Shown here piece after piece: positions 1 to 41,976 of a DNA stretch of 41,976 nucleotides. A program made the position numbers and the translations under genes. The notes under the pieces were generated by a model, which was not told the origin of the DNA, did not search any database, and worked only from the letters and a program-made list of their open reading frames with translations. Position 1 is the stretch's first letter. The number at the start of each line of letters is the position of its first letter. This DNA is from Picosynechococcus sp. PCC 7117 (lineage in GTDB: Bacteria > Cyanobacteriota > Cyanobacteriia > Cyanobacteriales > MRBY01): positions 1 through 41,976 of the forward strand of contig NZ_CP016481.1 of the NCBI RefSeq assembly GCF_001693275.1, written 5' to 3'.

Positions 1-639
1 ATGATTATTACCCTCAGTTCCCTTAAAGGCGGGAGCGGGAAATCAACCTTGGCAATCCATCTCGCCCATGCGATCGCCCTATCAAAGCGACGAGTTTTGT
101 TAGTCGATGCCGATCCCCAAGGAAGTGCCCAAGGCTGGTCAGCCGCACGAGAAGAAAAGCCGCCCTTTACTGTAATTGGGATGGCACGAAATACTTTACA
201 CCGAGATTTGCCTGACATCGCTAAAGACTATGACCATGTGGTGATTGATACGCCCCCACGGGTGAGCGCCTTAGCCCGAACGGCGATCCTTGCCGCTGAT
301 GTCGTCTTAATCCCCGTTCAGCCTAGTTCCTATGATGTATGGGCTGCATCGGAGACTGTCACCCTTATTGACGAAGCCCAGGGATTTAAACCAGAAATTA
401 AAGCCGCATTCATCATTAACCGCCGGATTCCCAACACTGTAATTGGTCGTGATGTGGAAGAAGCTTTATCTGAATATGACCTTCCCACACTACCGCAGGC
501 GATCGCCCAACGGGTAGCGTTTAGTGAGTCCTCATCTGGCCATACCGTCATGGAAATGTCTGCAACCAGTTCTGCCTCAAAAGAAGTTTTGAAATTTGCC
601 AAAGACATTTTGAAATTAATGGAGGTTAAAAAATGGTAG
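1..639 (+). CDS. parA: ParA-family plasmid partition ATPase
   Basis: A 212-residue P-loop ATPase of the small ParA type (type Ib), which lacks the N-terminal HTH of larger ParAs. The deviant Walker A KGGSGKST lies at residues 9-16, with the signature lysine K9. VLLVDADPQGSAQGW (about 33-47) and HVVIDTPPRV (about 79-88) are the A'/B motifs. ParA proteins form ATP-dependent assemblies on the nucleoid that position plasmid copies. The reading frame begins at base 1 with ATG followed by a typical ParA start, so it is not truncated; its promoter must lie outside the window or, if the molecule is circular, at the window end, where matching repeats occur. The stop overlaps the next gene by 7 nt, showing translational coupling with the presumed centromere-binding partner. 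Confidence 0.95.
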   Translation: MIITLSSLKGGSGKSTLAIHLAHAIALSKRRVLLVDADPQGSAQGWSAAREEKPPFTVIGMARNTLHRDLPDIAKDYDHVVIDTPPRVSALARTAILAADVVLIPVQPSSYDVWAASETVTLIDEAQGFKPEIKAAFIINRRIPNTVIGRDVEEALSEYDLPTLPQAIAQRVAFSESSSGHTVMEMSATSSASKEVLKFAKDILKLMEVKKW

Positions 640-944
640 CGAAGAAAAGTCGTATTGCTCGAAACCCAAAATCTAACCCAATACCTCAAGCCGCTGACGA
701 ATGGATTAACAAAGGAGGCACAGACCCAGAACTTACTACTAATGAAGCAGTTACTCCCCCGCCGTCTCAGCCCGAAGCCTCTGAAGATAAACAGCAGGGT
801 AAAAAATATCCCCATCGGATCAGTTTTGATATGGCTAGTGCTCAGTACAAACGCCTGAAATATGCCGCCTTTGACGGCGATCGCAGCATGAATGAGATCT
901 TGCGGGAAGCTGCTGAAGAATGGATGAAAGCACGTGATTACTGA
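633..944 (+). CDS. Ribbon-helix-helix-like partition partner (ParB role)
   Basis: A 103-residue basic protein that starts inside the end of parA. The N-terminal half is proline-, lysine- and glutamate-rich and looks disordered. The C-terminal half (about 58-101) has the pattern of a ribbon-helix-helix domain: a short strand (HRISFDM), then two helices including SMNEILREAAEEWM. In type Ib partition loci the small second gene encodes an RHH protein that binds centromere repeats and represses the operon. Consistent with this, GTGATTAC-type repeats start within its last codons and recur downstream and at the window end. The role is inferred from position and fold pattern; there is no recognisable similarity to HTH-type ParB. 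Confidence 0.75.
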   Translation: MVAKKSRIARNPKSNPIPQAADEWINKGGTDPELTTNEAVTPPPSQPEASEDKQQGKKYPHRISFDMASAQYKRLKYAAFDGDRSMNEILREAAEEWMKARDY

Positions 945-975
945 ATCAAGTAAACAAGTGATTACGTGAGTAAGT
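931..975 (+). repeat. Partition-site repeats, downstream cluster 1
   Basis: CACGTGATTAC (931-941) and CAAGTGATTACG (955-966) are two copies of a 9-12 bp motif, followed by GTGAGTAAG. The first copy overlaps the last codons of the RHH gene. The inverse form, GTAATCACTT or CGTAATCACG, occurs at 1220-1231 and at both 41889-41900 and 41960-41971. Repeats on both sides of a small parA/RHH operon are characteristic of a type Ib centromere/operator. Confidence 0.6.
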
Positions 976-1007
976 AGAGTTGTTTTCTTGAGGAGAACAT
1001 ATAGTTT

Positions 1008-1103
1008 ATGTCACTAGTCTTAGGAATCTGCAGCTTAGAATATCCTCATATCCAGGAGGTGCTAATACCGCTCAAACGAAGCTCTTTTAAAGATTATGCT
1101 TAA
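1008..1103 (+). CDS. Possible 31-residue small protein
   Basis: An ATG at 1008 is preceded by GAGGAG (990-995) at about 12 nt and opens 31 codons ending in TAA. The product would begin MSLVLGICSLEYPH and has no recognised domain. It sits directly after the par repeats, in the same direction as parA. Chance is a strong alternative because the reading frame is short and the spacing to the ribosome binding site is a little long. Confidence 0.18.
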   Translation: MSLVLGICSLEYPHIQEVLIPLKRSSFKDYA

Positions 1104-1201
1104 ATTTCTATGCCGTATTATGTACCTTTGTTGGAAAAATCCAACTGCGCCATCAAAGAAGACCGGCTAATAATAACTGCTTTCTAGTCTTTAAGAAAAA
1201 T

Positions 1202-1236
1202 CAAGTAGTTAAGTGAATACGTAATCACTTGCTTAC
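1202..1236 (+). repeat. Partition-site repeats, downstream cluster 2
   Basis: TTAAGTGAATACG (1209-1221) and CGTAATCACTTG (1220-1231) form an abutting, inverted arrangement of the same motif seen at 931-966 and at the window end. It is likely to be bound by the small RHH protein encoded at 633-944. Confidence 0.5.
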
Positions 1237-1916
1237 GCCTCCTCGGTCTAATCCTGCAGCTTTTTAATTGTCTGAATCTATAGCTGACATCAGATTAATG
1301 TTGAGACTCTCTAAAAGATAGGGAAAATGCGATCGCCCCTGTTTCTCTTGTTACGGCCTCAAGCTTAAATCGCCTCACATTCCTGGTTTAAGTTCAGGGG
1401 ACAGGAAATAAGGAGTCGTCCGCGCAAAGCACCGATGACGGTTATCTTTGATTATTGAAAAAGCCGCATTCTGCCGCTTTACCTGTCCCCATGGAGGTTA
1501 TTGCCTACCTTTTGCCCACTGCCCACCAAGTCTTATCCTGCTGTCCCAGACAGTTCTGTTCCCAAAGGTTACTTGCCGCCAACGTGACTGTTACTTTCTA
1601 AACCCCAATCCCCTACTGATGGGTATAGGCGGAGCAACAGGATAGAAGTGAGGATGCCGCACTATTGCGGCGTAACTACGCTTCCTTAGCCGCGAAAAGG
1701 CATTCTAGCAACACCAGTCCGCCGGAGTCCGTTAGCCCGTATTTTCTTACGTTGGCCTCCTACGTCGGCGATCTTCGGCTGTCGGGTAGATTTATACGTT
1801 GGGGCCTAAGCAAGCTACGTCCCTATCCCGGCGTTTGTGGCGTGCTTTTTATTTTTCTTGGGCGGCACGTCGCTAGTAGAGAGAGGGGTGGGTTAGAGGG
1901 GGTAGGGGCGCGCGCA
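1237..1916. other. Non-coding region with several hairpins
   Basis: No convincing gene is visible here. Visible structure: an inverted pair GGGGACAGG (about 1398) and CCTGTCCCC (about 1483) some 75 nt apart; a second pair TATCCTG/CAGGATA around 1535 and 1638; and a tight hairpin GCCGCA-CTAT-TGCGGC at 1656-1671. A HIP1 octamer lies near 1329. The paired elements would be compatible with a structured untranslated or regulatory RNA, but no known family is recognised. Confidence 0.4.
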
Positions 1917-2024
1917 GCGTGTCTTTTTGTCCTCTTGTGGGTTGTTCGGTTGTGGTCTGGCCTGGGGGCTGTTGGTTTGTTCCGTTGCCCCCTGTCGCTC
2001 GTGGGGCTTTCGCCCCTGCGGGTT
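1917..2024 (+). other. Adenine-free segment ending in a GGGG-TTTCG-CCCC type hairpin
   Basis: From about 1917 to 2024 the plus strand contains no adenine (roughly 105 nt of only G, T and C). It ends with the hairpin GGGGCTTTCGCCCC at 2003-2016, followed by TGCGGGTTTAG. This is a short version of the large A-depleted block at 21121-21791, whose units end in the same type of hairpin. It converges on the 3' end of the minus-strand SLOG gene. The frames across it lack stops only because every stop codon contains A, so no protein is called. Confidence 0.6.
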
Positions 2025-2443
2025 TAGATCAGAGTTAGCTGTCTTTGCTTTGCCCAGCTCGGTGCTTGGCTACCGTCGAGAGAGTAGATTGTCACCTTTA
2101 GCCCTTTCTTTACGGCATAGGCGATAGTTCCCCAGGTGCCGCTACCGTGACCGCTGAAGGGTTTTGTAGGGGTGCAGCTTTCCGGGCATGGTTTGTTAGG
2201 GAAGGCGATTAATACTGTGGCGTCATTTATCATCCGCTGACTTCTAGCGGCGAACTGCCATCTTTCCCGGCCTTCTACATGGTAGATGGTGAGGTCTGTT
2301 TTTCCTGCGTAGTGTTCTGCTACTAGGGCGTCTAGTCCTTTGGCATCTCCCACCCCGACCGCTGGAGGGTTTGCGGGGAGTAGGTTTAGCACTTGTTTGG
2401 TTTCTTGTGTAGTTAATTGTCTTGGGCCGCTGAATGCGAGCAT
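2024..2443 (-). CDS. SLOG/DprA-like nucleotide-binding domain protein
   Basis: A 139-residue single-domain protein with the hallmarks of the SLOG (SMF/DprA-LOG) Rossmann-like superfamily: LAFSGPRQL at 2-10, GVGDAKGLDALV at 30-41, a middle segment with DATVLIAFP (74-82), and a C-terminal phosphate-binding loop GSGTWGTIAYAVKKGL at 100-115. SLOG proteins bind nucleotides or nucleotide-derived ligands; members include DprA, LOG cytokinin enzymes and prokaryotic immunity sensors. No effector domain is fused here. It is divergent from the 2651 operon, and the intergenic region carries palindromic operators (2482-2497 and 2551-2562), so both directions are probably co-regulated. The substrate is unknown. 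Confidence 0.75.
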   Translation of the reverse strand: MLAFSGPRQLTTQETKQVLNLLPANPPAVGVGDAKGLDALVAEHYAGKTDLTIYHVEGRERWQFAARSQRMINDATVLIAFPNKPCPESCTPTKPFSGHGSGTWGTIAYAVKKGLKVTIYSLDGSQAPSWAKQRQLTLI

Positions 2444-2481
2444 AGCTTGTTCTCTCTCTTTACTAGCTACCTCTATATTTT

Positions 2482-2497
2482 ACCTTGTTAACTAGGT
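2482..2497. promoter_or_regulatory. Palindromic operator ACCTTGTTAACTAGGT
   Basis: ACCTTGTTAACTAGGT is a near-perfect 16-bp palindrome (consensus ACCTWGTTAACWAGGT). It lies about 40 nt upstream of the SLOG start on the minus strand and next to a TAAAAT box readable on that strand (about 2476-2481). Copies of the core CTTGTTAAC occur at 2551-2562 and 5799-5810, each just upstream of a gene. Confidence 0.55.
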
Positions 2498-2550
2498 ATA
2501 TTGACTGCTTTATATATTAGCTTTTCTTATGGATTGTTCGGGTATTTTTG

Positions 2551-2580
2551 CTTGTTAACAAGGTAATTTGCGGCTATAAT
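2551..2580 (+). promoter_or_regulatory. Promoter with operator over the -35 box
   Basis: TTGTTA (2552-2557) and TATAAT (2575-2580) are separated by 17 nt, an excellent sigma-70-type promoter for the 2651 gene cluster. The -35 hexamer is embedded in the perfect palindrome CTTGTTAACAAG (2551-2562), so a repressor bound there would block polymerase. Confidence 0.65.
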
Positions 2581-2650
2581 AAAAGCAGGCAAGGAGGGAA
2601 ATCCTACCTTCCCCCCAAGCCCTAACAACCACAACTAAGGACATTTAGTT

Positions 2651-2995
2651 ATGACCGCTTTAGATATTTTACGGCAGCTATCGGAGATGGCTGACCGGAC
2701 GGCCTATAACACTACGATTGGCCGCTACCAGTTCGAGTCTAGAGACGAAGAACTTCCGGCAGGGGTTCGGGTTTGCTGGAATACCCGTTATCGTTTCAGC
2801 TTTACTGCTGTCACCAATTTTCATGGGGAAATTTGCGCCGAATCAGACATGGAGTTTTCCCAGCCCCTCACCAACGCAGACATCGAGAATGAATGGCGTG
2901 ACCTTGCCTATGGTTGCAGTTATTTTGAGGCGCACAGCTTAGATATCAAGTATCCCTGCTGTGACCTGTTTCCTTCTGACTGGTTGCCGTATTAG
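2651..2995 (+). CDS. Hypothetical protein, first gene of the ArdA cluster
   Basis: A 114-residue acidic protein of unknown function. It has a mixed alpha/beta pattern with several aromatic and cysteine residues (YPCCDLFPSDWLPY at the C-terminus). No signal peptide, membrane segment or known motif is visible. It is the first gene behind the promoter at 2552-2580, with a leader of about 70 nt containing AAGGAGG-like sequence further upstream and TAAGGA before the ATG. The next gene follows 14 nt later. Its position beside ardA and a Rad52-like gene suggests an early-expressed plasmid establishment function, but that is context only. Confidence 0.7.
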   Translation: MTALDILRQLSEMADRTAYNTTIGRYQFESRDEELPAGVRVCWNTRYRFSFTAVTNFHGEICAESDMEFSQPLTNADIENEWRDLAYGCSYFEAHSLDIKYPCCDLFPSDWLPY

Positions 2996-3009
2996 GAGAG
3001 GGATTAGTG

Positions 3010-3213
3010 ATGAGAACGTTTTATCCACCGCTTTATTACTACATTCTCAAGTCTCCCTACTCAGGCACTTGTTTTGTTTCTCGCTTATCGGCCTCTTGGC
3101 TTGCGGAACAGGTGGCTGATGGGTGGCAGGTGATCGCTAGTTATCCCACCTTGCAGGAAGCGCAAGAGCACTTATTGAGCTTGCCCAAGGGACGCGGAAT
3201 CATTAGCGCCTAA
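3010..3213 (+). CDS. Small hypothetical protein
   Basis: A 67-residue protein beginning MRTFYPPLYYYIL. The ATG at 3010 is preferred because AGGAGAGG lies 7-8 nt upstream; a GTG directly before it (3007) is an alternative. The sequence (SPYSGTCFVSRLSASWLAEQVADGWQVIASYPTLQEAQEHL, read in two parts around residue 30) looks like a compact alpha/beta domain in which a helix follows an aromatic strand. No family is recognised. It is cotranscribed with the 2651 gene and followed by a GC-rich dispersed repeat. Confidence 0.6.
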   Translation: MRTFYPPLYYYILKSPYSGTCFVSRLSASWLAEQVADGWQVIASYPTLQEAQEHLLSLPKGRGIISA

Positions 3214-3221
3214 CTCTACTG

Positions 3222-3250
3222 CCTAGCTCTCCTTTGGAGGGTTGGGAGGG
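3222..3250 (+). repeat. Dispersed repeat, CCTTTGGAGGGTTGGGAGGG type
   Basis: CTAGCTCTCCTTTGGAGGG followed by TTGGGAGGG matches the element at 3856-3888 (CTAGCCCTCCTTGGGGAGGG then TTGGGAGGGG). Both sit in short intergenic gaps. The self-complementary CTCC/GGAG part can fold. Such short intergenic repeats are common in cyanobacterial genomes. Confidence 0.55.
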
Positions 3251-3290
3251 TTTCCCCCACCTTGTTTAATCTTTTCAGGAATTAAAAATC

Positions 3291-3842
3291 ATGCTTACTT
3301 TAACCGATACCCCTCGGATCTATGTGGCTTGCCTTGCGGCCTACAACAACGGCTTTTTACATGGTGCATGGATTGATGCAGACCAAGATGCCGAAGACAT
3401 CCGCAAAGAAGTGCGAGAAATGCTCAAGACTTTCCCAGCCTGGAAGCTTAGCGACATTTGCGAGGAATGGGCGATCCATGATTATGACAATTTCGGAAAT
3501 ATCCACCTTAGCGAGTGGGAAGACTTCGAGACTGTATCAGCCCTAGCCCAGGCGATCGCCAACCATGGCCCTGCCTTTGCTGCTTTTTATGGCACTGCTC
3601 GATATGGTGATGTTGCCTCAACAGTTGAAGCTTTCGAGGATGCTTATCAGGGTATTTACGACGACAAAGAAGACTTTGTTTATTCCCAGCTTGAAGACCT
3701 TGGCACCCTTGACGCCTGGGAGAAAGCCGGAATGATGACCTGCTACATCGACTTTGCGGCGATCGCCCGTGATTGGTTTATTACTGACTACTTTGCAGAA
3801 CCAACACCCAAGCATCAAGTTTACGTTTTCGCCTACCTATAA
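3291..3842 (+). CDS. ardA: ArdA antirestriction protein
   Basis: A 183-residue very acidic protein with clear ArdA features: TPRIYVACLAAYNNGFLHGAWIDA near the N-terminus (residues about 7-30, read with its acidic continuation), then EEWAIHDYDNFG (about 59-70), a central EAFEDAYQGIYDDKEDFVY, and the C-terminal YIDFAAIARDWFITDYF. ArdA is a DNA mimic that binds type I restriction-modification enzymes and blocks cleavage of incoming plasmid DNA. Its length is close to the family norm (about 165-185). It lies in a group of small genes behind one promoter, together with a Rad52-like annealing protein, as expected for genes expressed early after plasmid entry. Confidence 0.92.
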   Translation: MLTLTDTPRIYVACLAAYNNGFLHGAWIDADQDAEDIRKEVREMLKTFPAWKLSDICEEWAIHDYDNFGNIHLSEWEDFETVSALAQAIANHGPAFAAFYGTARYGDVASTVEAFEDAYQGIYDDKEDFVYSQLEDLGTLDAWEKAGMMTCYIDFAAIARDWFITDYFAEPTPKHQVYVFAYL

Positions 3843-3855
3843 CCATTACCCCAAA

Positions 3856-3888
3856 GCCTAGCCCTCCTTGGGGAGGGTTGGGAGGGGT
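3856..3888 (+). repeat. Dispersed repeat, second copy
   Basis: CCTAGCCCTCCTTGGGGAGG followed by GTTGGGAGGGG, homologous to 3222-3250. The inner CCTCC-TTGG-GGAGG forms a hairpin. It occupies the gap between ardA and the next gene. Confidence 0.55.
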
Positions 3889-3915
3889 CATATTCACTTC
3901 TCAGAAATCACAACG

Positions 3916-4257
3916 ATGAAATATCAAGACTGGCTTAATTTATTGACAACCCTTGAAACCGCCAACAAGCATCTGTATCCCCTGACCCTAGATATTGAAG
4001 CAACTATCGACAGCGACATTGTAAAAGTGATTTTTACAGCCTCCAACGGAAAACGCCAGACAGATTACTTCCCAGCCTGTGAAGCTGTGGCGATCACCCA
4101 AGAAGTCGCCAACGGGAATCTATTCACAATCATTTGGGACTGGATGGAGTATGGCGCACTCCCACGGGAACAAACCCAAGCACACCTGAACGAACTCCAT
4201 GCCGAAGATGAACCGAACCGCGCCTGTGATGAAGCCTATCTGATGGCTTATGAGTAA
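3916..4257 (+). CDS. Hypothetical protein downstream of ardA
   Basis: A 113-residue protein starting MKYQDWLNLLTTLETANKHL. The frame is open back to 3868, but that upstream part is translated from the dispersed repeat, so ATG 3916 is preferred. A beta-rich centre (DIVKVIFTASNGKRQTDYFP) and an acidic C-terminus (HAEDEPNRACDEAYLMAYE) are visible. No known domain is recognised. The acidic tail recalls DNA-mimic or chaperone-like plasmid proteins, but nothing proves that. Confidence 0.65.
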   Translation: MKYQDWLNLLTTLETANKHLYPLTLDIEATIDSDIVKVIFTASNGKRQTDYFPACEAVAITQEVANGNLFTIIWDWMEYGALPREQTQAHLNELHAEDEPNRACDEAYLMAYE

Positions 4258-4284
4258 CACCCATGCCCTCCTATTAATCCTTGG

Positions 4285-4298
4285 CCTGCCCTAGCAGG
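4285..4298 (+). other. Short hairpin in the intergenic gap
   Basis: CCTGC-CCTA-GCAGG is a perfect 5-bp stem flanked by CTCCT (4269-4273) and AGGAG (4301-4305), so a longer interrupted stem is possible. There is no T-tract, so it is not a classical terminator. It precedes the small 4332 gene. Confidence 0.4.
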
Positions 4299-4331
4299 TG
4301 AGGAGGAGTTAGTCAGACCCAAAAACGAACC

Positions 4332-4502
4332 ATGAACAAACCCAACGCTAAAGCCTTAGCCCAGGAACTTATCAAACTCCGCAACTACATCGAGCAGCAC
4401 TATTCCCGCACCTGGAATGTAGAACAAGCCCTTGGTAAACCTGGCACCACCCGACTCTACAAACTTTTTGAACAAGCAGAAGAAATTCTATTGGAAGACT
4501 AA
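4332..4502 (+). CDS. Small 56-residue hypothetical protein
   Basis: An ATG at 4332 opens 56 codons ending at TAA 4500-4502, only 5 nt before the Rad52-like gene. The product starts MNKPNAKALAQELIKLRNYI and ends EQAEEILLED; it is predicted to be almost entirely helical (ELIKLRNYIEQHY, RLYKLFEQAEEIL). Tight spacing to the next gene and coding-like composition support it. No function is recognised. Confidence 0.6.
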   Translation: MNKPNAKALAQELIKLRNYIEQHYSRTWNVEQALGKPGTTRLYKLFEQAEEILLED

Positions 4503-4507
4503 ATACT

Positions 4508-4936
4508 ATGACTACCACCACAACCCCTCAAACCCAGCGCCCACGTACTCCCGGCGAATGGACATTACAGCAAACCATTGAGACTTTATCCCGACCTATC
4601 CCCGATGCCCTCCTAGGCATCAAAGACCGGAATATCACTTACTTACCCTGGCACAATGCCGTGAAGATTCTGGATAAATATTGCCCTGCCTGGACTTGGG
4701 AAATTGTGAAGATGGAAACCACAGGCGATCGCCTATTTTTGACCGGACGATTAACCCTCGCCGTTGCCGAGGGACGAGTCTATCGAGAAGCCACTGGCAC
4801 CGAAACTCTCAAATTAGTCAAGCGCAGCGGAGAAGTGGTCGAGCATCCCTATGGCGATCCATCCAGTAATGCCGAGAGTATGGCTTTCCGACGAGCCTGT
4901 GCCAAGTTTGGCTTAGGACTCTACCTTTACCAATAA
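4508..4936 (+). CDS. Rad52/DdrA-like single-strand annealing protein
   Basis: A 142-residue protein with the Rad52/Rad22-DdrA superfamily pattern: a beta-sheet core (NITYLPWHNAVKILDKYCPA, WTWEIVKME, RLFLTGRLTLAVAEG, VYREATGTE) followed by the signature helix SNAESMAFRRACAKFGLGLYLY at the C-terminus (about residues 120-142, quoted with one residue dropped). These proteins bind single-stranded DNA as rings and anneal complementary strands. It ends right after the core domain, as in DdrA-like short forms. Plasmid-borne annealing proteins often help convert or repair single-stranded DNA after transfer, which fits the ardA neighbourhood. Confidence 0.82.
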   Translation: MTTTTTPQTQRPRTPGEWTLQQTIETLSRPIPDALLGIKDRNITYLPWHNAVKILDKYCPAWTWEIVKMETTGDRLFLTGRLTLAVAEGRVYREATGTETLKLVKRSGEVVEHPYGDPSSNAESMAFRRACAKFGLGLYLYQ

Positions 4937-5010
4937 CGCTCTACCAATAACGATAAAATTCGACCTAGGTAAGTCATCAAACTGCCTGTCTCCACTCACA
5001 CAGGTAAAAC

Positions 5011-5433
5011 ATGGACACACATGAGCACAAGCAACTAGCGGATATCCTATCTGGCTATTTTGAAGCCCTCGACTTCTGCACTATCGATAACCCGGACTTC
5101 TGGGAAGATACCGACATCTCCCAGGAAGACTACAAAGGATATGACTCTGCCATGAAGTTTGAAGCCACTACCCTATGCGAAAAGTTCTACAAAGATAATC
5201 ATCCCCACTTGAAAACCCTAGATATAGAGCAATTACGCCGCATTGGTAATGATCTATATTTCACAATCCAAGGCCATGGCGTTGGCTTCTGGGAAAAAGA
5301 CAGAGGCTATCCCCACGGTGATATTTTTGACGCCTGGGTAACGACCCACTTCCCCAAGGGTAGAGATACAGAATACCTCTCCGATGATGGACATCTTTGC
5401 TCAACAGCAGGTGATGCCATCGAATATTTATGA
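5011..5433 (+). CDS. Hypothetical acidic protein of plasmid/phage type
   Basis: A 140-residue acidic protein, MDTHEHKQLADILSGYFEAL at its start. The second half contains TIQGHGVGFWEKDRGY and a terminal DDGHLCSTAGDAIEYL, a pattern seen in small proteins of unknown function in phages and plasmids. A hairpin (CCTGT...ACAGG, 4985-5004) sits just before the start. The gene ends ahead of a good intrinsic terminator. The role is unknown; antirestriction- or host-takeover-type functions would fit the neighbourhood. Confidence 0.7.
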   Translation: MDTHEHKQLADILSGYFEALDFCTIDNPDFWEDTDISQEDYKGYDSAMKFEATTLCEKFYKDNHPHLKTLDIEQLRRIGNDLYFTIQGHGVGFWEKDRGYPHGDIFDAWVTTHFPKGRDTEYLSDDGHLCSTAGDAIEYL

Positions 5434-5454
5434 TCACCTTGCAAAAATCTGACT

Positions 5455-5490
5455 TGGGCACAACCTTTTGCTAAAGTGCCCAGTTTTCTC
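5455..5490 (+). terminator. Rho-independent terminator
   Basis: TGGGCAC (5455-5461) pairs with GTGCCCA (5476-5482) around a 14-nt loop and is followed by GTTTTCTCTT. It lies 22 nt after the stop of the 5011 gene and likely ends the ardA transcript, although the next gene starts only about 20 nt later. Confidence 0.65.
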
Positions 5491-5504
5491 TTGATACAAA
5501 CGAT

Positions 5505-5735
5505 ATGGACACAAAAACCGCTAAAGCCCTCGGCCACGAGTTCACTCACACCGCCCTCACTGAACTCAACCCAGACGATGACCCCACAGCATTTAAGCGG
5601 TTCATCCTTGGCCACCAAGCAACCCCCCAAATTCGTAACGCCCCACCCCCAATCAAACAGGCATTCAAAGAGGGCATTCTCGAAGTAATGCTTGAAATTG
5701 CATTGGCAGAACACCAAGACGTTTGTGGTGCATGA
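5505..5735 (+). CDS. Small hypothetical protein
   Basis: A 76-residue protein beginning MDTKTAKALGHEFTHTALTEL and ending LEIALAEHQDVCGA. It appears to be mainly helical with a proline-containing linker (NAPPPIKQAFKEG). An HEFTH string superficially resembles a metal site but lacks a metalloprotease context. It follows the terminator at 5455-5490 and precedes the RHH-like regulator gene. No family is recognised. Confidence 0.5.
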   Translation: MDTKTAKALGHEFTHTALTELNPDDDPTAFKRFILGHQATPQIRNAPPPIKQAFKEGILEVMLEIALAEHQDVCGA

Positions 5736-5789
5736 TCCCCGTATCAGCATTTAGCCCTTTTTGAGTAGGTTGCTCAGTCTGCTAAACAG

Positions 5790-5810
5790 TAGAATAAACT
5801 TGTTAACTAG
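5790..5810 (+). promoter_or_regulatory. Promoter region and operator of the RHH-like gene
   Basis: CTTGTTAACTAG (5799-5810) is the third copy of the palindromic operator found at 2482-2497 and 2551-2562. A possible -10 box TAGAAT lies at 5790-5795 immediately before it. The operator ends 10 nt before the ATG at 5821 and is followed by AGAGGAAAGG, a good ribosome binding site, so binding here would repress the gene itself. Confidence 0.5.
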
Positions 5811-5820
5811 AGGAAAGGCC

Positions 5821-6078
5821 ATGTCAAAACTAAACACTCTCCCTAAAAAATTTCAGGAAGTAGCCCGTGCAAAATATGGCGACCTCAAAAAAAATGAAGA
5901 AATGCACCCTTCTGTTTTTGGCGTCAGATTGCCCGTGGACATTGCTGAAAAACTACTGAAAGAAGATGGCAGCAAAAATACTCCCTTACTCAGGAGCATC
6001 CTCATTGAGGTTATTCGCAATCAACCAGAGCTCTTTGCGGCGATCCAAGCGAAAGTCGCAAAGCTTGAAACGAACTAA
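5821..6078 (+). CDS. Small ribbon-helix-helix-like protein, candidate repressor
   Basis: An 85-residue protein starting MSKLNTLPKKFQEVARAKYG. The frame is open from 5761, but the upstream stretch contains the operator and ribosome binding site, so ATG 5821 is chosen. The centre reads as a strand (SVFGVRLPVDIAEKLL) followed by KNTPLLRSILIEVIRNQP helices, the order expected for an Arc/MetJ-type RHH domain, with a basic-helical N-terminus. Its own promoter and the two divergent promoters at 2.5 kb share the CTTGTTAAC palindrome, so it is the best candidate for their repressor. This assignment is inference; the protein could also act in copy control of the adjacent rep gene. Confidence 0.6.
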   Translation: MSKLNTLPKKFQEVARAKYGDLKKNEEMHPSVFGVRLPVDIAEKLLKEDGSKNTPLLRSILIEVIRNQPELFAAIQAKVAKLETN

Positions 6079-6104
6079 TGAATTGCAATATTCGTCGCTA
6101 GTAG

Positions 6105-6134
6105 TTGCAAACTTACACTAGCTTTGAGTATAAA
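6105..6134 (+). promoter_or_regulatory. Promoter of the replication gene
   Basis: TTGCAA (6105-6110) and TATAAA (6129-6134) are spaced 18 nt apart. The start of the replication gene is about 80 nt downstream, leaving a leader that contains the hairpin at 6145-6182. Confidence 0.5.
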
Positions 6135-6144
6135 TATTAAAAGA

Positions 6145-6182
6145 CCCTCGTCTCTGAATGTTTCGCAGCATCGAGACAAGGG
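6145..6182 (+). promoter_or_regulatory. Leader hairpin before the replication gene
   Basis: CCCTCGTCTC (6145-6154) can pair with GAGACAAGGG (6173-6182), leaving an 18-nt loop and one internal mismatch. It lies within the predicted 5' leader of the rep mRNA, with no T-tract after it. Control of rep translation or binding of an antisense RNA would be typical uses for such a structure. Confidence 0.4.
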
Positions 6183-6215
6183 CAACAAAACTTATCTTGT
6201 TACATCGATACTAAC

Positions 6216-7277
6216 ATGAACAATATTTCTTGTGCATCCCCCACGTCTGAAAAATTTTACAAACTGACCGAATCTGAATATCGAGCCGCCCTCCAACTCA
6301 AGCCCGCCGAACGCGATTTACTCTTTTACCTCCGTGTCCGTGACCCCTTTGGTGATGGTCTAGAAATTAACGTCGCTCAGATTGCCGAAGAACTAGGGCG
6401 ACACCGCGCCACAATTAACAGCGCCCTCAATGTCCTCAAAAAACAAGGCTGGTTAGAACATGGTTTCAAAACCGTCAGGACGATCGCCCTCAAAACCAAA
6501 GAGGCGATCACCGAAGCCGTTCAATCAGTACAAGAGGCCATCACCCTAACCCCCAATCTAAAAATAGATTCCCCAGAAGACCCAAAAAATTTTACGCAGA
6601 TTCCCACGCGACAAACGAAGTCTCAGGACGACAACTGTCGCGTACAGACGACAAACGAAGTCTCAGGACGACAAGCAAAGTCTCCACACAACAATCAATC
6701 GCTAAAACCCAGTGATAGCAATACTTCTGAACCTCCTAAGACTTATTCAGACTATATAGACCTTATTCAGACTCTCCCAGAAAAAGAGAGAGAGAAATTT
6801 TTGAAATTTTGTGAAAAAAGAGCATCTGCACTACCCCGACCTGTTCAAATGATCGACAAGTGGATTGCTGCTAACTTCGATTGGCTGAAAAACCAGTTCT
6901 ACAAGACCACTGCTAAAAAGGTAGTAGAGCCACAGGCTGAAGCACAGCAAAAACCAAATCTAACCCAAGAACAAGACAGTATCGTTAGAGATCTATTGGC
7001 CCGGGGCGAGATAGTAAAAGTGTACTATTCGGTGTCACACCATGGTTGGTATGTCCTTTGGAAAGATAACTCTGTGCAGGAACTCCATCGGGCGCTTTCT
7101 TGGTATCAAAGCCGTGAATCAGGGGCGATCGCCAAGGGTTTCCAGAGCATCAAGGAAATTCTCAAGCAAAAACAAGCCCAAGCCCTAGAGGGATTCAATA
7201 AAGCCAAGCCAAATCGGTCAAAACAAGACAAATCCGGTGCTGGAGGGGGAGATGACTGGCCAGAACTTCAATTTTGA
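6216..7277 (+). CDS. Winged-helix plasmid replication initiator (RepO/phage O-like)
   Basis: A 353-residue protein. Residues about 15-85 form a winged-helix domain (LKPAERDLLFYLRVRDPFGDG, with IAEELGRHRATINSALNVLKKQGWLE as the recognition unit), as at the N-terminus of phage O-type initiators and cyanobacterial plasmid Rep proteins. The middle (about 110-175) is low-complexity Ser/Thr/Gln-rich and is encoded by DNA carrying 20-bp iterons. The C-terminal half is helical and basic. Initiators of this kind bind repeats lying inside their own gene and recruit helicase. The gene follows a candidate repressor and a structured leader, typical of copy control. It ends just before the methyltransferase-like gene. 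The initiator role is strongly suggested by the iterons but not proven by homology. Confidence 0.72.
   Translation: MNNISCASPTSEKFYKLTESEYRAALQLKPAERDLLFYLRVRDPFGDGLEINVAQIAEELGRHRATINSALNVLKKQGWLEHGFKTVRTIALKTKEAITEAVQSVQEAITLTPNLKIDSPEDPKNFTQIPTRQTKSQDDNCRVQTTNEVSGRQAKSPHNNQSLKPSDSNTSEPPKTYSDYIDLIQTLPEKEREKFLKFCEKRASALPRPVQMIDKWIAANFDWLKNQFYKTTAKKVVEPQAEAQQKPNLTQEQDSIVRDLLARGEIVKVYYSVSHHGWYVLWKDNSVQELHRALSWYQSRESGAIAKGFQSIKEILKQKQAQALEGFNKAKPNRSKQDKSGAGGGDDWPELQF
6609..6708 (+). repeat. Iterons inside the rep gene (20-bp period), candidate origin
   Basis: Five consecutive 20-bp units start at 6609, 6629, 6649, 6669 and 6689, each beginning CGACAA or CAACAA. Units 1 and 3 are identical (CGACAAACGAAGTCTCAGGA), and unit 4 is CGACAAGCAAAGTCTCCACA. 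Because 20 is not a multiple of 3, the repeated DNA is translated in different frames (RQTKSQ versus TTNEVS), so selection acts on the DNA. An AT/purine-rich stretch follows at about 6774-6840 and could be the unwinding element. The layout parallels origins located within phage O genes. Confidence 0.75.
6742..6773 (+). repeat. Second direct repeat CTTATTCAGACT, 20 bp apart
   Basis: CTTATTCAGACT occurs at 6742-6753 and again at 6762-6773, exactly 20 bp apart and again in different reading frames. It lies between the CGACAA iterons and the purine-rich stretch, so it is probably part of the same origin. Confidence 0.6.
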
Positions 7278-7280
7278 TGT

Positions 7281-8294
7281 ATGGGTGACGAACAGGCGCG
7301 CAGCTTCGCTGTCCCCGGAGGGAGCGCCGTCTATTCCAACTACTTCCCCAAAGTCACCATTCACAAAGATATCCGCACCTACCACCCCCAACAAAAAGAA
7401 TTCGACCTCATCACCTGCGGCTTCCCCTGCACCGGAACCTCCCACGCAGGCAGCAAAACCGGACTCCATCACCCCGAATCACAATTATGGCGCGAAGGAC
7501 TGCGTATCCTCTGCCAAGTCCGGCCCCAATACTTCATCTGGGAACAACCTGTGGGCATTGCCACTAGAGGTTTACGAGCAATCCTTGGGGGATGCCGAAT
7601 GGCTGGCTATCAAACAACGGGTTTTACAATCGCCGCTAGCGACCTTGGCGCATCCCACCGACGGGAAAGAACATTTGTTATTGCCTACCTTGACCACGGG
7701 CAGCGGCACGAAGCGCATGCTGGTCAGACGAAGTTAGAACAAAGGCTGAAGCAATTAAGCATTATTCCCTCTGGCTATCAATTCAGCCCCGAGGCGATGG
7801 CGATGTATATGGGTTTTCCGTGGAATCTCTTCAGCTCAATCACCGGACAACGCTTTACCCAACTGCCTACCTCGTTCCCAGTGGCCTTAAAGGACGTAAC
7901 GATGTCCGCAGACTTGCCGGGAAAACCGTCACCCCAGCCCAAGCAGCAATCGCCCTCCACTTCGTTGACTGGTATCACCAACAAAAGACGCGGTAGACCA
8001 CGGGGCAGCAGCGGGAAAGCCTCTGGCTGTTTAGTTCCATTCACCGAAGCCCGCCGTGGCAAAACCTATCCCATCATTCAAGGGGAACGGGTACCCAAAG
8101 ATATTGCCCTCGATTATCCCCATCACTACCGCTGGTTTTATCAATGGAGAGAGTGGCAGGAGAATCAGCAACGATGGTCAACGAGGTCGAAGCGCATCAA
8201 GTTTCCCCAGGTCACAGCGGTATATCAATTGATCCAAGCCAATCAAAATGTGGTTCGTATCTTGAACTTTATTGAGACAGGCAGGCTTGAATAA
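7281..8294 (+). CDS. Cytosine-5 DNA methyltransferase lacking the SAM-binding N-terminus
   Basis: A 337-residue protein with core C5-methyltransferase motifs: GFPCTGTSHAG (47-57) with the catalytic C50, a WEQP version of the ENV motif (87-90), and ASDLGASHRRER (118-130) corresponding to the QxRxR motif. The expected motif I (FxGxGG), which binds SAM, is absent: the frame enters the domain directly at YFPKVTIHKDIRTYHP. The first about 17 codons come from a GC-rich palindrome (GGCGC...GCGCC, about 7294-7327). A C-terminal extension contains an AT-hook-like KRRGRPRG. The ATG lies 3 nt after the rep stop. As written it is probably catalytically dead or a truncated relic; a start further upstream is not available in this frame. 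Confidence 0.75.
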   Translation: MGDEQARSFAVPGGSAVYSNYFPKVTIHKDIRTYHPQQKEFDLITCGFPCTGTSHAGSKTGLHHPESQLWREGLRILCQVRPQYFIWEQPVGIATRGLRAILGGCRMAGYQTTGFTIAASDLGASHRRERTFVIAYLDHGQRHEAHAGQTKLEQRLKQLSIIPSGYQFSPEAMAMYMGFPWNLFSSITGQRFTQLPTSFPVALKDVTMSADLPGKPSPQPKQQSPSTSLTGITNKRRGRPRGSSGKASGCLVPFTEARRGKTYPIIQGERVPKDIALDYPHHYRWFYQWREWQENQQRWSTRSKRIKFPQVTAVYQLIQANQNVVRILNFIETGRLE

Positions 8295-8296
8295 TC

Positions 8297-8367
8297 TGGT
8301 GTAAGACAAAAATTCCCGCCTCAATTGCCAAAGTCCGTTCGGTTCTGGATTTGGTGTAAGACAAAAA
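8297..8367 (+). repeat. Two copies of TGGTGTAAGACAAAAA
   Basis: The 16-mer TGGTGTAAGACAAAAA occurs at 8297-8312 and 8352-8367, upstream of the 8384 gene. The inverse occurs at 10669-10684 and 19247-19262, each time just before a start codon. The core TGTAAGACA has TGT...ACA dyad symmetry, as a small operator would. Confidence 0.55.
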
Positions 8368-8383
8368 ATAATCGTGCAGACAG

Positions 8384-8647
8384 ATGAACAACAACGACAT
8401 TCTTCAATCCCTAATCAACCACGACTCCAAAATCCCCCTTTCCCTAAGTGCTTTTGAGATATTCGTGCTCGTTGCCTATCTCCAGACGGCACAACACTGG
8501 ATTCATGGTGAAAGTGGCCTCATGGTGCGGAGTCTTGTGGAAAAGCTGATCAATGCTGTTTCCCAATCGATTCCAGAAGCCGGGGCACTACTTGAGCAAG
8601 GAAATCAGCCTGGTTGTGACATCACCAAGGAATATTTTGAACAATAG
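8384..8647 (+). CDS. Small hypothetical protein
   Basis: An 87-residue, mainly helical protein (SAFEIFVLVAYLQTAQHWI in the middle, LVEKLINAVSQSIPEAGALL following). No signal peptide is visible; the hydrophobic stretch is short and contains polar residues, so a soluble fold is likelier than a membrane segment. Two TGTAAGACA motifs lie immediately upstream and an intrinsic terminator immediately downstream, so it is probably a single-gene transcript. No family is recognised. Confidence 0.6.
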   Translation: MNNNDILQSLINHDSKIPLSLSAFEIFVLVAYLQTAQHWIHGESGLMVRSLVEKLINAVSQSIPEAGALLEQGNQPGCDITKEYFEQ

Positions 8648-8666
8648 TTTTTGTAAGGAGAAATTA

Positions 8667-8711
8667 CTGGATGCTGATAGCTGGCTTATCTTGGTTATCA
8701 TCCAGTTTTTT
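8667..8711 (+). terminator. Rho-independent terminator
   Basis: CTGGATG (8667-8673) pairs with CATCCAG, followed directly by six T (8706-8711). Internal GATA/TATC pairing can extend the stem. It lies 20 nt after the stop of the 8384 gene. Confidence 0.75.
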
Positions 8712-8917
8712 CCTCCCTTGTGAATAGCCCCTGATTTCATCCATCTCCTTCAAATATCAATGGGGCGATCGCCAACATTCTCAACTAACCTTCTTTCGCC
8801 ATTGGTCACGCTGGAAAGCAAATATTCCGCCGATAATTATTTTTCCAGTCACTATTAAGCTTCCGGTCTCGCTAGGAGGGGATCAACGCTTTAGTTTCCG
8901 GTTATGCTTAAATATGG

Positions 8918-8971
8918 CCGGAATCAGCACCGGAATGTTTACCGGAATTCTGACCGGAAAGTCCACCGGAA
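8918..8971 (+). repeat. Five CCGGAA iterons at exact 12-bp spacing
   Basis: CCGGAA begins at 8918, 8930, 8942, 8954 and 8966, a strict 12-bp period, in contexts such as CACCGGAATGTT and TACCGGAATTCT. Inverted TTCCGG copies lie at 8861-8866 and 8896-8901. The array precedes the HTH gene at 9015 and is a probable binding array for that protein. An open frame from ATG 8904 would translate the repeats as four-residue units (RN/RK-rich), so a coding role cannot be fully excluded. Confidence 0.7.
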
Positions 8972-9014
8972 AATGCGGCCATATTATGGATCTATAGAAA
9001 ATAAAAAAATTTTC

Positions 9015-9797
9015 ATGTACGACCGGAATCAAGCCCAGCGGAAACTCGGCATCGGAAAGTCCCAATATTATGCCTACCTCAAGGCCACCGGAATCAAACC
9101 GGAACGTCGTGATGGCCGGACAACCATTACCCAGGCGGAACTGGACATTCTCTTAGCCTACAAGGAATCTCTGAATGCCCCATCGGAATCTACGTCGGAA
9201 ACTGCTAATGATTTACCGGAATCTCAATCGGAATCTATAGCCCCAATGCCACCGGAAAAAGAAGATTCTCCCTCTGTAAATCCGCTGGAATCTCAACCGG
9301 AAAAGTCTCAGGTAATCCCTCCGCCTCCTCCAAATTCCGATGTTATTCCAAACCATCACCATGATGATATTCCGGTCACTTCTGGCGATTCTATTACTGA
9401 TAGTTCGGTCGAAGAGATTCAAGCTACTCCAGATATTCCGGTCGCCCAGGGTGGGGAACTTTCAACGGATTCCGGTGATGAGTTTCCGGTGCTCTATGAG
9501 GAGGAGATAATCTCTGAATTTCCAACCACTTCCATGGATAACCTAGACCTTTCCGATGAGTCCGATCTTGATGCTCTCATTCGCATTGCCCAGGCCAAGA
9601 AAGCGAAGCAGATTCTCCAGCCGGAATTGGTCATGGCCCACCTTGTCGAGCAGATGACAGAGGATGATCTACCAGAAGATTTACGCCGCAAGATTGAGCA
9701 AACCCGGAGGGCGATCCGTGACCCTTTAGCCAATCCCGCCGCGATCGCCAGCCAGATCCTTACCAAATATCGCAGCGGGTCAATCCAGAAAACCTAA
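9015..9797 (+). CDS. HTH DNA-binding protein with long acidic linker
   Basis: A 260-residue protein from the ATG at 9015, chosen because the HTH begins right there; the frame is open from 8904 through the CCGGAA array. Residues about 1-50 (RNQAQRKLGIGKSQYYAYL, then ATGIKPERRDGRTTITQAEL) resemble an excisionase/MerR-like winged HTH. A long Ser/Pro/Glu-rich acidic region follows (about 55-195), then a helical C-terminal domain (DLDALIRIAQAKKAKQIL onward). The coding DNA holds an extraordinary number of CCGGAA/TTCCGG words in all frames. It overlaps the open frame of the following ATPase gene. It could be a mobilisation- or partition-type DNA-binding adaptor that feeds the next gene's ATPase; this is inference. 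Confidence 0.7.
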   Translation: MYDRNQAQRKLGIGKSQYYAYLKATGIKPERRDGRTTITQAELDILLAYKESLNAPSESTSETANDLPESQSESIAPMPPEKEDSPSVNPLESQPEKSQVIPPPPPNSDVIPNHHHDDIPVTSGDSITDSSVEEIQATPDIPVAQGGELSTDSGDEFPVLYEEEIISEFPTTSMDNLDLSDESDLDALIRIAQAKKAKQILQPELVMAHLVEQMTEDDLPEDLRRKIEQTRRAIRDPLANPAAIASQILTKYRSGSIQKT

Positions 9798-9805
9798 GCC
9801 AGATC

Positions 9806-10597
9806 ATTTCCATCATTCAGGAGGGCCACCATTGTCTTGTCCTGGGGGAAGCGGGTTTATTCGAGGGTCTACCGGAGGCGATCGCCGCTGCGGTAGACAT
9901 TGAACCCTGGGCGATTGTCGCCTACCAGGGCAGTACCAAAACTTTCCTCATGGAGCTGGCAAAACAATTTCGGGTGGACACCACGGAACCCAAGTACAAC
10001 AAAGAGGGGGAAGTGATAGGCGATCGCCAGTTGACGGCGGATGAAATCAAGGAAAAGTTAGCCCAGGAAATTGAGAAGGGTAGTTTGCTGATTATTCCCG
10101 AAGCGAAACGCCTGCCAGCTTCTATCCGTTACTGGCTGGAAACCCTCATGCGCATGGGTAAGGTGATTGTCGTGGCGATCGCCGTCGCAGTGATTAAGCG
10201 GGACATTTACCTGCAAATGCTGGAGGTGGAATTAGAGCGGCCCTCCATTGAGGCGATTCGGGGTGTGATTCTGGAGGAAGCTGAAAAAAATGACTTATCC
10301 CTCACTGACCACCAAATCGCCAAGCTGTTAACTGTTGCTGGCCGAAATCCTCTTTTGGCGAGAAAAGCGGTCAGGAATGAGAAGCTGGGCCTAAATCCAG
10401 AGCCGGAGCACAGTCTGTACCTCGACATTAGTCCAATCATCATCTCTGCTTTAATGGCCTTCAGTATCGTCCGGTTCATTGGTTTGGGCACTGGCGATCG
10501 CGGTTTGTACGTGATTGGTGGAATCGCCCTGGTATTAGGCGTCATGCTCCGGCAGATTGGTAAAATCCGAGGCGCGAGGCGCAAATATGGTCAATAA
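9806..10597 (+). CDS. AAA-like ATPase with two C-terminal membrane helices, no standard start
   Basis: The first ATG is at 9950, but the frame is open from 9722 and clearly coding earlier: CLVLGEAGLFEGLPEAIAAA and EPWAIVAYQGSTKTFLMELA (starting near 9833) look like the beginning of an AAA-type domain, the second with a P-loop-like GSTKT. Downstream come SLLIIPEAKRLP (Walker B position), ELERPSIEAIRG, a lid-like AGRNPLLARKAV, then two hydrophobic helices (SPIIISALMAFSIVRFIGLG and VIGGIALVLGVMLRQIG). No ATG, GTG or TTG exists between 9722 and 9950, so translation must use a rare start (ATT at 9806 is given as a placeholder), a -1 frameshift from the overlapping HTH gene, or a shorter start. The membrane anchor suggests a transport or positioning role. 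Confidence 0.6.
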   Translation: MSIIQEGHHCLVLGEAGLFEGLPEAIAAAVDIEPWAIVAYQGSTKTFLMELAKQFRVDTTEPKYNKEGEVIGDRQLTADEIKEKLAQEIEKGSLLIIPEAKRLPASIRYWLETLMRMGKVIVVAIAVAVIKRDIYLQMLEVELERPSIEAIRGVILEEAEKNDLSLTDHQIAKLLTVAGRNPLLARKAVRNEKLGLNPEPEHSLYLDISPIIISALMAFSIVRFIGLGTGDRGLYVIGGIALVLGVMLRQIGKIRGARRKYGQ

Positions 10598-10601
10598 ACT
10601 T

Positions 10602-10645
10602 CTCCCCTAGAGGGGAGCTAGAGGGGTGTTCTCCCCTCTGGGGAG
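10602..10645 (+). repeat. Paired palindromes CTCCCCTAGAGGGGAG / CTCCCCTCTGGGGAG
   Basis: A perfect 16-bp palindrome (10602-10617) and a second near-palindrome (10631-10645) lie in tandem after the ATPase gene. They fold as two short GC-rich hairpins and belong to the same style of intergenic GC repeat as 3222-3250 and 3856-3888. They may terminate or stabilise transcripts. Confidence 0.6.
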
Positions 10646-10668
10646 ATGCCGATAGGCAGAGGGGGTAT

Positions 10669-10684
10669 TTTTTGTCTTACACCA
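10669..10684. promoter_or_regulatory. TTTTTGTCTTACACCA motif before the YdjM-like gene
   Basis: An exact inverse copy of the 8297/8352 motif, 18 nt upstream of the ATG at 10702 and just ahead of the ribosome binding site AGGAGGAA. The same motif in the same orientation precedes the 19269 gene. It is likely an operator or mRNA-leader element shared by these genes. Confidence 0.5.
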
Positions 10685-10701
10685 AACAGGAGGAATGAAC
10701 C

Positions 10702-11736
10702 ATGATGAGTGTGACCCATGCCATTATTGGCGTTTGTGGCACCACCCTACTGTTGCAAACCGCTGACCCAGTGGTGCTAGGCTTGGCAATTATTGGCTCA
10801 CAAATTCCTGACCTCGACAGCTCCCATAGCCTCGTGGGTCAGGTCTTTTTTCCTGTTTCCCACTGGCTCGAAGACCGTTACCCCCACCGCACCGTCACCC
10901 ACTGCCTTTTGTTTAATGCCGTCCTCAGTGCGATCGCCGTAGCACTTTGGTATCTCCTCGGTATCCCGACCCCCTGGGCGATCGCCTTACCATTAGGTCA
11001 CTTTCTCGCTATCTTCTCCGACACCTTTACCAAGCAGGGCGTACAGTTGTTTTATCCTCTCCAAGCCTGGTGTGTCTGTGGCATGAATCCCAAGCGGCGC
11101 ATGAAGACGGGCGGTAAGGCTGAATATTGGGTCTTGGGGATCGCTGTCTTAATTCTGTTCCTCAACCTGAATCTATTGAATAATGGTGGATTCCGCGATG
11201 TTGCCAGCCGCACTCTAAATCTACGGGACCACAGCATCAAAGCCTACAATGCCAATGCTGCCCAGTACGCGACTTGGCTCCATGTGGAAGGGGTTTGGGC
11301 CAGTGACCGTAAACCCGTCAATCAAACATTTTTCATCGTGGCCGAGGATAATGGCTATCTGGTTACTGATGGTCAGGGCGTTTATAAGGTGGCTGAGAAT
11401 GGCGATATTATTCCCACCCTTGTGCGCCTAGATATTCGTAATGAACAGACCACTGAAACCTTTACCCAGGGTTTTAATGATGAGCCACTAGGGGAAGGGT
11501 TAGAGGCGATCGCCCAGCGTTATCCCAACAGCCTTATCCTGGTTTCCGGCAGTGTCACCATTGATTTCCCTGATGAACTGCCCAGTTCCTTACCGCCAGA
11601 GATTCAGGTTTATGGCACCAGGGTCACTCTCACCTATGCTGACTTGAATCAGGTGATCTCAATTCTCCAAGACCAATGGGCGATCGGGCAGCTTGATTTT
11701 AAGGTTTTTAGCCCAGCGCCTACTTTTCTTTCCTGA
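10702..11736 (+). CDS. YdjM-like membrane-bound metal-dependent hydrolase
   Basis: A 344-residue protein. The N-terminal about 165 residues match the YdjM/DUF457 family of inner-membrane, putatively metal-dependent hydrolases: H6 in MMSVTHAIIG, IPDLDSSHS (35-43), DRYPHRTVTH (58-67), and several hydrophobic helices (LGLAIIGSQ, AVLSAIAVALWYLLGI, LPLGHFLAIFSDTFT). A further helix lies at about 145-160. The C-terminal half (about 170-344) is a soluble, beta-rich extension not typical of YdjM. Start: AGGAGGAATGAACC precedes the ATG. In E. coli the family is SOS-linked; here its partners and substrate are unknown. Confidence 0.8.
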   Translation: MMSVTHAIIGVCGTTLLLQTADPVVLGLAIIGSQIPDLDSSHSLVGQVFFPVSHWLEDRYPHRTVTHCLLFNAVLSAIAVALWYLLGIPTPWAIALPLGHFLAIFSDTFTKQGVQLFYPLQAWCVCGMNPKRRMKTGGKAEYWVLGIAVLILFLNLNLLNNGGFRDVASRTLNLRDHSIKAYNANAAQYATWLHVEGVWASDRKPVNQTFFIVAEDNGYLVTDGQGVYKVAENGDIIPTLVRLDIRNEQTTETFTQGFNDEPLGEGLEAIAQRYPNSLILVSGSVTIDFPDELPSSLPPEIQVYGTRVTLTYADLNQVISILQDQWAIGQLDFKVFSPAPTFLS

Positions 11737-11812
11737 GCATAGTTTTTAGACTAGAAACAAACAGATTGCTCTACAGCTATACTGCTTAAGTAGGGGCTAA
11801 CTCACGGAAGTT

Positions 11813-12728
11813 AGAGGGTATTTATAAAGTAAAGATAAAGAGAATAGGATTGTTGCCCGTGAAGTCGTTAAGGTCAAACATAAGCATAACGACACAGGAA
11901 ACTAGCACCAATGTCTCAAGCTTCCTATCCCAGTGACTTAAGCGATGCAGAATGGGCTTTACTAGAACCCTTAATTCCTGCTCCAAAGTCCGGCGGTCAT
12001 CCACGTACCACTGATATGCGACAGGTCTGCAATGGAATTTTCTATCTCCTCAAAACGGGTTGTCAATGGGCCTATCTGCCCAAGGACTTTCCTCCCTCTT
12101 CCACAGTCTACTACTACTATCGCAAATGGCAGAGGCAAGGAGTCTGGGAAGAAATCAACCATGCTCTGCGTACCCGCTGTCGCCAATCAGTGGGGAAAAG
12201 CGCAGAACCTAGCGTCTTGATTGCTGATAGCCAATCGGTTAAAACGACAGAAAAAAGGGCGAAGTCTATGGCTTCGATGGTGGTAAGCAGGTCAAAGGAA
12301 GACGGAGAAACCTGCTAGTCGACAGTTTAGGGCTACTCTACAAAGTCCTGGTCTCTGAAGGGAATGGCTCAGAGCGTAGCCCTTACCCTGGCGGCAGTGA
12401 TGGAACTCAGGGAACAGCAGCAGGAACTATTGAGACGATTTCGGTTGATGTGGGTCGATGCCGGATATCGGGGAGGGCGTTTTGCCTTAAGTCTGTGGTT
12501 AATGGTTCAAGCCAAGGTGGAAGTGATTAGCAGAAACAGTAAGGCATTTGTGGTGTTACCAAAACGTTGGATTGTTGAGCGTACATTCGGTTGGTTGAAT
12601 TGGTATCGTCGCCTTAGTAAGGACTATGAGCAATTACCAGAGGTATCGGAGGCAGGGATTTACGCTTCCATGAGTCGTCTTATGCTACGTCGGCTAGTTT
12701 CCTAAAGATTTACTTTATAAACGGCCTC
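11813..12728 (+). mobile_element. IS5-family insertion sequence (IS427/IS1031-like)
   Basis: A 916-bp element. The left end GAGGGTATTTATAAAGTAAA and the complement of the right end GAGGCCGTTTATAAAGTAAA form imperfect inverted repeats (17 of 20). A 3-bp TTA duplication (11810-11812 and 12729-12731) flanks it, as expected for this group. The single transposase gene inside is disrupted. It inserted right beside a recombinase-related repeat (12737-12787). Confidence 0.85.
11911..12705 (+). pseudogene. IS5-family transposase, frameshifted
   Basis: The N-terminal part (11911-12318 frame) has YPSDLSDAEWALLEPLIP and GCQWAYLPKDFPP, typical of the DUF4096/IS5 transposase start, and reaches the catalytic region ADSQSVKTTEK. 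The expected continuation GEVYGFDGGKQVKGRRR is in the -1 frame after an A6G run (12251-12257), which may be a normal programmed shift of this IS group. A second shift back is needed near 12375-12395, where about 11-17 nt appear inserted, before the C-terminal domain VDAGYRGG...LPKRWIVERTFGWLNWYRRL. This second shift is not normal, so the transposase is probably inactive. Confidence 0.8.
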
Positions 12729-12736
12729 TTAAACTA

Positions 12737-12787
12737 GGCCTTTGTTTAGCAATCGACCTATTTTGGTCGCTAAGCAATTTTTGAGAT
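12737..12787 (+). repeat. Recombinase-associated repeat, copy C
   Basis: GGCCTTTGTTTAGCAAT, GACC, TTTTGGTCGCTAA and CAATTTTTGAGA match 40429-40470 and flanking sequence, except that the GGCTGTATCC...GGATACAGGA hairpin segment present at about 40466-40498 is missing here. TTAGC...CGACC-N6-GGTCG-CTAA gives partial dyad symmetry. It lies directly outside the IS target duplication. Confidence 0.6.
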
Positions 12788-13178
12788 CAACTTTTGAGTC
12801 CCTAGAAAGTCAGAATACTGTCCCACTTCTATGTTTAAATGGGACAATTATTCTTGCCAAACCCGCTATTTATAAGACTTCTAGACTTTTTTAGTTATTG
12901 CTCTAAGCATCATAAATGAGACAGTTATATATTTGCTGAAGAATACGGTTTGTCAAAGTCGAACTTTTAATGAGTTATTATACTCATGCTTGAAAAGCTT
13001 ACATATCAATGGTTTTAGCCTTAGCGACCAAAACGGGTCCATTGCTAAATAAACACCAACTAGAAGACTCAGCCAAGTGACACAATGCATTCAGTTTAGA
13101 TATGCAACTATGAGAGGATCCAGATATAAATATAGTCCTTTGCAAACTTAAACCTAAATCCAAATAGGTGTATTTCAG
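12788..13178. other. AT-rich non-coding gap with a second recombinase-associated repeat
   Basis: No gene is seen. Copy B of the repeat lies inverted at 13012-13054 (GCCTTAGCGACCAAAACGGG then TCCATTGCTAAATAAAC). A small perfect hairpin ATGAGT-TATTAT-ACTCAT is at 12970-12987. The two repeat copies (12737-12787 and 13012-13054) face each other about 225 bp apart, next to the 3' end of the minus-strand defence-type operon. Confidence 0.5.
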
Positions 13179-16100
13179 TCACTCATAGCGTTTGGTAAAA
13201 CTGTACACAAAATAAGCTGACTCTGGACGGTTGGCACTATCCAAGAATCCACTTGTCAAGTTTGATGAATATCCACGCTCACCCCAGACAGCCCAAACAA
13301 GAGCAAGATCGTTTTTTTCAAGGTAATCTCTCAATAATTCCTCTCGCATGTAAAACAGTGACTGGCTGTTGTTGAAATCATCACTACGATCAGAAACTTC
13401 ACATGTTGCTTTCACTCCTGTGTTTGTAACCAGATCGAAAGTCTGTGGTTGACCAATTAGTTTCAAATCTGAGGCAATCTCTTTTACTAACGTAGTGGCA
13501 TGACTAGCATTATTGGCAGCGCTACGACTATTTTCCCAACTAAAGTCACAGACAGGAATTAGCGTATGATATGTAATAATATCCTGCTCTACTTCTTCAA
13601 CTTCCACTGGGATTTCACGAATTTCAATACGCTCAAGTTCCTCTTCGCTGAGCTTCAGCTTGCCATCTTCCCATGCATTAGTACCTAATAAGCGAAGTCT
13701 AACTATATCGACATGACTCAAATCTAGCTGTTTACCATCTAAAAAGAATCTTTGTTCCATCCGCTCAACTTTAATAGTCTCCTCTTTTACCATGAACGAG
13801 AACTCACAATCGTTATTTTCAGGAAACGTTTCACACCACGGAATCTCGCCTGAAAATGTATAGCCAACCGATGGCTTTTCAGGCAACCATCTTCCACCTA
13901 AGTTTTGATTGGATAGATGCTCGAAAAAAGAATCAGCCTCACTGGACAAGACGAGAAAACTTCGGATGAAGCAAAAAATATTTCGACCAAGAGTTTCGTT
14001 TTCCTGTGCTATATAACCATCTAACATAACCCAAGGTCCAGCTTCGTTTTGAATCTCCGCCATTTGAAGATAGGGATTTACATCAGGTAGTACTCCATTG
14101 GTGATCCATTCCTTCATCTCCATGTCAGGATCGCCAAGGAAGTCTGCGTGTATAAGGTGAACCTCTGGTGATTGCTCTGGAAAACTTGGGTCAATATCTA
14201 AATCCCAGTTCCCACCCCGCTTACGGGATCTCTTAATTTTCCCTAAGTCATGTAATAGCCCCGTCATTTCATAAAAGGCAATCCATGAATATTTCTTACC
14301 ATAACGCTCTATCTTCTGAACAACACCTCCTGCCCTACTCCAACGCTTTTCGTCCTCTATTGAGCTTTCACTATTCCTGAACTTTTCACTTGACCATCCA
14401 AGTTGCTCAATCCGCCAAAGAATTTGTGACCTAACCTTTTGATACTCTTCATTGGTGAAATCATAATTGCTGCGCCCTGGCACCAAACGCCCAAGAGTGT
14501 AATTTTCAAAATCCATTCTGAATGGTGAATCTGCACCATATCGTCTTTCTTTAGATGCCTCACTTTCACCCCAATCCCTAAGTCCGCCTTTAAATGGAGC
14601 TTTACTTCTTTGAATCTCTTCAGAGGTGAAAAGCTCAGGATGGTGTAGAGAAGCCATTTCTATAATCCGGCTTCCGTATTCTCTCGTAAGGGAATGGGTA
14701 GTGCTAAATGGTGCACTTTCTGCAAACATTGAGTCATAGATACTTCGTGCATAGGTGGGCAAGGTTTCAGTCACAAAGGTTTGGTCGCCTAAATCCACAT
14801 GACGAGCCATTGCAACTCCATAGCTTGCAGCAAGCATTCGCTCTGGGATATAAGGATCGTTGATCGCAAGTGCCGTCAAGGCATCTTCAAATAATGCTGC
14901 GGGGTTTCCTCGTCCAAACCAATACAATGCACGGGTTGCCACATTACGAAGTTCTCGGTCTGTAGAGGTCAAAAGCCACATGACCCACTTAGCACGAAGT
15001 TGATCAGAATCAGTCCGAAAGTTTGTCTGTTGCTTCCACCTGCCCTCTATTGCCACTAGATCGTTAAATCTCTCGGAACGTGTTTCTCGAATCCACTCAG
15101 TCCAAACAAGATCTCGCTCAGAAACCGACATTGCTCGAAGCGTTTCATCAAGAAAAGCAGCATTAAGTGGGTGAAGTGCTACTGCACGGGCTACTTGGAA
15201 TCGAACGAACAGTCGACTTCTAAAGCTTGAGGATTCATTTGAAAGGCTCCATAAAGCAATTACTGTCTCTTGGTCTAAATACTCTGCATCTATTTCAGCC
15301 GCCAATGCAATAGCGTTTTTCTTTAACGGTTCTGAGACATACTGCCAAATTTGTTTCCCTTGCATTCGGCGCGGAGTCAGTGTGACCAAAGATCTAAGTA
15401 TGTCAAATGCCAATTCATGGCTAGTATCACCAGTGAATAGTGCAACAACCTCAGGATTATTCAACCAAGCAAAGGAAGAATCCCGCACGTACTTGATGAG
15501 AAGAGCATTAGCGACAATATACCCTCCGAGCGCGTCATAAGTTGGCGTGACTACATAGTCAAACGACTCATTACCTGGGTTCTTGAAGAGAATCCCTTCC
15601 TGTGCCAGAAGATTAACGATACTGCTATCCCACGCACGAGAAGCATCAGACACTGCATCACGAAAGCCTGACTCGCTAATTTCCCGCTTTCCGCACTTCC
15701 ATAATTCGATTCCAAGTGTGTAAATCGCCTTCTTCACTTCATTTGCAGTATAACTATGGTTGAGGTTAATCATCTGTGAAATTCGCTCAGCAACATTAGC
15801 AACATATTTGTCAAATAGTGGTGCAAGCGAGGTAGGAAAATAATCAATCTTGACTTCAGATTCTTTTTTCGGGTTGGTGACCTCGCAGAATATTCTCAGC
15901 GTTAGTGGGTGCTGTAAAAACTCCGTAGGAATCTCTGAATCACCAGGGTCTATTTTGAAGTGGCTAAAATACTTTTCGATTGCCTCATCAACATCACCTC
16001 CAAACCCCTCACTTTCTATTGCCTTTATGCCATCAGGAAGAGCCATAACTGCGAATGATTCTCTAGTCTCAGTTTGTGACTCTCGATATGGATGCCAATC

Positions 16101-17441
16101 TTCCTTTTTCCGTTCTCCAGTTCTCAATGTGCAAACTACTAGAACGTTAGGGTATTTCTTTACAATCTCGCTGAGCGAAGCTAATTCAGGCTTCCAATCC
16201 TTTGGATTCTCAGCTTCATTAAGTCCATCAATTACAATTGGTAATCGACAGCAGGCACGTTTACCAGCCGCATCCACTGCTGCCAATAACATCTCTATAC
16301 TCGGCATAGGAATGCCATTGATTGAGAGATTTTTTGCAAGATCATCGAGAGACTGCCCTCTGTGAAGATTACGGCCTTGGAGAAAAATGCCAGCAATTCT
16401 CATCTCCTGGGGAGCAGTTAACTGGGCAGCCATCTGCGTTTTACCACCACCTGCATCTGCCAGAACTGCAACCAGACCAACTCCAAGAAATTCTTCAGCT
16501 TCATCGAGGAGTTCTTGCGCCGTGTACATATCGTCTAGCGCATTAGTGGCATGTAGTGCAGCAGGATGGTTGGCAGACCGTAAGTGTCTGGGAGTTGAAC
16601 GAACATCTATATTGATTAATATTTTGCGTTCCTTTAGTTTTTGCTGGATAACATCAAGGTCTCCATCTGCAAGGATTTGATGAAAATTTATCAGAGTATC
16701 AGCAAACGCTGAGCAAGCATCAATAAAAGAGGTTATGTAGGGTGTTAATCTGGGCGCAGCGTCGTCTAACTCACACGATAGCAAGTTAGATATATTCTTC
16801 AAACGCTTCCCAACTTCAATCAATTGTCCCCATGAATCAACCTCTCCCAACATTCGCCGAATTATCCGCTCGGCGTCAACGGCTTGGTGGACTGGTTCTA
16901 GCCAGCGTTCTTGAATTGGCTGAATTGCTATCCTGTGTCGTTCTGCCAGATTACTTGGAGTTAAAACCTGCTCGCCAAAGTAGGTGCTTCTGAGTATTAG
17001 GGCATCGCCACTTAGGTAAGTATCGACTTCTTCCTCAGCCCATAAGTGCAACTTGTATTGTGTCGAAAGACTGTAATACCATTCCTGGTCTTTCTTACTG
17101 AGAGTATAGGGTGTCCAAAGAACCCAATCTGTGAGATCTGGTAATACTCTTTCAGTGGTTTTGAGTGAGTGTTCAATATCTTTACAACTTGCTGATTTTA
17201 GTGTTCCATTTTTATTTCGCTGGTATAGTTTACATTGCCATCCAAACCAACGAAATGCATTACCAAGCTGACATGGTTCAGTCAGTTTTATGTGAAATTC
17301 AACCCCAGGTTGATTAGCCAAAGCTTTGAAATCTCCAAATCGTCCATATTGCAGTCTTATGAGACCACGACATAGATTTTCAAAGTTACGGGTCTTATCA
17401 CCTGGAAGTGAATAAAATTTTGTCCAGTCTAGAGAAGGCAT
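13179..17441 (-). CDS. Avs-like STAND NTPase with N-terminal PD-(D/E)XK nuclease
   Basis: A 1420-residue protein. The N-terminus (about 15-140) looks like a Mrr/PD-(D/E)XK nuclease: a helix with FENLCRGLIRLQYG, then PGVEFH with E48 and the WQCK strand (Q69, K71). A NACHT/STAND-type NTPase follows: Walker A ADAGGGKT at about 328-335 and Walker B LPIVIDGLNEAENP at about 400-413. The remaining roughly 800 residues are helical-repeat-like (ELRNVATRALYWFGRGNPAAL and similar) with a beta-rich C-terminus. This order (effector, STAND, sensor repeats) is that of antiviral AVAST/Avs proteins, which bind phage proteins and activate the nuclease. It is the last gene of a three-gene operon, 17 nt after the 131-residue gene. 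Specificity is unknown. Confidence 0.8.
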   Translation of the reverse strand: MPSLDWTKFYSLPGDKTRNFENLCRGLIRLQYGRFGDFKALANQPGVEFHIKLTEPCQLGNAFRWFGWQCKLYQRNKNGTLKSASCKDIEHSLKTTERVLPDLTDWVLWTPYTLSKKDQEWYYSLSTQYKLHLWAEEEVDTYLSGDALILRSTYFGEQVLTPSNLAERHRIAIQPIQERWLEPVHQAVDAERIIRRMLGEVDSWGQLIEVGKRLKNISNLLSCELDDAAPRLTPYITSFIDACSAFADTLINFHQILADGDLDVIQQKLKERKILINIDVRSTPRHLRSANHPAALHATNALDDMYTAQELLDEAEEFLGVGLVAVLADAGGGKTQMAAQLTAPQEMRIAGIFLQGRNLHRGQSLDDLAKNLSINGIPMPSIEMLLAAVDAAGKRACCRLPIVIDGLNEAENPKDWKPELASLSEIVKKYPNVLVVCTLRTGERKKEDWHPYRESQTETRESFAVMALPDGIKAIESEGFGGDVDEAIEKYFSHFKIDPGDSEIPTEFLQHPLTLRIFCEVTNPKKESEVKIDYFPTSLAPLFDKYVANVAERISQMINLNHSYTANEVKKAIYTLGIELWKCGKREISESGFRDAVSDASRAWDSSIVNLLAQEGILFKNPGNESFDYVVTPTYDALGGYIVANALLIKYVRDSSFAWLNNPEVVALFTGDTSHELAFDILRSLVTLTPRRMQGKQIWQYVSEPLKKNAIALAAEIDAEYLDQETVIALWSLSNESSSFRSRLFVRFQVARAVALHPLNAAFLDETLRAMSVSERDLVWTEWIRETRSERFNDLVAIEGRWKQQTNFRTDSDQLRAKWVMWLLTSTDRELRNVATRALYWFGRGNPAALFEDALTALAINDPYIPERMLAASYGVAMARHVDLGDQTFVTETLPTYARSIYDSMFAESAPFSTTHSLTREYGSRIIEMASLHHPELFTSEEIQRSKAPFKGGLRDWGESEASKERRYGADSPFRMDFENYTLGRLVPGRSNYDFTNEEYQKVRSQILWRIEQLGWSSEKFRNSESSIEDEKRWSRAGGVVQKIERYGKKYSWIAFYEMTGLLHDLGKIKRSRKRGGNWDLDIDPSFPEQSPEVHLIHADFLGDPDMEMKEWITNGVLPDVNPYLQMAEIQNEAGPWVMLDGYIAQENETLGRNIFCFIRSFLVLSSEADSFFEHLSNQNLGGRWLPEKPSVGYTFSGEIPWCETFPENNDCEFSFMVKEETIKVERMEQRFFLDGKQLDLSHVDIVRLRLLGTNAWEDGKLKLSEEELERIEIREIPVEVEEVEQDIITYHTLIPVCDFSWENSRSAANNASHATTLVKEIASDLKLIGQPQTFDLVTNTGVKATCEVSDRSDDFNNSQSLFYMREELLRDYLEKNDLALVWAVWGERGYSSNLTSGFLDSANRPESAYFVYSFTKRYE

Positions 17442-17458
17442 TACAGTATCTTAAAAGT

Positions 17459-17854
17459 TTATTTATCTCGACTATACTCAGCATCTGGGTAATTATGAGC
17501 TGAAAAAATTTCAATTTTTGCTCCTCTATCAATCATAAGCTTCATAAAAGCGGAAACTTCTGATTCATCAGTAGTTAGAATCAGTTTATCTTCTTCTATT
17601 CGAGTGCTTACGTCATACAAAAACTGCTCAAGTTCAAGAGGACTAAGAGTATAGATATTTGCATCCTCTAAAAGAGCCAAAACTTCATCTTCAAATCGAT
17701 TTTGAGTTCTACCAACCTCTATTTTTTCAGCAAGCTTTTCAGTAAGCTGATCAATTATTTGTTTGGTTTTTCTCGCGTCATCAACGCTCTTAAACTGACC
17801 AATCATCACTAAGTTCATTGAGTGTTCAGACCCGTAGCTATGCCAAATTTTCAT
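17459..17854 (-). CDS. 131-residue operon partner (DUF6375-like?)
   Basis: A 131-residue protein beginning MKIWHSYGSEHSMNLVMIGQ, followed by a helix-rich acidic domain (FKSVDDARKTKQIIDQLTEKL) and a beta-alpha C-terminus (EDKLILTTDESEVSAFMKLM). The N-terminal strand pattern recalls small proteins annotated as DUF6375 that accompany radical SAM or NTPase genes; that recollection is uncertain. Its start overlaps the radical SAM stop by 4 nt and the STAND gene follows within 17 nt, so the three are translationally linked. It might be the radical SAM substrate, a scaffold or an inhibitor of the nuclease. Confidence 0.7.
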   Translation of the reverse strand: MKIWHSYGSEHSMNLVMIGQFKSVDDARKTKQIIDQLTEKLAEKIEVGRTQNRFEDEVLALLEDANIYTLSPLELEQFLYDVSTRIEEDKLILTTDESEVSAFMKLMIDRGAKIEIFSAHNYPDAEYSRDK

Positions 17855-18801
17855 ACATTTATCTCCTGATTATTTCTAGCTAGCTTATGAAGTGCTAACA
17901 TCAGTCCATCGTCAAGAATCTGAACACCGTCAGTACTGTATGAGGTTGGTTTCAAAATTCCTGAAGCGTCTATGTGGGCAAAAGCCTCTAATCCTGTTTC
18001 CGCAATAAGGGGATTACAGGTCGGAAGTCCATCAGCACCACTCTCGCTAACTGCAAGGGGAATACATCCACGGTAGTTAGCCACCCATTCTTGCAATACT
18101 CTACAAGTTTCGCTATCAATCCCGCCAGTTGTTAGGGTGGCTTCTTGAGGCAAAAGTAAGAATTCAGAGCAACCGAATTCTTCCGCGAGATCAATAGCTT
18201 TATCAAGGTCATCAATGGTTTTTGAGTTAACCACAAAGTTGATGCCAAATGGAAAACGTTGACTAAGTGCCTTGATACGTTGAATCAAGGTCGAAAAAGG
18301 TCTTCCTCTGAGAGATTCGTAGGTGGCTTCAACCCCATCCATACTCACTCTGATGAAATTCACATTTCCTGATAGATCCTGAAGAAGGCGATCGCTGAGA
18401 TGATGGGCATGAGTGGTCATAGTAACAGCCAAACCCGTTTTTTCAGTTGCGTAGGAGCAGAGTTCTACGAGTCGAGGATATAAAGTCGGCTCTCCGCCTC
18501 CGAAGCCCACACCAATGCAACCATTAACATCTAAATCGCTTAACCAGCTCATTAACCGCTCAAAATTTAGCACAGCGGGATTTTTTGGTGCATAGCAATG
18601 AGGACATCCAAGATCACAAGCATTCGTTAATGCAATCGATACTTGGCGCGGAGCGGCTGACCACATACTTGGAGGTAACCTGATTTCATCTACTAAGAGA
18701 TTCATCCCAGTAACTCTATTGAATAGGTGTAAACCTGCGGCTCCAACACGAATCTTTGAACGAGAAGTGGTATTAATAGATAGCTTATTAACTGTAGACA
18801 C
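17851..18801 (-). CDS. Radical SAM enzyme of a defence-type operon
   Basis: A 316-residue radical SAM protein. The cluster-binding motif is CDLGCPHC (C62, C66, C69), and the SAM-binding GGEP is at 102-105 within GVGFGGGEPTLYP. The TIM-barrel strands that follow are recognisable (AVTMTTHAHHL, FIRVSMDG, GINFVVNSKT, EFLLLPQEA). The C-terminal region has a short SPASM-like ending (LEAFAHIDASGILKP) but without an obvious cysteine-rich auxiliary cluster site. Peptide- or nucleotide-modifying chemistry is possible. It lacks viperin-specific features I can identify. It is the first gene of the operon with the 131-residue protein and the STAND nuclease, which makes a role in synthesising or modifying a signalling or sensor component plausible. 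Confidence 0.85.
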   Translation of the reverse strand: MSTVNKLSINTTSRSKIRVGAAGLHLFNRVTGMNLLVDEIRLPPSMWSAAPRQVSIALTNACDLGCPHCYAPKNPAVLNFERLMSWLSDLDVNGCIGVGFGGGEPTLYPRLVELCSYATEKTGLAVTMTTHAHHLSDRLLQDLSGNVNFIRVSMDGVEATYESLRGRPFSTLIQRIKALSQRFPFGINFVVNSKTIDDLDKAIDLAEEFGCSEFLLLPQEATLTTGGIDSETCRVLQEWVANYRGCIPLAVSESGADGLPTCNPLIAETGLEAFAHIDASGILKPTSYSTDGVQILDDGLMLALHKLARNNQEINV

Positions 18802-19246
18802 ATTAAAAATTAGAAGCTAATCCTTACAGTTTTTAGTCCAGTTGAAAATATACAAAGCTATTACATAGTAAGTAGGATTTCCAGGAGACTAGACTCACAA
18901 AACATAGAAGTTTACAAAAACAGTTTAAATAACTTCTATAAATTTTAGCTCGTCACCAAGGGAAAGACTCTGTAGAGGTTTTTTATCGTGATAACATCTG
19001 TACTAAGAGTTATACTGCAGCTTGTACTATGAGAACCTGACTTTATCAGAATAGTATTGCGAGCCAGACTTCCAATAATTAACAGTAATCACCGCTTGGG
19101 TATTTTTACCCTGAAAAAACTTGAAGGTACTTTCTCTTATGGGAATCTCAATTAATTGCTTTTTTGACGATTTTTTAGCTTGAAACAACGAGGATATGTT
19201 GTCGATCTAGCGAAACTTTGAATTTTTCGAGGTTCCCTTAAAGAAA
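18802..19246. other. AT-rich divergent intergenic region
   Basis: No gene is seen in this gap between the start of the minus-strand operon and the plus-strand HlyD-like gene. It must contain both promoters, but no strong consensus pair stands out. A small hairpin GGGTA-TTTT-TACCC lies at 19098-19111. Sequence composition is AT-rich, like the defence operon and unlike the HlyD-like gene. Confidence 0.4.
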
Positions 19247-19262
19247 TTTTTGTCTTACACCA
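19247..19262. promoter_or_regulatory. TTTTTGTCTTACACCA motif before the HlyD-like gene
   Basis: The fourth exact copy of the 16-bp motif, ending 6 nt before the ATG at 19269 and in the same orientation as at 10669-10684. Its closeness to the start codon suggests action on an operator or on the mRNA leader rather than as a -35 element. Confidence 0.5.
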
Positions 19263-19268
19263 AAAACA

Positions 19269-20204
19269 ATGCTAAATTTTGCCATACAAAAACTCAAACC
19301 CAGTGAACCCGTCCGCTATCTGTTTTCGGTGATAGTGATTCTTATGAGTTTTGGTGCCTTTTTGTTGCCCCTCGGTTCCATCGCCCAACAGGAAGAAAGG
19401 GAAGTTGAACCCGTAGAAGAAGTCAGCAATAGCCCCAGTCGTTATACTTTCAAGGTTAAACTCACTGAACTGGACGATCTCAAGGTCAAAGAAGGGAACA
19501 CCGTGAAAATTAACCAGGTCATTGCCGATCGCCCCCAGGAGCGAGATCGCCTTTTGATGGAAAAACAAAGATTAGAATTGGCGATCGCCCGCCTCGAAAC
19601 CCTTAAAGTCACACCACCTTTGGCCCCCCGTGCTGTTCCCATGACCCCGGAACTGCCTCCAGTGAGCTACGAAATCCACAAAGCCAATATCGCCCAGGCC
19701 ACCACCAAATTAGAATTAGCCAAATTGGCGATCGCCGACCAGAAATCCCTCATTGAAGAAATTGCCCAGCTCAATGAGCCACTGCTAGTCACCCACGAGA
19801 AAGCCAAACTCGAAACCCTTAAGATTGACCAACAGACCGCCGAATTAGAACTCAACAAGGTGATCGCCGCCCTCAAGGATGCCCAGGCCCAGCGGCAGCA
19901 CCAAGAATATCTCTCCTCCCTGGCGATCACCGAACGCATCGAAAGAGCCAATGCCAACGCCCTTGCCTACCAGCAGCAATTACAGGAGTTCGAGAACCAA
20001 CAGCGCAGCCGTGCCTATCAACTCAGTGACCTCAATACCAAACTCGCCGATGTGGAAAGTCGCCTTGCCCAAGTCTCTACCATCCGTAGCCCTTACCCTG
20101 GTACTGTGCGCCGCATTAGGTGGCTGGAGCAGAGTGAAGGCACAATCAACGCCGAAATCACCCTACGACTTGGCGACCCTGACCCAATGCCAGATCGAGA
20201 ATGA
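19269..20204 (+). CDS. HlyD-like periplasmic adaptor / membrane fusion protein
   Basis: A 311-residue protein with an N-terminal membrane anchor or signal (YLFSVIVILMSFGAFLLPLG, about 17-36), a first half-barrel (FKVKLTELDDLKVKEGNTV), a long alpha-helical hairpin (about 80-255, with repeated coiled-coil heptads), and the second half-barrel closing with STIRSPYPGTVRRIRWLEQ. This is the HlyD/membrane-fusion domain order; such proteins bridge inner-membrane transporters to the outer membrane or organise other envelope machinery. No ABC transporter is nearby, so the partner is unknown. The last 155 nt are also read in another frame as the signal peptide of the next gene. Confidence 0.82.
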   Translation: MLNFAIQKLKPSEPVRYLFSVIVILMSFGAFLLPLGSIAQQEEREVEPVEEVSNSPSRYTFKVKLTELDDLKVKEGNTVKINQVIADRPQERDRLLMEKQRLELAIARLETLKVTPPLAPRAVPMTPELPPVSYEIHKANIAQATTKLELAKLAIADQKSLIEEIAQLNEPLLVTHEKAKLETLKIDQQTAELELNKVIAALKDAQAQRQHQEYLSSLAITERIERANANALAYQQQLQEFENQQRSRAYQLSDLNTKLADVESRLAQVSTIRSPYPGTVRRIRWLEQSEGTINAEITLRLGDPDPMPDRE

Positions 20205-20685
20205 CCCCGATTTACAACTCATTACCCAGGCTAAAAATGTTGAAGCATCTCGTTTAGAGAACCTTGAAGCCTCTGCTGACTACCAACGCGATCGCCGCTG
20301 GACAACTTGGTTAAATCCTAATCCCATCGGTATTCTGCAAAATCTTTTTGGGGGTGGCGATCGCCAACGGGCCGAGTTACAAATCCGCACTACCGAAGCC
20401 CAGGCCGATGCCAGTCGCTTCAATCTAGTCGAAGCCGATATCAGAACTGAGATGAGAAGACAGGCGATCGCCGACCAAATCCAAGCCGACCTTGATCAAC
20501 TGGCCCAACTTGAAACCGAACTCACCGCCGAGCAAAAACGCCTTCAACTTTTTGAAATCTACTTCCAGCGGGGTCAGGGCAGCCCTGCCGAATATCTCAA
20601 CTTTCAAAATCGTTTGGCCCAGCTAACCGCAGAAAAAGAGAAATTAACCATGACGATTAACGACATCTGCGAAGATAAACAGTAG
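20050..20685 (+). CDS. Exported coiled-coil protein, overlapping the adaptor gene
   Basis: A 211-residue protein with a convincing signal peptide (MWKVALPKSLPSVALTLVLC, then AALGGW...VKAQ, likely cleavage after about residue 32). The mature part is helical: ENDPDLQLITQAKNVEASRL, a Gly-rich hinge near NPIGILQNLFGGGDRQRAEL, and coiled-coil helices to the end, compatible with an outer-membrane-factor (TolC-like) fragment or adaptor partner. The frame is open back to 19879, but ATG 20050 is chosen because the signal peptide begins there. It overlaps the HlyD-like gene by 155 nt in a different frame. It is too short for a full TolC, and an intrinsic terminator follows. Confidence 0.65.
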   Translation: MWKVALPKSLPSVALTLVLCAALGGWSRVKAQSTPKSPYDLATLTQCQIENDPDLQLITQAKNVEASRLENLEASADYQRDRRWTTWLNPNPIGILQNLFGGGDRQRAELQIRTTEAQADASRFNLVEADIRTEMRRQAIADQIQADLDQLAQLETELTAEQKRLQLFEIYFQRGQGSPAEYLNFQNRLAQLTAEKEKLTMTINDICEDKQ

Positions 20686-20705
20686 AACAAAAACACTGAC
20701 AGACT

Positions 20706-20744
20706 TCCTTGGGTATCCAACAGCCCAAGGATTTTTCATTTTTT
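20706..20744 (+). terminator. Rho-independent terminator
   Basis: TCCTTGGG (20706-20713) pairs perfectly with CCCAAGGA (20724-20731) around a 10-nt loop, followed by TTTTTCATTTTTT. It ends the adaptor/exported-protein transcript. Confidence 0.85.
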
Positions 20745-21120
20745 CCCTAGTCCTTAAAATATCGTGCGCAAAGCGCGGTTTATAAACGCATCGCTCTACG
20801 CCGCGAAGGGCACGTGCCCCCAAGGGGGCTTTATATTGGCAAACTTGCATATTCCCGAAAGGTTCACTGCCTCGCCACAGGTTATTGAGGCCACACAGGT
20901 TTTCTATTTTCCCCGCCAAATACCCGCTACAAAGCCTATACCGAGCTGCGGCGCTGATATTGATTTCGGTCTGGCCTAATGCGCGACTTCCAGAGGCACC
21001 GTTACTGGTAATTTGGCGAGCTTACTTTCCGCGCGGCCAGGGTGCATTTTCCTCGCGCACTCCGGGCTTTCCGCTGGTCGTTACTGAATTGCCACAGGTT
21101 ACTGAGCGGGGCAGAAAAAC
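20745..21120. other. Non-coding, GC-palindrome-rich segment
   Basis: No gene is supported. Visible structure: TGCGCAAAGCGC (about 20764), hairpin GCCCCC-AA-GGGGGC at 20816-20829 followed by TTTATATT, and a 16-bp direct repeat GCCACAGGTTATTGAG (20874-20889) / GCCACAGGTTACTGAG (21091-21106). A related CGTTACTGAATT precedes the second copy. It leads directly into the adenine-depleted block and may be part of the same element. Confidence 0.45.
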
Positions 21121-21443
21121 CCTTGCGGTGTGGCCGCGTTGTTGTTTTTTTGGGGGTTTTGCCCGTGTTTTTGCTCTGTTGGTTTCTCGTTTCTGTCTTG
21201 TTTCTCGTTGTCTTTGGACCTCGGCGAGCTCAGTCGAGCCGTCGTTCCGGTTCTGCTGGCTCGGCTCCGGTTCCCCCAGCGGTGTCTCGTCCTGCTGCTG
21301 CTCCTGCTTGTTCCTTGGCGGTGCGTGCTGCTGTCGTTCCGTCGTCCTGCTGCTTGCTGCTTTCCCGGTCTGGTCGTCCTCTCTCCGGTGGTGCTCTTGC
21401 TGCCCGGGTCGGTCGGCTCCGTCGCTCTGGTGTTCTTGTCTAG
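21121..21443 (+). other. Adenine-depleted unit 1
   Basis: The plus strand contains only a handful of adenines over this span (none in 21121-21180 or 21301-21420). One frame stays open until TAG at 21441-21443 and would encode Arg/Ala/Ser/Pro/Val/Leu-rich sequence such as RPLSGGALAARVGRLRRSGV. All frames are open because stop codons need A, so coding status cannot be judged from length. The TAG is followed within 10 nt by a GGGGG/CCCCC terminator, as in unit 2, which argues for a transcribed plus-strand unit. It could be an A-poor gene or a U/G/C-only RNA. Confidence 0.6.
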
Positions 21444-21452
21444 TTTTTTCCT

Positions 21453-21476
21453 GGGGGTTCGCCCCCTTTTCTTTTT
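21453..21476 (+). terminator. GGGGG-TTCG-CCCCC terminator of unit 1
   Basis: GGGGG-TTCG-CCCCC followed by TTTTCTTTTT: a very stable tetraloop hairpin with a T-tract on the plus strand. It implies plus-strand transcription through the A-depleted unit 1. Confidence 0.75.
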
Positions 21477-21503
21477 CGTCCTTTCGTTGCTGAGGTTTTT
21501 GCC

Positions 21504-21791
21504 GTGATTCGTCGTTCTTTTTCTGTCGGTCGTTCTGGTTCCCGTGCTCTGGTTCCGTTCCGCCGTGTTTCTGGCCTTGCCTTGTCCTGCGGCTGTGTCG
21601 GTTGGTCGGTGCGCGGCTCGCTCCGGGCTTTCTCTGGCTCGGTGGTCTGGGCTGAGTTCGCTTCCCCTGGTGCTGCGGCTCGGTTCGGGTTCCGGGCTTC
21701 CCGCTTGGTGGGTGTTCCGGTCTGGGTGCGTCCCGGGGTCTGCTCTGTCTCTGGGCTGGTCTGGGTCGTTTCGGTTCCTGTTTCTCGCTAG
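21504..21791 (+). other. Adenine-depleted unit 2
   Basis: A GTG at 21504 opens a 95-codon frame ending in TAG (21789-21791), in the same frame as the TAG-terminated frame of unit 1. The product would be VIRRSFSVGRSGSRALVPFR... and so on: rich in Val, Ser, Gly, Arg, Ala and Trp, and almost free of Lys, Asn, Asp, Thr and Gln because their codons contain A. From 21541 to 21780 there is a single adenine in 240 nt. A near-identical terminator follows. The GSRAL string and small-residue composition recall A-poor SLOG-type genes I associate with cyanobacteria, but the domain is not intact enough to call. Confidence 0.55.
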
Positions 21792-21801
21792 TTGTTCTGC
21801 T

Positions 21802-21824
21802 GGGGGCTTCGCCCCCTTTTTTTT
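21802..21824 (+). terminator. GGGGG-CTTCG-CCCCC terminator of unit 2
   Basis: GGGGG-CTTCG-CCCCC directly followed by eight or more T: a textbook intrinsic terminator on the plus strand. It has the same design as 21453-21476, and its hairpin resembles 2003-2016. Confidence 0.85.
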
Positions 21825-21841
21825 GGCAGTCTCCCTAGATA

Positions 21842-22735
21842 ATGGAGAGAGTCAATATTACAGCATCCATGAGAGACATCAAGTGGGCGATCGCCTTAGC
21901 CAAATCAATCATCAAGCATCCCATCCGAGCTATCCCTTTATTGATTGGCATCGGCCTAGTCTTTTTTGGCGCACAAAATTACGAACCCCCCACGGAACCC
22001 AATGAGGCGCAAAACTCTACTCCAACTCAATCCCAACCGACAGACTCCCAGGGTGCAGCTCCCCCCCAAGCGGCGATTGCCAGCAATAACCCTTGCCCCA
22101 TCCATCTCCCCAATGGTTTACCCACCGGAACCCCAGCCACTAATGATTTAATTGTGCGGGGTATTTATTGCCTCAGCTCCAACGACGATACTAAGTTCGC
22201 TGATTGGGTCGCCTTCCGTTTAGACCAAGCCACTATTACAGGCAGTTCAGAGCAAGACCGGGAGTGGGAAGCTGATCCGGCGATCGCCCGCGACCAGACT
22301 TTAGAACCCGAAGACTTCCGGGGAGCTTATAAATGGGGCAACTATGACCGAGGCCACCTAGCTCCTCTCGCTTCATTTCGAGGCAAGAACTGGCAACAAG
22401 TGAACTATCTCAGCAATATCGTCCCCCAGAAAGCTAGCCTGAACCGGGGCGCTTGGAAAGAACTCGAAGAATATGAACGAGATCTCGTCAAGCAATACGG
22501 TGAGGTTTATGTGATTGTGGGAACCGCCTACGACAACCAACCCCTCAGCCTGATCAATGCTGACGAACCGAACGATATTCCTGATTACTTCTGGCGTATC
22601 ATCCAATACAACGGCAAGACTGAAGTCTATCTCTTTCCCCAGGACACTCCATTCGGCACGGACTTTCGCCTGGGTAAAACCACTGTCTATGAAGTAGAGC
22701 AGTGGAGTGGCCTGAATTTTGGTTTACAAAAATGA
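21842..22735 (+). CDS. NucA-like DNA/RNA non-specific endonuclease, membrane anchored
   Basis: A 297-residue protein. Residues about 27-44 (IRAIPLLIGIGLVFFGA) form an N-terminal membrane anchor, followed by a Pro/Thr/Gln-rich linker (45-82). The catalytic domain is the beta-beta-alpha-metal NUC family: YDRGHLAPLASF with the DRGH motif at 169-172 (H172 the general base), then YLSNIVPQKASLNRGAW with N192 and N201 in metal/phosphate positions. Anabaena NucA is the family reference. Being tethered outside the cytoplasmic membrane, it would degrade DNA in the periplasm, perhaps for uptake, nutrient release or entry exclusion. It follows directly after the A-depleted block. Confidence 0.9.
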   Translation: MERVNITASMRDIKWAIALAKSIIKHPIRAIPLLIGIGLVFFGAQNYEPPTEPNEAQNSTPTQSQPTDSQGAAPPQAAIASNNPCPIHLPNGLPTGTPATNDLIVRGIYCLSSNDDTKFADWVAFRLDQATITGSSEQDREWEADPAIARDQTLEPEDFRGAYKWGNYDRGHLAPLASFRGKNWQQVNYLSNIVPQKASLNRGAWKELEEYERDLVKQYGEVYVIVGTAYDNQPLSLINADEPNDIPDYFWRIIQYNGKTEVYLFPQDTPFGTDFRLGKTTVYEVEQWSGLNFGLQK

Positions 22736-23390
22736 TGGTGATAGGCGATCTCGAAGAAATCCGCTTTGCGATGCGCCTATTCGTCATCTCCAATGAGAAA
22801 AAAGCATTGATGAAGTGAATAATCGCATATAAAATTTTAGGCGGTGAAGCGTGCTTTAAAGCGTATTATCGTAAGCTTACTAAAATCCCTGAAAGCATTG
22901 CTGTATATAGGTTTCACTGTAAATAGCTACAAGTTATTGTAAGCTTAAGTCATTTTTTGTCTACTTTTAAATTCATTTTATCGCTGGAGATCATTGCTCT
23001 GTAAGGGTTTGAAGGAAGGCGATCGCCGTTGTGTTTCTCCAAAAAAATAGTCACCCATGGAAAACCGACCAAAGTTTTCGGGTGACAACTCTATTTTATG
23101 CCTATGGTAGATATTTGGCGATGCTACACAGCAGTAAAAAAGCTCACAAAACTCATATTCGAGAGAATTTGCCAGAAAATGTTACATTTTCGTGATTCTA
23201 GTTGTAGGTGATGGTTGTTTCTTCTTAGCATGGGAAAAATCACTGGAAACCGACCACCTATGCCAGCATTAATAAAGTACTCTGTTAGATTTCAGTATCC
23301 TTGCTTTCAATTTCTTGATTTCAGCTAATTCTTCCCTTCAGTAATTGTTGGAAATCAGGCTTAGAGTATTGTATTGCAAGGATTACGAGT
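22736..23390. other. Non-coding gap before the large defence array
   Basis: No gene is supported in this 655-nt gap. An imperfect stem (GATGGTGATAGGCG near 22733 with CGCCTATTCGTCATC near 22773) lies right after nucA and could end its transcript. A HIP1-type GGCGATCGCC is near 23020. A strong nested hairpin is at 23050-23086. The word GGAAA(A)CCGACCA recurs near 23059 and 23245. The promoter for the 23391 helicase must be here, but no clear consensus is visible. Confidence 0.45.
23050..23086 (+). other. Nested hairpin GTCACCC...GGGTGAC
   Basis: GTCACCC (23050-23056) pairs with GGGTGAC (23080-23086), and inside it GAAAAC (23060-23065) pairs with GTTTTC (23074-23079), leaving only ATG as a one-sided bulge and an 8-nt loop. 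No T-tract follows, so a structured RNA element, protein-binding site or recombination site is likelier than a terminator. Confidence 0.55.
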
Positions 23391-26300
23391 GTGTTAAAGC
23401 CAAATGTTCTGATCAAAAGTTCTTTGTACCCAGAAGTAGTCAGGGTCATTAGTTCTAGTCCGATGGGGTCTTCTCTGAAGGTACAAGCTGTTGGCTTAGA
23501 GACGAATCGTTTTTATGACCAGATTTTAAATGCGGCACAGATTGAACAATTGGCTTTTATTAAGCAAGCAGAGAGCTTTGATGCAGATCCGCGTCGTTTT
23601 CGTTTAGCTGTTGATGCCCTCCGCTGGGGATTGGCGTATGAATATGATCCCTATTTTTCGCTGGCGATCGCCCGTGTTGATCCGCTTCCTCACCAGTTAG
23701 AAGCGGTCTATGACTATTTTTTGAAGTCTGGCAGAATTCGGTTTCTATTGGCTGATGACCCTGGTGCGGGAAAAACGATCATGGCGGGTCTGCTACTCAA
23801 GGAATTGAAGATTAGAGGTCTAGCCCAAAGGGTTCTCATCGTTGCTCCTGCCAACTTAACATTCCAGTGGCAGCGAGAGATGAAGGATAAGTTTAGGGAA
23901 GATTTTGAAGTTCTTAGGGGCGATACCTTGAGGGCAAACTATGGTCAAAATCCATGGCAAGAAAAAAATCAAGTTGTGACTTCTGTATCTTGGGTTTCAA
24001 GGATTGAAGATGCACGAGAAAGTTTGCTTAGGGCTAATTGGGATTTAATTATTGTCGATGAAGCCCATAAAATGAGTGCTTATAGTGAAAAGAAAAAGAC
24101 TTTAGCGTACAAGCTTGGGGAAGAATTATCTAAATTAACTGACCATTACTTATTGATGACAGCGACTCCCCATAAGGGAGATCCAGATAATTTTTGTTTA
24201 TTTTTGGAGTTATTAGATAAGGATGTTTATGGAGATGTAAAAAGTCTGCATAAAGCAATGGAAGATAATGCTGCGCCATTTTATCTCCGTCGAACAAAAG
24301 AATCCCTTGTGACTTTTCCCGATCCTGAAACTGGTCAGGTAACTAAATTATTTACAAAGCGGGAAGTAAAAACGATTGATTTCACAATTGATGATGAAGA
24401 AGCAGATTTTTACCATGAACTAACTCGGTATGTAGAAGACCAGTCGATTAAGGCTTCTCAAGATGATTCTGTTCGAGGTCGAGCGTTAGGCTTCACAATG
24501 GCGATGTTGCAGAGGCGTTTTGCTTCAAGTATGTTTGCTGTACGACGTAGCCTAGAGCGGATGAAAGATAGACGTGAAAAGATTTTGGAAGATCCAGAGG
24601 CTTATCGTCAACAAAAAATTAATAGTAAATTACCTGATGATTTTGATGATTTAACAGAGCAAGAACAGCAAAATATCCTGACTAATTTGGAGAATGTTGT
24701 TGCTTCTATTGACCCACAAGATTTACGTGATGAAATTGTGGAATTGACTAAGCTGATTAGAATGGCTTTGGAGCTTGAAACGGGTGAAGTAGAGTCTAAG
24801 TTAGTCAAGCTTAAGGAGGTTATCAATAAATACAGGTTATTTGATGATCCAAAAATGCGGCTACTGATTTTCACCGAGCATAAGGATACATTAGATTACT
24901 TGGTTCTAAAGCTTAGGGATTGGGGCTTATCAGTCACGCAAATTCATGGGGGCATGAAGATCGGCGATCGCAATACTCCCAATACCCGAATTTTTGCGGA
25001 ACGAGAATTTCGGGAGTCCTGTCAAGTGCTGATTGCGACGGAAGCGGCAGGGGAGGGTATTAATCTCCAGTTCTGCTGGCTAATGGTTAATTATGATATT
25101 CCATGGAATCCAGTCAGATTAGAGCAAAGGATGGGGCGGATTCATCGCTATGGTCAAGAAAAAGATTGCCTAATTCTCAATTTTGTGTCAACAAATACTC
25201 GTGAAGGTCGTGTTCTCAGTAAGTTATTTGAACGGATCAGCGCAATTGAATCTGATTTAGATCCAGAACAAACAGGTAAAGTTTTCAACGTTTTAGGTGA
25301 TTTATTCCCATCCAATCATTTGGAACGAATGGTGCGGGATATGTATTCTCGAAATTTAACTGAGGATGTGATCAAGGCTCGAATTGTTGAGCAGGTTGAT
25401 TTACAGCATTTTCAGGAAATCACGAATTCTACCCTCGAAGGCTTAGCTAAGCGGGAACTGGATTTATCGAAGCTACTGGATAAAACTGTTGATGCAAAGG
25501 AGAAAAAGCTAACGCCGGAGAGTATTGAAGATTTTTTTGTGGATGCAGCGACGGAAGCGAGTTTGACTCCGAAGCTGGTGCGTAAACATAGCCACGAATA
25601 CCGAGTTGGGCGTTTACCTAGAACTCTGATGCAAATTGGCGATCGCCTCGAAAGAGATTATGGCAAGCTCGGTAGAGAGTACAAAAATATTGTTTTTGAT
25701 AAAAATCTGCTGAAAGAAGATGCAACTTTGGAATGGGTGACACCGGGGCATCCATTATTTGAAGCGGTCAGGTTCTCGGTATTAGAGAGTACCCAAGCGG
25801 ATTTGAAACGAGGAGCAATCTTTTATGACCTCAATCGTCATGAGCCTTCTTGTCTTGATGTATTCGTGGCAGAAGTCCGGGATGGACGCAGTAATGTACT
25901 CCATAAAAAATTATTTGTGGTGGAGACCCGTCTTTCTGGTGAGATGTCAGTAAGGCAGCCAGAGGTTTTCCTTGATTTGGCGATCGCCCCTCTAGAGACC
26001 ACCCCACCGGATGCTAGTTGTTTGCCGTCGTTGGCATCGGTGGAGACCCATCTCTATGAGGAAGCTTTGGAGCCATTTTTAAATGAGGTTCAAGAAGAGC
26101 GTCGGCATACCATCGAGAAGATTCAGGCTCACATGAAAATTAGTCTGAATACCATTATTGATAAGGTTCAATGTCAGTTTATTGAATTGATGGATCAGAA
26201 AGCCTCTGGGTCGGAGGAGCAAGGTTTAGATGGTCGGATTAAGCAATTTGAGGATCGTCTGGATGATCTCAATGACCGTCTGGAAACTCGCACGGAACAA

Positions 26301-26798
26301 CTCAATCAGGAGATTAATTGTGTGATCGGCGGGATTCATCATTATGGTCGGGCATGGGTCTTACCTCACCCAGAGCGGGATTCCCCCACCATGGCGATGA
26401 TGGTTAGTGATGCTGAAATCGAACGGATTGCGGTAGAAGCTGTGATCGCCCATGAGGAAGCCCAAGGTTATCAAGTAGAGAGTGTGGAGTCCCAGAATCG
26501 AGGGTTCGACTTAATCTCTCGCAAACCGCACCCCGAAGACCCCTATACTGCTACTGATGTGCGTTTTATTGAGGTCAAAGGTCGGGCAGGTGTGGGGGCT
26601 GTGGCCTTAAGTCGGAATGAGTACCGCACGGCAAAACGATTAAAGCGGGATTATTGGTTATATGTGGTTTTCAACTGTGCAACCCAACCGGAAGTTTATC
26701 CGATTCGTGATCCGCGTACTCTGGGTTGGGAAGCGATCATGAGTGTTGAACACTACCAAGTCAACTCTGATTTGATTATGGAAGCAAAGGGAGAATAA
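23391..26798 (+). CDS. SNF2-type helicase with C-terminal DUF3883
   Basis: A 1135-residue SF2 helicase beginning at GTG 23391. PHQLEAVYDYF (about 100-110), the Walker A loop DDPGAGKT (122-129), VDEAH (222-226), LLMTATPHKGDPDN (motif III region), and the C-terminal helicase motifs IFTEHKDTLDYL, IATEAAGEGINLQF and RMGRIHRYGQ are all present. The last about 120 residues form a DUF3883-type PD-(D/E)XK-like domain (GYQVESVESQNRGFDLIS, then FIEVKGRAG). This architecture is that of DrmD/defence-associated helicases. It opens a plus-strand array with an ATPase, a DUF1156 methyltransferase and DUF499, and the next gene begins 3 nt after its stop. Confidence 0.9.
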   Translation: MLKPNVLIKSSLYPEVVRVISSSPMGSSLKVQAVGLETNRFYDQILNAAQIEQLAFIKQAESFDADPRRFRLAVDALRWGLAYEYDPYFSLAIARVDPLPHQLEAVYDYFLKSGRIRFLLADDPGAGKTIMAGLLLKELKIRGLAQRVLIVAPANLTFQWQREMKDKFREDFEVLRGDTLRANYGQNPWQEKNQVVTSVSWVSRIEDARESLLRANWDLIIVDEAHKMSAYSEKKKTLAYKLGEELSKLTDHYLLMTATPHKGDPDNFCLFLELLDKDVYGDVKSLHKAMEDNAAPFYLRRTKESLVTFPDPETGQVTKLFTKREVKTIDFTIDDEEADFYHELTRYVEDQSIKASQDDSVRGRALGFTMAMLQRRFASSMFAVRRSLERMKDRREKILEDPEAYRQQKINSKLPDDFDDLTEQEQQNILTNLENVVASIDPQDLRDEIVELTKLIRMALELETGEVESKLVKLKEVINKYRLFDDPKMRLLIFTEHKDTLDYLVLKLRDWGLSVTQIHGGMKIGDRNTPNTRIFAEREFRESCQVLIATEAAGEGINLQFCWLMVNYDIPWNPVRLEQRMGRIHRYGQEKDCLILNFVSTNTREGRVLSKLFERISAIESDLDPEQTGKVFNVLGDLFPSNHLERMVRDMYSRNLTEDVIKARIVEQVDLQHFQEITNSTLEGLAKRELDLSKLLDKTVDAKEKKLTPESIEDFFVDAATEASLTPKLVRKHSHEYRVGRLPRTLMQIGDRLERDYGKLGREYKNIVFDKNLLKEDATLEWVTPGHPLFEAVRFSVLESTQADLKRGAIFYDLNRHEPSCLDVFVAEVRDGRSNVLHKKLFVVETRLSGEMSVRQPEVFLDLAIAPLETTPPDASCLPSLASVETHLYEEALEPFLNEVQEERRHTIEKIQAHMKISLNTIIDKVQCQFIELMDQKASGSEEQGLDGRIKQFEDRLDDLNDRLETRTEQLNQEINCVIGGIHHYGRAWVLPHPERDSPTMAMMVSDAEIERIAVEAVIAHEEAQGYQVESVESQNRGFDLISRKPHPEDPYTATDVRFIEVKGRAGVGAVALSRNEYRTAKRLKRDYWLYVVFNCATQPEVYPIRDPRTLGWEAIMSVEHYQVNSDLIMEAKGE

Positions 26799-26801
26799 AT
26801 T

Positions 26802-28784
26802 GTGATCAAGATTAGCAAAATTCAGATTAAAAATTTTAAGTCTTTTCAGGATGTGACTGTAAATCTTGATCCAGATTTTAATGTTTTTACTGGGGTTAAC
26901 AATGCGGGAAAAACAAATCTACTTGAGGCGATCGCCCTTTGGCATGAGTGTTTTAATGTTTTGATTTATCAAGCTAGTCGTTCTGCTTCTGGTAAATGGC
27001 AAGCGGGAGATTATGTTTTTAAAAATAATCAATACATACTCTATACGGATATTAAAACAGTCCGTAGTTCTAGTATTAATGACTTATTTTTTCAATGTGA
27101 CACAACTCAAAAAATAGAGCTAATTTTAGCCTTTGAATTTAAGCAAGATAATTCAGAAGTACGCCATACATTTTCTATTGGTTTCTCTATTGCCAATTCC
27201 CACGGAAACAGCTATAAGCTAGAGTTTTTAAACCGCCAAAACTTTGATTTTGTCCAGTTTAATCAAATATTTCGTAACTTCCCTAAAGTGATCGCCTGTT
27301 CTTTTGCTTCTCCTGTTGCTGCGATTAGAGCTGATGAAAGATTTTTGACCACTCCCCAAGTGCGTGAGTCGATTCAAAAACGAGAGTCAGTGGAAGTTAT
27401 CCGTAATCGTCTTTATACGCTTCATAGTGATCAGGCTGACCCTCAACTATATGAAAGATTTAAGCGTGATCTGTCCTATATTCTTTTTGATAGTTCCAGC
27501 ACGGAAATCAACTTCTTCACTTCGAGCAATTTCCGAAATGATATTAAGGTAATTATTAATTACAAAATTGATAATCGCGATGTGGAAAAAGATATTTCCT
27601 TATTGGGCAGTGGGACATTACAGATTATTGTAATTCTATTAAATTTATATTCACCTGGGGAACAGAATGATCTAAATTTAACGCTTTTTGATGAACCAGA
27701 TAGCCATATTCACCGTGATATTCAAAAACGACTAATCAACACACTCTTAAGGTTTTCTGAGACGACCCAAATTTTCTTGACAACTCATAATGAAAGTTTG
27801 ATTCGGCAAGTGCCATTACATCAGTTATTTCATCTGGAAAATAGACCCCAGTATGAATATAATCCTTTATCTCAACAGGAACTTTTTGTCGACTCCCACT
27901 TTAAAGGTATTTATCCTTCAGCTTTAAATCCTGTGATTAGTTCTTTGGGCAATAGTAACGGCTTGGATTTTGTTAATGCGATTGAAGCGGATAAGATTAT
28001 TTTTGTTGAAGGTCAGGATGATGCTAAGGCAATTTACACTCTCCTGCAAAAGAATACGATTGGTGTAAATACAAAAAAATATTCTTTCTGGGTGTTGGGT
28101 GGAGTCACTAGCCTTTTTAAGGATTTACCAAGTTATAAAAAAATCTTTAAATTAATTAAAAACCAACAAACCCTCTGGCAAAAATCCGCGTTAATTTTCG
28201 ATAGGGATTTCCTGAGTGATGACCACAAAAATCAAATCCTAAATAATCTCAATAATAGGTTTGAGCTACCAACTTATATTCCTAACTCTTATACGTTTGA
28301 ATCTACTTTGCTGACAGATTTTGATAAGTTTGGTAAGTTGCTATCTTTGTGGTTGAGTGATCAACAGGTTTCAATAGACTCAATTTCTCTCACTCAAGCT
28401 TTACAGCAAGCATATCTTAATCACATGACTCCTAAGCTACAGCAATTTTTCAATGATGATGGGGCGATAGAACAAGTGGTTTATCGATGTGCCAATGCTG
28501 TGCGAGATAAACTTAAGAGTGATGAGATGTTAGGGAGAAATGATAAATCAATCCCAGAAAATAATGTTCAGTTATCGACTGTTTATCGTAACTATTTTAA
28601 TCGCATCTTGACGACACAAGAGTTTTATAAATACGCTAAGAAAGATGATGTTCAAGCAATTATTAATCAAGTAATTAGCGCTCAAAATATACAGTTCGAT
28701 ATTGAGCAAGATTTTATTGCACTACTTAGTCTTGTGGATCGCTCTACTTGGTTTGATGAGTGGAATTTTTTAACTCATCTTTAA
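26802..28784 (+). CDS. OLD-like ATPase with TOPRIM-like region
   Basis: A 660-residue AAA15/OLD family protein starting at GTG. The N-terminus MIKISKIQIKNFKSFQDVTV with Walker A GVNNAGKTN (31-39) is the SMC-like ATPase lobe. LTLFDEPDSHIHRDIQK (around 300-316) provides the signature and Walker B, followed by IFLTTHNESLIRQV. Around residue 405, IIFVEGQDDAKAIYTLL and later ALIFDRDFLSD match a TOPRIM-type nuclease fold. OLD proteins cleave DNA in phage exclusion. It is coupled to the helicase (3-nt gap) and precedes the DUF1156 gene, so it is probably an effector of the same system. A minor doubt is whether the TOPRIM acidic set is complete. Confidence 0.85.
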   Translation: MIKISKIQIKNFKSFQDVTVNLDPDFNVFTGVNNAGKTNLLEAIALWHECFNVLIYQASRSASGKWQAGDYVFKNNQYILYTDIKTVRSSSINDLFFQCDTTQKIELILAFEFKQDNSEVRHTFSIGFSIANSHGNSYKLEFLNRQNFDFVQFNQIFRNFPKVIACSFASPVAAIRADERFLTTPQVRESIQKRESVEVIRNRLYTLHSDQADPQLYERFKRDLSYILFDSSSTEINFFTSSNFRNDIKVIINYKIDNRDVEKDISLLGSGTLQIIVILLNLYSPGEQNDLNLTLFDEPDSHIHRDIQKRLINTLLRFSETTQIFLTTHNESLIRQVPLHQLFHLENRPQYEYNPLSQQELFVDSHFKGIYPSALNPVISSLGNSNGLDFVNAIEADKIIFVEGQDDAKAIYTLLQKNTIGVNTKKYSFWVLGGVTSLFKDLPSYKKIFKLIKNQQTLWQKSALIFDRDFLSDDHKNQILNNLNNRFELPTYIPNSYTFESTLLTDFDKFGKLLSLWLSDQQVSIDSISLTQALQQAYLNHMTPKLQQFFNDDGAIEQVVYRCANAVRDKLKSDEMLGRNDKSIPENNVQLSTVYRNYFNRILTTQEFYKYAKKDDVQAIINQVISAQNIQFDIEQDFIALLSLVDRSTWFDEWNFLTHL

Positions 28785-28803
28785 CTATTAAAAATCTCTA
28801 ACG

Positions 28804-28932
28804 ATGCCGACCTACCCAAAACGCCTCATTGAAGTTGACCTGCCGATCAAGAAAATTTCTGCCCATGCGCGGCGGGAAAAATCGATTCGTCATGGTCATA
28901 TTTCTACGCTCCATATTTGGTGGGCGCGGTGA
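28804..28932 (+). pseudogene. Original N-terminus of the DUF1156 methyltransferase, cut by a frameshift
   Basis: ATG 28804 starts [20 protein letters not shown] and runs to [11 protein letters not shown], the standard start of DUF1156 proteins, then meets TGA at 28930-28932. The family normally continues [16 protein letters not shown]; here VTCAALW resumes immediately, one frame away. About 25 nt, encoding the RPLAACRA stretch, therefore appear deleted between WWAR and VTC. The N-terminal 42 codons are thus separated from the rest of the gene. Confidence 0.8.
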
Positions 28933-31805
28933 CCTGTGCGGCGTTATGGATTGACCCGGTTGATCCTCTCTGTCCTGATGAGTTTCGGGAGCGGGCTGCG
29001 GCACTTATCACTGCTTTTGCGAAGAAGGCGGCAACGGATAAGGATCTGGCGAATGGTTGTTCTACGGAGACTTGGGAAAAGTGGCAGGTCTTAGCGAAGC
29101 CGGAAAATGCTTTGGATATGGCGAAACCGGAGCATCGGAATGTTTTGCGTTATCGGCTACTGGATTTTATTGCGGATTTTGCGAACTGGGACAATAGCAC
29201 TCAGCCAGATTATCTGGAAACGAGTCGGGCTTTAACGGTGGCTGCCCATGAGGCTTTGGGCGGTGTACCGGGAACTCGTCCGCTGGTGGTTGATCCCTTT
29301 GCTGGTGGTGGGGCGATCCCGTTGGAGGCTCTCAGGGTTGGGGCGGATGCCTTTGCGTCGGATCTGAATCCGGTGGCGGTTCTCCTCAATAAGGTGGTGT
29401 TGGAATATATCCCGAAGTATGGGCAAACTCTGGCGGATGAGGTGCGGAAGTGGGGGCAGTGGATTAAGGAAGAGGCGGAAAAGGAGTTAGGGGAGTTTTA
29501 CCCGCAGGATGAGGACGGTTCGACTCCCATTGCCTATCTTTGGGCGAGGACGATTATTTCTGAGGCTCCGGATGATGGGTCGGGGATTCCGGTAGAAGTG
29601 CCGTTAATGCGATCGCTCTGGTTAGGGAAAAAGCCAAAAAGATTAAGAGCATTGCGGTGGGTACGAGATAATCAAGGGCAGGTACTAACGGAAACGGTGG
29701 AGATTACTTACGCGGATGGGATAACGCGGACGGTGCGGCGACCTTTATTAGAGATTTTTGAACCGCAGAAGGCGAAGGAAGTGGAAGATGGCACGGTAAC
29801 AAGGGGTTCGGCGACTTGTCCGGTGACGGGCTTTACTACTCCAGTGGCTTCGGTGAGATCCCAGCTTAAACCGAGGAAAGGTGGGGCGGATGATGCGCGG
29901 TTGTTTTGTGTGGTGACAACGAAAGCGAGTGAGAAAGGTCGGTTTTATCGGTTGCCAAATGAGCAGGATTTAGCTGCTATTAAACGGGCAAAGGTGGAGT
30001 TGGAAAAGCGAAAAAAAGAACATCAAGGAGAGTTAAGTTTAGTTCCTGAAGAGCCTTTACCACCGCAAGGAGCGTTAGGCTTTCGTGTTCAACTTTATGG
30101 CATGGAAGAATGGGGTGATTTATTCACTTTCCGGCAATCTTTAGCGTTAACAACTTTGGTGAGATTGGTGCAAGAAGTTGGGGAAAAGTTAGCTAGTGAA
30201 GATGATCAAGGTTTGGCGATCGCTGTTCAAAGTTGTTTAAGTTTAGCAATTGATAGACAAGCCAATACTTTAACCGCTTTATCTAGGTGGCATACTGGAC
30301 GTGAAAATATTGAAGGTTTATTTGCTAGGCAAGCTATTCCGATGGTTTGGGATATTGCTGAAGCTAACTCCTTTTCTGGATCAACTGGTGGTTTAGATGG
30401 TGCAATCAATTGGGTTTTAGATGTATGTCAGGCTAATTTAATACTTGATATTGTTGCTCAAACTCAAAAAATTAATGCTGCTTCCCATTCCTTGCCAGAT
30501 GATTTTGCTCAAGCATTTATTTCTGACCCTCCCTACTATGATGCTGTTCCTTATGCAGATTTGTCAGACTTTTTTTATGTTTGGCTAAAAAGAACTTTAA
30601 ACAAAACCTTAACTGCCAATTTTCAGACATTGCTAACCCCCAAAGATGATGAATGTATTGTTGATGAAGTTAAAGGTAAAGATAAAGCCTATTTTGAAAA
30701 AACAATGGGTCAAGCAATGGCAGAAGGTTATCGTTACCTGTCCCCGACTGGTATTGGCGTAATTGTTTTTGCCCATAAGTCTACATCCGGTTGGGAAGCC
30801 CAATTAAATGCCATGATCGAAGCGGGTTGGACAATCACCGGATCCTGGCCGATTGACACGGAAATGGGTTCCCGTTTACGAGCAATGAACTCTGCTGCTT
30901 TAGCCTCATCGGTTCATCTGGTTTGTCGTCCCCGCATCAGTAACGAAATCGGCGATTGGCGAGAAATCCTCGGCGAACTCCCCCAACGAATCCATGAATG
31001 GATGCCCCGTTTAGCCAGTGAAGGAGTCGTCGGAGCCGATGCCATCTTTGCCTGTTTGGGGCCAGCCCTCGAAATCTATTCCCGCTATGCCAGCGTCGAA
31101 CGAGCCAACGGCGAAGAAGTCACCCTCAGAGAATACCTAGAATATGTGTGGGCGACCGTTTCCAAAGAAGCCCTCAGCATGATTTTCGACAATGCCACTG
31201 CCACCGACCTCGAAGAAGATGCCCGCCTAACCGCCATGTGGCTCTGGACACTCACCACCGACCCCACCACCGAAACCGAAACCGATGACGACGGCAAAGT
31301 GATCAAATCTTCCGGCTACACCCTCGAATATGATGCCGCTCGGAAAATTGCCCAGGGCTTAGGCGCATACCTCGAAAAACTCACCAGTCTGGTTCAAATC
31401 AGTGGTAGTAATGCCACCCTACTGCCTGTTTCCAACCGAGCTACTTATCTCTTTGGCAAAGAAGGCATCCAAGACCCACTCCCCAGACGATCCAGATCTA
31501 GGAGTAAACAACTCAGCCTCGATTTTGGCGAAGTGATCGAACAAGTCACAGAACAACAGGGAACCACAGAAATTACCGTTACCCAAGTCGGCAAGACCGT
31601 TCTCGACCGCATCCACCAATCCATGCTGCTCTTTGCCGCCGGACGTAGCGAAGCCCTCAAACGATTTATCGTTGATGACGGCATTGGACAAGACCAAAAA
31701 TTCTGGACATTAGCCCAGTCATTATCAGCCCTCTATCCCACTGGCACAGACGAAAAACGCTGGGTAGATGGCGTACTCGCAAAGAAAAAAGGCTTAGGTT
31801 TTTAA
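28917..31805 (+). CDS. DUF1156 family DNA methyltransferase, main body after the frameshift
   Basis: A 962-codon frame (nominal TTG start at 28917; GTG at 28920 is also in frame) holding the bulk of a DUF1156 adenine/cytosine-N methyltransferase. The SAM-binding motif [20 protein letters not shown] lies about 125-145 residues in, and the catalytic [19 protein letters not shown] about 540-560. A long variable region separates them. Such enzymes accompany DUF499 and SNF2 helicase genes and are thought to modify host DNA. The native start at 28804 is out of frame because of the small deletion, and the lost segment is the most conserved part of DUF1156, so activity is doubtful. It ends 46 nt before the MNT gene. 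Confidence 0.8.
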
Positions 31806-31850
31806 TGTCTCCGCAACATTCCAAGACGCAACACAACCCCCAATAAAACC

Positions 31851-32192
31851 ATGAATCCAACCCTCACCGCCCCTAATCCGAACCTCTCCCACATCCTCCA
31901 ACAACTCCGCGACCACTTCCAAAAAAACTACCAGGACAACCTCGCCAAAGTCATTCTCTTCGGTTCCCAAGCCCGTGGCGATGCTGCCCCTGATTCCGAT
32001 ATTGATATTTTGGTACTGCTCAAAAATCAATTTGATGCTTATCAAGAAAACAAAAAAAATAGCCAATTCATTGCCGATCTCTGTCTTCAATATGACACCG
32101 TAATCAGTTGCTTTCTGATGAACCTCGACACCTGGCAAAATACCAATAATGCCTTTACCCGTAACGTGCGCCAGGAAGGGGTGAGCCTGTGA
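31851..32192 (+). CDS. MNT-type minimal nucleotidyltransferase
   Basis: A 113-residue protein with the polymerase-beta-like nucleotidyltransferase core: VILFGSQARGDAAPDSDIDILV (residues 34-55), with G38-S39 and the metal aspartates D50 and D52. The C-terminal RNVRQEGVSL is the usual ending of cyanobacterial MNT antitoxins. These normally AMPylate and neutralise a HEPN toxin encoded just downstream. Here no HEPN gene follows: only a 14-codon remnant-like frame (GTGAGGAAA...) and a short gap before DUF499. It may act on the defence array instead, or be an orphan. FSQARG-type active-site residues appear intact. Confidence 0.85.
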   Translation: MNPTLTAPNPNLSHILQQLRDHFQKNYQDNLAKVILFGSQARGDAAPDSDIDILVLLKNQFDAYQENKKNSQFIADLCLQYDTVISCFLMNLDTWQNTNNAFTRNVRQEGVSL

Positions 32193-32293
32193 GGAAAAAA
32201 CAAAATCTGATTCTCATCCTCGAAAATCTTTAACAAATCACTTAAACACAAAACTTTTAACTCCTCTTCACCGTTCTAAAAAAATCTCGGATT

Positions 32294-35263
32294 ATGGCAA
32301 CCCTCAAACCTTGGTACAGAATCGATGGCTTAGTTCCCAGAGCAGATCTCCGGGAAGGGAAACCCCTAGATGCCTCTGAGTTTGCCGTTCATCTAGATGA
32401 CGTCAGAAGAGGTACTGCCCCAGCAGACTATATCCAAGGCGATCGCTTTTTTGATCGCACCTATCTCACCAAATATCTGACCGAACTCTCTGCCCAAGTA
32501 CTGCGTCGCCTCGCCGGAGAAACTACAGGCACCAACGCCATTTTTAATCTTTCTACTCAGTTTGGCGGCGGCAAAACTCACTCCCTCGCGACCCTCTATC
32601 ACCTGGCCAATAACGGTTCCAGAGCTAATAAATGGACTGGGGTAAACAAAATCTTGCAAGCCGCTGGTTTAAATACTGTTCCCGCAGCCAACGTTGCCGT
32701 TTTTGTTGGTACAGAGTTCGACTCTACCACCGGGCGCGGCGGCGATGACGGTACACCCAAACGTAGAACCCCATGGGGGGAAATCGCCTATCAACTTGGC
32801 GGCGAAGCGGCATTAAAAATCTTGGCAGAACACGAAGCCGACTTTATCGAACCCAAAGGCGATGTTATTCGGGCTCTGCTGCCCAAAGATAAACCAAATC
32901 TGATTTTGATGGATGAGATTATCAACTATGTCTCTACCTACCGTAAAAAAGGTTATAACAACCAGCTCTACAATTTTGTCCAATCCCTCTCCGAAGTTGC
33001 CCGAGGCTCAGATAATCTTGTTCTAGTCGTTTCTATTCCCGCTTCAGAACTGGAATACACTCCCCCAGACGAAGCCGACGAGCAACGCTACAAGAAAATG
33101 TTGGATCGTCTCGGTAAGGCAATCATGATTTCTGCCGAGTCCGAAACCTCCGAAATTATCCGTCGTCGGCTCTTTGAATGGAATCCTGATGCTCTCACTG
33201 CCGATGGCCGCATCATGTTACCCAAGGATGCGATCAATACTTGCCATGATTACGCCGATTGGATGTTGAACCACCGTCAACAAATTCCCAGTTGGTTTCC
33301 GGTCGATAACGCTAAAGAAGCCTTCAAAGCTACCTATCCTTTCCATCCCAGTGTTTTTTCTGTATTTGAACGGAAATGGCAAGCTCTACCACGTTTCCAG
33401 AGAACGAGAGGAATTTTACGGTTACTCGCTGCCTGGGTTTCCAAAGCTTATCAAGAAGGTTATCAGGGCAATCATCGTGATCCGTTAATTGGTCTAGGGA
33501 CAGCTCCTCTCGATGACCCATTATTCCGTGCTGCTGCCTTTGATCAACTCGGCACAGATAAACTTGAAGGCGCGGTTACCACTGATATTTGCGGTAAAAA
33601 CGATGCCCATGCCCTTCGGCTAGACCATGAAGCCGATGCTAGTATCAAAAAAGCTCGTCTTCACCGTAAAGTTGCCACCACCATTTTCTTTGAATCCAAT
33701 GGCGGGCAATCCAATGCTGAAGCGACAACCCCAGAAATTCGCTTAGCCGTTGCCGAACCTGCTCTAGACATTGCCAATGTCGAGACTGTCCTCGAAGCGT
33801 TGCGCAGTGAGTGCTATTACCTCACCGTGAACCAAACCCGCTATCGGTTCAACATTTACCCAAATCTCAATAAACTCCTTGCAGATCGTCGCGCCAATAT
33901 TTCCGGCGATCGCATTCATCAACGATTACAGGAAGAAATCAGAAAAGTTTTCCCCGCTGGACAAGGCTTACAAATTATTCCTTTTCCTACCACTCCCAGT
34001 AATCTACCCAACCAAGCTGCTTTGACCCTGGCAGTTTTAGACATTGACTATACCTATCAAGACCTAGACCATACCCGAAAATTCATTGAAACCCTGGTTC
34101 GAGAAGCTGGTTTATCCGCCCGCACCTATAAAAGTGCTCTTTTATTTTCCTTGGCGGAGAACGACGATTCTCTCAGGGAAGAAGCCCGAAAATTACTGGC
34201 TTGGGAAGATATCCGCGATGAACAAACTAAGTTAGACGAAGAGCAACATAAACAACTCAGCATCAATCTCCAAAAATCCCAAAGAGATCTACGGGAAGCC
34301 GTTTGGCGATCCTATAAACGTTTAGCCCTCCTAGATCGCAATAACGAAATTAAAATCTTAGACTTGGGTCTGATTACCTCCAGTGCCGCCGATTCCCTCG
34401 TCAAATTCATTCTGAACCGTTTGCGCAGCGAAGATATTGTTACAGATGCAGTCAGCCCTAACTTCCTCGTCCGTAATTGGTCAATTGCCTTCTCGGAGTG
34501 GAGTACCAAATCCATCCATGATGCTTTCTTTGCTTCTCCCATATTTCCCCGTTTACTTTCCAGTGATGCCGTGAAACAGGCGATCGCCCGTGGCATCAAA
34601 GAAGGAAAATTCGCTTACTGTGGTAGGTCTGGCAATGACCAATATGAACCCTTTATTTTTCAGGATAATATTTCCCCACTAGATATCGAAATTTCCGATG
34701 ATGTGGTGTTGATCAAAGCCGAAAAAGCAGCACTATACCAGCAAAAAATCACCAAACCCCCGGTTCTGGAGCAATTAGTGCTCAATCAGCGAGATATCCA
34801 GCTTAAGCCTGGTGAAACAGTCCTCCTTAAAGTGGAAGGTCGTGATCAATATGGCGGGACAGTGCAACTTGATGACATCCATTGGGAAGCGGAAGGAGCC
34901 GTTATTAAAAATAATGGTGTCTTGGTTGCAGGAGAAAAACCGGGCTCCTATACAGTTGTCGCCGAGGTGAATAATATTCAAACTTCAACGACATTAAATA
35001 TTCTATCTAGTGATGCTCCGGTAATTCCCCCTCCTCCTCCACCCCCAATAACTGACCACTTAAAGTGGCAGGGAAGCTTAAACCCTCAAAAATGGTCTCA
35101 GTTTTACCTCAAAATTTTGAGTAAGTTCGCCACCAATGAAAAAATTCAGATGGATATCAGCATCAATCTATCTTTGGCGGGTGATATCTCAGAACAAACT
35201 ACTAATGAAATCAAGAATGCCCTACAAGAACTCGGATTAAATTCTGATTTTTCAGATGAATAG
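32294..35263 (+). CDS. DUF499 family ATPase
   Basis: A 989-residue protein starting MATLKPWYRIDGLVPRADLR, the characteristic DUF499 start. The P-loop FGGGKTHSL is at about 90-98 within NLSTQFGGGKTHSLATLYHL; PNLILMDEIINYVSTYRKKG (about 202-221) contains Walker B. Further AAA+ elements and a winged-helix-like middle region follow. The C-terminus (about 830-990) adds an Ig-like beta domain (LVLNQRDIQLKPGETVLLKV) and a proline-rich stretch (PPPPPPP near 910). DUF499 ATPases pair with DUF1156 methyltransferases and helicases in predicted phage defence loci. No disruption is seen. Confidence 0.88.
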   Translation: MATLKPWYRIDGLVPRADLREGKPLDASEFAVHLDDVRRGTAPADYIQGDRFFDRTYLTKYLTELSAQVLRRLAGETTGTNAIFNLSTQFGGGKTHSLATLYHLANNGSRANKWTGVNKILQAAGLNTVPAANVAVFVGTEFDSTTGRGGDDGTPKRRTPWGEIAYQLGGEAALKILAEHEADFIEPKGDVIRALLPKDKPNLILMDEIINYVSTYRKKGYNNQLYNFVQSLSEVARGSDNLVLVVSIPASELEYTPPDEADEQRYKKMLDRLGKAIMISAESETSEIIRRRLFEWNPDALTADGRIMLPKDAINTCHDYADWMLNHRQQIPSWFPVDNAKEAFKATYPFHPSVFSVFERKWQALPRFQRTRGILRLLAAWVSKAYQEGYQGNHRDPLIGLGTAPLDDPLFRAAAFDQLGTDKLEGAVTTDICGKNDAHALRLDHEADASIKKARLHRKVATTIFFESNGGQSNAEATTPEIRLAVAEPALDIANVETVLEALRSECYYLTVNQTRYRFNIYPNLNKLLADRRANISGDRIHQRLQEEIRKVFPAGQGLQIIPFPTTPSNLPNQAALTLAVLDIDYTYQDLDHTRKFIETLVREAGLSARTYKSALLFSLAENDDSLREEARKLLAWEDIRDEQTKLDEEQHKQLSINLQKSQRDLREAVWRSYKRLALLDRNNEIKILDLGLITSSAADSLVKFILNRLRSEDIVTDAVSPNFLVRNWSIAFSEWSTKSIHDAFFASPIFPRLLSSDAVKQAIARGIKEGKFAYCGRSGNDQYEPFIFQDNISPLDIEISDDVVLIKAEKAALYQQKITKPPVLEQLVLNQRDIQLKPGETVLLKVEGRDQYGGTVQLDDIHWEAEGAVIKNNGVLVAGEKPGSYTVVAEVNNIQTSTTLNILSSDAPVIPPPPPPPITDHLKWQGSLNPQKWSQFYLKILSKFATNEKIQMDISINLSLAGDISEQTTNEIKNALQELGLNSDFSDE

Positions 35264-35311
35264 GATAAAGTCTTAAAAATTCATTCAATACATAAACCTA
35301 GAGATAAAAAA

Positions 35312-35953
35312 ATGAATGGTCAGCAGCTTAATATTTGGAATAATTTAGACCCAATAAAATCATCAGATTCTAATCCAGAGAAAATTATTAGCTCTGATGG
35401 GGAAGTTTTATATTATCAAAATTTTTTTAAACTTCAGGAAAGTAACGCTTTTTTAGATCAGCTTTTAAATAATACTAACTGGAAGCAAGAATATATTAAA
35501 ATTTTTGGCAAACAACAGGCTATTCCACGCTTGACTGCTTGGTATGGCGATGAAGGGAAAGACTATAAATATTCTGGAATCTTACAGCATCCAGAGCCTT
35601 GGAGTGATGTGTTAAAAATTATTAAATTAAAAGTTGAGTCAGTTGTAGCAAATACCTTTAATAGTGTGCTACTGAATTTATACCGAAATGGTAGCGATGG
35701 AGTGGCTTGGCATAGCGATGATGAACCTGAGTTAGGTTTAAATCCTGTTATTGCATCAGTGAGTTTTGGAGGAATTAGAAAGTTTTCTTTAAAACATAAA
35801 AGTAATCCCAAAAATAAAATTGACTTAGAGCTCCAGCATGGAAGTCTTTTGATAATGGGAGGAAACACGCAGCATAACTGGATTCACCAAGTTGCCAAGA
35901 CGAAGAAAAAAGTTTCCCCAAGAGTTAACCTTACTTTCAGAACAATATACTAA
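35312..35953 (+). CDS. AlkB-like 2-oxoglutarate/Fe(II) dioxygenase
   Basis: A 213-residue protein close to the ALKBH2-type AlkB family. IPRLTAWYGDEG (71-82) is the substrate-lid region. The iron ligands are H134 and D136 in WHSDDE, and H192 in NWIHQV; R204 and R210 in SPRVNLTFR match the 2-oxoglutarate/substrate arginines. AlkB enzymes oxidatively remove N-methyl groups from bases in DNA or RNA. The gene follows DUF499 by 48 nt and leads an AT-rich trio. A demethylase beside a DNA methyltransferase array could repair alkylation or remove a foreign or self methyl mark; the pairing itself is the notable point. Confidence 0.88.
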   Translation: MNGQQLNIWNNLDPIKSSDSNPEKIISSDGEVLYYQNFFKLQESNAFLDQLLNNTNWKQEYIKIFGKQQAIPRLTAWYGDEGKDYKYSGILQHPEPWSDVLKIIKLKVESVVANTFNSVLLNLYRNGSDGVAWHSDDEPELGLNPVIASVSFGGIRKFSLKHKSNPKNKIDLELQHGSLLIMGGNTQHNWIHQVAKTKKKVSPRVNLTFRTIY

Positions 35954-35958
35954 TTACT

Positions 35959-36852
35959 ATGTATCCAAACATTTATGATGAAATTTTAGAAGCAATTAGA
36001 TATTCACCGCGCTTCTTTGATAATTGTCAAACAGAAAAATTTGAAGAATATTTATCCTCTCTTCAAGATAATCTTATAAATCTCAGAAAGAGTTATAAGA
36101 AAGACTGGGTTCAGGCCGATTATCGAGATATAAAAACTCAAGCCGCATATTTACTAGCTTACTATCCACAATATGCTGAGATTTGCTCAGATATTTTTTG
36201 CCAAATCGAACAAGAATTTAACTTTAACGCAGATTTTAAAATTTCTTTTTTAGGCTCTGGTCCATGTCCAGAGATAATCGGCTTTCTGTACTTTTTAAGT
36301 CAGCATTCAGAGAATAACCATAATCTTGAAACAAATGTATTTGACCTAGAAACTTCTCACTGGCAGAGTGCAAGAGAAATTACAGAATACTTAGTCGGGC
36401 GCTACAATCAAGAGCATTACATTAACATCCATCCGCATACTATTGACTTGTGTGAGCCTCGATCCCCTGATAAATTTTCTCGAATTTTTAAAGAAAGCAA
36501 TATTATTGTCTTCCAAAATTGTCTTAATGAGCTTTGGCAGCAGAACATAGTACAAGATAATTTAGATAGTATTTTAGATCTTGCACCCAGTCAAAGTTTA
36601 TTTTTCATAATCGATCGTAGGTATGTTTCATTATTGCAAATTTCTAACTTTTTACAGAATAAAACTAATAATCATCAGAATTTTGTAATAGTTCGAGAAT
36701 ATCAAGAATTCGGTTATGAAAATCTACAAAAGACGAGTTTTAGGGTAAATATTCCTGAAATTTTAGTTAGTAATTTATTTGACAATAATGTAGACGGTCT
36801 TTTTTTAAGAAAATGGAAAAAGTATTGCTCTATAATTTTGAGAAAAAATTAA
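35959..36852 (+). CDS. Probable SAM-dependent methyltransferase-like protein
   Basis: A 297-residue protein. After a helical N-terminal domain (1-90), a Rossmann-type motif KISFLGSGPCPEIIGFLYFL (94-113) includes GSGPCPE at 99-105, and an acidic residue follows at the end of strand two (NVFDLE, D129). NIIVFQNCLNELWQ (about 180-193) fits the motif IV strand. This is the layout of class I methyltransferases, distantly reminiscent of Rsm22-like proteins, but the catalytic residues are not obvious. It starts 5 nt after the AlkB stop and is followed by an SF1 helicase, indicating a functional trio. Substrate unknown. Confidence 0.65.
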   Translation: MYPNIYDEILEAIRYSPRFFDNCQTEKFEEYLSSLQDNLINLRKSYKKDWVQADYRDIKTQAAYLLAYYPQYAEICSDIFCQIEQEFNFNADFKISFLGSGPCPEIIGFLYFLSQHSENNHNLETNVFDLETSHWQSAREITEYLVGRYNQEHYINIHPHTIDLCEPRSPDKFSRIFKESNIIVFQNCLNELWQQNIVQDNLDSILDLAPSQSLFFIIDRRYVSLLQISNFLQNKTNNHQNFVIVREYQEFGYENLQKTSFRVNIPEILVSNLFDNNVDGLFLRKWKKYCSIILRKN

Positions 36853-36881
36853 ATTTTCTGATAGGTAAAGTCTAAATAATT

Positions 36882-37922
36882 ATGGATATTGATAACCAGT
36901 TGAATTTTCAAGTCTATGCTCATAATGAGCTTTTACAGTCAGGATATTATAGAGAGCATAGATCAAAAATAGACTGGATTTTCAGACAGTTTATTCTTAG
37001 CGGTAATACAACCAAAATAAAATCAACAGTTAGCCTTGAATATCCTTGGTTTAGGACTGAATTACGGGGATGCAAGTATTATTTATGGTGGATAACTGGA
37101 AAATATATTATTAACGAATCTGAAGCTTTAGATTCGTCAAGCGCTAAATTTGTCAAAAAATTTTATTGTAGAATTGTTAGGCATCATGACCACTTAGCAG
37201 AATTAGATCCTGGAAAAAGCTCTGATTACCAATTTCAAAAACTAGCCGAACTAGATCCTTGTTTTGATGAACAGAACGATGTTATCAACGAAATTAAGTT
37301 TGATGCTTTTCGTCAACATCAATATAAGTTAGATGCTATTAAAGGCGATCCAGGTAGTGGAAAAACAGTAGCATTAGAGTGTGCAGCATCTCAGCTAGCA
37401 TTCATTTGTGAAAAAAATATCAGCCAAATTTTATATATTACTTATACTGAAGGCTTAAAAAATAAAGCTAATCTCTTTTTTCAAAAAAGTGACGTATCAG
37501 AAAAAGTAAAAGCATATACTTTTAACGAATTTATTGGATATTATAACCAAGTCAATAGGTATAGTTTAAAAAAATTTGAAGAAGCTTTAAAAAGATATTC
37601 AAATAGTCCTTTGGGTAGACAAGAGCTTAAAAAAAGAAAGTTTGGAAACTGGAAGCTAGAAATATTATGGATAGAAATTCGTGCTTATATCTATGGACTT
37701 TGTTTACCATTCTCATGGATGCGAGGCGATATTGAAGTACCCGGAAGAAATGAACCTTTCCTGGATTTTGAGTCTTATTCTAAAATCCGTCAAGAAACAA
37801 GTATTGATTACTATGATTTAGAAATAGCTCATAAAATTGCATCTTACTTATTTCGAGAAAAAGAGTTTTCAAGAGTATTTCCTGATTTATTTAAAGCTAG
37901 AGAAAATTTAAATAAAATTTAA
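36882..37922 (+). CDS. SF1 (UvrD-like) helicase, N-terminal part of interrupted gene
   Basis: 346 codons containing the helicase start: KGDPGSGKTVALECAASQLA with Walker A around residues 155-162, and QILYITYTEGLKNKA (motif Ia). The frame ends in TAA at 37920-37922. Immediately after it, in the same frame, the sequence continues TDKFEPLCKSAEIIIVDEVQ, which contains the Walker B/motif II of the helicase. The gene is therefore one roughly 1076-codon helicase split by a single in-frame stop. Either it is a pseudogene, the stop is read through, or the base is a sequencing error. Confidence 0.8.
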   Translation: MDIDNQLNFQVYAHNELLQSGYYREHRSKIDWIFRQFILSGNTTKIKSTVSLEYPWFRTELRGCKYYLWWITGKYIINESEALDSSSAKFVKKFYCRIVRHHDHLAELDPGKSSDYQFQKLAELDPCFDEQNDVINEIKFDAFRQHQYKLDAIKGDPGSGKTVALECAASQLAFICEKNISQILYITYTEGLKNKANLFFQKSDVSEKVKAYTFNEFIGYYNQVNRYSLKKFEEALKRYSNSPLGRQELKKRKFGNWKLEILWIEIRAYIYGLCLPFSWMRGDIEVPGRNEPFLDFESYSKIRQETSIDYYDLEIAHKIASYLFREKEFSRVFPDLFKARENLNKI

Positions 37923-38000
37923 ACAGATAAATTTGAACCATTATGTAAGTCTGCTGAGATTATTATTGTTGATGAAGTTCAAGACTTAACAATATTACAA

Positions 38001-40112
38001 ATGGCATTAATTTTAGAATATGGCAAATTGATTCGGAATAAAGATAATCCATTTACATTTAGATTTATTTTAGCTGGGGATGAATCACAAACTATTTGCC
38101 CTAGTGGATTTCATTGGGATTATACTCAAAACCTTTTTACAAGTAGACTAGGGGAGAGTATAGATACTCCCCCTAAAAGGCCATTCGTCAATAATTATAG
38201 AAACCCAGTTAATATTGCCAATTTATTAAATGAGACTTGCGATTTATATAGTAAATATGTTTTGAATAAAAAATTAAGACCTAGCATTTCTCCGTCACAA
38301 TCCAATGCCGATGAAAGTTTAGACTATGGGAAAGTTATACTTTGGGATATTTCAGATTTTAGGCTTGATTTAAATCAGCTTTTCATTTTCTTAGAAAAGA
38401 ATTATCCTTCTGACTGTGCAGTTATCGACTTAAATTATAATAATACTCATAAAAGTAAAATTGTTTATTCTGAGCTGGAAATTAAGGGTTTAGAAAGAAA
38501 GACTATATTCATCTTAAATATAACTAACTCTCTTAAAAGATTAAAAAAGTCTAAAGGTCAGAATAGCCCAATTTATGGCATCAGGAATAGAAAAATAATT
38601 GATAGCCTAAGGGTTGCCATTAGTCGTTCAAGTAATTTACTTATCTTAGTTGACTGTGAACCTAATCTTATTACTCAAGAATTTCGAGAGATTACACCTG
38701 AAAAATTATCTTTGAATGAAATTGAATCAATTTTAGAAAAACAAGTTGACGGACGAAATTTCTTAGAAGAAATAACATTATTGATACACAGAATTGACGA
38801 GGCTCTTAATGCAGATGATTTGGAAAGAGCCGAGTTCTTTTTCGATAAAATTAAAATATATAAAGACTTAGATTTTGAAGGCTTTAGAGATTTAATTCTT
38901 TTGAAGGAAAAAGCTATTTTCAATTTGAATAAATCTTTAATTGAGCAGAGTGTTCGTGGAAATGATTTCGAGCAGGCTGATTTTTATTTAGATCATTTCA
39001 AAAAGAGAAATATTGATTCTAGCTTAGATTTTATCAGTAATCACAATCAAATGATGTTAGAATTAGATTATAAAGTTCAGCATCAAAAAATATCTTATTC
39101 TATCTCTCAATTCTCTTCAGAAAAGTTAGAAAACACAACTAGATCTCATATAGAAAATACTCAACAAGAAATTTTAAGCCTGAGAGAAAAACATTCTAAA
39201 GATGAATATTATGATCAAGACAGTATATTCAATCTAACAACTAAGACCGTATGGTTGGAATTATTAAAACTAATCTCAAGTAAGCAATTCGGCGATGAAA
39301 ATTCTTATAGTAGTTATATTGATAAATCAGAATTCTTGGATTACGATCCAGAATTTGTTAAGGTTTTGCGCCAAAGTAATTTCAATACTCTTGAAGAACT
39401 ATCTAAAAAATTATGGAAAATAACAGAAAAGTATCGCTCTAATAATCTTCTCAATGAAGATTTAAATGATGTTAGAAAATATATAAAAATTTTAAAAATC
39501 ATAAGAGACATTAGATCTCAACATCAAAACATATGGGATTTTATTATTGATGGCTATGAATCCTTTTACCCTCTTGATAACTGCCATTTAAAATTTACAA
39601 ACTTTCTCCATTATATAAATGAGCATTTTACAGAGAAGTTTGAAAATGATAATAATTTACAAGATAAACTAGAGCCTTTGAAATCACTTTCAATCCATAT
39701 TTGGTTGGATAATATTCGGGATGTATTCAACAACATCTCAATTGATAATGAATTTTTTGATGTTTTCTTAAATCAAGATAATTTAAAAATATTAAGAGAG
39801 ATCAATCTTAAATATCCTGATCATGCGATTAAAATCGATGAAAAAATTTTTGAAAAATTTAAGGACAATTTATCTTTAAGAGATCTTGTCAATATTTTTA
39901 GAATTAATGAATCTCAAAATCTTAACATGGAAACAGAAGCACCAGAGGCCATTCAGAATGCTTTACTATCTTTGGATAGGCTTGATAAGATAGCACAAGA
40001 TTTTAGTCAATTAAGCCTTGATGAAATCTTGAGTTTTCAATCTGAACTTGACCATACCGTTTTCGAAATAAAGAAAACTATTGAAAATCTTATTAATAAA
40101 AGAATGTTTTAA
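38001..40112 (+). CDS. SF1 (UvrD-like) helicase, C-terminal part of interrupted gene
   Basis: 703 codons from an internal ATG; the natural protein would also include the codons from 37923, with IIIVDEVQDLT (motif II). Visible helicase elements are RFILAGDESQTICPSGFHWD (motif III), NNYRNPVNIANLL (motif IV), and SLRVAISRSSNLLILVD (motif VI). The remaining 480 or so residues form a long helical C-terminal region with repeated Asp/Glu/Lys-rich helices. Alone this piece lacks Walker A and cannot be an active helicase. Composition is very AT-rich, as in the AlkB and methyltransferase genes before it. Confidence 0.8.
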   Translation: MALILEYGKLIRNKDNPFTFRFILAGDESQTICPSGFHWDYTQNLFTSRLGESIDTPPKRPFVNNYRNPVNIANLLNETCDLYSKYVLNKKLRPSISPSQSNADESLDYGKVILWDISDFRLDLNQLFIFLEKNYPSDCAVIDLNYNNTHKSKIVYSELEIKGLERKTIFILNITNSLKRLKKSKGQNSPIYGIRNRKIIDSLRVAISRSSNLLILVDCEPNLITQEFREITPEKLSLNEIESILEKQVDGRNFLEEITLLIHRIDEALNADDLERAEFFFDKIKIYKDLDFEGFRDLILLKEKAIFNLNKSLIEQSVRGNDFEQADFYLDHFKKRNIDSSLDFISNHNQMMLELDYKVQHQKISYSISQFSSEKLENTTRSHIENTQQEILSLREKHSKDEYYDQDSIFNLTTKTVWLELLKLISSKQFGDENSYSSYIDKSEFLDYDPEFVKVLRQSNFNTLEELSKKLWKITEKYRSNNLLNEDLNDVRKYIKILKIIRDIRSQHQNIWDFIIDGYESFYPLDNCHLKFTNFLHYINEHFTEKFENDNNLQDKLEPLKSLSIHIWLDNIRDVFNNISIDNEFFDVFLNQDNLKILREINLKYPDHAIKIDEKIFEKFKDNLSLRDLVNIFRINESQNLNMETEAPEAIQNALLSLDRLDKIAQDFSQLSLDEILSFQSELDHTVFEIKKTIENLINKRMF

Positions 40113-40172
40113 AATACTGATTTTGTTCACAGAAATTCTCGGCTAATCGCCTCCCTATCCTCTCAATATCTT

Positions 40173-40295
40173 ATGAACATCCCAGAACTTGGAACCCTTA
40201 AAGAAGTCCACTTACGGGATGCTTGGCATCATGAAGCCCATAGTTTTACCCCCTGGTTGGCCGAGCATTGGGTTCGGCCCAACAAAGGTACATAA
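40173..40295 (+). pseudogene. Truncated N-terminus of a DUF4268/nuclease-like protein
   Basis: A 40-codon frame MNIPELGTLKEVHLRDAWHH continuing EAHSFTPWLAEH, which matches the conserved start of a family in which (..LGKLERVDLREVW.HEA.DFTPWLAEN) leads into a nuclease-like domain. After WLAE the match stops and unrelated sequence (TTGGG-TTCGG-CCCAA hairpin, 40268-40282) begins. The gene was evidently cut by insertion or deletion at about 40265, next to recombinase fragments. Confidence 0.65.
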
Positions 40296-40307
40296 CGCGA
40301 CATAGGC

Positions 40308-40523
40308 TCAGGATTTATCTTGGATACGCATGATGGTCTGCCGGCTAGTATTGAATTGCCGTGCGATAGCTGAGACTGTTTCACCCTTATTGAGTTGCTG
40401 ATGTACAATCTTCTGCTGCTCCGAAGATGGCCTTTGTTTAGCAATAGACCCGTTTTGGTCGCTAAGGCTGTATCCTTTTCGAGGCCAGGGATACAGGAGC
40501 CAATTTTTGAGAAATTGGTTCAA
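40308..40523 (-). pseudogene. Serine-resolvase-like HTH fragment
   Basis: A 71-codon frame (nominal TTG start). Its C-terminal half KQRPSSEQQKIVHQQLNKGE, TVSAIARQFNTSRQTIMRIQ is the C-terminal HTH domain of serine recombinases (resolvase/invertase). The catalytic domain with its serine is absent; the N-terminal part is translated from a repeat and a hairpin (40429-40498). It is a relic of a mobile element rather than a working recombinase. Confidence 0.65.
40429..40500 (+). repeat. Recombinase-associated repeat copy A with inserted hairpin
   Basis: GGCCTTTGTTTAGCAAT...TTTTGGTCGCTAAGGCT (40429-40469) is shared with 12737-12775 and, inverted, 13012-13054. It is followed by hairpin CTGTATCC...GGATACAG (about 40468-40496). 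A related hairpin GGCTATATCC...GGATGTAGCC with the same GCTAA lead lies at 40658-40694. Copy C lacks the hairpin, so the hairpin block looks like a separable unit. Confidence 0.55.
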
Positions 40524-40660
40524 TTGTCCCAGAATTCATTGAAGCTATTGACGGCTAATTGAGTATATCGAACTGTGTGCTGGATATTCCGATGTCCTAA
40601 GTAATGCTGAATTGCTCTGATATCCGGGGCTTGAGTAGTAACGGAACAAAAACCTGCGCT
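40520..40660 (-). pseudogene. Tyrosine recombinase C-terminal fragment
   Basis: Reading the minus strand gives PDIRAIQHYLGHRNIQHTVR then YTQLAVNSFNEFWDN and stop. This is the C-terminal box of FimB/FimE-type tyrosine recombinases: LGHRN contains the conserved H/R region and Y in TVRYT is at the catalytic tyrosine position. Only 46 codons remain; upstream coding sequence is replaced by the GGATATAGCC hairpin repeat. No full integrase exists in the window. Confidence 0.75.
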
Positions 40661-41034
40661 AAGGCTATATCCATTTCAAATTAGGGGATGTAGCCATTAA
40701 ACTTAGCCGTATTAAGGGTACTGTGCACATTTGTGCGGATAAGGGATCGCGCAAGAATGCTGGAAACCCAGTCAGCCTAAGGGGCCATGCCGAGATGGAC
40801 CAGAGGGCGTATTTCGACAGAAACCTACGGTTATAGAAAAAATGTTGCCTGAAAGCCTTATATGGAGAATGTTTTGAAGATCGACCTTTTTAGGACATTT
40901 TAACTAAAGAATAAGGGTTTTAGCGATCGCTTATTATCTCCCTAACCCCGACGTTCCTGGCGAGCTAAAGCCTGCCCAACAAGATCTGGATTTCCATGAA
41001 GCTGATCGAGGAAGTTGGTGATCGTCAGATCTAA
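40661..41034. other. Gap with gene remnants, no intact gene
   Basis: A hairpin with arms near 40663-40672 and 40685-40694, then no long frame. On the minus strand 40942-41034 encodes LDLTITNFLDQLHGNPDLVG followed by QALARQERRG and a stop, with no start codon; it looks like a C-terminal fragment of an unidentified gene. A HIP1 octamer is at about 40923. The stretch appears to be a graveyard of plasmid gene ends. Confidence 0.4.
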
Positions 41035-41062
41035 TTAATGACACTAAATCCAGTGCTATAGT
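41035..41062 (+). promoter_or_regulatory. Promoter of the PIN/RHH operon
   Basis: TTAATG (41035-41040) and the extended -10 TGCTATAGT (TATAGT at 41057-41062) are spaced 16 nt apart, immediately upstream of the PIN gene ATG at 41069. The very short leader suggests near-leaderless translation. Confidence 0.5.
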
Positions 41063-41068
41063 AGTGCC

Positions 41069-41500
41069 ATGACAGAGCAAGCCCGATTACACCTCGTTAT
41101 CGACACTAATATTGTTTTAGAAGGCTTAACCAAACAGGGAAGTGCCTCAGGGCTGATCATTGAAGCTTGGTTAGCCGGATTATTCATCGTTCATATTTCC
41201 ACAGCGGTCGCCTATGAATACCAAGACGTTTTAAGCCGCAAACTATCCCCGACCCGTTGGCAAACCCTCAAGCCTATTCTTAGGAAACTATTGACCCTCA
41301 CCGAATTTACTGAAATTTACTTCCGATGGCGACCCAGTTCCCCCGACCCCGGTGATGACCTGATCATTGACTGTGCTATGAATGCCAATGCGGTGATCGT
41401 CACCTCAAACCTCAAAGATTTCCAACGGGCAAAACAGTCCCTAGGCTTACCTGTCCTGTCCCCCGTCGAACTCATTCTGAAACTCACAGGAGATGAATAA
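41069..41500 (+). CDS. PIN-domain ribonuclease toxin
   Basis: A 143-residue PIN-domain protein of the 'putative toxin-antitoxin component, PIN family' group. LVIDTNIVLEGL carries D12 and N14; E50 in AVAYEYQDVL, D96/D97 and D101 in PGDDLIIDCAMNANAVIVTS, and D117 in NLKDF form the acidic Mg-binding set. PIN toxins cleave RNA. The partner antitoxin is encoded 2 nt downstream, so the order is toxin first. Plasmid stabilisation by post-segregational killing is the natural role next to the partition locus. Confidence 0.88.
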   Translation: MTEQARLHLVIDTNIVLEGLTKQGSASGLIIEAWLAGLFIVHISTAVAYEYQDVLSRKLSPTRWQTLKPILRKLLTLTEFTEIYFRWRPSSPDPGDDLIIDCAMNANAVIVTSNLKDFQRAKQSLGLPVLSPVELILKLTGDE

Positions 41501-41502
41501 TA

Positions 41503-41826
41503 ATGAGTCGTTTAACTCTACGCCTACCCGAAACCCTCCACCAACAGCTTAGTTACCAAGCCTCCCAAGAGGGGGTATCCCTAAATCAATACATTGTCTA
41601 TGCCCTAACCCGGCAAGTTTCCCAAAATTACATCGTTGAACCTATTTCCCCTAAGATGATTGAACAACAAAATGCCTTATTCCAAGAACTGTTAGAGGAT
41701 TTAGGTCAGGCTACTCCCCAAGAAGTGCAGTTAGCTCTCGACTCAAGGGAAACCGTAGAACCAGAAAGCGAATTAAATTCAGAGACCATCACCAAACTCC
41801 GCCAGAAAATAGGCAGCAAAGCCTAG
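41503..41826 (+). CDS. Ribbon-helix-helix antitoxin
   Basis: A 107-residue protein with an N-terminal Arc/CopG-type RHH domain: SRLTLRLPETLHQQLSYQAS (strand plus helix A), then EGVSLNQYIVYALTRQVSQN (helix B). The acidic C-terminal half (EDLGQATPQEVQLAL and onward) would wrap the toxin. It is coupled to the PIN gene with a 2-nt gap and probably autorepresses the operon. The closing part ETITKLRQKIGSKA is typical of such antitoxins. Confidence 0.85.
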   Translation: MSRLTLRLPETLHQQLSYQASQEGVSLNQYIVYALTRQVSQNYIVEPISPKMIEQQNALFQELLEDLGQATPQEVQLALDSRETVEPESELNSETITKLRQKIGSKA

Positions 41827-41877
41827 ATTTTTTGAATTTATGGTTTACAAAAATGGATTGGCGATCGCCCCTATATC

Positions 41878-41974
41878 CACTTAATCAAGTAATCACTTGT
41901 TTTTTTATTCACGTGTTCAAGTGGGAAAATCGCGCTAAAATTTACGTAACCACTTAAATACGTAATCACGTAAC
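41878..41974 (+). repeat. Partition-site repeats and probable parA promoter region
   Basis: GTAATCACTTGT (41889-41900), ACGTGTTCAAGTGG, TACGTAACCACTT (41943-41955) and ACGTAATCACGT (41960-41971) repeat the motif found after the parA operon. A possible -10 TAAAAT is at 41936-41941. If the molecule is circular, this block sits directly upstream of the ParA start codon and is the operator/centromere of the locus. Confidence 0.6.
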
Positions 41975-41976
41975 TA

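What the first reader, a model, noticed from the sequence alone, without database searches (positions are those of the whole stretch)
21121..21791. 660-nt block almost without adenine on one strand
From 21121 to 21780 I count 9 adenines in 660 nt of the plus strand, while T, G and C are all abundant. Neighbouring DNA is normal. This is not low GC, not a simple repeat and not explained by codon bias of a recognisable gene. It needs a mechanism: selection for an A-free RNA, avoidance of an A-specific nuclease or modifier, or biased mutagenesis of one strand. I recall A-poor genes encoding SLOG-like proteins in other cyanobacteria, which would make this a member of an undescribed class, but that memory is unverified.
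Basis: partly seen in the sequence, partly recalled or inferred. Interest (0 to 1): 0.85.

Follow-up and report, generated by a model that had tools for sequence, protein, structure and literature searches.

The report
Adenine-free genes on mobile bacterial DNA
The odd block is two small protein genes written almost without the letter A; they belong to a family of such genes found in cyanobacteria and other bacteria, often on plasmids, which suggests that something in the cell punishes A in their messages.

Summary
Confirmed: 9 A in 660 nt. The tract (21120-21827) holds two short genes, ORF1 (21165-21443) and ORF2 (21504-21791), each ending in TAG plus a hairpin and T-run. Sister plasmids show purifying selection (dN/dS 0.10-0.22): C, G and T interchange at silent sites, A almost never appears. 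ORF2 is related to the N-terminal domain of SLOG/DprA-like proteins; ORF1 lies beside such genes elsewhere. The purge covers the segment from stop to terminator and ends there. It follows the sense strand on either DNA strand. Relatives of ORF2 and SLOG with normal A exist. Best reading: selection for messages without adenosine, most likely to escape an adenosine-directed attack on RNA. The agent is unknown, expression is untested, and A-specific mutation is not excluded. Picosynechococcus SLOG genes break the rule: their sense strand is poor in T, not A.

The parts
21120..21827 (+). whole A-purged tract
21120..21164 (+). A-free 5' leader ending in TTTGGGGGTTTTGCCC directly before the start codon; a similar leader precedes A-poor genes in two other genomes of the order (G095, G107)
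   Evidence: 0 A of 45; a motif search limited to places followed by A-poor DNA printed 11 places in 9 loci, 8 of them distinct: five Picosynechococcus plasmids, one in G095, two in G107
21165..21443 (+). ORF1, 92 aa, GTG start, TAG stop; hydrophobic N-terminus, conserved C-terminus CSLAVRAAVVPSSCC...GRLRRSGVLV
   Evidence: annotated as hypothetical protein in all four sister plasmids, with this start in 3 of 4; dN/dS 0.10-0.22; alignment A2
21218..21241 (.). 24-nt palindromic insertion, in frame (+8 aa), source of 4 of the 9 A; related copies after the ORF1 stop in PCC 7002 and PCC 8807, on contig C4 and on the chromosome
21453..21474 (+). A-free terminator-like hairpin and T-run after ORF1
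21492..21495 (+). Shine-Dalgarno-like GAGG before ORF2, holding the only A of the 60 nt between the genes
21504..21791 (+). ORF2, 95 aa, GTG start, TAG stop; 3 A in 288 nt (codon 2 ATT, one GAG, TAG)
   Evidence: annotated in 3 of 4 sister plasmids; AlphaFold2 mean pLDDT 74.9
21802..21824 (+). A-free terminator-like hairpin and T-run after ORF2
2024..2443 (-). SLOG-type gene of the same plasmid (P0001), A not depleted, T unusually low on its sense strand
1883..2055 (+). second A-poor stretch, converging on the SLOG gene, with a hairpin; possible third A-poor small gene or remnant

Best explanation
The block is a two-gene piece of a three-family module (ORF1, ORF2 domain, SLOG/DprA-like protein), often on plasmids, whose messages have been purged of adenosine. 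Shown: it is coding; A is excluded at silent sites, in the leader, between the genes and in the terminator; A survives mainly where the amino acid or the stop codon leaves no choice; the purge follows the sense strand and stops at the terminator; relatives of ORF2 and SLOG with normal A exist. Likely: the depleted state has changed more than once in the family. Inferred: selection acts on the RNA and each adenosine lowers the yield of intact message, most likely because these genes are expressed while an adenosine-directed activity attacks RNA (an endoribonuclease of a host defence or toxin, or an RNA-editing or depurinating enzyme). The proteins, one DprA-like with a clamp-binding-like tail, would then be made when other messages fail.
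For: Coding under constraint: ORF1 against its C4 paralogue differs at 48 of 77.5 silent and 21 of 174.5 replacement sites; dN/dS 0.10-0.22 for ORF1 and 0.11-0.17 for ORF2. A at 3 of 112 four-fold sites of ORF1+ORF2 in five strains, each in one strain only, against 30 of 92 in the neighbouring endonuclease. Family (recount): 61 of 78 distinct SLOG domains have under 7% A, 75 of 78 have less A than their flanks. In the 26 most depleted genes four-fold A is 16 of 3483, against 20.3% in 141 unfiltered control ORFs of the same loci; of 115 A-bearing codons 31 are Asp, 26 stop and 19 Gln; stops are TAG 20, TGA 6, TAA 0. In the 41 of 78 loci that met the cuts A is 0-1.3% over the bases 150 to 45 before the end of the stop codon, 7-10% in the first 30 nt after it (control 27.3%), 17% in the next 15, and about 25-30% beyond; the tract ends a median 33 nt after the stop. 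Sense-linked: A-poor SLOG on + and A-poor ORF2-like gene on - of one contig; A-poor ORF1 copies on both strands of one 3.7-Mb contig. Gene-specific: normal-A ORF2 homologues near A-poor SLOG genes. Setting: ArdA/antirestriction, Rad52 or Gp157 genes are annotated in the fetched stretch for 8 of 13 annotated SLOG-bearing plasmid records, 2 of the 4 with A-poor SLOG. Real proteins: pLDDT 95.3 for the product of an A-poor SLOG gene.
Against: No expression data and no named agent. The genes are not fully A-free (Asp, stop), so an enzyme that cuts at any A would still find a few sites. In several loci (L017, L112, L031) the A-poor tract also reaches upstream of the likely SLOG promoter with no gene identified there. 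The Picosynechococcus SLOG genes have 30-32% A and low T on the sense strand. In Synechocystis PCC 6803, which carries an A-poor SLOG gene on pSYSX, the type III CRISPR RNase Csx1 is specific for cytosine, not adenosine (PMC9676260, abstract and passages). Selection and A-specific mutation are not cleanly separated: the deepening deficit of A from singletons (3 of 41 alleles) to shared alleles (0 of 70) has a Fisher p of only about 0.05 (counts; test, run with 71).
Confidence: 0.4

Rival explanations
1. Transcription-linked, A-specific mutation. A process that turns A on the exposed non-template strand into any other base erodes A over transcribed genes; protein selection keeps only the A it cannot lose.
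For: Same footprint (sense strand, to the terminator) and the same pattern of surviving A; T, G and C are all common at the silent sites; a broad range of A content, 0.2-28% among SLOG genes outside Picosynechococcus, looks like different stages.
Against: Nearby genes keep A: an ORF2 homologue that begins about 60 nt after an A-poor SLOG gene has 19% A, two others 35-40% (a fourth has 9.7%). Silent divergence is not raised: dS from the window 0.44-0.57 in ORF1, 0.09-0.50 in ORF2, 0.33-0.82 in the endonuclease. No A-specific mutator is known to me that gives all three products on single genes; no template/variable repeat pair was found in 20600-22000.
Confidence: 0.22
2. Messages that can be made without ATP. 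During an attack that drains or deaminates ATP, RNA polymerase can still complete an A-free transcript.
For: The purge covers leader, coding part and terminator; SLOG-type proteins are linked to nucleotide-centred conflicts (recalled).
Against: Translation itself needs ATP for tRNA charging; some likely start-site regions keep A (L112, L027, read by eye); Asp and stop codons still need ATP. Untested.
Confidence: 0.12
3. DNA-level rule: one plasmid strand is kept free of A because it is single-stranded at some stage (transfer, rolling-circle copying), or to stay free of adenine-methylation restriction sites.
For: Plasmid genes beside ArdA; the Picosynechococcus SLOG genes, which point away from the ArdA operon, are T-poor instead of A-poor; the Moorena relative also has low T at four-fold sites, 12.3%; on both plasmids of the strain the A-poor strand is the same for both A-poor stretches.
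Against: A-poor genes on both strands of one contig and of one 3.7-Mb contig; the depletion goes gene by gene, and a site-free gene cannot save a cut plasmid; the Fischerella relative, which also points away from its antirestriction gene, has 23% T.
Confidence: 0.12
4. An A-free structured or regulatory RNA rather than protein genes.
For: Strong hairpins; no Pfam hit above cut-off for ORF1 and ORF2; A-free DNA is open in all three forward frames by default.
Against: dN/dS 0.10-0.22; the same ORF1 stop is annotated in four sister plasmids; predicted folds (pLDDT 95.3 for SLOG, 74.9 for ORF2); no Rfam match.
Confidence: 0.04

Closest known systems
SLOG superfamily, DprA/Smf branch (PF02481) and its relatives SLOG cluster4 and YAcAr
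   Same: 13 of 46 aligned relatives match PF02481 weakly (best E 1.1e-4), 2 match SLOG cluster4 and 2 YAcAr, at E up to 0.1; DprA is the best solved-structure sequence hit (3uqz, E 0.015); best fold hit is ShosA (8zva, prob 0.91, E 0.098), a DprA-family protein (recalled)
   Different: ORF1 and ORF2 of the window are not SLOG domains; ORF2 is related to the domain in front of SLOG. The one A-poor member shown singly and the five A-poor ones had no Pfam hit.
Messages without ACA that escape MazF (single-protein production; PMC9102682, PMC4775720 and others seen as a search listing)
   Same: a message spared because it lacks the letters that an RNase needs
   Different: engineered or chance loss of one triplet; here a whole nucleotide is nearly removed from natural genes, at the cost of half the amino-acid alphabet (98.6% of residues from ten amino acids against 61.8% in six relatives with at least 20% A)
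Adenosine-preferring RNases: HigB (PMC9098466, passages), PfuCsx1 and TonCsm6 (cited in PMC9676260, passages)
   Same: would spare A-free RNA
   Different: none has been linked to these genes, and the Csx1 of one host is cytosine-specific
Diversity-generating retroelements (PMC3240598, search listing with start of abstract)
   Same: A-specific change to any base
   Different: need a reverse transcriptase and a template/variable repeat pair; no such pair found around the block

Membership tests
SLOG/DprA superfamily (for the related SLOG genes, not for ORF1/ORF2) | profile match above Pfam's curated cut-off for PF02481 | tested here: not met
   L036 scores 20.7 bits against a cut-off of 29.6, the other five proteins of that scan have no hit; P0001 has no hit; 13 of 46 members match at E<=0.1, bit scores not shown
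SLOG/DprA superfamily (for the related SLOG genes, not for ORF1/ORF2) | Rossmann-like alpha/beta fold with GxR and GxD loops | tested here: inconclusive
   confident model, pLDDT 95.3; invariant G23, R25, G52, D54 in 46 rows; Foldseek best hit a DprA-family protein but E 0.098
SLOG/DprA superfamily (for the related SLOG genes, not for ORF1/ORF2) | binding of ssDNA or a nucleotide ligand | not testable with these tools
   needs biochemistry
A-poor SLOG module (class described here) | ORF2 of the window related to the domain in front of A-poor SLOG proteins | tested here: met
   profile of ORF2 and its standalone relatives scores 28.7-36.9 on 4 targets, best of 500 shuffles 7.7, 0 of 500 reaching in each case
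A-poor SLOG module (class described here) | ORF1, ORF2 and SLOG together and A-poor in one locus | tested here: met
   Xenococcus contig L112; Chloroflexaceae contig L098 has two ORF1 homologues before SLOG. In the window itself not met: ORF1+ORF2 lie about 19 kb from a SLOG gene that is not A-poor
Diversity-generating retroelement | template and variable repeats differing at A | tested here: not met
   only short chance-like repeats in 20600-22000
Diversity-generating retroelement | reverse transcriptase nearby | tested here: inconclusive
   annotated within 3 kb of the block on pAQ5 only, 1 of 4 sister plasmids; no family search was run for it in the window
Known structured RNA family | Rfam match at gathering score | tested here: not met
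   0 matches in the window

The most novel reading that the evidence does not exclude
Natural three-letter genes: mobile elements of several bacterial phyla carry protein genes whose messages have been selected to hold no adenosine except where the protein cannot do without it, so that they are still made or survive when the host's defence or a toxin destroys adenosine in RNA or the ATP supply. They would point to a widespread adenosine-directed attack on RNA not yet recognised.
Probability: 0.45. Interest if true: 0.95.

Novelty: categorically new. Interest (0 to 1): 0.85.

Why it matters
A bias this strong is unheard of to me: a single nucleotide nearly absent from whole genes, with the protein rebuilt from ten amino acids and still predicted to fold. 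It offers a direct, testable handle on an unknown pressure on RNA, and natural examples of proteins with a reduced alphabet. The model strains Picosynechococcus PCC 7002 (pAQ5) and Synechocystis PCC 6803 (pSYSX) carry members, so it can be tested now.

Tried and rejected
UV-proof template strand (no T to form dimers): set aside because the class also occurs in a bin named Candidatus Desulfobulbus rimicarensis (L107; dark vent habitat recalled) and spares neighbouring genes. Replication-strand bias: rejected by A-poor genes on both strands of one contig and of one 3.7-Mb contig. Type III CRISPR Csx1 as the agent in PCC 6803: against it, that enzyme is cytosine-specific. Codon or tRNA avoidance alone: does not explain A-poor leaders and terminators. 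Self-protection of the SLOG enzyme from its own activity: weakened by a relative with the same loops and normal A (L036). Pure A-to-G editing: T and C are common as well. The upstream tracts of L094, L104, L105, L116, L117, L095, L100 and L103 were first taken as non-coding; they match the ORF2 profile. Open frames were not taken as evidence, since A-free DNA has no stop codons. Fold search with ORF2 gave no convincing match. A tree of 79 SLOG rows needs 7 changes of the depleted state, 2 of them forced by well-supported branches; amino-acid make-up differs so much that its deep forks are unsafe, and two of its rows (L091, L112) were wrong stretches. The literature searches (listings only) showed no paper on such genes; most subscription journals and bioRxiv are not held. 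The genome-contig scan used motifs from A-poor members, so 61 of 78 is not a prevalence; the less biased figure is 10 A-depleted SLOG genes in 386 sampled cyanobacterial genomes, itself found with an A-poor query.

Corrections made on checking: searches used a wrong, minor stretch for three ORFs (in L091, L112 and L053), and the control ORFs had been filtered to at least 12% A. One search recounts with the best domain and unfiltered controls; the report uses its numbers (before: 59 of 78 under 7%, 15 of 3332, control 22.6%, 40 loci, median end 34). The reading and the odds did not change. The 78 rows are one SLOG ORF per locus with score over 100, from 86 loci, 8 duplicates removed; three weaker ORF hits (one in L108, two in L115) were dropped.

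Full report
Observation. The block is real: 9 A in 660 nt, where 189 are expected. Its limits are 21120 and 21827; the base make-up changes within a few nucleotides on either side. It lies on a 42-kb contig (G000:C5) of a strain that I take to be Picosynechococcus: all seven plasmid records with a DNA match are of that genus, and a contig of another genome of the strain's genus (G002:C2) has the length of the PCC 7003 plasmid. The same block is on plasmids of PCC 73109, PCC 7003, PCC 7002 (pAQ5) and PCC 8807, and half of it, ORF1, is on contig C4 of this strain at 68% DNA identity.

What it is. It is two genes. ORF1 (21165-21443) and ORF2 (21504-21791) each start with GTG, end with TAG and are followed by a hairpin of the type GGGGG(C)TTCGCCCCC and a T-run. 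In PCC 73109, PCC 7003 and PCC 7002 ORF1 holds one A in 258 nt, the A of its stop codon. Because A-free DNA has no stop codons, open frames prove nothing here; the proof of coding is the substitution pattern. Against the C4 paralogue, ORF1 differs at 48 of 77.5 silent and 21 of 174.5 replacement sites; dN/dS in the printed pairs is 0.10-0.22 for ORF1, 0.11-0.17 for ORF2 and 0.07-0.13 for the neighbouring endonuclease gene. The PCC 8807 copy of ORF2 has a 14-nt deletion near its start and was compared from after it. At 112 four-fold sites of the two genes in five strains A occurs at 3, each time in one strain only; in the endonuclease it occurs at 30 of 92.

The wider class. A search of 386 cyanobacterial genomes with ORF2 found matches in 6: the strain itself, one of its genus, relatives at 47-50% identity in three other genomes of the same order (G019, G095, G107), all A-poor, and one weak match with stop codons inside (G023). 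Near the match in G107 lies an A-poor gene of over 900 nt for a SLOG-like protein. With its SLOG part as query, 14 of 386 genomes matched; 10 hold an A-depleted gene, three are not A-poor (G234, G000, G002) and one (G007) is a weak match with stops. Scans of a species collection and of viral contigs added 53 and 16 loci; record names include cyanobacteria, Roseithermus (a complete chromosome), Kapaibacterium, Contendobacter, a Desulfobulbus and a Chloroflexaceae bin; many are metagenome bins that may be wrongly assigned. Of 78 distinct SLOG domains, 61 have under 7% A, 45 under 3% and 26 under 1.2%; 11 have 7-20% and 6 at least 20%; 75 of 78 have less A than their flanks, the three exceptions being Picosynechococcus genes. 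No match was found in the phage collection with one SLOG query at E 1e-4.

How the A is excluded. In the 26 most depleted genes 16 of 3483 four-fold third positions are A, against 20.3% in 141 control ORFs of the same loci. Of 115 codons that hold A, 31 are Asp, 26 stops and 19 Gln; the stops are TAG 20, TGA 6, TAA 0. Ten amino acids with A-free codons make up 98.6% of residues, against 61.8% in the six relatives with at least 20% A. Of the 31 Asp codons 26 follow a G-x, as in the invariant G-x-D motif. Of the 19 Gln codons 14 fall in the last eight codons, where a QLSLF-like tail is present in 37 of 78 proteins in a strict form and 50 of 78 in a loose form; it resembles the sliding-clamp-binding motif (recalled, not tested). 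The model of one A-poor SLOG product is confident (pLDDT 95.3); its closest solved fold is ShosA, with a weak E-value.

Footprint. 41 of the 78 loci met the cuts (A up to 3%, flank A at least 18%, at least 300 nt after the stop; 33 failed the first cut, 4 the second). In them A stays at 0-1.3% from 150 to 45 nt before the end of the stop codon, rises to 6-9% in the last 30 nt (Gln and stop codons), is 7-10% in the first 30 nt after the stop, 17% in the next 15, and 25-30% beyond; the tract ends a median 33 nt after the stop (interquartile range 15-45), near the terminator. Control genes have 27.3% A in the first 30 nt after their stops. In the window the leader has 0 A of 45, the gap between the genes 1 of 60 and the terminator segment 0 of 36. 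So the rule is not about codons alone. It follows the sense strand: on contig L074 an A-poor SLOG gene lies on one strand and an A-poor ORF2-like gene on the other, and the 3.7-Mb contig of G019 has A-poor ORF1 copies on both strands. It is gene-specific: near A-poor SLOG genes in L032 and L035 an ORF2 homologue has 35-40% A, in L049 one that starts about 60 nt downstream has 19%, in L065 one has 9.7%.

Module. ORF1, ORF2 and SLOG occur together, all A-poor, on a Xenococcus contig. ORF1 homologues stand before an A-poor SLOG gene in a Chloroflexaceae contig, and ORF2 homologues stand before it in Contendobacter- and Kapaibacterium-type contigs. ORF2 is related to the N-terminal domain of long SLOG proteins (0 of 500 shuffles reach the score, four targets). 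The 20 printed ORF1 hits have at most 2.3% A, whereas the 40 printed ORF2 hits range from 0 to 34% (four hits of each were re-fetches and not printed). ArdA/antirestriction, Rad52 or Gp157 genes are annotated near SLOG in 8 of 13 annotated plasmid stretches, four of them Picosynechococcus.

Mechanism. The footprint, the silent-site pattern and the survival of A mainly at forced positions point to pressure against adenosine in the transcript. I favour escape from an adenosine-directed attack on RNA (0.4), with transcription-linked A-specific mutation (0.22) and ATP-free transcription (0.12) as the main rivals. What is shown: coding, purge, footprint, strand rule. Likely: repeated change of the depleted state (with its warnings). 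Inferred: that selection, not mutation, does it, and what the agent is.

Against my reading. The Picosynechococcus SLOG genes have normal A and low T on the sense strand; the two of this strain are the two T-poorest of 68 ORFs of at least 110 aa taken from C3, C4, C5 and 20 kb of C6, and the copies in four sister strains have 14-16% T. Relatives in Fischerella, Nostoc and Calothrix have 23-30% T, that of Moorena 20%. I cannot explain this. Upstream of some SLOG promoters the tract is A-poor without an identified gene. Csx1 of PCC 6803 cuts at C.

Noticed in passing
window 2024-2443 (-); L040; L126-L129: SLOG genes of Picosynechococcus have T-poor sense strands: the two of this strain are the lowest of 68 ORFs examined (11.0 and 15.7% T, mean 24.8); sister strains show 14-16% T.
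   Followed up: partly
window 21218-21241; L007 near 1501; L003 and L004 after the ORF1 stop; L022: A short palindromic element (CGGCGAGCTCAGTCGAG-type) found at different places on plasmids and chromosome; here it is inserted in frame in ORF1.
   Followed up: partly
window 1875-1905: A purine-rich run before the second A-poor stretch; similar runs precede A-poor SLOG loci L017 and L033 (seen by eye).
   Followed up: no
L053 276-1220 and 1366-1905: Two SLOG genes in tandem on one viral contig, one A-poor, the other with 19% A.
   Followed up: no
window 20950-21119: About 170 nt upstream of ORF1 are conserved between five strains and partly in the C4 paralogue, with normal A: probable promoter or regulatory region.
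   Followed up: no
L126 959-1129 (PCC 7002 pAQ5): PLSDB labels a 171-nt plasmid gene as a beta-lactamase (ACT-82); at that length it looks like a spurious label.
   Followed up: no
window 23391-35263: Helicase-like, ATPase-like, DNA methyltransferase-like and large ATPase-like genes in a row: looks like an anti-phage defence island (from reading the translations only).
   Followed up: no
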